This document shows, piece by piece, positions 1 through 64,000 of a stretch of DNA of 64,000 nucleotides. The notes under the pieces were generated by a model. That model saw only the letters and a list, made by a program, of their open reading frames with translations, was not told where the DNA came from and ran no database searches. Numbering within the stretch: the stretch's first letter is position 1; every line of letters starts with the position of its first letter. Location of the stretch: contig NC_088295.1 of assembly GCF_032854445.1 (NCBI RefSeq), positions 69,099,058-69,163,057 of the forward strand, written 5' to 3'. A program made the translations under genes and the position numbers. The DNA comes from Liolophura sinensis (Eukaryota; Mollusca; Polyplacophora; Chitonida; Chitonidae).

Positions 1-23
1 ATGGGCAACTTTATATATGTATA

Positions 24-283
24 CAGGGTGAAGCAAAAGTCTGTACCCATAGACAGTTTACTGTTTAACAGATTACAATAAGTGTTCAAACTGGCGTCCA
101 CTTTCCTCCAAAAACTTTCTTACTTGAGAGACACCTGGCCTTTGCACATTTCGAAGCATTGAATTTCCCCCTTTTTTTTGGTTTCGATTTCTTACGTGAT
201 GTTATCTTTTAGTGCTTGTAATGTTCTTGGTTTGTTAGTATAAACCACAATTGCCTATGGGTCCAAACTTTTGTCCCACCATG
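24..283 (-). mobile_element. Mariner/Tc1-type MITE with a transposase C-terminal remnant
   Basis: The ends CAGGGTGAAGCAAAAGTCTG and (reverse complement) CATGGTGGGACAAAAGTTTG form TIRs continuing through ACCCATAG; TA flanks both ends (22-23, 284-285). On the minus strand, 73-153 reads RNVQRPGVSQVRKFLEESGR then QFEHLL and stop, the usual C-terminus of mariner-like transposases. It is an internally deleted, non-autonomous relic. Confidence 0.75.
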
Positions 284-324
284 TATATATATATATATAT
301 ATACACCATTAGTATGTCCAGTAA

Positions 325-545
325 AGCACTGGCTCGCGGCGCTTGCCTGACTCTTGGCCGGTGAGGTCGCGTACAATGTACATGGTCGAATTTAGCTTTC
401 GCTGTTTTGTGAGGGTTTGTCGTGGTGAAAGTCGATGGTTTACTCCGAATACTCAGATTTTCTCCGGCCAATATACTGGCCGACGTTAAGTGCACGGGTG
501 AAAAATTCTTGTGCACAACGTGATATACCACAATCAATCAATCAA
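325..545 (+). mobile_element. SINE with (CAAT)n tail
   Basis: Contains GGTTTACTCCGA, CTCCGGCCAATATACTGGCC, GAAAAATTCTTG and ends ACCACAATCAATCAATCAA, a molluscan-type SINE tail. Diverged. Confidence 0.55.
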
Positions 546-637
546 ACGTGCTCGCGTTGAGATGACTGAAATATTGCACTTGTGGCCAAAATCATTTAAA
601 AAGCCGAAAATGTTATTACAAACGTCCGTGACCAAGG

Positions 638-876
638 TGGTTAGCGTGCCAGTAATGAATCGGGAACCTAATGCGATCAGTGTGAATTCCAAGTCCAGCT
701 TATGCTGACTTCCTCTCCAGGCGTACATGGGAAGGCCTTTGGCAACCTGCGGATGGCCTTGGGTTTCCCCCGGACTCGGTCCGGTTTCGTTTTACCATAA
801 TACTGGCCGCCGTCGAATGAATGAAATATTCTTTAGTATGGCGTGAAACACGCCATTCAAATGAATAAATAAATAT
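638..876 (+). mobile_element. SINE with (AAATAAAT) tail
   Basis: Shares TCCAGCTTATGC, CTTCCTCTCC, CAACCTGCGGATGG, TACTGGCCGCCGTCG and the AATAAATAAAT tail with the copies at 8661 and 41527. Confidence 0.7.
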
Positions 877-919
877 TACGATTGTCCAATAGTGGCTTCA
901 AAACATGTAATGCTTAGTT

Positions 920-1056
920 TTGTACATGCTGGCATCCTCTCCGGCGGGAAGTAGGAAGGTCCAACAACCTGTGGATGCTCGTGGGTTTCCTCCGGGCTCC
1001 GCTCGGTTTCCTCCGTCGTCGTATAAGTGAAATACCAATCAAATAAATAAATAAAT
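920..1056 (+). mobile_element. 5'-truncated SINE of the same family
   Basis: ATCCTCTCCGGCGGGAAG through TATAAGTGAAATACCAATCA and an AAATAAATAAAT tail. Confidence 0.65.
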
Positions 1057-1640
1057 TTGTGTTGAAAATGGCTATTCCTTTGTTGTTGACAGGTTTGACA
1101 GGTTGCCGCGAACAGGTCACAGTAAAATCGGGATTACGGTCTTATGCCATAGGCTTACATGTATTTCAAGTTCATACCCTGGATAGTTGGAACTGTTGTG
1201 TGCAGGCATATGTGGGTCTACACCGATGGGCTGTCGACATAACAAAAGTAAAAGACGCCATGTTGCCGCATTCTCGCAGAATAATATATCGGGTACATTT
1301 TTAGGGAACTATATTATTTGAAATGATTCCTACAAATTTCTTTTTATCTGTACACTTTTTACAATGCATAAGTCGTACAAAGATTTTGTAACGATTATCA
1401 TCAGTTGAAGAGAATGCATTTTGTATTAAGCTAGAAAGCATGTGTTTGACTCTTCGGATTACTCTCATAACTGATGGTTTAAATCAAAATTCATTACCAA
1501 ACTGATCTGAATGTTTAAATTATTCGATCAGCCTTTCCGAACTTAGGCCGACTGAAGGATGGGTCATATATAGAAAATGTACAAATTTGCCTTTAAACCA
1601 TTGATAAATACTATTCATTTATTATAAACGCTAAAACTTT
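1057..1640. other. Intergenic, nothing recognised
   Basis: No coding pattern, repeat or RNA gene seen; AT-rich. Confidence 0.5.
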
Positions 1641-1689
1641 CGAAGGCAATGGAGGAATGGTCTTTTTTTTCTTTCTTTTTTTTATGTGT

Positions 1690-2156
1690 GAAACTGAAAG
1701 AAGAAGCCGTGCATATACGCTATATTTGGTATAAAACAGGAGTATACAATACAGACATTAATATGTTTGGTGGCATTTTTGATGTTGATATCTGATTCGT
1801 ATTCCTGAATGCATTAGTCCCAGATATTGGTCGGGTCTCCTTTTGCGTTTGTGTGGGTAACAAATGGTATGAATGTACGCCCAGACAGCAGTATCAGATG
1901 CACGCAACACTGTAAATGACTTCAACTTTAGTGTCAACCACGCTTTCTCCCGACATATAAATACGTTTTAACACAAAAGCCACATTCTCCAATAAATCGT
2001 GTTAAATAGCCATTACATTTTTACTACTGTGCTTTACGATTCCAGTGAAACAACAGCCAGACAAGATTTATCTACAAGCATGGAGAGTCATACATTTTCT
2101 GTTGTTACTATATAGCTCATCTCACTGAATTTTGTCTCTCTAGATATCAATAATCA

Positions 2157-2245
<89 letters not shown>

Positions 2246-4470
2246 TGAACTGGTGAACTGATAGACATTGACCGCCAGAACGCTAATATTATAGATTACA
2301 GAAGTATTTCTTTTCACTAGCAGCACTAGGTTCAACATTAGTGGGAACTGAGCTTTCTTCTGACTTATAGACTTGTATATTTTAACAGAAAACAGAAACA
2401 GTGTTTAAATATTTATTCCCCGCGTTAGCATTAAGTTGAAGTTTTCATTTACATTTACACGTTATATTTCTTAATCATTAATGTAAACAGAAACTCCATC
2501 GTATCTGCATTATTGCATGCTCATGAACAAGAAGCGCGTGTATACTTAAAGGGCTGATATCCCCCTTTCTTCTGTATGATCCAATATGTTACGCAGAAGT
2601 TTTGAATCTATCTCCATGCATTATATATCTTTACCAATGCGTCTTAAGATCCCTATGATATAATTTCTTACAACCCAAGAAACTAAAGAAATATAAACAC
2701 CAACGAATTAAGTTGTGTTAATGAAGTGGGTCTAGCTGAATTCTCTGTACATAGCTCGGCATGTGATGTACAAAACTAGATTCATTTTGTCTCTCCAGAC
2801 ATCTGTATTATAGTTTTATTCTCTGCGATAAAGTTATGTATACTCAAAGGGAGATAAGGAGCACACATGAAACATGATAGTGTTGAAACGTCTCTACGTA
2901 CACTGTATTTGGACTGTTACGAACAGGAGTATACGAAATGTATGGTACTCGAAAAATAATTGTCTTGAAAACGAAAGAGGAATTTGTCAAGATACAATTG
3001 ATATGCATGAATGCTCAGATAACAGCATCACACGCCCGCGAAATTATAAATAACTTGAACTTTAGTTGCAACCAAACTTTCTTCCGACTTATAAAATACG
3101 TTTGAACAGAAAGCGACATGCATGTAGCTCTTCTTTTTCAAATGTGAAGCAAGCGAACCGATAAAATTTTTCATGTAAAATCAACATGTCAGGCTGACGT
3201 ACTGCAGTCTGTTGGGAAAGTTTGACCTCCTTGTAAATGTGACAGATAATCTTAAACATTGTAGAGGTAATTATTCTTCGCGTCAGCGATAACTAGAAAT
3301 TTTCATTTACACGTAAATGTTATATCTATTAAACGAGGTGACAGAAACTCATATTACTGCGCATGTTCACACGTGGACAATAAGCTAGGGCGAGTATATA
3401 AAGGGATAACATATCACAAAGTTATCCCCTTGCATCTACATCTTTCATCCCCGCGTCAGCAGTAATTTGAAATTTTCATTTACATGCAAATGTTATATTT
3501 ATTAATCGAGGTAACAGAAACTCATATTACAACCTGGGATAAAATACTGCAGAGTTACCCACCTTCTTCTGCATGAAGGTGCATACCCTCAGCATATATC
3601 GTGTGTTTGTCAACCGATTGTTTAAATCCCCAAGCACTCACTCAACCGAATGTATATATACAAACACGTTTTTAACATCCCAGTGAAATATTTTGTTACA
3701 GTCAAAGAAACTCAGTCTGAAGGAATATGAACATAAACACAAACTGTCGTGAACTTATTGTTGTTATAGTTTGATGCTCTCTTTGGATGTAGGCCTACTC
3801 TCCCACAGAAGATTTATGGGTGATTAAATTCACCTATTTCTTTTTTGGGTCACTATATAAATTGCATATACGCGACATATATATCCGTGATTTTATTTTT
3901 TCTGTCCAGACATCACTCTGTTTTCATTTTCTGTGATAAGGTCATGTAGACAAAGTTTGATAAGAAACACCTGAAACCTGAAAGAATACTACGGCATGAA
4001 AACGTCCAAATGAGTTTGTTTCTAGATTATAGGCCTAGGCCTATACTAAATGTTATCCTGGATGACACAGAGTGAAATGATACACAGTCGATTCATTCTT
4101 TACTTCAGAAGTTCAACCCTTTTTATTTAACCCATTCTTGTATACCGGTATTCAAAAAATTATCATTTTCAAGCAAGGAATAGGCATAAAATTTTGTAAT
4201 TTCGGATAAAAAATTGATAAAAACAATTTTGTGGAGGGTTGGGAGCGCAGACTGATGATCGATTTACCCACGGGGACAATGTTCTGATTTTGTTTCATTT
4301 TATTTGAGCAAATAGTGGCATATTCATATTATTTTATTATGGTGAAAATCCCAATTCTGTTTCATGCGTGGTGCATTATGTAATCACGGGAATTGCAGAA
4401 ATCTGCCTGTGCATGGGGTAGGTGCGACGAGAGTTATCGCCCTTCTTCTGCATGAAACTACAGTTGATAC
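1690..4470. repeat. Decayed tandem duplication, period about 1.0-1.2 kb
   Basis: Matching blocks recur in the same order: CAGGAGTATAC at 1718 and 2925; AACTTTAG...AACCA then CTTTCT-CCGAC near 1930 and 3060; TGTCTCTCCAGACATC-type text near 2131, 2790 and 3900; AAGAAACT...TAAACAC near 2680 and 3710; CTTCTTCTGCATGAA at 3563 and 4442. A shorter repeat (TTTTCATTTACA, GAGGTAACAGAAACTC) recurs near 2440, 3300 and 3470. Confidence 0.55.
2158..2241. repeat. (AT)n microsatellite
   Basis: More than 40 uninterrupted TA repeats, within the duplicated region. Confidence 0.95.
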
Positions 4471-4893
4471 TGCAAGCCGTATTTGAATTATTCTGAAATG
4501 CAGCATTACTTAAGTCAATGGAAGAGGGATGCGGTCACTCGCGTTCTGGAGCCGCGTCTTGTAGTGAGATTAGCGAAAACCGCGCGTTTTTTTTTTTTCC
4601 ATATAAGTCAGGATAGGATTGCTTCTGTTACTGTTCAATACAAACACTATAGTGAACAGCGGAAGACTATACAATACGTATCATTATAATACGTAAATGC
4701 ATACTTTGGGTTACCAAACCGACTCAAGATGTGCATTTAACGAATATTTGCAGGGCATCTAAATAATTAATAATTAACATATCGAACATCAGGAAAAGAA
4801 TCTCCACCAAAACATAGAAAGTCACAAACTATAATTTTCCTGAACTTTTTGAAGCCTACATATGGATGTTGTCAAAAACTAAAGCCGAATGAG

Positions 4894-5029
4894 TCAACAA
4901 CCTGCGGATGGTCGTGGGTTTCCCCCGGGCTCTGTCCGGTTTCATCCCACCATAATGCTGGCCGCCGTCGTATAAGTGGAATATTCTTGAGTACGGCGTA
5001 AAACACCAGTCAAATAAATAAATAAATGT
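4894..5029 (+). mobile_element. 5'-truncated SINE
   Basis: CAACCTGCGGATGGTCGTGG through GGCCGCCGTCGTATAAGTGG and CAGTCAAATAAATAAATAAA. Confidence 0.7.
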
Positions 5030-5142
5030 ATCAACCCATGAGCCAATTCATATGGACACGCAGGAATGGGTGCATCGTGGACACACAGTTACACACAAGC
5101 CACGCACTCTATATATAAACTTGACGTTACTGATAAATTACA

Positions 5143-5206
5143 TTTCGGAGCTAATATATAGAGAAAGGCTGTTTTTTTCCCAACACCAAGGGCTTTCAAA
5201 ATATTC
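5143..5206 (+). pseudogene. Decayed partial copy of SPA17-like exon 1a
   Basis: AATATATAGAGAAAGGCTGT, TTTCCCAACACCAA and GGGCTTTCAAAATAT line up with the sequence around the exon 1a ATG (7155-7220: ATAATATACAGAATGGCTGT, TTTTCCAACACCAA, GGGCTTTCAAAATAT). The copy has a 15-nt-type internal deletion and the ATG is lost. The match covers about 60 nt, so a short shared repeat cannot be excluded. Confidence 0.5.
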
Positions 5207-5410
5207 TTATAAATATTCTTTCAAAAAAGAATTGTTGCGAAGCCTCATCAGAAATGTGTCAACAAAATACCGGTGATGTATGCTGCAGTCATTGCACAAA
5301 TGCTGGACCTCTGTATGTACGTGTTTCGAATTAGGCCTATAGGCTAGTCATCATAGCTGGAGGTTTGTCGATCGTAGCGTGGGCTGAAGCGCCTTTTATA
5401 TATTGACAAC

Positions 5411-5659
5411 CTGCACTGAAAAAATTAATCTGTTAATCTTTGCGAAAGTCTGTTGTCTGAGTGATGCTAGAATGTATTTCGTTATTGCAGCAGACTGATG
5501 ACACACATATTCTATTAATTAAACATAAAGATTCTATTAGGCTAACAGGATATTGTGTTGAATATAGCAGAGTAATATGTTAAAATAACAGAATATTTTC
5601 TAGCATCACTGACAACACACTTTCTGTTAAAATTTACAGATTATTTTTTTGAGTGTGGC
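5411..5659. mobile_element. Fold-back MITE with about 65-bp TIRs
   Basis: Left arm GCACTGAAAAAATTAATCTG...GTGATGCTAGAA pairs with the right arm TTCTAGCATCACTG...CAGATTATTTTTTTGAGTGT. About 250 bp in all, no ORF. Confidence 0.7.
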
Positions 5660-6800
5660 CTTTTAATTGTGAATAAGGTTTCGTAAAATGTACATGTAAT
5701 ATAGGCCTAAACCTCGTAATTGTAAGCCTTTCAGTACTTTGAGTACTGTTGGTTGAGAAATATTTGGATATCATGAAATGAATTAATATGACATATCCAT
5801 ATATTCTTCAACTAGCAGTCAATGAACTCTTACCAGGCTTGCAGTTGCGCGGCATAGGCCTACATGTACGTAAGTAGATATCTTCTGTGATGTTTCTAAT
5901 ATTAAAGTAAAAGGAAGCTAAAACATGAAGTAAGTTCATCATAAAGACAACTGAAAACTATGCATATTAATACTTTCATTTATTTTTCAAGATTTTGTTT
6001 AAAGAAAGTTAAAAGGCATTCACATATTTGAATACTATTGTGAGCTTTATGAGCCATACTGACAGTATCTAAGAACTCTAAGTATTTATGCATAGTTTTA
6101 AGTGGTATATTTAGTGATGCCTATTTCGATTTTTAGAGGTTATTCGCCTTTAAATACTGTAGAAAACTCTGATAGCCTGATCTGAAAAGCTTTATCACCT
6201 AATATTTGAAGATCTACATATTATTTTCCAAACATTATGGTCCATTGCAGGCGAGCTGGAATTCAATATTTGTCTCGCGAAGTCGAAAATAACAGGAATA
6301 TACATACCTGAAATGACTCTCATAGCATTGATACCGTAATAACAATGGTGAAGATCAATACAGGCCATGCGTGGTCTGCACATCTTCTGTAAAAATTCTA
6401 TCCAACTATAAGCCCTATAAGCCTAACTTATTGTAGATCGGCCTATTTCATAATAATATTTAACACTGAATACCGACAGGCCCCCAGTTAGGCTATTTCT
6501 CAGTTTGTTCGTTAACCAACCATTATATACTAGTATTCCCTGGTGTTAGGCCTATACTAGTCCCAGATATTACACAATAAAAATATTGACAGAAAATGAT
6601 ACATATATATGGTTACATTCATATCCTTTGCCGACGGATAAACTGACATCTAACCTAATCTCACTCAATCAAATGTAAAACAAAGATATACAATGAAAAG
6701 GAGGCACAGGTGTATTACATTCGAAAATAAAAGCAGGCTTAACACTTGGAGAGCACTGGCATGTGAGGTCGTCTGCTGACAATGTACTAGTCACTTACAG
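5660..6800. other. Intergenic, nothing coding recognised
   Basis: AT-rich, with scattered AGGCCTA palindromes. The last part is presumably the promoter region of the SPA17-like gene. Confidence 0.5.
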
Positions 6801-6812
6801 GTGCGCACGCGT

Positions 6813-6830
6813 ATAGCCACGGTAACGTCA
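6813..6830 (+). promoter_or_regulatory. X-box (RFX) like site overlapping a CRE half-site
   Basis: ATAGCC-AC-GGTAAC (6813-6826) matches the RFX X-box GTNRCC-N0-3-RGYAAC at 11 of 12 positions. It overlaps ACGTCA (6825-6830), a CRE half-site. It lies about 350 bp upstream of the exon 1a ATG and just before a possible 5'-leader donor at 6850/6851. RFX sites are typical of ciliary genes; use here is inferred. Confidence 0.45.
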
Positions 6831-7028
6831 CTCCCTGACATCAACAGAGAGTAAGTCATGTTTTTTCTCTGCTTTTTCTCAAAGAGCTGCAATTTTATTG
6901 CAGTAAATGACTGGGAAATTTATCTTCTTTGAATATCAACGAGGATCGCTCAACAGTTGTTGACTGCACTTGTAATATCAACGTTGCTTGGCGGCTACCC
7001 GCTGTCACTGTGAAGCCAACATGGCGGG

Positions 7029-7042
7029 GTTGCTATGGTATC
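7029..7042 (+). promoter_or_regulatory. Second X-box-like site near exon 1a
   Basis: GTTGCT-AT-GGTATC has one mismatch per half-site to the RFX consensus. It is preceded by a YY1-like AACATGGCGG and lies about 130 bp upstream of the exon 1a ATG. Confidence 0.35.
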
Positions 7043-7170
7043 AACTATACATTAACTCGCTCGCACATGTTGCTGTGATCATATATTCCTCTGTTTCAGG
7101 TGTTTTTAAAGTAACATTGCCTATTTTGAGTCACCTTTGTCGTTATTCGCAGGCACGTATAATATACAGA

Positions 7171-7324
7171 ATGGCTGTCCCGTTTTCCAACACCAAACTG
7201 AGAGTGCCCAAGGGCTTTCAAAATATCTTGGAGGGCCTTGCCAGGGAAATCCTGAGAAGTCAGCCTAATGATTTGTTTGATTTTGGAGCTGTCTATTTTG
7301 AAAATTTGCTGAAAGTGAGAGAAG
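7171..7324 (+). CDS. SPA17: Exon 1a: RIIa dimerisation/docking domain
   Basis: 51 codons plus 1 nt, ending in donor GAAG|GTAAGC. ATG at 7171 has A at -3 and G at +4. It is very close to vertebrate Sp17 exon 1, with the conserved P-x-G-F, LEGL-REIL and YFE-LL helices. The upstream frame is open to 6988, but this ATG matches the family start. A CGCAG acceptor at 7151-7152 and a GAGA|GTAAGT donor at 6850/6851 suggest a spliced 5' leader. Confidence 0.9.
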
Positions 7325-10300
7325 GTAAGCAAATTTGTTTAATATTATTGCTTTTCAGATATTAGTTAACAACTAGTCATTTCCTCAAGAGGAAGTCCAT
7401 TTGAAAATGAATGTTCTAAATTGTTAAGTTGACTACTCATGGACTCTTGGTTTTTCATTATTGACTGCCTGTCCCAGACGACTTGAGGTCATGTTGTAAA
7501 TCCAGGAATCAGAGGTGGCAAGTAAAAGTTCTTCTGGCAAAAACACCAGGACCAATACTATATTTGTCAAATGTGTAAAATAAATGTTTTGAGACATTTC
7601 CAACCCTATATCACGTGGGATACCAATACAATATTATGTACACGTATATTATTATCATATTGTATCCCAGGTATCACTTAGGTGCATGTAAGCCCGTCAC
7701 TTTCATCATCAGTAAAGCTAGTAAAGCTAGGCTGATGAAAGTTTGTTTTATTATCATTTCTGGTACAATAAGAATTTCACCTCTCGTGACCATTTAGGGT
7801 CAACAAAATGAGATAATGAGGGGAGGGGCAGAGTGGCGGGGTGATGACATGCGGGAGTGTCAGAAAAGAATTAATCAAGTGTGATAGATCATATATTTAG
7901 CATAGTTATGCAATGCCAATGCTCTTTCACATTTATTTATTTTTTTAAAGTTTAATGTTGACATTTGCTTGCTCTACTACTACTGTATCACACAGTAACA
8001 CGGTATTGTGCAAATATTCACATTTGAAGTCATCATTTTTCAGTAACTTGACAAGGTGATTTATTTGTAATAAATGGAATAAAGTGATTTATATGCACAG
8101 CACATATATTGATTTTTGTTTATATTTCATGATGGTAGAACACATATTCTTATCAGTGAAACTCAGCAAGACAACATCATCAAATGAAAGCATTTGAGAT
8201 ATGGTATGGTGCACATTGCACTTTCCAGAATTACATGAAGTGCATTATTTCCCTGTGTGTAGAGTAGTTGTCTGATAAGCATGTAATTGTACATGTGTAT
8301 AACTAAAATAGCATTAAAGTATAAATGGCAACGGATTAAACATGAATAACTTATTACGGGTCTAGAAATACAGGTAACAAAAACATGCTGGAACTTCACA
8401 ATCTTTATGGTTTTAGTTTTCATGCTTTTACTTTTAATTTCATGCAGTGATTTAAGTTAATGTTGAAAGGGACATAACTCTTTCTGTTTTACAAATACAG
8501 ACATTCATGCTAGGGTGTGTATATTATTATATAATAGCGATTTTGACTGCACAAAGAACTTAGTCTGTGTACACAGTGTCTTGGAAAGAAATAAAACTTG
8601 TTCAAAAGTTTTAATGATGCTTTTACATGAATGTGTCTTTTTTGTCTCTTTAAAATATGGTTAGCGCGCTAGCGCAGTGTAATGACCGAGGACCCTCTCA
8701 CCAATGCGGTCACTGTGAGATCAAGTCCAGCTTATGCCGGCTTCCTCTCCGGCCGTAAGTGGGAAGGTCTGCCAGCAACCTGCGGATGGTCGTGGATTTC
8801 CCCTGGGCTGTGCCCGGTTTCCACCCACCATAATGCTGGCTGCAGTCGTATAACTGAAATATTCTTGAGTACGGCATAAAACACCAATCAAATAAATAAA
8901 TAAATAAAATATGGTCATTGTATTTATTTGTAGTGATAGGCTAAATCTACAGAAAAAAAAACACATTTGTAAAATGTTTGTTTTTTGTCAGTACTTTCAT
9001 GATCTTTCATGATTGTCCATAATTTATATAAAGTTTAGGCAAAGGGCTTTTCAATGATTACCTTAGTCACCTTTCATAGCATTGAAAGTATATGTAATCT
9101 AGTATATGTACTTTATTTTTGTATATGTACTTTTATTTTTGTCCTTTATTGAAGAGTACAATTCAAAATGGCTGGTTAACAAGTAATGGCACTGACAATT
9201 ATTTTCATATGATATTACCTCATGTATCAACGCCGATTTTCTTTATTATATAATCCAAATGGTTCAGGACATTGCGAATTACCTGTTATCACGTTGGATT
9301 ATATTAATTAATATGTCACGTGTTTGATTCAGAATGTTCCTCATCATGCTAAGAGTGAGTATATGACATGTTTTTGCCAGTTTCTTGTGACTGTTGGTGA
9401 GGCAAGGTGATGTGATGTCACTGGTTGGTTTGTAATTTTGCCAGTAGGATATAAGTATTCAGAAATAATGCCAATATCCTAGGCGTAAAGGCTAAAAAAC
9501 TATTCAGTAGCTTATACTTTTTTCTTAATATATGTGAGTGAATTTTGTTTACAAACTGAGTAAAAAAAAAACGCACATTTAAACAAAAAACAAAAGATCT
9601 GGAGGAGAAAAATTTGCATCATTATGGCTTATTCCCAAATGTGAATTTAGAAAAATGATTACTTGATCACTTATTTTTACATCGGAAATTGTTTACCCTC
9701 CTCTGTGATGATCAGCCAATCAGAAACAGGTCTTTCAGCTTTAAACAAATCCAGCTGGCTGGGCCATTGTTAGTGCCCTACAGTTAGGAAGAATGCATGT
9801 ATGGAGAAGACTCATCCTAAGGGATGGAATGATCTTGCTGTGTAGATAGGGCTCATATTCAAGCCAGGACACACACTAAACATACAGCCTCTCCAGACCA
9901 GATGGATACCATCAACACTTTTGTACATGTTGGTGGGGTTAACGCTTTCACTGCCTGAAGTCCTGGGAAATAACATAGACATGTTGGCAGACATGCAGGA
10001 ACGACCACCATATGTGTGTCACTGTGGCAGATAGCATGTTTCATCTATGGCAAAAAGCTAATATCTATTTTACAAAGTAATACAAGTAATTCTAAATAAG
10101 GCTCTCTTCAAAAAAAGAAAACAAACCCCAAAATCAAAAATTAGTTAATAGTTTAAAGAGTATATAAGTATACTATTTTAGGATCCGTACAATGTGGGAG
10201 CCAGGGCAAAGTAAATAAATATTATGGTAAATTTTGCCCATTGGTAAGTTTGATGTTTTGCTTGATTTTTGAGTTCTGTTGATGTTAGAACTTGAAGTGT

Positions 10301-13300
10301 GGAAGATAGTATGGTATCATTTCAATGACAAAAGTAAGATTGTATGATCTTTACTTGAATCTAAATATAGCCACTTTTTGGGTCCAAATTTTGGTCATTT
10401 GCCTTAGATAAAAATTGACAGCCCTGACAACTGCCAAGGAAATAAACACTCCAGTCAAAGTAAACTCTCTTTAAAGATCTGCAGTCAGAAGGGTGACTTG
10501 ATACCATTTTCACTGATAATTTCTTTCATATTTCAGGTTAAGAAAACTAGCCTTGCTTGCACTATATCTTTAGAATTACTGGGTTTAATTTTACTAACTT
10601 TGGTTTGAGCATCAGGGTTACTTTTCAGTATATGGATTGATGAACTTATAAGATACTCCCAGGTCAGTGACCTTTTCCATGTGATCTTACTATCAAGTTA
10701 TTCGATCAAATTTAATCAAATCTGGGTTATACAAATATTTTAGGTTAAGATAAACAATTGGGATTTATAAACTTGTGAGTGAGTGAGTGCTTGGGGTTTA
10801 ACGTCGTACTCAACAATTTTTCAGTCATATGACGACGAAGGAATCATTAGGGTGCATGCACGTGTAATGTGCCTCCTTGTTGCAGGACGGATTTCCGCTG
10901 CATCACTGAGACGACTTACCGAAGGCAAGTAAGCCGCCCCGCCCAAGCCATTATACTGATATGGGTCAACCAGTCGTTGCACTATCCCCTTCATGCCGAA
11001 CGCCAAGCGAGGAATTTACAACTTCCTCTTTTAAAGTCTTAGGTGTGACTCGATCAAGGATTGATCCTGGATCTACCGGTCCCGAAGCGGACGCTCTACC
11101 AACTGTGCTATCCGGGCCGGTCTATAAACTTGTGAACTTCTAGGATACTTTCATATATGTGTGATTTGTCAAGTCATTTTGAGGCATTAACATTTCTCTT
11201 CAAGTACTTCAGATGCTTGAACCCCCAATAATAAAACATTATCTGAAATACTAAGTCAAGGGTCACCGGAAAACATTAGGTCCATGAGTAAATAGCAAAA
11301 TATATGTATGATAAATTAGTGTATGATTACATAATCTTGCATCGCAAAAAGAATGGTGAATCGTAACCTTGCCAAGGGAGAGGCAACAGATTAGCTACCA
11401 CTAACATTAGGGGATTCTACCTGGTAGGCAAAATTCAGTTTAAATGATTTAGGCCAGCTTATGTTTTTGCAGGTGTTAATTTACTTAAGCCGTAACATTT
11501 TTATTGGCCATTGTATAGAATGTTTAGGGTTAATTCAGAATGTTATGACAAAGTCTTATGAATAATGTATTAATCTTCAGCTTGTGATTCTGAAATATCT
11601 GAATTTTTTTCATTGAACTAGTGTGTGTGTGTTTATTTGTATGCATATGTACATGTATGTAAATGCAACCCTTGGATTCAAGAAGGTTGGCTATGACATG
11701 TGGGCTGGGTTGGTATGATTTATTGCTAACAGGTCTTATTGGCAGTATTACTGTAGCTGCTGAATAATGTGTTTGATATGTGGCATACAGCACCATACAG
11801 AATGAACTAATACCACCCTGTGATGCTGAATCTAATGGCCATCACTAATCGCCGCTAGTCGATTAGAAGAATTGATGTGCTGTCATTCCTACACTTGTAT
11901 TGATTTGTTGCCAGTGTGAATGGTGCTGTAGTCCTGTGGCCAGGGTCAAGACTGATTGTATACATGTACAGTTTGCATGGTTTCCAATAGCTGCATGGAA
12001 TCTTTGGTATCTCTGTATATATACACTCTGAATTAAGAGGATAAAGGCTCCTATCTGAGAATTAATACATCAACAGTAGAACAACCCATGCAGGAAGCAT
12101 GATCTCACTTACTGACAGCTACTGTTACATACCTCCTTGTTAGTACTCTACTGTGTCTCATGTTATACATCTTTTTTTTTTGTAAAGAAAAGAACAAGGC
12201 TATTGTTATTCACTCTACATGTTTATTCAGCTATACATCATGTAACTATAGCTGTCAGTAATTAAGCTCCTTAGTTGTATCAATGTACAATAAGCTGGAA
12301 CGTATATGTAAACAGGAAAATTAACTACATGCGCATAATAAAGTATGCACATTTGTTTCAAACATGTTTTATGTAAATAGTATGTTTAAAACATTACATG
12401 CCTCAACACACAACCTGGTTGGATGATACAGAGTGTTGTTGAGGGGTGTACACTGTGTCCCAGAAAATAGAGACTGCTGGCACTAACAAAAGACTTGAGG
12501 GGCTGTGACATTGAGTAAGCTGACAGTAAATCAGTCTGATGTCATGCCATGGGCCTGTGCATGTCTCCCACATATCAGGTCAATGAAAGGTGAATGTCCT
12601 GCAGTTGATTGACCTCTCTGCCTGGGTAACCTTGTACTTTGTACCCTGGCCCTGAAAGGGTTAAGACTGTGTGCGCTTGTAGAAACCATTCATACCCAAT
12701 GCTCACTGGCAAAAATAGCTACTGACAGGCTTGGGCTGGCTGTGCTGGGGCTGTATGCAGTATCTCCAGACATAGGGATAGGGAGAGTATCCAGCCTGGC
12801 TATAACAGATAGGAAAGGCAATGTGGACAAGGCTTTCACAAATTAATTCCTCTTGCAGCATTGATTGTCATTGTTTTGGACAGTAGCACATTTGAAGGTA
12901 TTTATACCTGTCTTCAAAGCATTTACAAGATTGACATCATTTTGGTGCCAGCAGACGGGGGATTGAGCAGAAGGGATTCACAGGACTGTATGAACAGAAA
13001 ATTGTCAGGTCAGGCCAGCTTTAGCAACCAAGGCTCTTCAGATAGAATGGTATGTATGTACAGCGACTGTATGGCTGTAGTCACCATTTACAACCGCATC
13101 ATTTTAGGATGTTTGTGATGGTTTGTAACCATACGAAGCTTTAATGGCTAAACATCAGTCATGATCATGATATCAGACATGGGGTAGGGGGGGTCCTGAG
13201 GAGGGTCACTACAAAATAATCTGGTCATTGCGTGTTACATATTTAAGCTTGCTTGAGCTTTAGTGTAACCAGTGTAGTTTAAAGGATAGGCTATTTCCTG

Positions 13301-16300
13301 TCTGGATTCCAGCATACCTCTGTGTTATGTGAAGATGCCAGTTACAGGCAAACTCTAAGTGAGGTTTTACATCGGGGTAGGAAGGAGGAGGGTGGGGGGG
13401 AATTATTTATCAACACATCAGATGTTCTCAGTGCACCTATGTAGCCGAACAAAACATCAGACTTTCATATCTGCATTGACTACATTAATTAAAAGGACAG
13501 TTAATTTTAATATTCTTCTTTCTTTTAACCATTTTTTAAATACCACTGATGAAAAATTTCATCAAAATAGAATTTTAAGTAAAATGCTTTCAGGCAGTTT
13601 GATTTATATGTATTTAGGATTGGAAGGGTACAGTTGCACTTATTTATGAGTCACTGTCATATTCTCTATTCTGAAGCTTCAGAGGTGAATAACCTGGGAC
13701 ACAAACAAATACATGTACATATGATGCTGTGAGCAGTGAACCGTAGTTGACACACTCTTGAGGGCATTTTATTGAGTGGAGGAACAACTATTAACAGCAG
13801 TTATACTTCATAAATTGATGATGCAATGGGTCATTAGTAAAGGAACAGGTAAACTGGTTTTATGGACATCTTGAAGTGCTTTGCAACTGGCTAAGAGATA
13901 CAGAACAACCTATCAAGCAATCAAGCATTCAGTAATGGGGATGTTTTATGCTGTGCTGTATTGACCTAGATAATCTGCATTCACAGTGACAATATTAAAT
14001 ACGCACCCCCCCCCCCTCCCCATCCACTCCTGAACATGGGTGTTTACTAGATAGAACCTGGGGTGCTTGCTTGCTTTTTTTCTTCTTTGCAACACACAAA
14101 TTTGTAACAAGTTCATTTGTTCGTTTACCTACGTTTACTGAAAACCATTTAACTTGGTATTTAAGAATTTATATACACACAATAACAGGAACTTATGGTG
14201 CGCCAATGTTGCACACTTTAATCTGTTATAATGCATGATCGCAAATTTAGATTGCTTCATGTAATTATTTGATTTTTCTCTGAGTGTGATTATGTTACAT
14301 TTTCACTTAAAAAAAAAAAAGAAAACTCTCAGTGTTAACAGTGTTTCTGTTGATCTTATTCTCAATTTTTTGTGATGATATTTAGTAAGCAGTCAGTGGT
14401 GAGGAAAGACAGTATAAATACAGATACTTGCAGGCCATGTAGTTGTGTAATTGGGTAACTTTTATTTAAGCTTCACAGATGCAGGAGTTATAGTGAGAAA
14501 ACAGCCCCTTATGTTGGCCCACATCTCAATTTTGTTGTCTTAGTCATGGGATAGATGTGTTGTGGCAGTGACGCTAAGTGTCATTCAAGGGAGATAATCC
14601 CTGGACTCGTTCTTAATTTTGCCTTTATTTAGGCTGACAAAAATCATGAACCCAGGGTCATTCTCTTTAAAGTAGCAATAATACAGCGGGTTCACAAACT
14701 GCTATGATATGGGCTCTGAAAATATGATTAATTTTTTTGTCTTGAAATTGGGTAGTTAATTACAGAGACCACTTAGTTGACGTTGATTTATGCAAGATTT
14801 TTGCATGTGTGAACACAGTTGAATGTTCCTTACTATAAATCCGTCACATTTTAGACTGTTTCTCACCATAATTCTTGCAACCTGATTTGTCGAATGACCG
14901 TTACCCCACTCCACAATTAGCTGCCATGTTCAGCTAGTTGAACTTTGAGCTCTTCGGTGTTTGGAGGTAATTGTCTATAGCCTTCAATAAAAAAACCATA
15001 GGGCACAGCTTAACCTGTTTGTATTACCAACTCAGTGACATAAAGGTATTGCTAAGAATTATGCCTTCTTATTGGCTAACAGACCACATATTTAATTTCA
15101 AGTTTGCAATATGGTTTCCCTGAAAGAGGTACAGCTCTGGCTTGTTATATACTGTCTTTGGAGCTATGTAGCTTTTTAACAAAATTTAAAACTTGTGGGA
15201 TTGTAGGCAGTACACTTTGAATTTACTGTGTAGCTGAGAGTTTTCTTTTCTTTTAAAGGTAGAACTACAATTCCTACCTCTAGTAGTTAAGTCACAGATC
15301 TGTGCTTTTTTTTTTTTCCCCCACACCTAATGATCACGTATCTATATTTGATAGTGTTCTACCAAATCACCACTTATCCTTTTTATCTCTTTTTGGCAGT
15401 CTACACTGATATTAGCCAGCCTGTAATCCCTGGAAGTATACCTCTCCTACCTACTCCTAAGCGCCATTACTCTCTCCAATTTATAGACAGACAGCTTTTT
15501 TGGAACTTAACCTAAACATGGGGTGCTCTTTCAGTGCAGCTAGACAAGCCAAAAAGGAAGGTGACAAGGAAGGAAACACGCTGAACCTAAAACCTGAAGA
15601 TCAGTCTGGCGAAAATTTGCTTGATAAAGCTGCTGTTGAAGTGAAAGAAGGTGTTGCAGCAGGGAAAGAGGGTTTGAGTGACGTAGCTGCTGATCTAGAT
15701 GAAGCTATGGATAAGGGAAAGACAACAGTATCTGAAAAAGCTGCGTCAGCAAAGGAGTGTGCATCAGATAAAATGAATAATGCAGGTGAAGAGATACAGT
15801 CCAAAGCAAAAGAAGGCAAGGAGGTTTTGTCTGCAGGAATGACAGAAGTTAGCTCAGCTGTTAAAAAAGGTACAGATAAGGTATCAAAAGACGCCAAAGA
15901 TGCGAAAGATGCAACAGTAGCTAAGGCTTCTGAAACTGGCGACAAAGTAGGATCTGCATTGCAGACAGGAAAGGAGAATATTGCAGAAGGAGTCAGTAAT
16001 GCTTCTGAAAGAGTTGGATCTGCTGTGGAAAAAGGCAGAGAGGAACTTGCATCAACAAAAGAAAAGGTTGCTGCGAAAGCCAGTGAAGCCAGTGAAGAGA
16101 TTGGCTCAAAAGCTGAAGATAGCAAAGAGAGCGCATCCACAGGAGTTCAAGATCTGTCTTCAGCACTAACAGAGAAGGCATGGGAATTAAAAGAAGCAGC
16201 AGAAAACAAAGCCACGGAAGTTAAAGAACAGATAATATCAGTAGTTGTTGCAGGGAAGGACACTGCTGCAGCAGGATTGGGAAAACTGTCTGCAGGGTTT

Positions 16301-19300
16301 GGGTCTGTGGCTGAAGACACAAAAAGTACGGCTGAGTCTGCAAAGGACAAGACATCAGAACAACTAAGCCAAGCTGGTGAGAGTATTGGATCATCAGTTG
16401 ATAGTGCAGGAAAGAATCTGTCTGAAGGGGCAGCTAACTTAAAAGCAGAGGTTGGGTCTGCTGTTGACTCTGGTAAATCCATAGTGTCAGAAAAAACAAC
16501 AGAAGTGAAGGAAGCGGCAGCTGCTAACATGTCAAAAGCTGGCGAAACAATTGAATCTAATGTGAAAACAGGTAAAACAAAAGTGTCTTCAGGATTTGAA
16601 TCTGGTTTCAATGAAATATCCCAGAAGGCAACAGAAGCAAAAGATGCCACTGCAGATAAAATGTCCAAGATGAGGGATTCTTTTGGATCTGCAGTTACTG
16701 AAGGCAAAGAAACTGCAGCTGATAAATATTCATCTGCGGTTGACTCGGGTTCTGATGCTCTGTCCAAAGGCAAGGAAAAAGTCTCATCTGGCATGAGTGA
16801 AATGTCTCAAAAAGCAACAGAAGCCAAAGATGCTGCTGCTGCACAAATTTCCAAGATGGGGGATTCCATTGGATCTAAATTTGCTGAAGGTAAAGAAACT
16901 GCAGCTGAGAAATATGGGTCTGCGGTTGACTCAGGTTCTGCTGCTCTGTCCACAGGCAAGGAAAAAGTCTCATCTGGCATGAGCGAAATGTCACAAAAAG
17001 CAACAGAAGCCAAAGATGCTGCTGCTGCACAAATTTCCAAGATGGGGGATTCTGCTGCATCCACTTTTACTGAAGGTAAAGAAACTGTGTCTGATAAGTT
17101 TGGATCTGCAGTTGACTCTGGTTCTGCTGCTCTGTCTACTGGCAAGGAAAAAGTCTCATCTGGCATGAGTGAAATGTCACAAAAAGCAACAGAAGCCAAA
17201 GATGCTGCTGCTGCACAAATTTCCAAGATGGGGGATTCTGCTGCATCCACTTTTACTGAAGGTAAAGAGACTGTGTCTGATAAGTTTGGATCTGCAGTTG
17301 ACTCGGGTTCTGCTGCTCTGTCTACTGGCAAGGAAAAAGTCTCATCTGGCATGAGTGAAATGTCTCAAAAAGCAACAGAAGCTAAAGATGCTGCTGCTGC
17401 ACAAATTTCCAAGATGGGGGATTCCATTGGATCTAAATTTGCTGAAGGTAAAGAAACTGCAGCTGATAAATATGGATCTGCAGTTGACTCGGGTTCTGAA
17501 GCTCTGTCCACAGGCAAGGAAAAAGCTTCATCTGGTCTTAGTGAATTGTCACAAAAAGCAATGGAAGCCAAAGACGCCACTGCTGCAGAAATGGCCAAGG
17601 CTAGACAGACTGTTGAATCAAAATTTGCTGAAGGTAAAGAAACTTTGTCTGATAAGTTTGGATCTGCAGTTGATTCCAGTAAGGATGGTGCTTCCTCTGT
17701 AAAGCAGAAGATGTCATCTGGGTTTTCAGATTTATCGGAAAGTGCTGGATCAGCAGTTGACTCAGCCTCTGAGCAATTAGGATCTGCTGTTGATTCGGGC
17801 AAAGAAGCAGTTTCAACTGGAAAAGAAAAGGTTTCTTCAGGACTTGATAATTTTGCTTCTAGTTTTGGATCTGCTGTTGATTCTGGGAAATCTGAAATAT
17901 CCGAACATGCAAAAGCTGCAAAAGATGCAACGGCAACAAAACTAGATCAGGCAAGTGATAAGTTCGGATCTTTGATGGCAGAGGGTAAAGAAAGTGTGTC
18001 AGCAGGAGCTGAAGAGGTTTCAGAGGGGATGTCATCAGCGAAAAGCAAAATAGTTGAGAGCGCAGAATATGGAGAAAAAAAGCTAACTAATCTGAAAGAT
18101 GATGCCAAGGAAGAAGGCTCTGGCGTTGTCGGATACATATCTACACAGGCAGAAGAAATAAAACATAAAGTTGGCGAAGTTGTAGATCAAGGAAGGCAGA
18201 TTGTGTCCGAAAAGGTGGAACAGGTTGGTCAGTCTGCTCAGTCAGCTAAATCATACATAAGTGAGGGAGCAGGAAACCTCTTTGGTTACGGAGGATCTGC
18301 AGAGGAAAGCAAGGAGAAGCAGGGAGATCCTTCAACAGAGCAGTTTTCCAAAAATATTGTGGAATCTGCACTCACTGGAGCTATGGCTTCTATGAGTCCA
18401 TCAGACCAAGCTGTTGACCCTTCTGACATTAAGCTCCAAACTCACAATGAGTCTCTGTCTGGTGAGTGAGTGCATGAAGTCCACAACACTGCATGCCTGC
18501 TGCTACACCAAACATAAGAATTCAGTCTTGTGTAGCGTTAGTTGCTTTTGGAGTAGCTGCAAAGACCAATTTCATTTGGAACTAGCCAAACATTGGAGAT
18601 TGTTGCTCGGGAATGTTATTTAGCATGACTAGTGTTAAAACGAATGAGACCTGTTTTCACTGTGTTACTAATATTAAGAAATGTACTTTACTGTCATGGT
18701 ATACCATTGGCAGCATTTCCACTAATGGCATTCAATGTTTTATCATTGACCTTCTATACAAATATATAAAACAAAAAAAAAAAAATGTGATTATGTATGA
18801 AGAGATCAATCTCAATTGAGTCATATTTAGTAGTTGTTCCCAATCTCAAGAAAGACACTCTCAGTATGTCTTTCCCTGTTGTCAGCTTATTATTAGGCCT
18901 GTTGAACTTAAATTTAATAAATATATAAAGTCAAAAAATGAAATGTTGGCTGTTCATACAGTTGTATTCTTGCCACGTACCTTGGATCATTTGCGAATCA
19001 AAGTGATGGTTTTGAGGTTTAACCTGTCTAAACCTGTCTTCTTGTATAACATGGAAGCTGGTTTTACTTCTGATTTAGTTTGAGACAAGTCAGAGGGGAA
19101 CAGCTACAAGAACTGGCTTTGGTGAGATTGTAGGGGATTGTCAGAGAAAAATTACTGTAATATTATGATCATTTTTGGTTGAAAATTTTTGTACTTCAGG
19201 TTATAGAAGTTTTACATTATGGTACTTATTATTTTACAGATTAACCAATCCTTAAACTGGAGGAGAACACTTAAAATGACAGGAGTTAAGGGCATTCATA

Positions 19301-22300
19301 TGTACACATTTCGACATACATGTACCTTTATACATACATATTTCTGTAGATCAGTGTTACAGTTTTTCTAGGATGTAAAATTGTCCATGCCCATGCGCCA
19401 TTTTTTTTGGTACCCATTGGTGCTGAGGGGCACATTTGTACATACCTTTTTTTATGATTTTTGTCTTGGCATCTGCATGTATTAATTCAAGTAACTTGAA
19501 TGTTAGTAATACACTCTACTTGTTGAGACTATTGTATATTTCTAATGGATTTCTAACTGCAGTTCTTGAAGACCTTTTAGATTGTAAAAAATATCATATG
19601 CAAGCATTGTATTTCAAAGAATGTTGAGAAATAGATTGACACTGTTGTATACTGATGGCATGGTTATATATGTTAGGTAGCATGATTATTTACAATGTTG
19701 TACAAGTACATGTGGGTACTTTCTTCGCACTTGTTTTTCTCTTATGGTCCTGCATGCTGCGTGGAAATATCTACTGATAAGTTACCTTCTGTTATTACCT
19801 TGTTAGGACAATTTTTGCTATTTTACTATCACTATAATTTATGTTATAGTCTGGTAGATGCTCGTTAGGGATTGTCTACATTCTGGACTGACACTTTTGC
19901 ATGTTTATTTGTCACTTGAATCTGTAGCTCTGACAGAAAGCTTGCCCATAAGGCTATGTGTGCATGTTCATTTTCTGAAGTGTAGATATGAATAGATAAG
20001 AATGGTTCCACAACACTGCTACAATGCATGCACATGTAACTGCCAACACTTTGAGCACAGATACACACATATGGTGTGAATAATATTTAAATATAAAACT
20101 ATTTTTAAAACTGCCAGATTTATGCCTCATCATGATTTAGATGTAATCATTTTTCTTTTGCTAGACAAAATCATATGTAGCGCACACTACTAGTACCTTC
20201 AATGACTGTACTTTGAACAGTATGTTTGTGCCACAAATTTCTGACATGAGTGATGGCTTTATAATATATGCTACAACTCAAGACATTACATGTACAGTGC
20301 AGTATGCTGATTTTGAAATTTGTGAAAGTTGTTTAAATATTTTGTCAAAATAATCAGTAGAGGTGTACACGTGTCCTTATATGTGTATTTGTATCTAACC
20401 AAGCTAAGGTTTTGGTATTGAAATGTAGGCCGGCAATGGCTGTCAATGAGAAAATCTTGTTATGAAAATTGCGTACATTGATCCATCATTGATTATGAAG
20501 AAGTTATTGATTCACTGCCTTGCCACTTAAAGTACATGTACATATTAATAGTATAAATATATAATTGTCTCTGATTGCTTGGAACGGTTTATTGGGATTT
20601 ACGTTCTCAGGCTAGGCTTAACAATTAAGACAAACCAGCACTTGAACATGTATAGAACTGCTTAGTTAAGGCTATCCAAATGGATTTGGTTAAGCCACAT
20701 GGAAAACAAGGGCTCTGCACCCTTGGTGGTCAGAGCATGTGATGTTGGCATTACATGTAGCTTGACTTTCAAATCATGATAATACTGTGAACAATATAGT
20801 GTAGACTTTGGTAACATGACTGCACCTGACCTTAGTATTGCAGTATATGTTTGTAGTCTGACAATAGTTAATGACTCATTTTGATACCCGAGACAGTAGG
20901 CTTTGATGTAGAGGCGGCAATAATTGGCTGATGTATGTAGTAATTGATTGAGTAGGACTGTCAGCAGTGCGCAAGACCAACTGTGTGTTAGCATCTACAT
21001 GTAGGCTGTGCAGGCTACCATTTTAGTTTCCACAGTAATGACAATCCATATTAGACAAAGGCATTGATTTGATAGTGTTTACCTGGTGGTGTTAGATGTG
21101 AAAGTGAAAATGATTGCACTGTTTATGATGCAGTGATCAAAGTTGACCTTTTTTTAATAACTATTATGTTTATAATAATTATCTTTATTATCATAGAATA
21201 CCTATGCTGTGTGAATTTTAATTCATATAAATTCCAAAAGATTGCTGCCATGTGCATGCCATTACTGATGCAAGAAACAAAACAGAGAAAACGAAGTAAA
21301 AAAATAAAATATGTAGAAAAAATGACAGCAAGATAAAAAAAAAAAAAAAACAAAAAACAAACTATTAGATGTGTTATGAAGTGCTTCTAATGTTTAGATT
21401 TGTAAGGTTTTTGCATTCCTCTGTGTATGTCACCTGTCTAGCTTAAGGCCTCTCCTATTGTTCCAAGTTCATGACTCAAGAACATTCAGTCAGTACTAGT
21501 AGCTATTTTAACCCATATTTTTGCCTCATACCCATTTTGAACCATGGTGTTTTTGCCAGAACATCTTGTCATTTAATTGTCATTAACTTGAATGTATGTA
21601 TAAAGCTAGATATTTAACTGCATGTGGATGTAAATACGTGCAACAGTGGAATGTCAAAAGCTTTGTGATGAGTACTACGCCCACATACATTAACACTGCC
21701 TTCTTTACATGAGGACAACACACTCTAATGGGCAGGGACTCTGGTGTAGAAATGTTAACCTTTTACTAAAACACCTGAGGCCCATGTGATCACAAAGTTG
21801 ACATGTGTAAGGCTCCTCAGTCCTGCCACAGCCTGGCCTCTCTGGAACTTTTGTACACCAGGTTTGTAACTGTTTTTCTTTCTGTTTGTGTTTATCCATA
21901 ATAATATTTTAGCTAGTTTCTGCATGTACATGTACTTGGAGAATAGTTAAAATATTCCCCTGTCACCTATGCCTGTGGTTTAGAACACAGAGTACCTTTT
22001 AAATGTGGTCTATTCATTGATTTGCATCATGCTTGTGCAGGATTTCCATGTGCCCATTGAACTTAATCTTCCATGAGAGTTACGTGTAATGCACTGGAAT
22101 CAACATATCGTCAAGATTTAAACGTATAGTTGCACGAATGCTGTGATGCTTGGTTCTTTAGAGTAATTTACAACAACACACATCATATGGACAATAGATA
22201 GAAATGAATGTTGGCTTTCTTGTGCTGCTCTTCCTCCATTGTCATTCTTCAATGATGAATATTTCGCTGCATTTACACCAGTTAAACATACTTTTAAATG

Positions 22301-25300
22301 TTTTGTCTAACTGTATATTCATCAGTAATGAGCAGTACTGCATTTTTCCTTATTGAAACATTGGAAAAAACATTCATACTGTCTGTGACAGTTACATGTA
22401 CACATGAATTACTGAAACATGTTTCTTGTATGTTTTTGCATACTTTCCCCCAATTCATCTATATTATTTCAATTGGTATTTTGTTTGCAGAGACGGGTCA
22501 TGATCCTGCTGTACATGGTGCTAAACTGGAGGACAGATTCTACAACAATGAGAGCTTTAAGGTTAGCATCATTTGTTTAAGTAATTAAACCATGCAGCTA
22601 TGGATATTTTATGTGAATTTGAAAGTTGGAGGTTCATGGTAGACTTGTACCAGTTTGTGAAACAGAGAATGTTTTTTTTTAAGGAATACTGATTTTCTTT
22701 CATTGATAAAGTGCCCAACTTTAATTCTGTTTCCACCTTTTTCCCCATGTGACTATAAACTGGTAATTACAGTATTCTGGAAAGATTTAGAGTTTGTGTT
22801 CTTATGCATGTAAGGGTAAGTATTTACAGTATGACTGACCGAAAACCTGCGTATATTGGTAGTTTCATGATGATTTTTTCTTTTTAGAATCTCTCCTCAG
22901 ATACCAGACAACCAACCCCCCCTCAGAGTGAGACAACTCAGGGTCAGAAAACGTAAGTTTATGGAATTTGTTATTTATATGCAGTTTTACTGGCATTTAA
23001 CTCCATAGTTCCGATTTGTTGTTTCATTACATTATCATTTCAATAAATAACAGTTAATGTCTTGTATGGCAGTCTTGTTTAAATTCTTGTGGATGGAAAC
23101 TTTGTTGATGTGAAAATAAGTGCTCTTGACTCATCGTTAATTTAAGAAAATTTGAAAAGCTAGGTTTGCAGCCTTTATTTTATTTTATTTTATTTTTTTT
23201 TGGGCTATTCTTATAAACACCTGCATCCCCCCCACCCCCCCTGCATGCAGTGTATCATATTGGAAGATGTCAGTGTTCAGTTCTTCATTAGCACAAAAAA
23301 GTAACCTGTAAGTGAAACTTACTGGGACAAGCTGCAAACAGTTTATTGATGCATCCTATCATGTCTGTGAACTCGTGAACTAGCTGATATTGACTTCCTC
23401 TCCGGCCATACATAGGAAGGTGTTGCAGCAACCTTCAGGTGGTCTGGGTTTTCACGAGCTTTGCCTGGTTTCCTCCAACCATAATGCTGGGCTGTAAAAA
23501 AAGTGAAATATTCTTGAGTATAGCATAAAACACCAATCAAGTAAATAAATTTCTGTAAACTGGCATACAATTAACCTGACAATCACTCACACTAAAAATT
23601 GTGTGTATTGGTGTTTTTCTCAGTTTTTTAGCATGTTCAAGAGGTGTTGAATAGGCTTGAACCAGTGAAACTAAGATGGCTTCTTCATTTTTCAGAGTTA
23701 TAATCTGTCATGCAACACTTATTGAATATTGATAATCTTTACAATTTTTTGTAATTGTTGACTGGTCAGCTTTAATCAGTGACAATTGTATGTTCATGAA
23801 AATGTGGAACGCAGATGTAGGCTGATGTACTGCACAGTATGGGGTTATTGTTTGGGGAAATTCCCACGTGGTAGCCACTTACATGTACCAGTGCTCTCTT
23901 GTAAGCTTAGGCTGCAAAACTTTGCTCATGCATGTAGCTTTTGTTAAGATTTCCCATGTGTGGTTATCTTGACATAAGTGGAATGTGGTACTTATTGTTA
24001 GGTTTGTTGTCTCTTGAATGTGAGAGCCGGATTTGAAAATGTTTCTACTCTCCTCCAGGACTGAAGAGGAAGAGATTGACATTGACCTTGATGACCCTGA
24101 AGTGGCTGATGCTGCCATGAAAATCCAGGCTGGTTTCCGTGGTTTCAAAGCAAGGAAAGAGGTACAGAGCAAGGTAAGAGTCAGTTCTGTTTGGCCATGT
24201 GAATGTAATGAGCTTTGATGACTGTGATTGTGTGCTGTGGTATTTCTGTTACACAGCTAGATTACAAGTACATGTAGACCTGAATGCCCTAGTAGCTCTA
24301 CTTTTGTATTATAAAGCCAGTTTTACTTAAATTCATGAGCAGATATAATTCCCGTGCATGATGCATTATTTCAAGACAGATTAGGCACATATGGGAGAAC
24401 ACCATCAACAAATTATCATCATGTCATTTTGTGAGAATGTGATTTGCATGAGTTTAATGCTTTTTATTATCTTCAAGAAAATCATTTACATGCCACATAT
24501 ACGTGTAGTCAGTTTATTCACTGTTTATGGGAAATCTTTGTGTGGATATCACTGATCAGTTTTGGTAGCTTGTGAAATTACGGTTCACATGAAAAAATTA
24601 AAAAGAAAAAATAAGGGAAAGATTTCTTTACATATATTTTCATGCATTTGATACAGCCTCTAATTTACTTTGTGTTTTTGCACAGCAATTTAAAAAGTTT
24701 ATGGGATGGGAAGGGTCAAAGCCGTAAAAAGCCATCTCAACTTGACAAGTCATTGGCAACTTCTCGCATGCGAAGCCTAGGGATTTTAATATTGCCGGAA
24801 ACTGATTGGCTGTCCCATCTCAATTTTGGCACTCAGCTTGCCAAACTCCATCAAACCTCATTCTCTTGTCATTATACATCTGATCAATAATTTAAACAGC
24901 GATGCACAGTATCTGTCTCATGCAGTGGCGGTGACTCTTTAACAGAAAGGCTGTGGTGATGATGATGATCTTAAGTCATAGATGTAAGGTATTACCATCA
25001 CTCATTCTGGCTGAATACCCTGTATTCTTTCATGCTGCTTAATGATGTGTTGTCCCTGTGTGACTGAAATATGTCTGGCCATGGAGTTGAGTCCATCATA
25101 ATCAATCAATACCTAGGGGGCTGTGAAAGTTCAGATTTGTCGTGTGTAATTATAGATAGCTTTATCAAACCGTTCAGTTTCTCTGGGGTCGGTTAAGCAG
25201 TATTTAGACTCTTTGCAATCTGCTCAGAAGAGGGCTAAAAATACCTGAACTTTCTCATTTGTGAAAAAAAAATCCTCCTGCAAATGTCATTGGAAAGGCT

Positions 25301-28300
25301 TATTACCTCACAGGGTAGGTCTAAATTATTCAAGAAAGACGTAATGAAACACTGCAACTGTCCATGTATTGAGAACAGTTGTGGACTGTGTTCAGGAGTG
25401 CCAGGGAGCTGTGTGCAAGTGCAGATAGGCAAACAAAGAGTTTGTGTAAGCAGAAGGTTACAGAATTACCTATGTGGTGTGCTTCACAGGGCTCTGAAGA
25501 GGAGTGTGGTAAGGTAACTGTTGACTTAGATCTGACAGAACAGGCTGACCTACTGTCAGACCCTGAGGCTGAGTCTGAAGCTCATACCAATCAAACTGCC
25601 TCCCCTCACTGTAACATACAGGCAGGGAAAAGTCAGGAGGCAGGGTCAAATGTTGAAACAGTAGCAAATAATGAGGGAGAAGCAACAAAACCAGAGTCTA
25701 GCAGTGGAACCGATCCACCAAAAGGAGAAGAGCCTAATCCAGAGGATGAAATAGATTTGGAAGATCCAGAAATTGTAGCTGCTACTGCTAAAATCCAAGC
25801 AGCTTATATGAAACGACAGCTTAAAAAACCATCAAAGAAGTAATGTTTTTGAAGAGTTTCAGTTTTTCTCAATCATTAATTATGTCTGTTTTTGTTTGTT
25901 TATAGTCAAGTATTCATTCTTGTGAGAGATAAACCATTTACTATTTGCTGAATCTTGTCTTTTTGATCACATCATACTTGTACTAGCTTAATTCTGGCCA
26001 GAAGGTGTAATGGAGCTAACCAGACCTGGCTGTACATTTGTAATCATCTGAAATTTTCATGTAATTAAATCTACTGTTTGGAGGTTTTCAGGGTGATGGC
26101 GTTATTTCATGTCATTTTAAGTTGAATAGAATGGTTTTGATTGGTATTCAGCAATTTTATAAGGAAGTTATAAGGTGTTGAATTTAAGTTATCATTCAGT
26201 CATTGCTGGCTGTTGCTGTGCTTCATGACAAATTAGCATTTAATCCATTCCCACACAGTGATCAGTATTTGGTGCTGTATTGCCTGGAAGACGGGATTTA
26301 GTGGACGGAGGCAATATCGTTGTTGGTAGTCAATTTGCAGGGGTATCTGCCAGACCATCTTAAGCAGGTTTAGTCCTAATTTGGGTATTCCTAAGATGTA
26401 CAAACTATGGTGTCAGTAGACAGTGGAAGGAATCCAAGAAGTGGAATCAGTCAGGCTTTTAGCAGTGTGGTGAGCAGAAGACAGACCATTCATGTAAACC
26501 TTGGGAACAGTGCAGTACCAAAATGAGAGTAAAATTTCAGTGCAAAAGGGCTTCCCTGGAGACCTGAATGAAGTGTGATGACTCGGAGAACATTGTCCTA
26601 TAGCAAAGGTTTCTTCTTCATCAAGGTTTTCCCATTGACATTCTGGCTCATCCATTGTTAACGGGTCGTGTTTTGTTGCAAATATTCTAATCCACCTGAA
26701 CTTATTTATTCAGAGGAGAAAAGTGAAGGCTGCAGTGACAATTCAGGCAGGGATAAGGGGCCACCTAGCTAGGCGGAAGCTTAGGCACCTTAAGGTAACC
26801 ATCATGTGTAGCTGATGGGCTCTAACGTGTCTCAGTTCCAGCGGCATGGTTATATTACTGCTGACATAACACATGGCTCTTAACTGTCAGTAAATGTTCA
26901 CTGATGAACACGTTCACCACAGCATGACCCCTTGTCCTGCTCAGCAGTGTTCACAACCTGATGTATTAATTAGAGTTCAGGTTGTGTTGTACAGCCATCA
27001 CTACACCCATTGCCACATTTCCTCAAATGTTTTTTAGGCATGAACCTCAGCCTGTTTAACTTGTAACTTAAAATTAATCAATGTCTCGCATCAATAACAT
27101 TCTTTGTATTGTACTCATAGTTGATATAGCAACATTGATCAGCTGGGGCATTTTCATATAGAATCACTTTGCTTAATTGTTAATGTCAGTGGACCATTCT
27201 GTATGTGTTTGACCTTCTGCATGCTTCTTGAAGCCACTGTGAAAGTGAAGCAGGTCATTAGGTAGTCAAAGGATCCCTTAGCTTGATAGGAGACCTCTAA
27301 TTTTGTTTTGTGTGCTCTTAATATGTGACTAAGTGAAATCCTCAGTGATCTTTTTGTAACAGAAATAACGATTTTTGTAGCCTGTTATTTTTTTAGCAGC
27401 ACGAATGGGGTGTTTTGGGTGTACTTCATGACAAAAACCTTTGGTGTAGAGCCAACATCACCAGGTCATTGCATGCTTTATGGTGTTGTCTGTTGGTTTG
27501 TACATATTAAATCCTTGATATGTTTTATGAATGATTAAAAGTTACCTATGTCGAAGTTTGCATTTGCTGTAAATAAATGTTTACTCTGTTAAATAATTCT
27601 TATGTGTATGTACTTTATCATATTTGTTGGATTTTGTTTGTTTTGTTTAATTCTTTCTTTATTGTTTTTAAAAGTGAATTTTCAGTAATTACTTTTTTTT
27701 ATTTGAAGTACTATTTTCTTGGCATCTCTTTCACTTTAATACTTTCAAACTGTTTCATGTGGAATTTTTATTTATTTAGTTTTTGTGCAAGCGTATATTG
27801 ATGGAAAAACATTTCCTATTTTGAATGCTTTCATTTACCATTGCTTTTGTCTGTATTGCTACATGTATTAGCCCCTATATTACCCACACAATCCTGGTTA
27901 TTTCATGGCTACAGGCTTTGCCAGCTCATGTTGATCCCAATGATGAAAATGTGAACAAGGCTGCTGCTAAAATCCAAGCCCTTGTTAGAGGTCACAAGGC
28001 TCGAAGAGAGGTGAAAGCCCTGAAACTGCGAGCCTCTCATGCCCATTTTGGTATTGACCCTGACAATCCACGTGTTCACATGGCTGCCAGTAAGATTCAG
28101 GCTTTAGTCCGTGGTCATAAGGCCCGTCGAAGAGTAAGGGAACTACAGAATCTTCAACCCCGTGAAAACAGAAGAGGCAACCATGCAAACTGGCATATCA
28201 ACAACAAGAAGATGAGGAGAGCCAATCATGGTCGGTCTGCTCATCAGTCACACAATACACATGCCACAGCCCAGGGTCCTCACCAGCAGAATGTAACAGG

Positions 28301-31300
28301 ACCGCAGCCTAGTAGTGGTTCACAAGAAGTTCATGTCCACATGGCAGCTACCAAAATCCAGGCCTGGGTCAGAGGGCATCAAACCAGAAAAGACATCAAA
28401 GTGCTGAAGGTGAAGAAGAAAGTCCCCCATATAGAGTCTGCGAATTTGTTAGTAGAGAAGCCAGAGGCCCATGAAGCAGCTACCAAAATACAAGCCATTG
28501 TCAGAGGAAGGAAGGCCAGGAAAGATGTCAAGGTTCTGAAAGTGAAACATAAAGCTAAAGGACAGAAGATATCATCCAGTATAGCAGCAAAGGTATTCTT
28601 CTTCTGCATGGTCCGTGTGCAGAGGATGGCACCTGCAGGATTTGGAAAGATTGCATGAGTTTGTTAGTCTGGATGATGTAAGGTAACAGTTATACACCAG
28701 ATTGGATTTGACCACTAACAGGAGGTTCTGAGTGCCTTTAGTGCTGTATCACGCATGGTCTCCATTAAATACATGCAACTCCAATTACATCAAGATGTTC
28801 CTGGTCAGAAAGAACATTTTGAAGCATGTGAGTGGTCTCGTCAAAATTTCTAGTTAGCATTGGCTGTTATATGATCTTGTTCACTTTGTTAGCATAAGAG
28901 TGAATTGAAGTGAAATGGCAGTTTTCTTGGAGATGAAAGCATGGTATGCTGAGGATGTTGTGTTTTTTGGATCAGTCTTGGGTGATGAAAGATCTGTCAG
29001 GCGTGCCTGGCTGAGGACACTCCTGTGAGTCTTTCTGATGTGGATTAATTGTATAATGTTCTTACATGAAGCAGTCCGTGGCAGCTGGTTCTTGCATATA
29101 TATTTAAAGACTGTTCTTGTAATGCGGTGGTTGATTTGGTGTGGTGTGGAAAGCCAAAATAGTACCAAATTATTGGCAGAAATATTGTCTTTACAAAAAT
29201 AAGAAGATTGTTGTCTTCTGGTAAGTCCAAACTGAGTTCATTTTTTTTTATGGTTGAGTTTTTTTGATGCATGGATTTGTTCATTTTATTATCATTTTTT
29301 GATATTGTTACTGATTTGAGATTTTGCAATTTTATTTCTCCCATTCTGTTTGTTTCTCAATTTTTGCAATATGATTTTGAACACACTTTTGTTATTTTTC
29401 ATGTTAAGTAAGCTCTGAAATTAAACAGTTCAGAAAATGGAAAAAAAAAAATACATTATTTGAAATAGGTTTTTAAATAAAATGTATGCAAAGAGGTGGA
29501 GAAATTAACGTATGGATTTGTCTAGTACAATCATAGTACAAAGAGGTAGACACATGTGGACTTGATATAACCAATCTATGACATCCATTGGTAATTCAGC
29601 ACATTTGTTCAGAAATTTACCCTTAGTACTTTACTCGTTATAGTTTTCATTGGTTTCTTTTTGTGGGGTATTTCCACTTTGAGAAATTTAAGAGTTTACT
29701 GTTATTTTCTTATTCACTTCTGACTGTGGCTTAAATATGAATGTACCATTAAGCACATTTTCAGATTGAGTTTGGAAGCCAGTTGATAGGCATCTGTTTA
29801 ATACAGTTGGTTATAAACCAAAGAGCTAGAACACCTGCATTTAGAAATTTTTATACATACCTTAACAAGAAATAATTGATAGACACATGTGCGTAAGATG
29901 CAAGGTAATAATACTATGCAGATCTTTTTTTCAGTGAATGTGGGAGTCTAAAACTAGTTCCTAATCTTAAGGGTGGCATTTGTGTCCTGCACAGTTCAGC
30001 TGTACATATATTTGTGAGATAATTAATGCATGGGTGTGAGCATGTTGTTAATTGCATGTTGTTTGGTCTATTTTTTTGTTCATAGGTAGAAGCTAAAACT
30101 GGAAAGCAACCAGAAAGCAAACCTGAAGCTTCGACTAAACAAACTGACCTTGACCCTGAACTTGCGGACATTGACTTGGATGATCCTGAATTGAGTAAAG
30201 CAGCCACTAAGATACAGGCTGGGTTCAGGGGTCATGCAGCTAGAAAACAATTACCCGCTAAATCAACAGAGGTTTGTACACATGTCACTGTTAACAACGA
30301 TGTGTGGCCAGCCAAAAATGATCTTCACATGGTGCAGCGAATGAACAGTTCTCTTATTTTTAGAGCTATGTCAAAGTTTAAACTGCAACACTTTATAGCA
30401 AAAAAAATGTCTTTGATTATATACATGTAATTGAAATTTTTGGTCTTGAAATGTACTATAACTTTACATTTTCGAGGAAAATAAAATTCGTTATTATGAA
30501 GAAAATTAGCAGTATTGTTGTTAAAAAAAGGCACAAAGCAAATGTTTCATGAACACATGTACATGTGTGTGAACAGCAAATTAGATTTCTCTGATAAATC
30601 ATTTATGAATTAAAGGGTCAGGATTATTTTCTCTTACAGATAAGCCCATCTAAATGTTTCTACTTGTAGATCATGTAACAGTTTGACTGGAAGTGTACAT
30701 TCAGAACGACCTTATCAAACACAATGCCAAAAATTGTTATTATAAGTCTGCCACATCGAAACAATAGTCCAACATTCCAGTGACACTTCACCATGTAGGC
30801 CTTATCCAAACATAATTCTAACTTTTGATAATGACGTCTTTTGTAAAGCTGACTTTGAAATTTAAATTTAGGTTGATTTTATTTTGATATGCATCAGGCT
30901 GTATGTATGTAAAGATGCTGCTATTACTGGCAGAATGTGGTGGTGCATGATATTAGCGTTTGTTTGTTTTCTGTTTTATAATTGTTGCTTGTTGCCTGTA
31001 CTAATTGTTAGGTGGAAAAGAAGTCTGAAGGCGAGGTAAAGACAGAAGGTGATAACAAAGAGGAAGAGATAGATATTGACCTGAATGACCCTGAAGTGGC
31101 ACAAGCTGCTACTAAAATACAGGCTAGTTTTAGAGGTCACAAGGCCAGGCAGGAAATCAAACATCAGGTGTGTAATAAACAAAATTGTGTAAAATTTATG
31201 TATAAATTGAAAGTTTTGGAAAATTTAGGTTTATTTCTTTGAATTGTGTTATGCCAAGTGTGTGTGTGTTGTACAAACTGACTGATTTTATTTCTTTTAT

Positions 31301-34300
31301 ATAGTACAAGTGCCTACGTACTGTATACATGTAAGGCTTAAGTAGATTTAAATGAAGTAATGTATAAAATATAGCTTAAGGCAGTTAGAATTACATACAG
31401 AAATAATGATGGTGTATGTGGCACATCAAAAGTGCTGCTTGCCATGATATACCATGGTGTGACTATTATACAGCTGATATATATGTAGCATTACTTAAAC
31501 CATAATCTTTTACTCAAAATGGATGACTCTTCAAAGATAATACATGTAGCAAGGTCTGACACCTAAGTTATTGTAAAATAAAGAGAAATCAAAGGTATGG
31601 AAACAGCTGGTGTGAAGTTTATGGGAGTCATTTAACACCAGGTATTATTGGCTCAGGAGCTGTGTGAGTGGAACTGTTCCCTGCATATACCATGTATAAC
31701 ATTGCATTATATAATCAGTAGTCACAAATTCAACATTTGAGATTTAGGAAATATGTAACACAACCTCAGAAAAGCTCACATACAAACTCATGGTGCCAGT
31801 TTGTTTGTGAAATGTTACATGTAGATCATTTTGTTTTGTTATGTTTTTTGTTTTGTCTAATATGTCAGTTTGAAATTGTGTTTGCATTTTGCAACTTGCT
31901 GACCCCTAAAAAGCTGTGAGTTGTTGTTAAATAACCCTGTATTGATGTGGGTTGTATTTATATGTGTAATTTGTTATGTTTATGAATGTTGTTTGTTGCC
32001 TGTACTAATTGTTAGGTTGAGAAGAAGTCTGAAGGCGAGATCAAGATAGAAAGTGATAACAAAGAGGAAGAGATAGATATTGACCTGAATGACCCAGAAG
32101 TGGCACAAGCTGCTACTAAAATACAGGCTAGTTTTAGAGGTCACAAGGTCAGGCAGGAAATCAAACAGCAAGAGGTGTGTGAACAGACTATTTTGTGGTT
32201 ATAGGTATATCATTGTGACATTATGATTACTTCATATAGGTCAGGCGTCAGGGAGAGATAATTTTGAAATTGATGAAGCAGCATCATGCTCATATATGTT
32301 GTCCTGTTTTCATGTGGTTTGCATCTAATTTGTTGGTTGATCAAATTAACCTTGGACTGGTCTTTCTAAAGCAGGGTCTGATTTTGCAAAACATGAAAAC
32401 TTAGTTTTTTCTATATAAATGGTCACGTTCATTTCATTCATTTTGAGAATTCTACCCTGAAAACAGCATCATGTTCAAATGTTATCCTGTTCTGTTGTGC
32501 TTTCTTTCTAACTTGTTTGTTGATTGAGTGTTGTTTGCCTGTACTAATTGTTAGGTTGAGAAGAAGTCTGAAGGTGAGATAAAGACAGAAGGTGATAACA
32601 AAGAGGAAGAGATAGATATTGATCTGAATGACCCAGAAGTGGCACAAGCTGCTACTAAAATACAGGCTAGTTTTAGAGGTCATAAGGCCAGGCAGGAAAT
32701 CAAACAACAGGTGTGTGAACTATTCAGCAGTTAAACATAAATTGTGATATGATAATTTCATAGAGGCCTGGCTTCAGGTAGAGACAGGTAGACTTCAATA
32801 TATAGTCAAGTTGTACATCTACTATAATTTCTTTAAGTTTGCAATAGATTGTTTGGATGACCACATTGTCCATAGAAATCATTGAAATTATCTGTAGACA
32901 TCTGCTTTCTGAAGACATTTGCTTTCTGGTCAAAACTCTCTAGATTGGCTTTAACATCACACTCACACTTGTTCATCATGAACAAGATTTCATTTTTGAA
33001 AACACTAAATAAAATGTAAATTTGCACAAATACTCATTGCAAGTTGCCAGTATTTTTGACATTTTTTGTAGTAACCTGCTTTGATCCAAGTTTCTATTGA
33101 TAGAGAGTTTACAAGCTCAGGTAAACTGCCAAACCCAGAAGAGTTTCTGTGTATTCAGTCAGTATAAACAAGTGTACTACCAGGGAAATGATCATTTCAT
33201 AACACAGGATTAATGTGTGTTTGGTTGCCATCTAGACTGTTACCATGGCAACAATAGCTGCCAACAAATAGAGAAGCCCTGGGTATTTTTAGAGTTCTTG
33301 GGATAGACAAATCTGCCTGATAGTGTTACATTCATGTGAATAATACATGATATAGTGCTAGTGAGTCTACTAACAGTAAGGTAAATATCATTTTAAGCGT
33401 TTATATAAGCAGCCTTGAACAATTTTGTGTAGAACAGAATTCTAGATACTTGCAGTCATAACTATACACTTCATCCAACACTTTTAATACAGTTTCTGAT
33501 TGTAATTAGGATCAATGAAAAAGTAAAGAAGACTGGCTTAGTTCAATACAAGATGATTTGGTTTTCGATCAAATTGATCTTACATCGGATGTAGTCTTAC
33601 CACACCTCAAGGTGGAATCTTTCTCAAATGTTGTTTTTTTTGTTTTTTTTTTGCATCTTACTTGTTTATCGGTCAGATTAATCACAGAATGATTACAGTC
33701 TTACCACAGCAAGGCCCAATTTCACAAAGCAAATATAAATTTGAGCAAGAGATGAAAACATAAATTTTTCTATATATGGTTAAAACAGAACTGGCTTGCT
33801 TGACCATATTTTAAGAATCCAAAGTTTTTTTTTCTTGCTCAAACTTAGGTTCATGTTGAGAAATCGGGCCCTAAAGATGGCATCATGTTAAAGTGTTATC
33901 CTGTTTTGTGGTGGTTTCCAGCTAACTTGTTTGTTGATTGAGTGTTGTTTGTTCCCTGCACCAATTGTTAGGTTGAGAAGAAGCCTGAAGGTGAGATAAA
34001 ACAAGATGAAAGCAAAGAGGAAGAGATAGATATTGACCTGAATGACCCAGATGTGTCACAGGCCGCTACTAAAATACAGGCTAGTTTTAGAGGTCACAAA
34101 GTCAGACAGGAAATCAAACAACAACAGGTGTGTGGATGTAAAAGATAACACTTCATTATAAATTGTTTGTAATTTTGAAATGAGAATTAGAAAGAAATCA
34201 TGACCAATTTGGATGCATAAATGTCGCCATAAATGTTTCCAAGATATCTCAAGAAAGTGTGCTTAGGCAAACCAAATATGTGTTAGAATTAGACTCAGAA

Positions 34301-37300
34301 CCCTACGGGCTTGAAACATGATTGGTTGATAATTTGGTTGATAAAAACTTGTCCTGGGTTCTCAATAAAGTTCTGTTCAACCTGAGGTCTCCTATTTTAA
34401 ATTTTGATCAAAACGTTTATCTCATGTTGTTCAGTAATGTTTCTTCAGATGCATATAACTTGTTCTTTATGTGATATAAATTAGTACTAAAGTGATGATC
34501 ATGCTTTCCTTTGTCTACTTTGCACCAAACATGTTCTTCAGTGTTTCTGACTCAAGTAAAAACTATTTAAAATGAAGTCGATCTGATGTTACTCATGGTA
34601 ATATTATGAAGACCACATGAGAATAATGTTGAAAAGCATGTAGTGTGACCAAAACTTACCCATTTGTATCATTTTCCTTAGTGTTGTCCTTCCTAATGTT
34701 TATGAAAGTTTGTAACATGTAAGTTTATTGTAGTTAAGTTTACATTTACCCTGCCTTGAAAATTGTTACTTGTGAACATGTTATCAATATTTGTTATTCC
34801 TGTGTTGTGATTTGTATCTAACTTGTTTGTTGATTGAGTGTTGTTTGTTCCCTGTACTAATTGTTAGGTGGAGAAGAAGTCTGAAGGCGAGATCAAGACA
34901 GAAAGTGATAACAAAGAGGCTGAGATAGACATTGATCTGAATGACCCAGAAGTGGCACAAGCTGCTACTAAAATACAGGCTAGCTTTAGAGGTCACAAGG
35001 TCAGGCAGGAAATCAAACAGAAACAGGTGTGTGGGAAGTACAGATAACCCTTTAGCACAAATGGGATTGGTTTTGGGTAGATATCATAAGACATGGGTGA
35101 AAAGAGGGGATGGGAAGAGCGAAAAAAAGGCAGGTTAAATATTAAAAGAGAATAAGAAGTGAAGTGATAGCCTCTGATGCTGTAGGTAAATGATACACCT
35201 CTCTGCGCCACACTCGCCCTGAACCATTAGGGGGTCAGTGCACTTGCAGTGGTAATATCATCTTTGGATAGTTTCCATGGCAACAGCTGTCCTAGCTGCA
35301 TTCCAGCTCTGTGGAGTGGTAGATTTTGTCTGAGTGAATCTGCCGACAGTTCTACACTGGTATCCATGTCAGGGTGAATCATATGCCTGGCCTGTTTGGC
35401 TCACTAAAGCCTCACATGAATTATGAGCTATGAAGTGCATGTACTTAGACTGATAATTATTAGTTAGCTGTGTAAGAGCATGTGGCTGTCATATGTTATC
35501 AAAGATGAGGCCTTCTCTGCACTATAAATACCCAAGATGTCATGCAGATTGCCTGTTGAGGGCTGTACCTGTGTGTGTACATACATATGCGAGCATGAAC
35601 AATGCTGAAAGCAGTGAAGGCATTCATCACACAGTCCTCGGGAACACACTGTTCCAAAATTTCAGTGTCTATGGGTAAAATTTTAAGACCATTATTTATA
35701 CTAACAATTTGCTCTTCATGCTCTGAACAGAAAAACAAAACTCCCTACTAAAATAATAATAAACTAGCAACAATCCTGGACATGAGCCTTCCCCACCTCC
35801 TGTCCATCCAACTCCCCCATCTAAATTGGTATCTTTTCAAGACTTGACTACTGCATATGTACGTAGCCTAAAACACACTGTGAAAGGTGAGTAAACTACC
35901 ATTCTTTGAAGAGAGACCAGTTTGTTCCTAATTGCGTGTGAGTTTGCATCTTCCCACCCCCAGGAAGTTTTGAAAATTTCTTGTAAAACTGCATGTTACT
36001 GAATGTTGTGTGAAAATGCTTCATTTAGGTTGTTGGTGAGAACTCTGAAGGTGAGGTAAAGACAGAAGGTGATGACAAAGAGGAAGAGATAGATATTGAC
36101 CTGAATGACCCTGAAGTGGAAGAGGCTGCTACTAAAATACAGGCTAGTTTTAGAGGTCACAAAGCCAGGCAAGAAATCAAACAGAAACAGGTGTGTTTGC
36201 TGACATAGATTTGACTAATTCGTATTGAACACGTTAACTCACCCTTTCCGTAGTTGTGTTTTGTTTCTTGCTGATCTTGTTGTTGTGAGTCCTTAATTGC
36301 ATTTTGGTGTGAAAGGTTCTATTCAGTGAGAGATGTTATTATAAATATTGTTCCTGGTGTCTTGCCTGGAATGGCATGAAAATGTGAAAAGGAGGCGTGT
36401 TTTTATATTGCTTGTTTATCTGATACTTGTTACATAACAGATGTATTTGCAGGTCACATGTCTTACATGTCATTAACACTGTCATTTGTTACTAACCTGA
36501 CCACCTGCTTGTTGTTTTTCTAACCCATGTTGTGTAGGCTGAAATGAAGGCAGCAGACAACGAAGGGGTGAAAACAGGGGAAGTAACTGCCAAACCAGAC
36601 AAAGGCAGTAAAGTGCCAGCAGCAGAGGAGGAAGAAGTAGATATTGATTTAAATGACCCAGAGGTGGCCACAGCTGCTCTTAGAATACAGGCTAACTTCA
36701 AAGGGTTTAAAACTCGAAAAGCACTGAGAAACAAAAAGGTTGGTGAGAGACTCTAGGGACATATCAGATTCTGTGACCATCTTTGTCCCTCTTCTCACAG
36801 CTTACTCTGTTTGATGTGAAAATTCATCTCAAAAGTCCATTTTAGAGGCAAATGAAGTACTAAAATTAATTACTTTTGATACTGAACCATGCAAAATGAG
36901 TCACTTAGCCATGGACCAGATTTTACACATGATATATATACACTACTGAGAAACAGACATCTTATTGAGGGAAGAGATTTTTCTTTCCACTCATAAACCT
37001 ATTAAAGGGACTTTTTCGGATTCTTATCACAGTCTCTGATACACAGTTACAAAAATAAACAGTTAAAACCTCATCTGTGATCTCTTATAGTATAGTTCTC
37101 TTTGCTTCTTGGGATGCACAAGAAGAAGCTATTACTGGAGCCAGAATATATGTTTTGCTAACCAACATTTGTGTTATGACCTTGCACAACCAATAATAAC
37201 TGTACATTCACGTCAGAATGTATGTAGATCAGTTTTTGTCGGACAGTGGTTAAAAATTTGGAATATTTATTATGTATTTAGTATGCATGTAAATATTGAA

Positions 37301-37968
37301 AGTTACCCACAGACTGATGTCTTTTAAAGTGGAAAATTGTGGAGAAAAGAGTCATGACTGACTTAATGTTGGTATGTACCTTCTGGAAGTTTGGATTATC
37401 TGGTTGAATGGGCCATGTGTCGCAGGTTATGATGTAATGTAACCCTGGTGTTATGGTTAATTCACTGGTATTATGCTTACAGGATGATGCCCCTGCGGAT
37501 GCCCCTTCAGATGCCCCTGCTCAGGGGGAGGCATCCACTGAACCCCCGGCAGAGAAGGCAGCTGAGGAGGAGATTGATATTGACCTAGAGGATCCAGAGA
37601 CCGAGAAAGCTGCACTAAAAATACAGGCAGGCTTTAGAGGGTACAAATCAAGGAAAGAGATAAAAAATGATGGAGATCAATCTGGCGAAAGCAAAGCAGG
37701 AGAAACTGAGGAGACGCCAGGTGAGGAGAAACCAACAGCAGCCACAGAGGAATCCAAGGCAGGAGGGGAGGAAATTGATATAGATTTGGAAGATCCTGAA
37801 GTGTCGGCTGCAGCCAGTAAAATACAAGCCACATTCAGGGGACATAAGACAAGAAAGGACTTAAAAAACTCTCCATCATATTCAGGAGAAAGTGGGGAGA
37901 AGCCAGAAGAAGATAAATCCAAAGAGGAACCATCAGAAAGTGGGCAAGATCCAGCTGCAGAGAGCTAG
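7171..37968 (+). CDS. SPA17: SPA17 (Sp17)-like multi-IQ gene, RIIa isoform (spliced, 15 coding exons)
   Basis: Hand-built model: 7171-7324, 22491-22561, 22888-22952, 24059-24173, 26714-26794, 27915-28592, 30086-30271, 31012-31167, 32016-32174, 32555-32710, 33972-34127, 34868-35026, 36029-36190, 36538-36738, 37483-37968. The sum is 2985 nt, giving 994 aa plus TAG; all joins have GT/AG ends and matching phase. Residues 1-51 are an RIIa docking domain of Sp17 type (start MAVPFSNTKLRVPKGF, then EGLAREILR and YFENLL). Exon 2 continues as in Sp17 with DPAVHGAKLEDRFYNN. Downstream are 16 complete IQ motifs of the form IQxxxRGxxxR; from memory, vertebrate Sp17 has one. Known for the family: RIIa domains dock amphipathic helices of AKAP or radial-spoke type partners in sperm tails and motile cilia, and IQ motifs bind calmodulin. 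Inferred: a ciliary or flagellar calmodulin scaffold. Family call is confident; exact exon usage needs RNA. Confidence 0.85.
8661..8909 (+). mobile_element. Full-length tRNA-derived SINE
   Basis: Head GGTTAGCGCGCTAGCGCAGT (A-box-like) and GAGATCAAGTCC (B-box-like), then the core CAACCTGCGGATGGTCGTGG and tail CACCAATCAAATAAATAAAT. Confidence 0.75.
10771..11122 (-). mobile_element. tRNA-derived SINE, reverse orientation
   Basis: On the minus strand it starts CCGGCCCGGATAGCACAGTT GGTAGAGCG (A box TAGCACAGTTGG) with B box GATCAATCC, and ends in CACTCACTCAC. The central block (TATGACGACGAAGGAATC on the plus strand) is one I remember as widespread in molluscs. Confidence 0.8.
15518..18461 (+). CDS. 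Exon 1b: myristoylation-type start plus 981-residue Ala/Lys/Glu/Ser repeat region
   Basis: Single 2944-nt open exon ending in the consensus donor TCTG|GTGAGT; the ORF would stop 6-8 nt further on at TGA 18467-18469. The product is almost free of aromatic and Cys residues and full of helix-forming segments such as EMSQKATEAKDAAAAQ and GSAVDSG, with GKE/GKEK between them. Four 62-aa (186-bp) units between about 16791 and 17534 are nearly identical; more diverged units lie on both sides. The pattern resembles LEA group 3-like or apolipophorin-like amphipathic helix repeats. That is compositional resemblance, not proof of homology. The donor and phase tie it to the SPA17-like gene rather than to an independent gene. 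A possible 5'-leader acceptor is TTATAG at 15485-15486. Confidence 0.8.
15518..37968 (+). CDS. SPA17: SPA17-like gene, alternative-first-exon isoform (predicted N-acylated, 1924 aa)
   Basis: Same gene with exon 1b (15518-18461, 2944 nt, phase 1) in place of exon 1a, joined to the 14 shared exons from 22491. The sum is 5775 nt, or 1924 aa plus stop. Exon 1b has a good start context (A at -3, G at +4). It begins MGCSFSAARQAKKEG, which fits the N-myristoylation rule (Gly2, Ser6), with Cys3 as a palmitoylation candidate and basic residues following. This form lacks the RIIa docking helices but keeps the Sp17 exon-2 segment and all IQ motifs. Inferred: membrane-tethered instead of AKAP-type docking. 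Alternative: exon 1b is internal, because an AG at 15493-15494 would also join exon 1a in frame. Confidence 0.65.
16605..17720 (+). repeat. 186-bp coding tandem repeat inside exon 1b
   Basis: The phrase GGCATGAGTGAAATGTC starts at about 16791, 16977, 17163 and 17349, with a diverged copy at 17535, all 186 bp apart. Units 3 and 4 are almost identical at DNA level, indicating recent duplication or gene conversion. The period is 62 codons, so copy number can vary without a frameshift. Confidence 0.9.
18462..22490 (+). other. Intron between exon 1b and exon 2
   Basis: No coding exon recognised; AT-rich, with poly(A) runs at about 18775 and 21336. Confidence 0.5.
22491..22561 (+). CDS. SPA17: Exon 2: Sp17 segment following the RIIa domain
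   Basis: 71 nt between TTTGCAG and GTTAGC. It accepts phase 1 and ends in phase 0, coding for (E)TGHDPAVHGAKLEDRFYNN followed by ESFK. The same block follows the RIIa domain in vertebrate Sp17 (D-P-A then G-x-K-x-EDRFYNN). It is in frame with both exon 1a and exon 1b. Confidence 0.88.
22888..22952 (+). CDS. SPA17: Exon 3: short Ser/Thr/Gln/Pro linker
   Basis: 65 nt between TTTTTAG and GTAAGT, phase 0 to 2. It codes for a polar linker (starts NLSSDTRQPTPPQ) with no recognisable domain. Confidence 0.75.
23388..23552 (+). mobile_element. Truncated, diverged SINE in an intron
   Basis: TGACTTCCTCTCCGGCCATA through CCATAATGCTGGGCTG, GAAATATTCTTGAGTATAGC and CACCAATCAAGTAAATAAAT. Confidence 0.65.
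24059..24173 (+). CDS. SPA17: Exon 4: acidic-IQ module
   Basis: 115 nt between CCTCCAG and GTAAGA, phase 2 to 0. Acidic lead EEEEIDIDLDDPEV, then IQ motif KIQAGFRGFKARK. This is the first of 11 PEP-19-like acidic-IQ modules in the main transcript. Confidence 0.88.
24174..25489 (+). other. Intron, nothing recognised
   Basis: No phase-compatible exon with coding character seen. Confidence 0.45.
25490..25843 (+). CDS. Possible alternative terminal exon with a degenerate acidic-IQ module
   Basis: After acceptor CTTCACAG the phase-0 frame runs 117 codons to TAA at 25841-25843. It holds an acidic Ser/Thr/Glu-rich stretch and then EDEIDLEDPEIVAATAKIQ followed by AAYMKRQLKK. That has the same layout as the other modules, but the IQ core has lost the RG pair. 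It joins exon 4 in frame. No in-phase donor links it to 26714, so it reads as an alternative 3' end giving a short RIIa or acylated product with one or two IQ motifs. A variant polyA signal ATTAAA lies at 26064-26069. Confidence 0.55.
   Translation, partial: GSEEECGKVTVDLDLTEQADLLSDPEAESEAHTNQTASPHCNIQAGKSQEAGSNVETVANNEGEATKPESSSGTDPPKGEEPNPEDEIDLEDPEIVAATAKIQAAYMKRQLKKPSKK
26714..26794 (+). CDS. SPA17: Exon 5: single IQ motif
   Basis: 81 nt, phase 0 to 0, between TTATTCAG and GTAACC. It codes for a basic IQ motif, TIQAGIRGHLARRKL, with no acidic lead, and is compatible with exon 4 upstream. Confidence 0.8.
26795..27914 (+). other. Intron between exons 5 and 6
   Basis: T-rich with no exon recognised; open stretches here are Phe/Tyr/Ser-rich and unlike coding sequence. 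Confidence 0.5.
27915..28592 (+). CDS. SPA17: Exon 6: four basic IQ motifs
   Basis: 678 nt (226 codons), phase 0 to 0, between GCTACAG and GTATTC. Four IQ motifs: KIQALVRGHKARREV, KIQALVRGHKARRRV, KIQAWVRGHQTRKDI and KIQAIVRGRKARKDV. A His/Asn/Gln-rich linker separates the second and third. These modules lack the DIDL acidic lead, so they differ in type from the flanking ones. Confidence 0.85.
28593..30085 (+). other. Intron between exons 6 and 7
   Basis: Nothing recognised. Confidence 0.5.
30086..30271 (+). CDS. SPA17: Exon 7: acidic-IQ module
   Basis: 186 nt, phase 0 to 0, between TTCATAG and GTTTGT. A charged linker is followed by ADIDLDDPELSKAATKIQ and AGFRGHAARK. Confidence 0.85.
31012..31167 (+). 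CDS. SPA17: Exon 8: acidic-IQ module, copy 1 of the six-exon tandem array
   Basis: 156 nt, phase 0 to 0, between TACTAATTGTTAG and GTGTGT. Starts VEKKSEGEVK, acidic core EEEIDIDLNDPEV, IQ core KIQASFRGHKARQEI. Confidence 0.9.
32016..32174 (+). CDS. SPA17: Exon 9: acidic-IQ module, array copy 2
   Basis: 159 nt, phase 0 to 0. Nearly identical to exon 8, with the same acceptor context TACTAATTGTTAG and donor GTGTGT; IQ core KIQASFRGHKVRQEI. Confidence 0.9.
32372..32459. mobile_element. Decayed copy of the intronic MITE
   Basis: Ends CAGGGTCTGATTTTGCAAAA and (reverse complement) CAGGGTAGAATTCTCAAAAT form an imperfect palindrome. The flanks align with those of the 33711 element. Confidence 0.4.
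32555..32710 (+). CDS. SPA17: Exon 10: acidic-IQ module, array copy 3
   Basis: 156 nt, phase 0 to 0. Nearly identical to exon 8; acceptor TACTAATTGTTAG, donor GTGTGT. Confidence 0.9.
33239..33252 (+). promoter_or_regulatory. Perfect X-box (RFX site) in an intron
   Basis: GTTACCATGGCAAC matches the full X-box consensus, in the intron between exons 10 and 11. It is palindromic apart from the central bases, and a GGTTGCCAT half-site lies just upstream. Confidence 0.5.
33711..33872. mobile_element. MITE-like element with about 38-bp terminal inverted repeats
   Basis: Left end AGGCCCAATTTCACAAAG...TTTGAGCAAG pairs with the right end read in reverse as GGGCCCGATTTCTCAA...TTTGAGCAAG. No coding capacity. 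A decayed related copy lies at 32372-32459 in the paralogous intron. Confidence 0.6.
33972..34127 (+). CDS. SPA17: Exon 11: acidic-IQ module, array copy 4
   Basis: 156 nt, phase 0 to 0. The most diverged of the central copies: starts VEKKPEGEIKQDES, with DPDVSQAATKIQ in the core. Acceptor ACCAATTGTTAG, donor GTGTGT. Confidence 0.9.
34868..35026 (+). CDS. SPA17: Exon 12: acidic-IQ module, array copy 5
   Basis: 159 nt, phase 0 to 0; acceptor TACTAATTGTTAG, donor GTGTGT. EEEID has become EAEID; the IQ core is intact. Confidence 0.9.
35271..35284 (+). promoter_or_regulatory. Near-perfect X-box in a duplicated intron
   Basis: GTTTCCATGGCAAC, one mismatch to consensus, in the intron between exons 12 and 13. 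Flanks (CAACA then AGCTG, later AATCTGCC) resemble those of the 33239 site, so the two look paralogous. Confidence 0.4.
36029..36190 (+). CDS. SPA17: Exon 13: acidic-IQ module, array copy 6
   Basis: 162 nt, phase 0 to 0. Same module (starts VVGENSEGEVK), but the acceptor context differs (TTCATTTAG), so the shared upstream intron flank has been lost. Donor GTGTGT. Confidence 0.88.
36538..36738 (+). CDS. SPA17: Exon 14: acidic-IQ module
   Basis: 201 nt, phase 0 to 0. Acidic core EEEVDIDLNDPEV, IQ core RIQANFKGFKTRK (RG replaced by KG). Donor AAG|GTTGGT keeps phase 0 for exon 15; a nearby GTGAGA would break the frame. Confidence 0.82.
36739..37482 (+). other. Intron between exons 14 and 15
   Basis: Contains one copy (about 36833-36910) of an interspersed repeat also found at 44460-44620 and 55430-55570. 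Confidence 0.5.
37483..37968 (+). CDS. SPA17: Exon 15: last coding exon, two acidic-IQ modules and stop
   Basis: Acceptor CTTACAG, phase 0; 161 codons plus TAG at 37966-37968. It starts with an Ala/Pro/Asp repeat, then EEIDIDLEDPETEKAALKIQ, close to the PEP-19/PCP4 core, then a second module EEIDIDLEDPEVSAAASKIQ. The tail is acidic and ends DPAAES. Confidence 0.9.
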   Translation, partial: DDAPADAPSDAPAQGEASTEPPAEKAAEEEIDIDLEDPETEKAALKIQAGFRGYKSRKEIKNDGDQSGESKAGETEETPGEEKPTAATEESKAGGEEIDIDLEDPEVSAAASKIQATFRGHKTRKDLKNSPSYSGESGEKPEEDKSKEEPSESGQDPAAES

Positions 37969-38843
37969 GGCAAATGACTGGTGTTGGTAGGGATACAATG
38001 AACTTTGTACTGGACAGTGATGATGGCAAATTACTCTGTGCGCACCGTAAGGATTAGTAATATTCTGTGGAACATTCACTGTGGTCATCTTCAAACTAGC
38101 TGGGGAGTCAATAGAAAGAACAGTTGGCTTAGCCCTGGCCTACCCATTGTTGTGATACTTGTGTGATGTATTAGCACTAAAAGTTTTGTACTCGATTTCT
38201 AATAGGCTTTGCAGAAATCACATCAGCTCAATTCATTTCTGCTCTGAAGGGAGTGACATACATTTTTCTTGAAATGTATTGCCAGGATGATCAACCCTAT
38301 TTATATGATGAAAGAGACTCTGGTGTACTATATGTTTGTGGGCTTCCTCCTTCCTTCCTAATAATGTAGAGAACTCTTGAAGCTTCTGACCATTCTTGTA
38401 CTTAGTGTGTCTTTGTTAATTACATCACCCTTAAGCTTACACTCCAGTTGTGAATGAAGATTGTATTAGATTTAATGAGCAAAACAAAACAAATATACTC
38501 TGGTGTTGAAAGTTGCAGACTCCCAGATTGACATGTTCATATTTTTCTCTTTACTGCACTTCATTATCAAGTGGCTGTGTGCTTCAGTCTTAAGTTTTAA
38601 GACTAATTTTCATTAAATTTGTGTAAACTAGTAAGAAAAAAAAATGCATTGTGTGATATGCATTTTCGTATGTATGCATGCTCATAAGTGAGAACTGCTA
38701 AGTTCCTTCAATTAACGTTTTGTTTTCTGTATTTCGATTTCCCTGGGTATGTAGTTCACATGATAAAAAGCACATATTCATAGTAATTCTACAAGTTAAA
38801 TCATTTATACACATGATTCATATCTTTTATTAATATTAGGCAT

Positions 38844-38849
38844 AATAAA
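38844..38849 (+). terminator. Candidate polyadenylation signal (proximal)
   Basis: AATAAA about 880 nt after the stop codon. Confidence 0.4.
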
Positions 38850-39140
38850 AGTTAATTCAGTCAATTTTAAAACAGGTCACTCCAAAATTTTGTAACTTTT
38901 TTGGAAAACACTTTGGACATTACACTATTTGGAAATGTCTTTAATATTTACTTGTACTGGTACTTGGACATTTTACATTTTTATTGTGCCTTGTAAGTAA
39001 GGTTAGTGTTGTAGTTAAGTTCTTTACATTATGTTTCTTATTTTGTATCGGGTCACATGCTCTTTATAGCAGAAATCTTTGAGCTTGAGAGTTGTCTTTT
39101 CAAATCTGCCAGCACTTTTGGGGTCACAAGATTAATTTCT

Positions 39141-39146
39141 AATAAA
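39141..39146 (+). terminator. Candidate polyadenylation signal (distal)
   Basis: AATAAA followed within 30 nt by TGTGATCTG and TTTGTTTTGAG, a GT-rich downstream element. Confidence 0.5.
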
Positions 39147-39169
39147 AAGGTGTGATCTGTATTGATTTG

Positions 39170-41500
39170 TTTTGAGTTCTATTGTTTTACTCCTTGACAT
39201 ACCTCTTGGAACATGCCTCTTTCACATGTCAATGCTAAAGAACAATCAAGATTTAATCAGATATTATTGTATAGACCACTGACAACCCAGCCTGAAAGAC
39301 TTTTTAATTTTATTTATAAATTTGGTTTCAGTCACTTCAGTGGTATATCGTCTGATGATCATTTAAGTTTTTATTTCATGTTGAGTTTAAGGCACATTTT
39401 TTCCCAGCTGATGAGTGAAAAAACATCTGTTAAGGCTGTGGTCTACTGTACACAGAACCAGGTATGGTTTATTTGTAGCCTGCTGTTAGATTAACAATTT
39501 ATTTTAGGACAGCTCCTATATACTGAAAACTGAAGTCTGGTATCTGTACAAGGTATTAATCTTCAGACAGTTTTTACTAATTTGCCCATAAAGTGTCTCA
39601 CCAGAGACATTATATCCCAGGGAAAGCCAATTTTCGAGATGTCCTTGCTTTGATTGTTCTTATGTCCCTTGTGGGACCATTCAGGTTGTCAGGCGTTGTT
39701 CTTTGGAGGTCACTCTGCAGGTAAAAAATTCTGTGGATCACCTGTGAGACTTTGTCAGTTACTTGCCAGTGTTTGTTCAGGCTCATAGTGTGCATATCTA
39801 TGTGTCAAATATGGGAAAGTTTATCAGTAACATGTTGAAGGTTGGGTGTTTACCCTGGGCATTGCAACCATAAAACTGACTACTGAAATATTGTATAACT
39901 GAACAACTTTTGCGTATGGCAGTAGCAACAATCGGGTAAATAAATCTATCTATCTATGGTTTACCTGGACCTTTATAGGCTAAGGGAGACCTGTTCAAAC
40001 ATTGTTGATTCTCAGAGCAAAGAATCAGTCCTCCTATTTTATCATCTGATAAGCTGACTCAGGTAAGGTTACAGTAGCCAGTTGAGGCATTTGTAAATAC
40101 AACTTAAGTGTAGAACGTCGTAGCGAATTGCCTTGTTACTTTAATAGCATGAATGACAGATTCAGGAAGTGGCCCTTGATACCCTACTTCAACTCAGACT
40201 GTTGTAATAGGCCATTTCCTCATGTTGATATATGCATGTATAAATTTCCTCCAAGCTCTCATACCCTTGAGATAAATTCACAAAACTCTCTTGCCCCACA
40301 TTTGCCAGGGCTTGAAATATTGAGACAAAATGAGCAGAAACTTCAGTCAGATCATATCAAATACAGTTTTTGTGCATTTAAAGTTAGCTCCTCCAAAAGG
40401 TCCACCAGAAAAACATTTCTTCAGATAAAATTTAAATCTGCATTCACAATGTAAAGTGTGAAACAAATGGCCATGAAAAGCAAATGTAATTTCTCTTTTT
40501 CTAAATGATGTCACAGATGATTAGGGTCTTGAATCTATATTGGCAATTGATTGTGACATGACAAAAGACTGTGAAAAGTAAAAGTCGTTTTTGATTTTCA
40601 ATAGACATGACTTTCCAACAAGATGAATAGAGAGATTATATCCCATTTAAATGTGCAACGTTTATGCACAGGTCCTGCTGTGTTTTTTTACTTGATCAAA
40701 GGATTTCCAAAATTAATACGCACACAAAACGAAATGGAGGAAGGTATTGCATGAACCCTAAGTGTAACAGACAGACCCAAGTTGATATCACTTGCATTTC
40801 ATGAAAGTGTGGGTTAAAGAAAGAGGCTGTTACATATTCAACAGCTTTGGCACGTGATTTTGTAATCTCAGTGTGCATTAGCAATTAGTTTACAGGTGTA
40901 CAACATGTGTACATGCCTACTCAAGTGCTAACTGCTAATCGTTAGGCCTACCTTGAGGCTTGATGGCTACCTGCTTGCAGAAATGATTTAACTAACCCAA
41001 GTCATTACAAGAGTATATTACCATACTGTATTAGTGATGAGTAAGTTGTGTGTCTCAGCTTTCAAACACCCCAGTTACATCTGTATCTGTATACATGAAC
41101 ACCGCAGGACGTATGTTATCAGACCTGTTGAGTCTTGCTCCACTGCCAGCCAAGGTTTATTAGCTGCTGAACCCTTTTATCTGTGAAAACTACTGCATTA
41201 TTTATCACTATCAGCAAGAGATGTAAATGTACACACCTCATCTTACACTAAGCTAACATGTCACTTAACATGTACATAAGAACATAAATGTGTATCTCAA
41301 GAAAGCGAAAGGAAATTCCAGAATTTTCATGATCAACAGAAATATTTATTACCATACTACATGTTTATTAAATAAACATATACATATCAGAATGTAACAA
41401 AAATATATATGTATTTCTTAAAAATCACAGAATTTTCTCAACATACTCATCAATTGTTATGTTGACAGTTCTACACAGATTTCTCAATACATGTATATAA
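39170..41500. other. Intergenic region between the convergent genes
   Basis: No coding or RNA gene recognised. A short (ATCT)n run lies near 39945. Confidence 0.5.
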
Positions 41501-41526
41501 GCATTAACAACAGAATATGGCTGAAT

Positions 41527-41769
41527 ATTTATTTATTTATTTTATTTGATTGGTGTTTTATGCCGTACTCAAGAATATTTCACTTATACGACAGCGACCA
41601 GCATTATGGTGGGAGGAAACCGGGCAGAGCCCGGGGGAAACCCACGACCATCCGCAGGTTGCTGGCAGATCTTCCCACTTACGGCCGGAGAGGAAGCCAG
41701 CATGAGCTGGACTTGAACTCACAGCGACCGCATTGGTGAGAGGCTTCTGGGTCATTACGCTCGATTCAC
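41527..41769 (-). mobile_element. Full-length SINE, reverse orientation
   Basis: Reverse complement of the family at 8661: starts with the ATTTATTTATTTATTTTATT tail, core CCACGACCATCCGCAGGTTG, head TCACAGCGACCGCATTGGTG. Confidence 0.8.
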
Positions 41770-41859
41770 AGATGAGAAATACTTCCACATTTTGCATTAA
41801 AAAAAAAAAAAATGACCCATTCAGCTAAGCTGGCTCAAATACTTGGTAATGGAATGTTG

Positions 41860-42860
41860 AATTTTATTCAACGGTATTAATACTGACAAAAAAAGTTTGT
41901 AAGACACAATGCCATGCATAGAAAGTCACTTTTATCTGAAGTACATGTAGGGCTAGGAAATAAATATCCCACAGACACAAAACATTCAGAGATCGCTCCT
42001 CCTTACTCTTGAGCAACACATCAGTTTACTATCACATGTTTCCCTATCACAGTGTTTCCCTATCACAGTGTTTCGTTTATATTTATAAGCATAAAGCTAT
42101 AGTCCACAATCTCATTAATAACAAGAACATCCCATAGCATAATGATAGGCACTTTAATGGGAATATTAAGACTTGAAATATCACAGCTATAACTTTTTAG
42201 TTCATTTGTGCCCTCAAGTATAAGTAATGTGCACACTACACATGCACAACCAACTGTTACATCTAACATATTGCTGGTCAAGAATACCTAAAATGTAAGT
42301 CACAAAACTTCCAGCGTACATGGCCAGATTTATCTTACAGCTAGTATGTATGTATGTATGTAAATCTTGTGTACATATCCAGAAAACAAACATACAAAAT
42401 TACTTTTATGCAAAATAAGTTTTATCCTTCAACAAAAAACATCTGCCAGGAAAAAATATGCAATCACTATTCGCTAAATAACCAAGGATGTAGGATGTAG
42501 TAGTTAACCAATATTTTAAACACATCCACACAGTTTACTATCATTACAATAAAAAATGGCCATAAAAATCACCATCACTCAGTCTGCATGTCCAGAGGAG
42601 TCCTTCAGGTTATAAATGCTTTCACTAATATCACAGATGAAAGTTCACGCCAGCATATCCAACATTACCTTCTGCAAAAATGCCAACATCAAAATCAACC
42701 AATCTGAGAGAGTACTTTTTAGGCAGGAAATTATTAAATGGTATTAACACTGTCAAAAAAGTCCATAGGACAAAGCCCCGTGCTTAGAATATCACCTTTC
42801 CCTTAGGTAGGGCATGGAAATAAATACCTCACAAACATGAAACATCTAGAGATCACTCTC
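41860..42860. repeat. Diverged direct duplication, offset about 865 bp
   Basis: 41862-42005 and 42728-42865 share GGTATTAA-ACTG-CAAAAAA, AAGACA/GGACAAAGCC, GGAAATAAATA-C and ACATCTAGAGATC-type blocks in order. Confidence 0.6.
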
Positions 42861-43029
42861 ACAAGTTAATTTCTCATGCAGCATCTTGAAAATTAACTAA
42901 AAATGAAACAGAACTCTCAAACTAAAACACAAACATAACAAAAGTAGTGTTTCAAGAGAATGATATATTTGGACACAACAAAGAACAAATTAAAGTCTAA
43001 AATGTAATTCTGTAATTTAATTTGCCATT

Positions 43030-43300
43030 ACTGTAATTCTTCAACCATTTTGCGTGTTTGCAAGGTGTTTATTCAAGCATATTCTGAAGGCATTATTCTG
43101 TGTTGACTGAAAACATTATACTTTTGGTGAAACCCAGAAAGTAGTCAACTCAACAAAATTAATTTTGTCTCCATAATCAAATTAAAAATGTGCACAAATT
43201 GCATTGATAGCTGCTGTTTCACATGCGAAAAGGTTGAGGAATTACACAAATTGCATTGATAGCTGCTGTTTCACATGCCAAAAGGTTGAGGAATTACAGT
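43030..43300. mobile_element. MITE with ACTGTAATTC termini
   Basis: Left end ACTGTAATTCTTCAACCATT TTGCGTGT; right end in reverse ACTGTAATTCCTCAACCTTT TGGCATGTG. The right subterminal 50 bp is duplicated in tandem (about 43198-43297). Related copy at 57637-57849. Confidence 0.7.
43068..43073 (-). terminator. Candidate polyA signal inside a MITE
   Basis: AATAAA on the minus strand about 595 bases after the EF-hand gene stop, within the inverted-repeat element at 43030-43300. Confidence 0.3.
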
Positions 43301-43665
43301 ACATCATCTATGTTTACTGGTTGTCTTATCTGTACTACCATAAGCTAATTGCAGACCAGCACAAGAGCCATACTCTACCATCTTGCCACTAGATCTTCAT
43401 ATCCACACTGATACAATACACATGAGTCCATCGCTTCTTCCTCTCCCCCGTTTTACTGAAATGGATCCAGTCACTAGGCACCCGCTACTTGGCACTGTGC
43501 AGTGAGATTCCAATCAGACACCACTTTAATCAGACGCCACTTTGGTCGTCTCTTGCTTGAATGGTTACTGGATGTTATTAGGCTGAGGTCTGTCAGACAC
43601 CTGATCCAATGATCAGCCTGTGTTATGTCAGTGTAGGGTATCCTTAACCCTTCACCCCTGTCCCT

Positions 43666-43743
43666 TTACACAGTTGTTGAAAGGCTGATGAAATATGGGA
43701 TAAGACTGAGAAACTCCACCTTACTGAGTCTTTCCTCCTCCAC
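43666..43743 (-). CDS. EF-hand gene last coding exon
   Basis: 26 codons including TAA (43666-43668), after acceptor TTTTAG, phase 0; VEEERLSKVEFLSLIPYFIS. Completes the second helix expected after the previous exon. Confidence 0.7.
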   Translation of the reverse strand: MEEERLSKVEFLSLIPYFISLSTTV

Positions 43744-46700
43744 CTAAAATAACAACAACAGTAAATACTGTATTCCTTTCCTTCCTAACAAACTCCAATA
43801 CTGTGTCATTACTACCTGACAAACTCGCTGACAAAAAAGCTTCCGCCAAGCCAGCTGCATGCTCTGACCACCACTCTTGGGAGGAAATTGAGTTTTTCTT
43901 TCAATTGAAACTGATTTTTTTTTTGTTTTGACCCACCCTTTAAGGTACCAAAAGTGAATACTTTTGTACTTTACCATCCATGGATTGAAGTAATTATCAC
44001 TGCCACATGAGCTCAGTTACAGCTGACCTCCTATATAATATTGCCAACTGATAGTTGGCACAAATTACAGTTATTGTTAAATGTATGTAAGGCTGCCTGG
44101 CACAAACTGTGTCCAGCGAAGGCCTGTGAAGTGTGAAGGCCTGTCTAGAAAACAACCAAGAGCATCAATATAGGCTGACTGAAACTCAAAACATGTGCAA
44201 TCGGTGTTGACATCATTTCCCAACCATATTTCAGTCATAAAACAAGACATGATGGTCACGCATTAATGGCATAGGGAATATGTGGCTGTCACTTTCAGTC
44301 TGTAAAAGAACATGTCAAAAATGATGTTGGTGAGAGGTAAAGAAAAATAAAAATATTTATCAAATATTTTAATTTAAAATCATTAAAAACCTTACATGTA
44401 AGCTATACTAGAAACTAACTGTGCATCTAGATGAATGTTCCAGATAGCATACCCTAAATAACCTCAAATTTTGCCCACAAAAGTGCATTTTAAGAGGCAA
44501 ATACTTACAAAATTATTTTTGGTACTGAAACTTACAATTTTCCAGTAGAATATCATTCCATGTTCCTAGCAAACCTCAAAACATATTTCTAAAATCAATA
44601 AAAATTTATGGCCATTTAGGGTAATTTAATTCTCTTGAAACATCATCCTTATTTGTCAGAAAAAAGCTAAAAACCCAGACATCGTGGTTATAAAACAAAC
44701 TTCTAACATGCTTCTTCTGGCGAAACAATTAACGGCTGACCTTATTTATGTTGTGAACAATCTCGGTCCACAGCTGCTCCTCTGTCATTAAGTCCTTCTC
44801 CAAAGTCGTAGATAAAATTTCTTTCAGTGAATTCATAGAGATGTATCCTTTCTTTATGCGATCAACAGAGTGAAACAACTCCTACAAAGTGCAAGCAAGT
44901 ATAAATTATTGATGAGATCACATAATTAACACTGGTTCAGACAATACCAACAACAGGCAGAGCAATAACACTAATACATCTATTTAGCAAGAGATTTTCG
45001 GAAAATAGTATTAAATTATTTGTTTGACTGTCGTTTAACGCTATACTCAAGAACTGTTCGTTTGTATCATGCTAGTCAATTGAGTGGGTGGTGAAAACCA
45101 ATGCCCCTTGGGCAAGATACATATGAACTTTTCCAAATACACCATACACATATATGCACACTACAGAAGACCATTAGAAAAACCACACAAGCGTTGTTGA
45201 CTATTTACTGTCACCAAGGCCCCATCAACAGTTGAAGCGAGGGAATCCACAATTCCGTTTCCAAGACCAGGGTTAAACCCAAAATTTGTGTCCCAGCAAT
45301 TGAAAGACAAGCATCTTTAACCACTCAGCCAAGAGCCCCACTCGAAACTGGCTGTCTGTGAAAATACTGTAGACTACTTCACTGAAGTCACGTTCAAACA
45401 GTTCAAGTTGTGGTACTGACTCATCAAATTTGACTAGTTAAACTTAAGGTATAAAAGACACATCAGCCGGCACGTCATAATATCTCTGTATTTGGTGGGA
45501 AAACACTTATGACTTCCAAAGTATCTACTCTGTTCCATTCTTAAGACTTTGCTCAAATCTGATATTAGAACTTCCCAACTCTCACATATTTTTGTCATAA
45601 CAATCCTACTGGCTCAGAGTGAACCCCAATAACTGATTGTAGTGTCCACCTGCCACATTGTAATAATGTCTCCATTACAATGGATGAGAAATGAGTGGCA
45701 TCAAAGGTTACTGAGGTTCTAGGATGACTTAAGGGGTCTGATGAAAAACACTCAACCATTGAACATTGTAATGATGGATGTGTGCAAACTGAAGCCAGGG
45801 CTGGCTAAAGTATGGAATCCAGGCGAGACTAATGAAACCTTTTATTCCCCAAATTTCTGAGGCATTATCAAAATGTATGTTATACCTTTACATTTTTGTA
45901 TACATTGTTGAGTATAATGACATACAGGGATCAAACACCTGAGAATATGAAAAATCTGCTGTACTTACAACATATCTGAGAAAAGACATCTCTAGGGAAG
46001 CTGGATCTAACACATTGAAGGCATCAGCAGGTGGACCACTGGAAACAAAACAGACACACAATCACACAATATAATAGTCAACACATAAAATTGTACAATA
46101 ATGTCTTTATTTATAGAACGTCACAAAATGAAATCATACATGAAATCATAAATAAAATGTTAGTTACAATGGAACAGTTCTTCTCGTAACACTGAAAATG
46201 TGTCCAGTATTCTTTAAGTTTGGTTCAAGTTTAGCCTATATTTCCAGTCTTAATGAATAAAAAGAAGCACACATATACATATGGAATGAGAAAAGAAAGA
46301 AAGACTAAAGGCAAATATGAGTGCCATTCCCACAACTGTCACAACAAGCAGATTAAACCTGGTGGGTGGGACAGCATAACACAACAAATGTATGGATCAC
46401 AACTTCTACTTTTTATATATAAGTATAATTATGCTTGATAATGGTATTACTACCTGTACCGAAGCGCCGCTCACTAAATAAATAGAAGTTGTGATCTATA
46501 TATTTGCTATGTTAGCCAACTCAACTTCTAAATGCAATTGAAAAAAGAAAGTGGACAGGTTTCTGGATGGAGAGCACGACAAGTGGAAGATCAAGCCATA
46601 TTTCTTTTGTTTTTAGAAAACTTGTTACAACAATGCCATTTATTCCATAACTGCAGTTTCATGTTAAGATCATTGATGAAGAAGCTTCATAATAACAAAC

Positions 46701-49700
46701 CTTAGATCTTTGACTGTATTAGCTAGAGCATTCATTGTTATGAATTCATCCACACCAAAAAAGCTTTGAGAGCTGGAGATGTCATAAACCTGTAGAGGAC
46801 ACAAAAATCTGCTAAATATACGTCAAAGATATTTACATTTCACAGACCATAAGTATTGCAGTGGACACAGCAGTTTTTCAACCTGTGTTCAGAGTAAACC
46901 TCTTCCCTTGCCTGGCAACTGACAACCTTCCAGACTTAAAGCTGTAGCGTAACTAATGAGAGCTGCTTTCAAATGTTATATCACCAGTCACACACACATT
47001 GGATGGGGTGAGGCAACCCTTTATTAAAACGAAACAGCAGTTGAAGTGAATGCCAAATACATACATAATGAAACTAACAGCATATCAACAATATTTACTT
47101 CTGCTCCAAGATTTACAGCAGTATTTTTCAAAAAAAAAAAGATGGACAAAAACTGTGAATAGTTAAAAATGATAAATGTATTGACACTAATATGGCAAAC
47201 ATGACTTTGATGAATTTCTCAAAACACATACCTGTTTTAAATATTGTTCCTGGTGACTTGGTACTGGAAGCTGGTCAATCAGCTTTTCATATTGAATATG
47301 ACTGAACAAAATAAACAAGCAAATGTAAAAATATTATCACATCACTTAGTGAATCAAAGACATTTAACAGAGTTTGAAAAATCACCTGTAGAGTAATTTT
47401 GTTTGATAAATATTAAACAAAAATAAGTACTCTTAACTTCAAAAGTGTCCTAATAAAACAGCATAAAAAAATATATAAATGCAAAAGTTCTTTTCTTGAG
47501 GATATTTTAACACACTGCACCACTGTTTTGTCTGCCTGTGCTCACTTACCCATCCATATCTGTATCCAGTCTCTGGAAGGTTTCTGTGAGCTCTGTCCTC
47601 TCTCCAACAGACACTAACTCATCAACATCTGCTCCCTGGGGATGACAACATTTAGCTTTTCAGCTGTATTCTACCATACATGTAGGCATACATGAAGGAT
47701 AATCAAGGAATAGATCAATACTTGACTTGTATTTCCTCAGTATCACTGAAAAGTGTGTAATTTTCAGCTATCTTTACACTGATCTAAAGACAAGAGTGAC
47801 AGGGGTGTCTCTGTCTCAGTTCACAGGCACAATAGGAACAAGGCAGATATGAAAAAATATCACTAGATAAGGTTCAAATCCGGACTACTTAGAAATGACT
47901 TATACCCTCAAACCGAAATGTCTAAGTCCAGCAAACAGTTCACTCACCTGTAGTGGGTTGACAGGAGATTTCTGTTGAGTTATCTCCCCTGACGCAAGTG
48001 TCCCCTCTGCATCTTCAACCTCTTCAGCTGGAAATGGCGAACTTACTCTGGAAAACATGATCAAAATTGTTTGTGATGTAACCATGTATGTCTCATGTGC
48101 GTGTAACAACCTGATACCAAGATGTGCACGCTTCACCTCTATCTCGTAATACAACTACAGTATCATTCTGCTCTAAAATATAACAATGAAAGTCAGCTTG
48201 TAAGGTCAGCTTTTAGTAAGTTTATATCTGCACAGAATCTGGCATGAAATCACTAAGATGTGCACCTAAAAGAAGCTCAGTAGATTATCCTCCATCATGA
48301 TATTATGAGACAATTGGTGATTTTAAGCAGAAGAAAAAAGTGTGACAACGAAGATATCGAACACAACCTACAGGAGCCATACTGGACGGCAACGATGAAC
48401 ATCAATCCCAACTGACCTTTCGCTAACATCAAGCCACAGTATATATGAATTTAATTGTTGTATAAAAACTCCTGACAATCACAGTTGACAAGGACAGGTG
48501 TGACAGCCAGGAAATCAAATATGGTTTACAGCAATCTATCAGTCATAAGAATTACTGATGAAAATCAATCCCAAAACATCAGACAGATGTAAAGAAGGGT
48601 AGACACATGAACAGTACTTCTATATTCCCTAATCACCTTTCAGGTGGGGAGAGTTAAAGAATTAGGAGAGGTCACAAGTTCACTGACATACTCACTGACT
48701 CTACTAACCTTTCATCTTGCTGCACATCCTGCTCTTTGTTCCCAGCATCATCTGCTGTATCATCATTCTCATGCTCCCCAATTCCCACATTAGGTGCTGG
48801 ATCATTTTCCTGCTGATTCACCTTCCCATCATAATCCACTTTATCATCAACCTCCTGCTCTCCAATTCCCACGTCAGCTGCTGGATCATTTTCCTGCTGA
48901 TTCACCTTCCCATCATAATCCACTTTATCATCAACCTCCTGCTCTCCAATTCCCACGTCAGCTGCTGGATCATTTTCCTGCTGATTCACCTTCCCATCAT
49001 AATCCACTTTATCATCAACCTCCTGCTCTCCAATTCCCACGTCAGCTGCTGGATCATTTTCCTGCTGATTCACATTCCCATCATCATTTGGTGTATCATC
49101 AATCTCCTGCTCTCCAATTCCCACGTTAGCTGCTGGATCATCATTCTGAAGATCCACATTTCCAACAATAAGTGCTGTATTATCTGTCTTTTGTGAATCA
49201 GGCGAGACTGTCTGTGGCATGGGGGATCTCGCAGTCTCCCTGAAAAAAAAAGAAAATTATTCATCATAAAACACATTTATGTCAACCTTCATATTGCTAC
49301 ATTATGCAAGAAGACACTACATCATACAATATGTCATGCCATATTCACAAATCTGTGAATGGCTACAGTTAAACACGCTGCTTACACTTGTTCAATCACA
49401 CAAAATCATGTCAAAATATAAATAATAAATAGAACATTGCACAGTGACGGATAAATATCACAAATATTTTTCAAGTTAAAGGTGGAAATAACACATGAGA
49501 TGCTCTGCATCTCATGGGAAACAATTTCTATATCTACTCAGAAAATATTTGATATTCAACCTTTATGCACAATATCCTCTATATATCTAAAAAAAAGTAA
49601 CAAGTCACAAATGGGGTGTTCTTGGATGGTCCTGTGGTTATGTCGGACGTTTAAAATTGCATAAGTTGAAGACCTATCTTCAGGGCAGAGATTTCCTTGT

Positions 49701-52700
49701 TGGTACATATTTAGTAACTGAGCTTTAATGACCTGGTGAATTCAAAGGAAAAGAAGCTCCTAACCTTTGCATGCACATAGCATTTTAATAAAGGGGAAAC
49801 TTTAGTGTCATTCAAACTCCCACTACCATTTTTTTTCTATCTATAGGAAATTTTGAAAGCAGAAGTAGACAGATTGGATGAACTCTTGTGCATGTACTTG
49901 AGCTGAAACATCAACTCTGTTAAAGATCTATTGAAATTTCTGCAATTCTCAAAGCCTAATGTCACTGTGTTGCCTAGAAAACAGTTATCAGTGCAACCTT
50001 CAGCCTACAAGCTTAATTAGATGGCATCTGATGCCTTGTAGTCTCATGCTTAAAAAACTCTTGCATTAAATATACATCACAGCTACTGTTCTGTGACTAG
50101 ACAGCAAATGCCAAGTGAAGAAGCACCAAGACTGTCAATACCAAATGAGGAAGCATCAAGATAGCCAATACCAAGTGAGGAAGCACCAAAATTGCCAATA
50201 CCAAGTGAAGATGCACCAAGACTGCCAATCCCAAGTGAGGAAGTACCAAAGATTGCCAATTGCCAATACCAAGTGAGGAAGCACCAAGACTGCCAATACC
50301 AAGTGAGGAAGCACAAAGATTGCCAATACCAAGTGAGGATGCAACAAGACTGCCAATACCAAGTGAGGAAGCACCAAGATTGCCAATATCAAGTGAGGAT
50401 GCACCAAAATTGCCAACACCAAGTGAGGATGCACCAAGATGGCCAATACCAAGTGAGGATGCACCAAATTTGCCAATACCAGGTGAAGAAGCAACAAGAT
50501 TGCCAATCCCAAGTGAGGAAGCAACAAGACTGCCAATATCAAGTGACAAAGCACTTAGATTGCCAATACCAAGTAAGGAAGCACCAAGATGGCCAATACC
50601 AAGTGAGGAAGCACCAAGATTGCCAATATCAAGTGAGGATGCACCAAAATTGCCAACACCAAGTGAGGATGCACCAAGATTGCCAATACCAAGTGAGGAT
50701 GCACCAAGATTGCCAATACCAGGTGAAGAAGCAACAAGATTGCCAATACCAAGTGAGGAAGCACCAAGACTGCCAATACCAAGTGAGGAAGCACCAAGAT
50801 TGCCAATATCAAGTGAGGATGCACCAAAATTGCCAACACCAATTGAGGAAGCACCAAGATTGCCAATACCAAGTGAGGATGTACCAAGATTACCAATACC
50901 AAGTGAGGATGTACCAAGATTGCCAATACCAAGTGAGGAAGCACCAAGATTGCCAATACCAGGTGAGGATGCACCAAGATTGCCAATACCAAGTGAGGAA
51001 GCACCAAGATTGCCAATACCAAGTGAGGAAGCACCAAGATTGCTGATACCAAGTGAGAAAGCATCAAGATTACTAACATCAAGGGAGAAAGCACCAAGTT
51101 TCCCAACCACTGAGGTGAAAGTAACGACCTCCTTAAACTAGTTCCAGGTGATTTAATACTTACTTTAACTGATCAGAGTTGTTTTTCTCTTGGTTGTCAG
51201 ACTGTGGATGGCTGACACTGTTCATTGGTGGAAAAGTTGTCTTAGGTAAAGGTGACAGTGAAGGTTCTCTGAAACATGACAAAATGCTGGATCTTAGATC
51301 AGAAACTCAATCTGCTATTCCAATTTCTGTGGCAATATTCACTATTTAGTTGCGACCAAATTTATAATAGGAAGCCATATTTAAATGCAACACATTAATA
51401 CAAGTGTGATATTTTAAACATCCAGTGTAAAATTGCAAGGAGTCACCTGAAGTTTCATGAAACATACTTCACAAACATTATCTAGCCATTCAGCAAATAT
51501 AATGCAGAGGCCAACAAGGTACAATTAAAACTTAAGTTTTACTTTTCAATAGTTTCATGTTTTCAATATGAATCACATTGTGTAACATGGAAAAAATGGG
51601 CTGCCACACAAAAGGTACATGGACGTGACAAAATTCTGGAAATAAGTCTGCAGAAAAGTCAATCGCAGCTTGAATCAACACGTGGCCATGTTGGTCATTG
51701 GTCTTTGGACTAAAGACTCAAACAGATAAAACTTTTAACGAATATGGCAAACTTGCATACAGTCATCATCAATAGAGCTACATGTACATGTACCTTAAGC
51801 CCACATCAAGCACTCACCTGGTTGGGTCTGCCTCTCCTGAGGCACTGTAGCTGTGGGTTGGGAGGAGCTCTAGTCTGGGGAGAGGCGACGGCTTACTCTG
51901 GGGCAGGATAGACCCTGGGGGCTGGGAGGGCTTACGACCTGTCCACAGTTGTGCAAAACTTTAATTAAAATTTGTAAATTCTTTTGAAGAATGTTTAAGT
52001 TTTAAAGGTTCTCAGATAATTGGCTGTCTTGTAGGTACTAATTCATAGTGACATTGCCCATTTTATATGTTTACAGCTTTGGCATAATTACCACAAAATT
52101 ATGAAAGTAATATTCTATATCTTCTCTGATAAATCATGTGGTGTTGAAATCATAACCATCCCATTCAAAAAAGTGGATGTATAAAGTTTTGTTGAAGTGA
52201 ACTATTTTCTTCAGATTTTCCATGGACCTTATTCCATTAATTTATTCCATTTATTGAAGGACACAGAAACATATCACCTTCATTTAATTTCAATGAATAA
52301 TAAAGAATTAAATAACCTTCAACCTTGCAGTTTATTTTATTTTCAAAAACCAAAATTTCCAGACTGCATACACTGCATGCTTGTGAATGTATCTTGTTGG
52401 GAATTACATAATCTAAATGTTAGTTGACGAGAATAAAAACAAAGTACCTTGAAATTCACTTTCTTTAAACCTTTTTATTTTTCTAATGTTTGACACAGTA
52501 CCTTCTAAATTTCATACATGTAAGCTTACATAATTACTGCTGATGCAGTAATACTGCTACTCTATATTCTGCAGGATCCCACTGAGAAGTACACAGACAT
52601 GACAAACAGGTGCGTTTAGTACAACATACAAGGAAAAACACTTGGTTAATGGCATAGTGCATAACAATTTATCAAACACAAAGAGTCTATAAATTAAAAC

Positions 52701-55700
52701 TGAATATTGAGGTATCAAGGAAAGAAACTTTTCCCCCAAAGTTTAAACATTTGAATCAAGACACATGCGAAAGCCTGCAAATGGCACAGCAAGCAACAAC
52801 ATGGAACAAAAGACAATGACAGGAAATGAGGTGCGTTGCAGGTGCATCTAGTGGCCTAAGCTGCAGGTGCTGTCAGTTGGGTAAGAGTCAGGTAACATAG
52901 TCTAAACTCATGAGAGCCCGCAGACCTTTAGTGACACGGCGAGCCTGAGAGAGGGACACAGCTGTCTCTGACACGGGACCAATACCTGTGACAAAAGGTG
53001 AGTCTGTGGTCAGACGTGCAAATGCACAATAAAAGGTTAGTACAGCACATGGTGAGTACAGACAAATGGTGAGTAGAGACACATAATGAGTACAGGGAAC
53101 TTCGCCTGTTCATATTGAACAGGATTTTAAAAAATTCATCATTTTGCCAGATTCTAGGAGTTCTATTGATCTTAGAAAGGTGTTTTGAGGTTTGTTTGAA
53201 GGCTGGGATACCCTACTTAAAATATTTAAGTTATATTTAAAGGAGAAAAAAAACAGTAACAATTTACAACATTTATCTGGTGAAGTCTAAAAAAAGTCTT
53301 TTATAGGCAAAATTTTAGGTCATTTACAGTGAATTGTATATCTATAAGATTTAGATTTGGTTCCTGTTTTGGAAACGTACCAAATCCTAATAAGGCTTAT
53401 ATGGTTTAATATTTGTTCTCAGTTTTTGATGACTGCAACATGAGGATTATTACAACACATAACATACACATATAACAAAGTCCATATCACAACATTCAGA
53501 CATATTACATGACAACTTCAGAATACAGATTACAACACCTATTCGCCTGCATGGACACGTTTGTCTGGTTGTATCCTTACCTAGACGTAAGCTGTTATTT
53601 CTGTTGATGCTGGGTAGGAGTCCGGGTTTGTCTGAACGTCCTGACAGCCCCTGGGTGTTGGACCAGCCTCGTCTGATATCAGGGTCCAGGGCCAACTTGG
53701 GATTGAGTGAACGCAGGCCTGATGGAGCTGACGCAGATACTGAAACAGCAAACGTATCATTCATGGGATCACACAGCTTTTATACAAGACTCCAAGAAGA
53801 AGGAGTGGAATTAAAATTGTGAAAATCTAACTGTGAACATAATAATGTTCATTAGAAGGGATACAAAAAAAAATCATGGCTAAATAATTACAGCTACAGG
53901 AACTAGATAACTACCAGCTTTGACACATATATACCGATACACATTTACATGTAGCTTATAACACATATGTAAATAAAATGACTAAACACACTAGATTTAA
54001 TTACAGTGAATCAGTAGCACATGAAGGACTCAATAAGCACGTGTGCTATTAACAAAAAACAATGAATGTAACAACGATGTGAGTATGTATCTTACCATCA
54101 GCATACATTTCCATGTAAGTCCTGTTTGGGCGTGGTTTGATCGATGCATGGTTTCTGAGAAAATGTACCAAACGGGATATGACATATACTTGACAAATTC
54201 TCTGAAACATCTTGCGTTAATAGACATCACATACTTTTTGGTTTCATAAAGAGTTTCTTGTTACAATGTAAGAATAATTTACAGAAAGACATTTACAGTG
54301 ACATGGATTTTAAATGTATCAATACAAAATTCCCCATCTTCATTGACAACTTGCTCTTTTTTCCAATGACAAATGAAGCAGTTCAGCATCTACTGACATA
54401 AACGGTTTTATAAGAAAATGGATTTCCTGTCTCACCCAGGAAGTTTGATGCCTTTCCCATGGAAGAGATCCTTGGCAGCATCAGGCATTACCAGTGATTT
54501 CAAGTGCTGAAGTTCTCCATTTAGATCAAACCTGGGATACAAAGACAGGGGAGAACGTTCAGGCAAATACTGTACAAGAACAAGTTCTGAAACTGCATCT
54601 TCCATGGGCTTATTTCTAATTTCTACTGACAATAGAAATTCTAGACTGCTTTATACTCATTCAAGTGAGGGCATGTGTTTGAGTGAATTTTAGTTTAATT
54701 TAAATATTAAACAATCAAAAGAAAATTACATTTACAAGATGAGACGCTTGTATAGCCCACAAATGATATTTATATAATGACAGCACGGGGGCTTCATGTA
54801 GTTCACAATCACATTCTATCTCTTACTGACCAAATCTGTGACCACAGTTTTCGGTTTTCTAAAAAAATGTTGACATGAAAAAAAAATCTTAACGCATTAC
54901 CACATAAACAGGTCATTATGGAAAAGCATTTATAATGATTGCCTGAGCATCAACAACATCCCAAAGTATATATACTGTGTAAAGATATACATTTATACAT
55001 CACCATTAAGCCAATTCCCATGACTCTCCATTTAATACCATTAGTATATATATATATAAGTGGATAATAAACTGCTATGTGAAACATACAGCGAAACAAC
55101 CCACTCACTGGGTTACAGTATACTTCACCTCTCCTCAAACTCTATTCTCCTGCCAGCCATCAAAAGGTCCATTTCTGCTCTGTGTGGCCATACTTCTTTG
55201 CGTTTCTTCAGCCCTCGAAGCTTTTCTATATAATCTATCTCTAATCTCATTCGATCACGTTGGCTTATTGATCTGCAAGTAGTAAAGAAACAAAATCATT
55301 CAACACAATAATTAACTTTTGATCAGACATTTATTAGCTTTGATCGATATTTATTTTGAAAATTATGACTATTGTTGACTATTTGCCCTAAACATTTTTC
55401 CATAAAGAACATTATTAGAACCAAGCAAAGATCATGAAATATCAGTTTTTGTCATGAAACTTCCAATTTCCTTTAGGATATCATCCTACTTTCCAAACAA
55501 ACTTCAAATCAAATTCTAACATGAGCAAAATTCTCAGAATATGGCAAAATGAGTCACTTGTCTTAGTCATGAATAAAATTTTATTACATATGAGAACACT
55601 GCTCAAATTTTAATTCAGTCTTGACATGCTTGAGAAAAGCATAAAACTATAAATTATAGAAATATCAGCATGCCAAGATAGTATACCACAGCCTAAAACA

Positions 55701-58629
55701 ATGATGGAACTCACCCATCTAATGGCCTTGCCCCCTCCCACTGAAACAAAGAAAATATAAATTAACATCAACATATGATGACTGCACATATGCAAAATAA
55801 CCCACGCACATAAACTTCAATTTCAGTAAATAATATTTCATACAGTTTGAATGGAATCTTGTAAGCTCACTTCACAAAACTTTTCACATAGTCATATTTC
55901 AAATGCTGAAACTCTGAGTTGTCTTTTCAGCAGGCTGCTGCAAGTTTTTGCGAGGCACACGCACCCTGTAGGATCTGTTAAAGAGGTCAGTTATCCATGA
56001 GGGTTTGATGGGATGTGAGGGGTTGGAGGGCAGAGGAGAGGGCCTGAAGGAGTAGTGGATGTGTCCCAGGTCTCTGTTAAACCAGGAGAAGGAGCTGGCT
56101 GTGGTGACACGTGATGGTCTACCCTCCTCACTCTCATCCTCCTCAATGTGACCCTTCCGTTCAGTTTCACTCCCAGCAACCTCCATGGCCTGACTCCTCC
56201 ACCAATGAGCCCCTACATGCTCACTTAAAGACCTCTGTAGCAGACAGCACCTGTGGGTAGTGGGGTGCGGGTGAGGTAGCAACACCAGGCTTTTGATATC
56301 AGACATTCCTGTAAATGTGGCTCCATTTCTCAAGGCTGGTACTGTACCACATGAATGTAGCTTGGGTTTATCCATGTTTGCAAATGTGGCTCCATTTCTC
56401 AAGGCTGGTACTGTACCACATGAATATAGCTTGGGTTTATCCATGTTTGCAAATGTGGCTCCTTTTCTCAAGGCTGGTACTGTACCACATGAATGTAGCT
56501 TGGGTTTATCCATGTTTGCAAATGTGGCTCCTTTTCTCAAGGCTGGTACTCTACCACATGAATGTAGCTTGGGTTTATCCATGTTTGCAAATGTGGCTCC
56601 TTTTCTCAAGGCTGGTACTGTACCACATGAATGTAGCTTGGGTTTATCCATGTTTGCAAATGTGGCTCTTTTTCTCAAGACTGGTACTGTACCACATGAA
56701 TGTAACTTGGGTTCATCCGTGTTTGTGAATGTACCTCCTTTTCGCAACACTGGAACTGTATCAGATGAATTTAGCTTGGGTTTATTCATATCTGTAAATG
56801 TGGCTACTTTTCAAGACTGGTACAGTTTGCATCGCATGATCACATGCAGTATCATATTGGCATGGCAGAAATGCAGCATGTCCTCATCAAGCATGTATAA
56901 AAAAAACTCTATACCAATACATGAAGAATTCTGCCTTCTTGACCTAAGAAAACACCCTCTGCCAGCTGGTGCCTGCTCCAGACTTTACATTGTATGCAAT
57001 AATTCTCCTGTGGAGTATGTCAATAATAAATGAATCACCATATACCCGTATGAAGGCCTATCATATGACATATAAACAAATACTTTAGGCTTCCAGCACA
57101 ACGCTATTTGTGATGAATATCTTATGCGCTTGGCCCATTGTTTATGTGAATGAGTTGAAATATCAGCCGTCATTTTTCCCTAAGAAGCTCTATATATCAA
57201 AGGTAGCTATAGAGAGGATGTGTATTTCTCATATTCACTGAGCAGGTGGAGTTATACAGAGAGGCTTTCTGTCCCAGACATGAGGTATAGTTACGGAGGA
57301 CAAATGGTCTTACACTGTATCTGTCAGAATGAAGGATGATTCCCCTCTTGGAAGGGATGGAATACTCTGGGCCGCCAAATGTATCCAAATGTCTCTTGGA
57401 AATGTGAACTTTCTTGAGCCTTGTGGAAGACCTGAAGAATGGGAGTAACACACAAACGATGATGTGAGTTATCTATAACATGTTGAATTCAAGTCATGAG
57501 GATGTATTTGACTCCTTTGCTAAAGTCCATTATTGAGTAGAATTGAATTTCGCTGAAGCTGAGGTTTCTAAAAACATATGTACTGGTAAGAATACTTGGT
57601 AACAGCTTCAGGTAGCGCACTACAGGAATGTGCTTACCCTAATTCCTCAGCCTTTTGCATATGAAAGAGCAACTTTCAGTTCAATTTATGCACATTTTTA
57701 AGTTGATTTTGGAGACTAAATTACATTGGTTGGATTGGTCCATTTTAGGTCCTCACAAAAAGTGTACCTTTATCAGTCTACATGGAATGCCTTCAAAATA
57801 TGTTTGAATAAACACCTTGCAAACATACGAAAAGGCTGAAGAATTATGCTATGCGTGTAGAGCAGTGCAAAAATAACAAAACTAGGCTCCAATCTGGTTA
57901 CCTAGATCTGAACTCTTACCCCGAACACAACTTTAAATTTTGACTTACATGAAATTCTGTGGCTGGAAGGGAATGGATTCAGGGTTTTGCTCATCTGGGG
58001 TGTTAGTCCTCATACTGCTGGTCATACTTGTCCTCAACTACAACACACAAGTAAACATAGGTCTCTGTAGCGAAGGGGTGTAATATCTATGGTGTAGGTA
58101 AAGATCTACACATATGACAGTTCTGGGCAAGATGAGTCATGATAGTACTTAGGTAAATGTCTTCCTAGCATAACACAAGTATTGAGACAGATCTCTAACA
58201 CAGATAAGCCTGACAAGATAAATATCGGTACTTGGCTTTAAAAAAAAGGGCATAGGAAAATAGGAAAGGTGAAGAGAGAGAAGGATACGCGTTACGAATG
58301 AACAACCTAGGGTTAAGTCAACTTAAAGAAGATAGTTTTGGTAAAAATCTGTTATTATGTATTCTAGTGTGAAGCATTTCCATATAGTTTAGTTCTAGAA
58401 TAAAAACTAAAAAGTGTGACTGCTGTCAATGTATGGTAACATGCAACTACATGTTCATATCTAACTCAGGATATTACATGTCATAAATGTATATTACTGT
58501 ATTCTTTGATGGACAAAACTGTACCTTAACTCCCTCCAGAATATAATCTGTAATAGGCCCCATTCCGCCGGACGCTAATCTGCTAAGCAGCAAATCCTCC
58601 AGATTTAACTCCGCATTCATCAGATCCAT
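43666..58629 (-). CDS. EF-hand protein gene of unknown family (spliced, 20 coding exons)
   Basis: Hand-built model, 5' to 3' on the minus strand: 58525-58629, 57949-58037, 57314-57431, 55965-56234, 55715-55740, 55129-55272, 54436-54531, 54096-54154, 53581-53739, 52926-52985 (cassette), 51818-51938, 51164-51268, 48709-49239, 47948-48047, 47550-47635, 47232-47301, 46701-46789, 45969-46038, 44741-44881, 43666-43743. The sum is 2517 nt, or 838 aa plus TAA; every join has GT/AG ends and matching phase, which chance would not give over 19 joins. Features: a conserved-looking block IDYIEKLRGLKKRKEVWPHR in 55129-55272; Ser/Pro-rich middle; an 84-bp coding minisatellite; a canonical EF-hand loop DTDMDGHIQYEK; degenerate EF-hand-like segments to the C-terminus. 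No signal peptide or membrane segment. I do not recognise the family. A further 5' exon (62431-62712) probably belongs to it. Confidence 0.75.
44460..44620. repeat. Interspersed repeat, copy 1 (in intron)
   Basis: CATTTTAAGAGGCAAATACT, GGTACTGAAACTT and AGCAAACCTCAAAACATATT; shared with 36833-36910, 53120-53245 (inverted) and 55430-55570. Confidence 0.55.
44741..44881 (-). CDS. EF-hand gene exon: degenerate EF-hand
   Basis: 141 nt, phase 0 to 0, between TTGTAG and the weak donor AAG|GTCAGC. FHSVDRIKKGYISMNSLKEI has EF-hand spacing (Asp1, Gly6, Ile8) without acidic ligands at 3, 5 and 12. Without splicing the frame would stop after three more codons. Confidence 0.75.
45018..45343 (-). mobile_element. 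tRNA-Ser/Leu-like SINE, reverse orientation
   Basis: The minus-strand head GGGGCTCTTGGCTGAGTGGT TAAAGATGC is a class II tRNA 5' half, with B-box-like GGGTTTAACCC. The far end has GAACAGTTCTTGAGTATAGC and GTTAAACGACAGTCAAACA, like the tails of the other SINEs. Confidence 0.65.
45969..46038 (-). CDS. EF-hand gene exon
   Basis: 70 nt between TTCCAG and GTAAGT, phase 2 to 0; GPPADAFNVLDPASLEMSF. Confidence 0.75.
46701..46789 (-). CDS. EF-hand gene exon: degenerate EF-hand segment
   Basis: 89 nt between CTACAG and GTTTGT, phase 0 to 2; VYDISSSQSFFGVDEFITMN. Helix-loop-helix spacing, but most Ca2+ ligands are missing. Confidence 0.75.
47232..47301 (-). CDS. EF-hand gene exon: second half of the canonical EF-hand
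   Basis: 70 nt between TTCAG and GTATGT, phase 2 to 0; HIQYEKLIDQLPVPSHQ. Joined to the previous exon, the loop is D-T-D-M-D-G-H-I-Q-Y-E-K: Asp at loop positions 1, 3 and 5, Gly 6, Ile 8. Loop position 12 is Lys instead of the usual Glu, but Glu is at 11. Confidence 0.8.
47550..47635 (-). CDS. EF-hand gene exon: first half of the canonical EF-hand
   Basis: 86 nt between CCCCAG and GTAAGT, phase 0 to 2; ends with the helix and loop start LTETFQRLDTDMDG. Confidence 0.8.
47948..48047 (-). CDS. EF-hand gene exon
   Basis: 100 nt between TTCCAG and GTGAGT, phase 2 to 0; VSSPFPAEEVEDAEGTLASG. Confidence 0.75.
48709..49239 (-). CDS. EF-hand gene exon with an acidic tandem repeat
   Basis: 531 nt between a T-rich TTTCAG acceptor and GTTAGT, phase 2 to 2. 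Contains the 28-aa repeat (VNQQENDPAADVGIGEQEV, DDKVDYDG). The region is strongly acidic and probably disordered. Confidence 0.78.
48739..49158 (-). repeat. 84-bp coding minisatellite
   Basis: Units start at 48823, 48907 and 48991, identical or nearly so, with diverged copies on both sides (about five in all). The 28-codon period keeps frame. Confidence 0.85.
50100..51110. repeat. 30-bp minisatellite in an intron of the EF-hand gene
   Basis: About 33 head-to-tail units of GCCAATACCAAGTGAGGAAG-CACCAAGATT type (30 bp), with point variants. A higher-order pattern is visible: the variant run ATATCAAGTGAGGATGCACC recurs at about 50385, 50625 and 50805 (240 and 180 bp apart). Because 30 is a multiple of 3, several frames on both strands stay open for up to 337 codons. 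Variants are mostly non-synonymous in every frame, and the array lies between two phase-matched exons. Confidence 0.85.
51164..51268 (-). CDS. EF-hand gene exon, Ser/Pro/Asn-rich
   Basis: 105 nt between TTTCAG and GTAAGT, phase 2 to 2; EPSLSPLPKTTFPPMNSVSH. The 30-bp minisatellite starts about 55 bp into the following intron. Confidence 0.72.
51818..51938 (-). CDS. EF-hand gene exon, Pro/Ser-rich
   Basis: 121 nt between GGACAG and GTGAGT, phase 1 to 2; RKPSQPPGSILPQSKPSPLP, then a Ser-rich end. Confidence 0.72.
52926..52985 (-). CDS. Candidate cassette exon of the EF-hand gene
   Basis: 60 nt, phase 1 to 1, between TCACAG and the weak donor AAAG|GTCTGC; codes for IGPVSETAVSLSQARRVTK. Its neighbours also join in frame without it, so inclusion adds or drops 20 residues. 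If the weak donor is not used the frame stops at a TGA 37 bases further on. Confidence 0.5.
53120..53245. repeat. Interspersed repeat, inverted copy
   Basis: The reverse complement has CAAACAAACCTCAAAACACC and TTTCTAAGATCAATAG, matching 44568-44610. Confidence 0.5.
53581..53739 (-). CDS. EF-hand gene exon, Ser/Leu/Arg-rich
   Basis: 159 nt between TTTCAG and GTAAGG, phase 1 to 1. Contains SGLRSLNPKLALDPDIRRGW, then a Ser/Asn-rich tail. Confidence 0.78.
   Translation of the reverse strand, partial: YLRQLHQACVHSIPSWPWTLISDEAGPTPRGCQDVQTNPDSYPASTEITAYV
54096..54154 (-). CDS. EF-hand gene exon
   Basis: 59 nt between TCTCAG and GTAAGA, phase 2 to 1; NHASIKPRPNRTYMEMYAD. Confidence 0.72.
54436..54531 (-). 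CDS. EF-hand gene exon
   Basis: 96 nt between TCCCAG and GTGAGA, phase 2 to 2; FDLNGELQHLKSLVMPDA, then KDLFHGKGIKLPG. Confidence 0.78.
55129..55272 (-). CDS. EF-hand gene exon with the best-conserved-looking helical block
   Basis: 144 nt between TTGCAG and GTGAAG, phase 2 to 2. Charged helical block: QRDRMRLEIDYIEKLRG, then KKRKEVWPHRAEMDLLMAG. This is the best segment to use for a homology search. Confidence 0.8.
55430..55570. repeat. Interspersed repeat, copy 3
   Basis: GAAACTTCCAATTTCC, ATATCATCCTAC, CAAACAAACTTCAAA match copy 1; CAAAATGAGTCACTT matches 36893. Confidence 0.5.
55715..55740 (-). CDS. 26-nt microexon of the EF-hand gene
   Basis: WEGARPLD plus GG between TTTCAG and GTGAGT, phase 0 to 2; required to bridge the frames of its neighbours. 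Confidence 0.65.
55965..56234 (-). CDS. EF-hand gene exon, acidic then Ser/Pro-rich
   Basis: 270 nt, phase 0 to 0, between CTACAG and GTGCGT. Contains ERKGHIEEDESEEGRPSR, then HYSFRPSPLPSNPSHPIKPS. Its frame is open upstream through the whole 60-bp minisatellite in the preceding intron. Confidence 0.72.
56308..56828. repeat. 60-bp minisatellite in an intron of the EF-hand gene
   Basis: Eight to nine units of 60 bp, each with AATGTGGCTCC, TCTCAAGGCTGGTACTGTAC and CACATGAATGTAGCTTGGGT. Outer units (after 56700) are more diverged. Open on both strands; the minus frame is in register with exon 55965-56234. Confidence 0.85.
57314..57431 (-). CDS. EF-hand gene exon, basic segment
   Basis: 118 nt between TTCAG and GTAAGA, phase 2 to 0. 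Codes for a basic, conserved-looking stretch (STRLKKVHISKRHLDTFGGP). The ORF runs on past the donor for about 39 codons, but only the shorter form keeps phase with the next exon. Confidence 0.75.
57637..57849. mobile_element. Second copy of the 43030-type MITE, opposite orientation
   Basis: CTAATTCCTCAGCCTTTTGC at one end, AAAGGCTGAAGAATTATG at the other. The interior shares GCACATTTTTAAGTTGATTT and TTGAATAAACACCTTGCAAA with the reverse complement of 43030-43300. Confidence 0.65.
57949..58037 (-). CDS. EF-hand gene exon, Ser/Thr/Met-rich
   Basis: 89 nt between TTGTAG and GTAAGT, phase 0 to 2; starts LRTSMTSSMRTNTPDEQ. Confidence 0.75.
58525..58629 (-). CDS. EF-hand gene exon: MDLMNAELNLEDL...
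   Basis: 35 codons from ATG 58629 to donor AAG|GTACAG. Acceptor candidates GTAG at 58637 or 58640 leave one extra base plus TTT TCA before the ATG. The ATG may be the start of a shorter transcript or an internal Met. Confidence 0.7.
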
Positions 58630-59767
58630 TGAAAATCTACTACAGTTTTGAAACTGTCACACAAAATTAGACTCAATGATATTGGGTGATCTCTTGCACC
58701 ACAAAACATATGTCAGACCAATCTGAGAATGGAGCTACCACAAACATATTAACTTGGTCTTGTATGGGTTAATGTTGTGTTTAACAAGGCCAAGCCAATA
58801 CTTGTCTGTTTCTCTAACAGCAATGCTCACAGATAGTGTTTGTTATCTTCTGCACAGCATTACAAAACTAATGGTTTTCACGTCAAAGGAAAAATAAAGG
58901 GCTGTCCTAAACTTTTGGAGCACCTACTCAAATTTATCTGACAAAGTTTGCAAAAAAAGGCTGACAGCTGGAATGATAAAATCAAACTTTGCTTAAAGCA
59001 CTGCCTTATTTATTTGGCTTGATAAACTGGTAATTAGTGTCAGAGATTGGTTTGTAGTTGTACAGCGAACATGAGCAGGAATTGGCAGTGGAAGAGTAAT
59101 GTGATCACAAGAGGGTTGTGTGCAGTGAGGTGTTGGTCGCCAGGAGACAAAACAAAGGCCAACCCTTCACAAGGACGTCTGCCCTTATAGAGACATGCCT
59201 AAAGGAGCACATATCATTACCTTATCTTTTTGTGTTTATCAGACATGAAGTGCAGACAGACAATGGGTAGATATCTCAAAGGCAGGACTAGACACTCAGA
59301 GAGGAGTTTATTCTTCTTAATATTCTTCACAGTACAAATGTCAACAATCGATACTAATTTTTGTTTTCACAACAAATATTATGTATGGCCTGATTCCCAA
59401 CATTTTAAAAATTTGGCATCTAACAGGTCTGTCACAATGCACTGAAAGCCATAAAAGATTTAAATACATACAGTAGTAAAGACGTACTAAAAGGAATACA
59501 AATTTTAGGAAGACAACGCTGGAGTTTTTGCCTGACAACTGTCCAGGAACTGACGATCAAGGCTGAAGTGCTACATGTTACAACATATTTTACTCCAAGA
59601 ATTCAAGCTATGTGGGCTCTTTAAACCTATGAAGACGATGATCTGTAAGTCCAAACATTTTTAGGAAACGTTTTTAAAATACCTCACTAATGATAATGTG
59701 TTACATGGTGATAGACCACTTATAAGTACATGTTGTTTGCTAACAGAACTTAGATTCCATGCTTGGG

Positions 59768-59962
59768 GTTGATTCCACAAAGTGATTTCTGACTTAAGTC
59801 AAACTTTAAAATACTATGCTAAAGCTTATTTTGGGGATTTGGAAATTAAAATTTTGTCCACCTCATCAGTTTCATCTTAGTACAAATGTGTCAAAATTTT
59901 AGCTTTCATTACTAAAAACTAAGCATTCTGACTTAGGTCAAAAATGGCTTTGTGGAATCGGC
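59768..59962. mobile_element. MITE with GATTCCACAAAG termini
   Basis: Left GATTCCACAAAGTGATTTCT GACTTAAGTCA; right end in reverse GATTCCACAAAGCCATTTTT GACCTAAGTCA. No ORF. Confidence 0.7.
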
Positions 59963-60099
59963 CGTTGGTTATGAAGCATGTATCTACGGCCTATACTCTG
60001 GGCTCTGCTAAAATTTGTCTAAGGGAACAATAATGTGAAACTTCAAGACTAATTTCTGCCATCAAGAAAAGATAACAGGGCATTCATATAAAATCAGAA

Positions 60100-60300
60100 T
60101 TCTGTAAAATGCTAATGACCATACTATTCATATAAGCGAGGATTGATTAAATATGTAAAATGCAATGACATTACCATTCATATGTAAAGTGAGGATTGAT
60201 TAAATATGTAAAATGCAATGACATTACCATTCATATGTAAAGTGAACATAACTGATTGAATATATGTAAAATGCCAATGGCATTACAATTCACATAATAC
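60100..60300. repeat. Tandem repeat, unit about 52 bp
   Basis: AAATGCAATGACATTACCAT and TCATATGTAAAGTGA recur at about 60161 and 60213, with diverged copies on both sides. Confidence 0.7.
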
Positions 60301-62430
60301 ATAACTAAAATACTGAATGACCTGGCATCTGTATATTGTGACTAGGTGATGTGACATGTCTGTTGTCTTCTGCATGACACTCTGGCATATTCAGTGGATT
60401 AGTACTATAAATATGATGTCGGCACTGGCTACAAGGACACCATCATGATATAAACGATGACAGTTATTATGTAAACTGCTAATGCCATCCATATGGACAT
60501 ATAGTATGTGATGACTGAGTGATTACCGGCATGTAAAACACCAATGGCAATATCATTCACCAATGACATTCACTAACAGTATATAAATTATGAAAACAAA
60601 AATCTTTCTCTACGTCACTATACTTTAACTGCAGCTTGATACTGAATTATCAGATACATATCTGATGATTAAATGATTATGCAAAAGTACTATGCTAGTA
60701 ATATATCAATTAAAATTTAGTAACTATGTACATGTAAAACACCAATGTGATAAAAATTGGTAAAATATGCTTTTTAATCAAGATACCATCTAATGTCATA
60801 TGTAAATTAAAACAAAGCAAAACATGCACACATTTACAGTAACCAAACAGATATTCCAACAAAACCAATCCACACTTTTCCAATCTTTTCATTGAATTTC
60901 AGTCATAAATCCTCAGTACACGTATTGTAAATAATTCACGCATGCTCATTTACACCTACATGTACATCATCCTTGTTTTTTTTCTTTCAGTTGACTCACC
61001 TAAACATAGCAGCCAACAAATGATAACTGCTTAAGGTAAAAATCCCAGGTTAATTTCCATAACAGCAAGCATGATGGAGTATTTTGTCTGCACCAAAGGT
61101 GACATTGTGGTCAATATTTTCGTTGGTCTGAGTGTAGTGGTCAATATAAATCAGTTCTGTTATTAGAACAGCTTTAGATATATGTACACTATGACTTATT
61201 TGTACACAATGCTTATTAGCTGAGAATACAACGTTCAGTATTCAAAGGGTGAAATATACCTGGTGCAAATCACAGTTCTGTATTTGGTATGAAAAAGTTT
61301 TCAGCAATCCCGAGAGGCCTTTAGGTCTCACTATAATCCAGATTTGGCTTTTAAGAGCCTGGATATTTCTCCAAGACCTTTAGATTAATGTCTTAATCTG
61401 ATTAAAGGCATTCACATACAGTACTCAGTTTCACAGTACTGAGTCGGGTGCTATATAAGCTACCTACAGACCCTGAAGTAGCAATAGTAAAGGCCAATGA
61501 TCATACATACCTGTAACTGGCCTGAACATTTAGTCTGAACACATTATTCTAATGATATCCCCTTCCTTAAAATTCATATATGCCAAAAGATACAATGAAA
61601 TAAAATGAATCAATATTAAATTAATTTAAAAATCCACCTGGTATGACAATTTAAAGAAAGAAACAAACAAAAATCGAAGTTCATCAGTTAAGCAAGACAA
61701 TACCAAAATAATCTTGCAGAACAAAAATCAGCGCGCTCAAAATTAAGGAAAGTGAGAAATTTAAAATTACTCAACTGTTAACATTTATTCCAGAAAAAGG
61801 TGAAAGAATGTTGGTTGTTGTCTCTGGATGCAAATAATATTTGTGTTAAATGCAAATCTCAAACACATGCAGTAAAATATTATCTTTATGCTGCCTTGAA
61901 TGAAATAGATGAATTACTAATAAACAACATATCTTACAATAATTACCCTAATGTTTTTAATTTTTGGGACAACTGGTCAGCTCTTTTTAACCAATATACA
62001 TGTAACTGTAGCGGGAATATTGAGTTTCTCTTTTCTCCCATGGTGAGATCATGTAATCGTAGTGAACAACATATTCATATTTTTACTTTTCCAAATAACT
62101 GTGAGGGAAACGTAATTCTTTGCTTTCAGACGTATACCTTGGTGAAGTTTAACAAACAACAACTATCAGAAAGACTCCACTGAATTCCAACAAATTTTGC
62201 AAATCAAGCTTGGTAAGTATGCTGCCACAGATCAAGATGCTGCTACATTTTTTAACCTTGTCTCTTTCAAGATGAGCTATAAATGAAAGTGAACAGGAGT
62301 CAAATACTAAGGTTTTCTAAATGATTTTGAAGGATCTACAAGCCAGATTTAAATTATATAATCACTTCATTCTCTTTCCATCAAATATAGACTTATGCAT
62401 CTTAAACACATAAGGTAACTGGGAACTTAC

Positions 62431-62712
62431 TTTAGATTTTGGCTTCCGCATAACTTGTCCGCTTCTGTTTTTAGTGCCTCGAGCCTGCCAGACAGAAGTT
62501 GGTGAGAGACATCTCCCTGGCTCGATTGGAGGCAACTGAAAGTCACTGAACTCATTTCCTGACCTGCCAGCTAGGTTCATCCTGGCTCCCAAGGCATGAT
62601 TGATGTGGGTTTGAAAGGCTGCTTCACCATAAGCATCAAACAGATCACTGTCAAATGTCCTAGGAGGAGGGGGGCTTAATGGCACACCTTCTTCTTCACT
62701 CATACTCAACAT
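62431..62712 (-). CDS. Probable upstream first coding exon of the EF-hand gene
   Basis: ATG at 62712 follows an in-frame TGA. The frame runs 94 codons to donor AAA|GTAAGT (phase 0). It codes for an acidic/proline start (MLSMSEEEGVPLSPPPPR), then FDSDLFDAYGEAAFQTHINH. A possible 5'-leader acceptor GGGTAG lies at about 62770. The next exon found (58525-58636/58639) needs phase 2 entry, so at least one exon in 58.7-62.4 kb is missing from this model, or the two are separate genes. Codon content and the strong donor argue that it is real. Confidence 0.6.
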
Positions 62713-62779
62713 CTCCACATTTATCCCTGGAGGTTTTCCCTGCTCATGTCTTCATACACTCTGTTCACTACCCTTTAAT

Positions 62780-64000
62780 AGGAAAACAGTGACGTTTGAA
62801 ATCAAACTTAAGACGACATCTACTTCTTACATAATTTTGATACTGAAGTACAATATATATCTTACAAGCTGCCATGAATTAAAATCCCTCTCCAACACAT
62901 CACTTTCATAACAATTTCTAAAGGTTAGGGTCTAATCTTCAAGAATAAGTTAAATATTGTCCTAGGAAATAGTTAAAACAAAAACATTGAATGAAAAAAT
63001 AATCGGACATGATCATTTGGAATTCTCTTGTGATATGGCAGAGACAGAGAAATTCATGAATATAATGTGCACACTTTGAACAAACCTAGGGGCTTAACTC
63101 GGGATTTCATCAGTCTGGTGCTCTAGGACCCTAAGCATCGTTAAGGAGAAAGCGGACAGGTCAGTGAGATTAGTAATCGACTGTTTTCTGAAACTTTATG
63201 AAGCTTACTACAGGTGTGAATAGGACCCAGCCATGACTATGCGAGCGTCAGAACAAATAATGAACTTCGTATAAAAAGGCGAACTTAGTTATCCAGGACT
63301 TCTAGTTCAGCTGTTTTTCTTTTGATCCTGTGTGGTTTAGTGGTGCAAAAAATCTATTCTATTTTGATAGAAACGAAAAGAAAATTCCGCCTAAGAATTG
63401 TGCTAAGTTACGGTACCGGTAAGGCGGTATTTCACATCACTTGATCAGTCACTCATGCAGTTCACCTATTCACTAATTACTTATCAGTCACACGGGATTG
63501 TAGTTATTTCTTACACCGGGGAAAACTTTCCGATTTGTTCTGGCTTCCGTGCCAAACACAGTCAAGGATGACAGATGACATTTAATTGTCACATGTTACC
63601 AAAACTAACTTGTTTCGTCTTGTTTTGACGGGCACTACACACCCACATCCATTCAGACGGTTGGCAAGCACGCTTTTTGAAGTGCGCATGTGCAGAAAGT
63701 GGAGCGCGTGCCATTGTCGCATTACTCTAAAAATGTTTTGCATAACAATACAAAATATCTTGGTCTTGTGATTTTTATTTATACGTATATCTAAATATAA
63801 TATATTGGCACGTTTTCATTTTTACTGCACAGAACAATGTGAATGAGCAAGATACGAGATTTGTTTTCAAGTATTACTTCCGGTATTTCACAAACCACGT
63901 GCAATTTTTTATTCCATTGATCTGTCAAATAGATTGCACAACATCTCTGGCTCTGCACGGGAACGTATAAAAGTGACAGACAGCAATGGGCATCACAAAG
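62780..64000 (-). other. Upstream region of the EF-hand gene
   Basis: No coding region recognised; may hold the minus-strand promoter and any 5' noncoding exon. GC rises slightly near 63.4-63.7 kb. Confidence 0.4.

Follow-up and report, generated by a model that had tools for sequence, protein, structure and literature searches.

Sperm autoantigenic protein 17 (SPA17) is a member of the R2D2 group of docking/dimerization proteins, and the human protein has a single IQ motif. The available part of PMC8339350 describes conservation of SPA17 across the metazoan phyla. Isoforms of AKAP7/AKAP18 have a common C terminus and differing N termini, which in the short isoforms are myristoylated and palmitoylated (PMC8073060, available part), and in smAKAP acylation and an anchoring helix occur together (PMC13025221, available part).

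The 64,000-nucleotide stretch of Liolophura sinensis DNA analysed here (the window) contains a locus that is like SPA17 in that exon 1a is closest to SPA17 among solved chains, exon 2 continues SPA17 and IQ motifs lie downstream, and unlike it in having 16 IQA cores, as counted in the long model, and a first exon for a putatively acylated lipid helix. It is probable, judging from the sequence, that this gene of SPA17 type can begin its coding sequence with either of two alternative first exons, so that a single IQ-motif scaffold would come in a docking version and in an acylated version for lipid surfaces (Table 1). Exon 1a would give the RIIa docking form. Exon 1b, entered from a putative upstream non-coding exon, would give an N-acylated form whose class A amphipathic helix of about 900 residues would rest along a lipid surface, for which the ciliary membrane, the plasma membrane and the lipid droplet are candidates. 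Each would splice to exon 2 and so share the same multi-IQ, presumably calmodulin-binding body.

Table 1. Features of the locus, in positions of the window
Feature	Position	Strand	Remarks
Exon 1a, coding part	7171..7324	+	RIIa docking/dimerization domain of SPA17 type; terminates in phase 1
Exon 1b, putative 5' UTR part	15400..15517	+	acceptor tttttatctctttttggcag directly upstream
Exon 1b, coding part	15518..18461	+	981 complete codons + 1 nt: MGCSFS N terminus, long amphipathic region, tail
MGCSFS	15518..15535	+	predicted; N-myristoylation/palmitoylation consensus (G2, C3, S6)
Class A amphipathic helix pattern	15596..18307	+	aa 27-930; continuous, proline-free
Tandem array within helix	16612..17673	+	period 186 bp (62 aa), 5.7 copies; Tandem Repeats Finder
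Tail helix PSTEQFSKNIVESALTGAMA	18329..18388	+	aa 938-957; candidate, PKA-anchoring-like; AlphaFold2 single-sequence model
Donor GTGAGT and stop of the 1b ORF	18462..18469	+	TGA at 18467-18469
Exon 2, common to both forms	22491..22561	+	SPA17 post-RIIa segment
IQ body, 13 further modelled exons	22888..37968	+	22888-22952, 24059-24173, 26714-26794, 27915-28592, 30086-30271, 31012-31167, 32016-32174, 32555-32710, 33972-34127, 34868-35026, 36029-36190, 36538-36738, 37483-37968
Possible alternative last exon	25490..25843	+	putative; in frame after 24059-24173

Two first exons and their splice sites

Exon 1a comprises 51 codons and 1 nt. Its RIIa domain is recognized by Pfam (46.2 bits, cut-off 22.4), its best match in the PDB is zebrafish SPA17 (7my4, E 6.4e-19), and three SPA17 chains take the top three places among its 24 matches. 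The RIIa docking domain that an earlier note on this DNA had assigned to the exon is, by these matches, of the SPA17 type. What the note termed "AKAP-type docking" has to be read with caution: RIIa domains receive AKAP helices and are not themselves AKAPs. With an RIIa domain most like that of SPA17 and IQ motifs C-terminal to it in one frame, the exon 1a form would belong to the SPA17 family.

Both first exons terminate in phase 1, and after either of them exon 2, the only downstream exon of the 15-exon model to take that phase, completes a GAG (Glu) codon. No stop interrupts the join of exons 1b, 2 and 3, and the complete 1b form would have 1924 aa. Codon counts, stop-free joins and recomputed coordinates thus bear out the two in-frame starts described earlier, together with the closure of the 1b frame, at a TGA that ends 8 nt beyond the last exon base.

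The donor that precedes this stop had been called a perfect GTGAGT, which is accurate for positions +1 to +6, although T rather than A stands at -2 (CTG before the junction). Under an approximate matrix for metazoan donors its score is 10.76, which tops 13 of the 14 modelled donors; that of exon 1a scores 11.26. In the window, 10 of the 3814 GT sites on the + strand, the 1b and 1a donors included, and 2 of the 3655 on the - strand attain at least 10.76. Of the 1184 ORFs of the whole window (stop-to-stop, at least 30 codons), five carry a donor this strong in the final 30 nt, and 1b is one of them; the other four represent three distinct donor sites, and two of the four are in phase 1. The number of donors of this strength expected per 30 nt is 0.0038 on the + strand, 0.0009 on the - strand and 0.0020 under a first-order Markov model. 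These counts suggest that a chance origin is unlikely, although their weight is lessened by the coincidence having been spotted before it was tested.

That the donor "shows" exon 1b to have evolved as a spliced exon was nevertheless too strong a statement, since two other arrangements are possible. Exon 1b may be a nested stand-alone gene in intron 1 that ends at its own TGA at 18469 and encodes an acylated lipid-helix protein without the IQ body. It has its own stop and its own ATG, the first in the exon and in a good context, and the AATAAA at 18916, 447 nt past the stop, would make the 3' UTR some 450-470 nt long. Such a gene would nonetheless require a top-ranking phase-1 donor to have arisen by chance in its last codons, where a donor as strong occurs in 4 of the 1183 other ORFs and is in phase 1 in two of these, and we regard it as rather improbable. 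Alternatively, exon 1b could belong to a separate transcript in which 18461 is joined, instead of to exon 2, to a private 3' exon lying within intron 1. An acceptor at 18886, which would add AYY and a stop ahead of the same AATAAA, scores 5.07 against 1.36 for that of exon 2, a weak site whose score is attained by 6.2% of AG sites, including 14 others in 18480-22490. The AATAAA is one of only two AATAAA or ATTAAA words in 18401-22500 and is followed by TGTTGGCTGTT; its proximity to 18886 is not telling, however, because there are 66 AATAAA on the + strand of the window. A private exon would moreover be about 50 nt long with three codons and would leave the phase match to exon 2 unused, and we consider it unlikely.

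If exon 1b is an alternative first coding exon, its entry has to be accounted for as well. The acceptor at 15400 scores 6.64, above 13 of the 14 modelled acceptors and within the top 0.25% of AG sites, and there is no ATG between 15400 and 15517, which together suggest that 1b follows a non-coding exon. Entry from such an exon would imply a second promoter; neither a promoter nor a first non-coding exon for 1b was identified in the sequence. The junction from exon 1a to 15495 that the earlier note had raised is in frame into 1b and would make 1b a cassette between exons 1a and 2, placing RIIa domain, lipid helix and IQ body in one protein. The acceptor at 15495 is weak, however, scoring below 3 beside the strong site at 15400, and 1a joined at 15400 misses the 1b frame and meets a stop shortly ahead of the 1b ATG. 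As a cassette would also leave the MGC..S start without meaning, it seems very improbable.

A retrogene origin of exon 1b, considered on account of a run of 13 A at 18773, was rejected for want of a convincing target-site duplication or a parent copy. The longest word common to 18786-18830 and 14901-15518 is one 8-mer, and a genome search that gave 134 candidates, of which 47 were scored, turned up no parent copy. The same set yielded only one true copy of 1b; a second genome match (L002) lies within a minisatellite-like locus.

The exon 1b protein

The consensus for N-myristoylation and palmitoylation comprises an MG start, Cys at position 3 and a small residue at position 6. The MGCSFS read at the first ATG fits it, and the N-acylation proposed earlier is predicted from this consensus. 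The 981 residues formerly described as amphipathic repeats are so for about aa 27-930 and not for the remainder. The periodicity of the whole ORF product is 3.65 (power 95.9), and the charge geometry of the helix, 55 degrees with a permutation standard deviation of 5.1, was matched in none of 10000 permutations. Basic residues lie at the interface and acidic residues opposite, the layout by which class A helices are defined. Six frame-locked units of the tandem array give a pooled pN/pS of 0.44, a sign of constraint at the protein level.

The Pfam family Apolipoprotein (PF01442) matches 1b at 127 bits, above its cut-off of 90; this may reflect homology or, possibly, compositional convergence or a low-complexity match. 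LEA_4 reaches 42.1 bits, under its cut-off of 51.1, and LEA membership was rejected. Pfam scores and charge geometry both point to a class A helix of apolipoprotein/perilipin-4 type in place of the "LEA-like" repeats of the earlier note. Five NCBIfam matches, all below their own cut-offs (best GvpQ, 51.6 bits against 100), were taken as driven by composition, and the sole PDB match of the ORF product at E <=0.1 is a designed peptide (8qae, E 0.076).

Apolipoproteins A1/A4/E share with 1b the Pfam match and the class A charge layout, but 1b lacks their proline-broken 22-mers and appears intracellular, with no signal peptide apparent. According to the available part of PMC5889406, perilipin-4 has a helix of 968 residues, close to the roughly 900 of 1b, and both are tandemly repeated, proline-free inside and similar in hydrophobic fraction (0.34 in 1b, 0.35 in perilipin-4). 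The two differ in repeat length (62 aa in 1b against a 33-mer of 3 x 11), charged fraction (0.30 against 0.15), aromatic fraction (0.028 against 0.002) and net charge per 33 residues, the 1b helix being acidic overall at about -1.5 against +1. In addition, 1b has the MGC..S start, and an IQ body in place of the perilipin 4-helix bundle. By its length, coherence and absence of proline, 1b would thus qualify as a giant helix of the perilipin-4 type; by the 33-mer, positive charge and scarcity of aromatics it would not. In the available part of the same source, a net charge of -1 per 33-mer abolished droplet targeting of perilipin-4 unless hydrophobicity was raised (PMC5889406). This result and the acidity of the 1b helix count against a lipid-surface reading.

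An AlphaFold2 single-sequence model of aa 880-983 of the ORF product predicts a separate helix in the 1b tail, a candidate for a helix like those that anchor PKA. With the MGC..S start, it recalls AKAP7/AKAP18 and smAKAP (FSKNIVESALTGAM in 1b, LSKRLVENAVLKAV in AKAP18, a similarity that is not significant), whereas the alternative partner here is an RIIa domain on an IQ body. Resemblance to PKA-anchoring helices was below significance by pattern and by profile, and there was no PDB match. A loose anchoring-helix pattern occurs once in 1b against 1.86 expected from shuffles; in the profile, the tail helix scores 6.2 and the top 1b score is 7.4, which 22-82% of random or shuffled sequences reach. 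Because the profile test failed, 1b can be counted among the AKAPs only hypothetically. It is conceivable, if doubtful, that the locus encodes both docking partners, a SPA17 docking domain in 1a and a helix of the kind it binds in the 1b tail; the choice of first exon would then yield one partner bound to the membrane and one that is soluble and docks onto the first, each with the same IQ body.

Wider comparison and the shared body

Should the junction 18461-22491 exist, the first exon of a ciliary/sperm IQ scaffold gene would decide whether the product docks on protein or is anchored to lipid, comparably to the acylated and non-acylated N termini of AKAP7, with a perilipin-4-sized lipid helix in addition. 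There would then be a testable way of placing calmodulin-binding modules and PKA-type docking modules on protein scaffolds or membranes, and the small group of giant class A helices would gain a member. The earlier statement that no Sp17 relative is known with alternative first exons agrees with the literature matches listed, most subscription journals lying outside the coverage. Those listed also included none on Sp17 in molluscs or Lingula, and none linking Sp17 to the acylated IQ proteins GAP-43, neurogranin and igloo, a link to 1b that we put forward as an idea. Within this coverage no paper combined three of Sp17, RIIa, invertebrates and IQ motifs, and none was found on Akap200.

The IQ body was as the earlier note had proposed. 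From exon 1a, the 15-exon model, with its splicing predicted, encodes 994 aa and 16 IQA cores with no internal stop, and of three body ORFs searched with Pfam two matched IQ, on 2 and 4 stretches, both with full motifs. The ORF that contains the possible alternative last exon had no Pfam IQ match, and a join through that exon runs to a TAA, which would produce a short SPA17-like form of 252 aa.

Host gene and its coding exons

The docking domain of the host gene is of the SPA17 type. The 51 complete codons of exon 1a, which carries it, gave a Pfam RIIa match of 46.2 bits against a cut-off of 22.4, and SPA17 chains were the top 3 of 24 PDB matches (7my4, E 6.4e-19), followed by those of PKA RII from 7.9e-7. 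The 15 modelled exons join into 994 residues with 16 IQA cores and without an internal stop. Pfam IQ matches were present in two of the three body ORFs run (2 and 4 stretches) and absent from the third, around 25490-25843. This last segment, predicted from its frame, could be an alternative last exon: it reads in frame after the fourth exon up to a stop, giving a 252-aa product. It ends IQ-like (KIQAAYMKRQLKKPSKK, then the stop), and the short form would resemble vertebrate SPA17 in layout. The six IQ exons within 31012-36190 (exons 8 to 13) were duplicated recently in tandem: they are near-identical, and their acceptor and donor words are the same.

Exons of the host gene, modelled from splice consensus and reading frame
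Exon	Positions	Strand
1 (1a)	7171-7324	+
2	22491-22561	+
3	22888-22952	+
4	24059-24173	+
5	26714-26794	+
6	27915-28592	+
7	30086-30271	+
8	31012-31167	+
9	32016-32174	+
10	32555-32710	+
11	33972-34127	+
12	34868-35026	+
13	36029-36190	+
14	36538-36738	+
15	37483-37968	+

The two ends of exon 1b

We consider it reasonably likely that exon 1a and exon 1b, the long open segment that begins MGCSFS, are alternative first coding exons, one docking and the other lipid-anchoring, with the IQ body common to both. AKAP7 provides a precedent, with acylated and other N-termini on one common body (extract of PMC8073060). On an approximate matrix with frequencies from general knowledge, the exon 1b donor (CTG/GTGAGT) scores 10.76, exceeded among the 14 modelled donors by that of exon 1a only (11.26). 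In the window, 10 of 3814 plus-strand GT sites, the 1a and 1b donors included, and 2 of 3655 on the minus strand score at least as high; the expectation per 30 nt is 0.0038 (plus strand, known donors removed), 0.0009 (minus strand) or 0.0020 (Markov sequence). Among the 1184 stop-to-stop ORFs with 30 codons or more, 5 carry an equally strong donor in their last 30 nt, one of them being 1b; the other four share three donor sites, and two of the four are in phase 1. These statistics, for a coincidence spotted before testing, favour real splicing of exon 1b; that its frame, open from the ATG at 15518 through 981 complete codons to a TGA at 18467-18469, is a stand-alone nested gene we regard as distinctly improbable.

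Exon 2 has a weak acceptor (1.36), equalled or exceeded by 14 other AG sites in 18480-22490, which counts against 1b joining exon 2 in particular. The acceptor at 18886 scores 5.07 and is followed by a stop three codons on and AATAAA at 18916, a word frequent in the window (66 on the plus strand). That exon 1b splices to such a private 3' exon seems unlikely. For the common body speaks reading phase: junction 1a/2 is in phase 1, 3/4 in phase 2 and the rest in phase 0, and therefore, in this model, a phase-1-ending exon can join only exon 2 in frame.

At the other end, acceptor 15400 scores 6.64, more than 13 of 14 modelled acceptors, and ranks among the best 0.25% of AG sites; neighbouring acceptors are weaker (15487, 3.29; 15495, below 3). 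The earlier note's claim that exon 1a joined to 15495 reads in frame with 1b held good, and that 1b is an in-frame cassette between exons 1a and 2, using an acceptor of that score, is highly improbable. Joined to 15400, exon 1a stays open for 38 codons and stops shortly upstream of the 1b ATG. Together with the strength of 15400 and the absence of ATG from 15400-15517, this leads us to think that exon 1b is internal, preceded by a putative non-coding first exon elsewhere. The 1a-15400 join would add 38 residues, and its product could be either a shortened RIIa form or an upstream ORF. A promoter search of 11.5-19.5 kb found none prominent (CpG observed/expected 0.07-0.43 per 500-nt window); that stretch has two TATA-like words, at 14834 and 15146.

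The amphipathic product and its tail

Apolipoprotein A1/A4/E was the only one of six Pfam matches to 1b above cut-off (127 bits, 90). LEA_4, at 42.1 bits, fell under its cut-off of 51.1. Hydrophobicity has a single dominant period of 3.65 residues (power 95.9; maximum 12.8 in 300 shuffles). Peaks before, inside and after the 186-bp tandem array reach 42.2, 51.4 and 31.0 (1000-shuffle maxima 18.2, 12.2 and 13.1), over the length of the protein the phase varies by no more than about 70 degrees, and proline occurs only at positions 26, 938, 961 and 968. With the helix axis fixed from uncharged residues only, K/R peak at 60-90 degrees and D/E at 120-180 degrees from the hydrophobic centre, a mean difference of 55 degrees (permutation sd 5.1) matched by none of 10,000 permutations. 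Class A helices are defined by charge geometry, and the arrangement in 1b is class A. The six array units, pooled, give pN 0.142 and pS 0.319 (ratio 0.44). All results rest on one genome (609 Mb, 632 contigs), probably that of an animal to judge from its genes, with the window at positions 69099058-69163057 of one contig. A search of this genome with 1b, with 47 of 134 candidates scored, gave two matches at E ≤0.001. One was 1b; the other, with 23% identity (E 4.6e-4), belongs to a minisatellite-like locus.

Residues 27-930 resemble the 968-residue helix of perilipin-4 in hydrophobic fraction (0.34 vs 0.35) and differ in charged (0.30 vs 0.15) and aromatic (0.028 vs 0.002) fractions (PMC5889406, in extract). 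Their net charge is about -1.5 per 33 residues, which counts against droplet targeting because perilipin-4 shifted to -1 per 33-mer became cytosolic unless hydrophobicity was raised (same extract). The surface bound may more likely be a bilayer or ciliary membrane than a droplet.

AlphaFold2, run on residues 880-983 alone as a single sequence (mean pLDDT 72.3, pTM 0.29), predicted a helix at 881-922 and a separate one at 938-957, within which FSKNIVESALTGAM looks like the AKAP18 helix LSKRLVENAVLKAV. The loose anchoring pattern occurs once in 1b vs a mean of 1.86 in shuffles, and its stricter form turns up in 16.5% of shuffles. The tail helix has a profile score of 6.2, whereas 9 of 10 known helices score higher when left out of the profile. 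Two other 1b sites also outscore it, and 22%, 64% and 82% of random sequences of three kinds attain the top 1b score of 7.4. No chain matched in a PDB search with the tail peptide. We hypothesize that the tail carries a PKA-anchoring-like helix. The idea merits a test because the affinity of SPA17 for AKAP18 is micromolar on its own and nanomolar as a heterodimer with ROPN1L (extract of PMC8339350).

Elsewhere in the window

A neighbouring gene with several exons may lie on the minus strand at 44732-47000, to judge from short open segments there, one of which looks EF-hand-like by eye (ELFHSVDRIKKGYISMNSLKEIL). Three coding-length, minisatellite-like arrays (48672-49256, 50097-51141 and 55899-57033) have several frames open on both strands. 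An interspersed repeat at 41422-41736 and 4859-5047, with similar translated words (GGRKPGRARGKPTTIRRLL, plus strand; GGMKPDRARGKPTTIRRLL, minus strand), is probably a transposable element.
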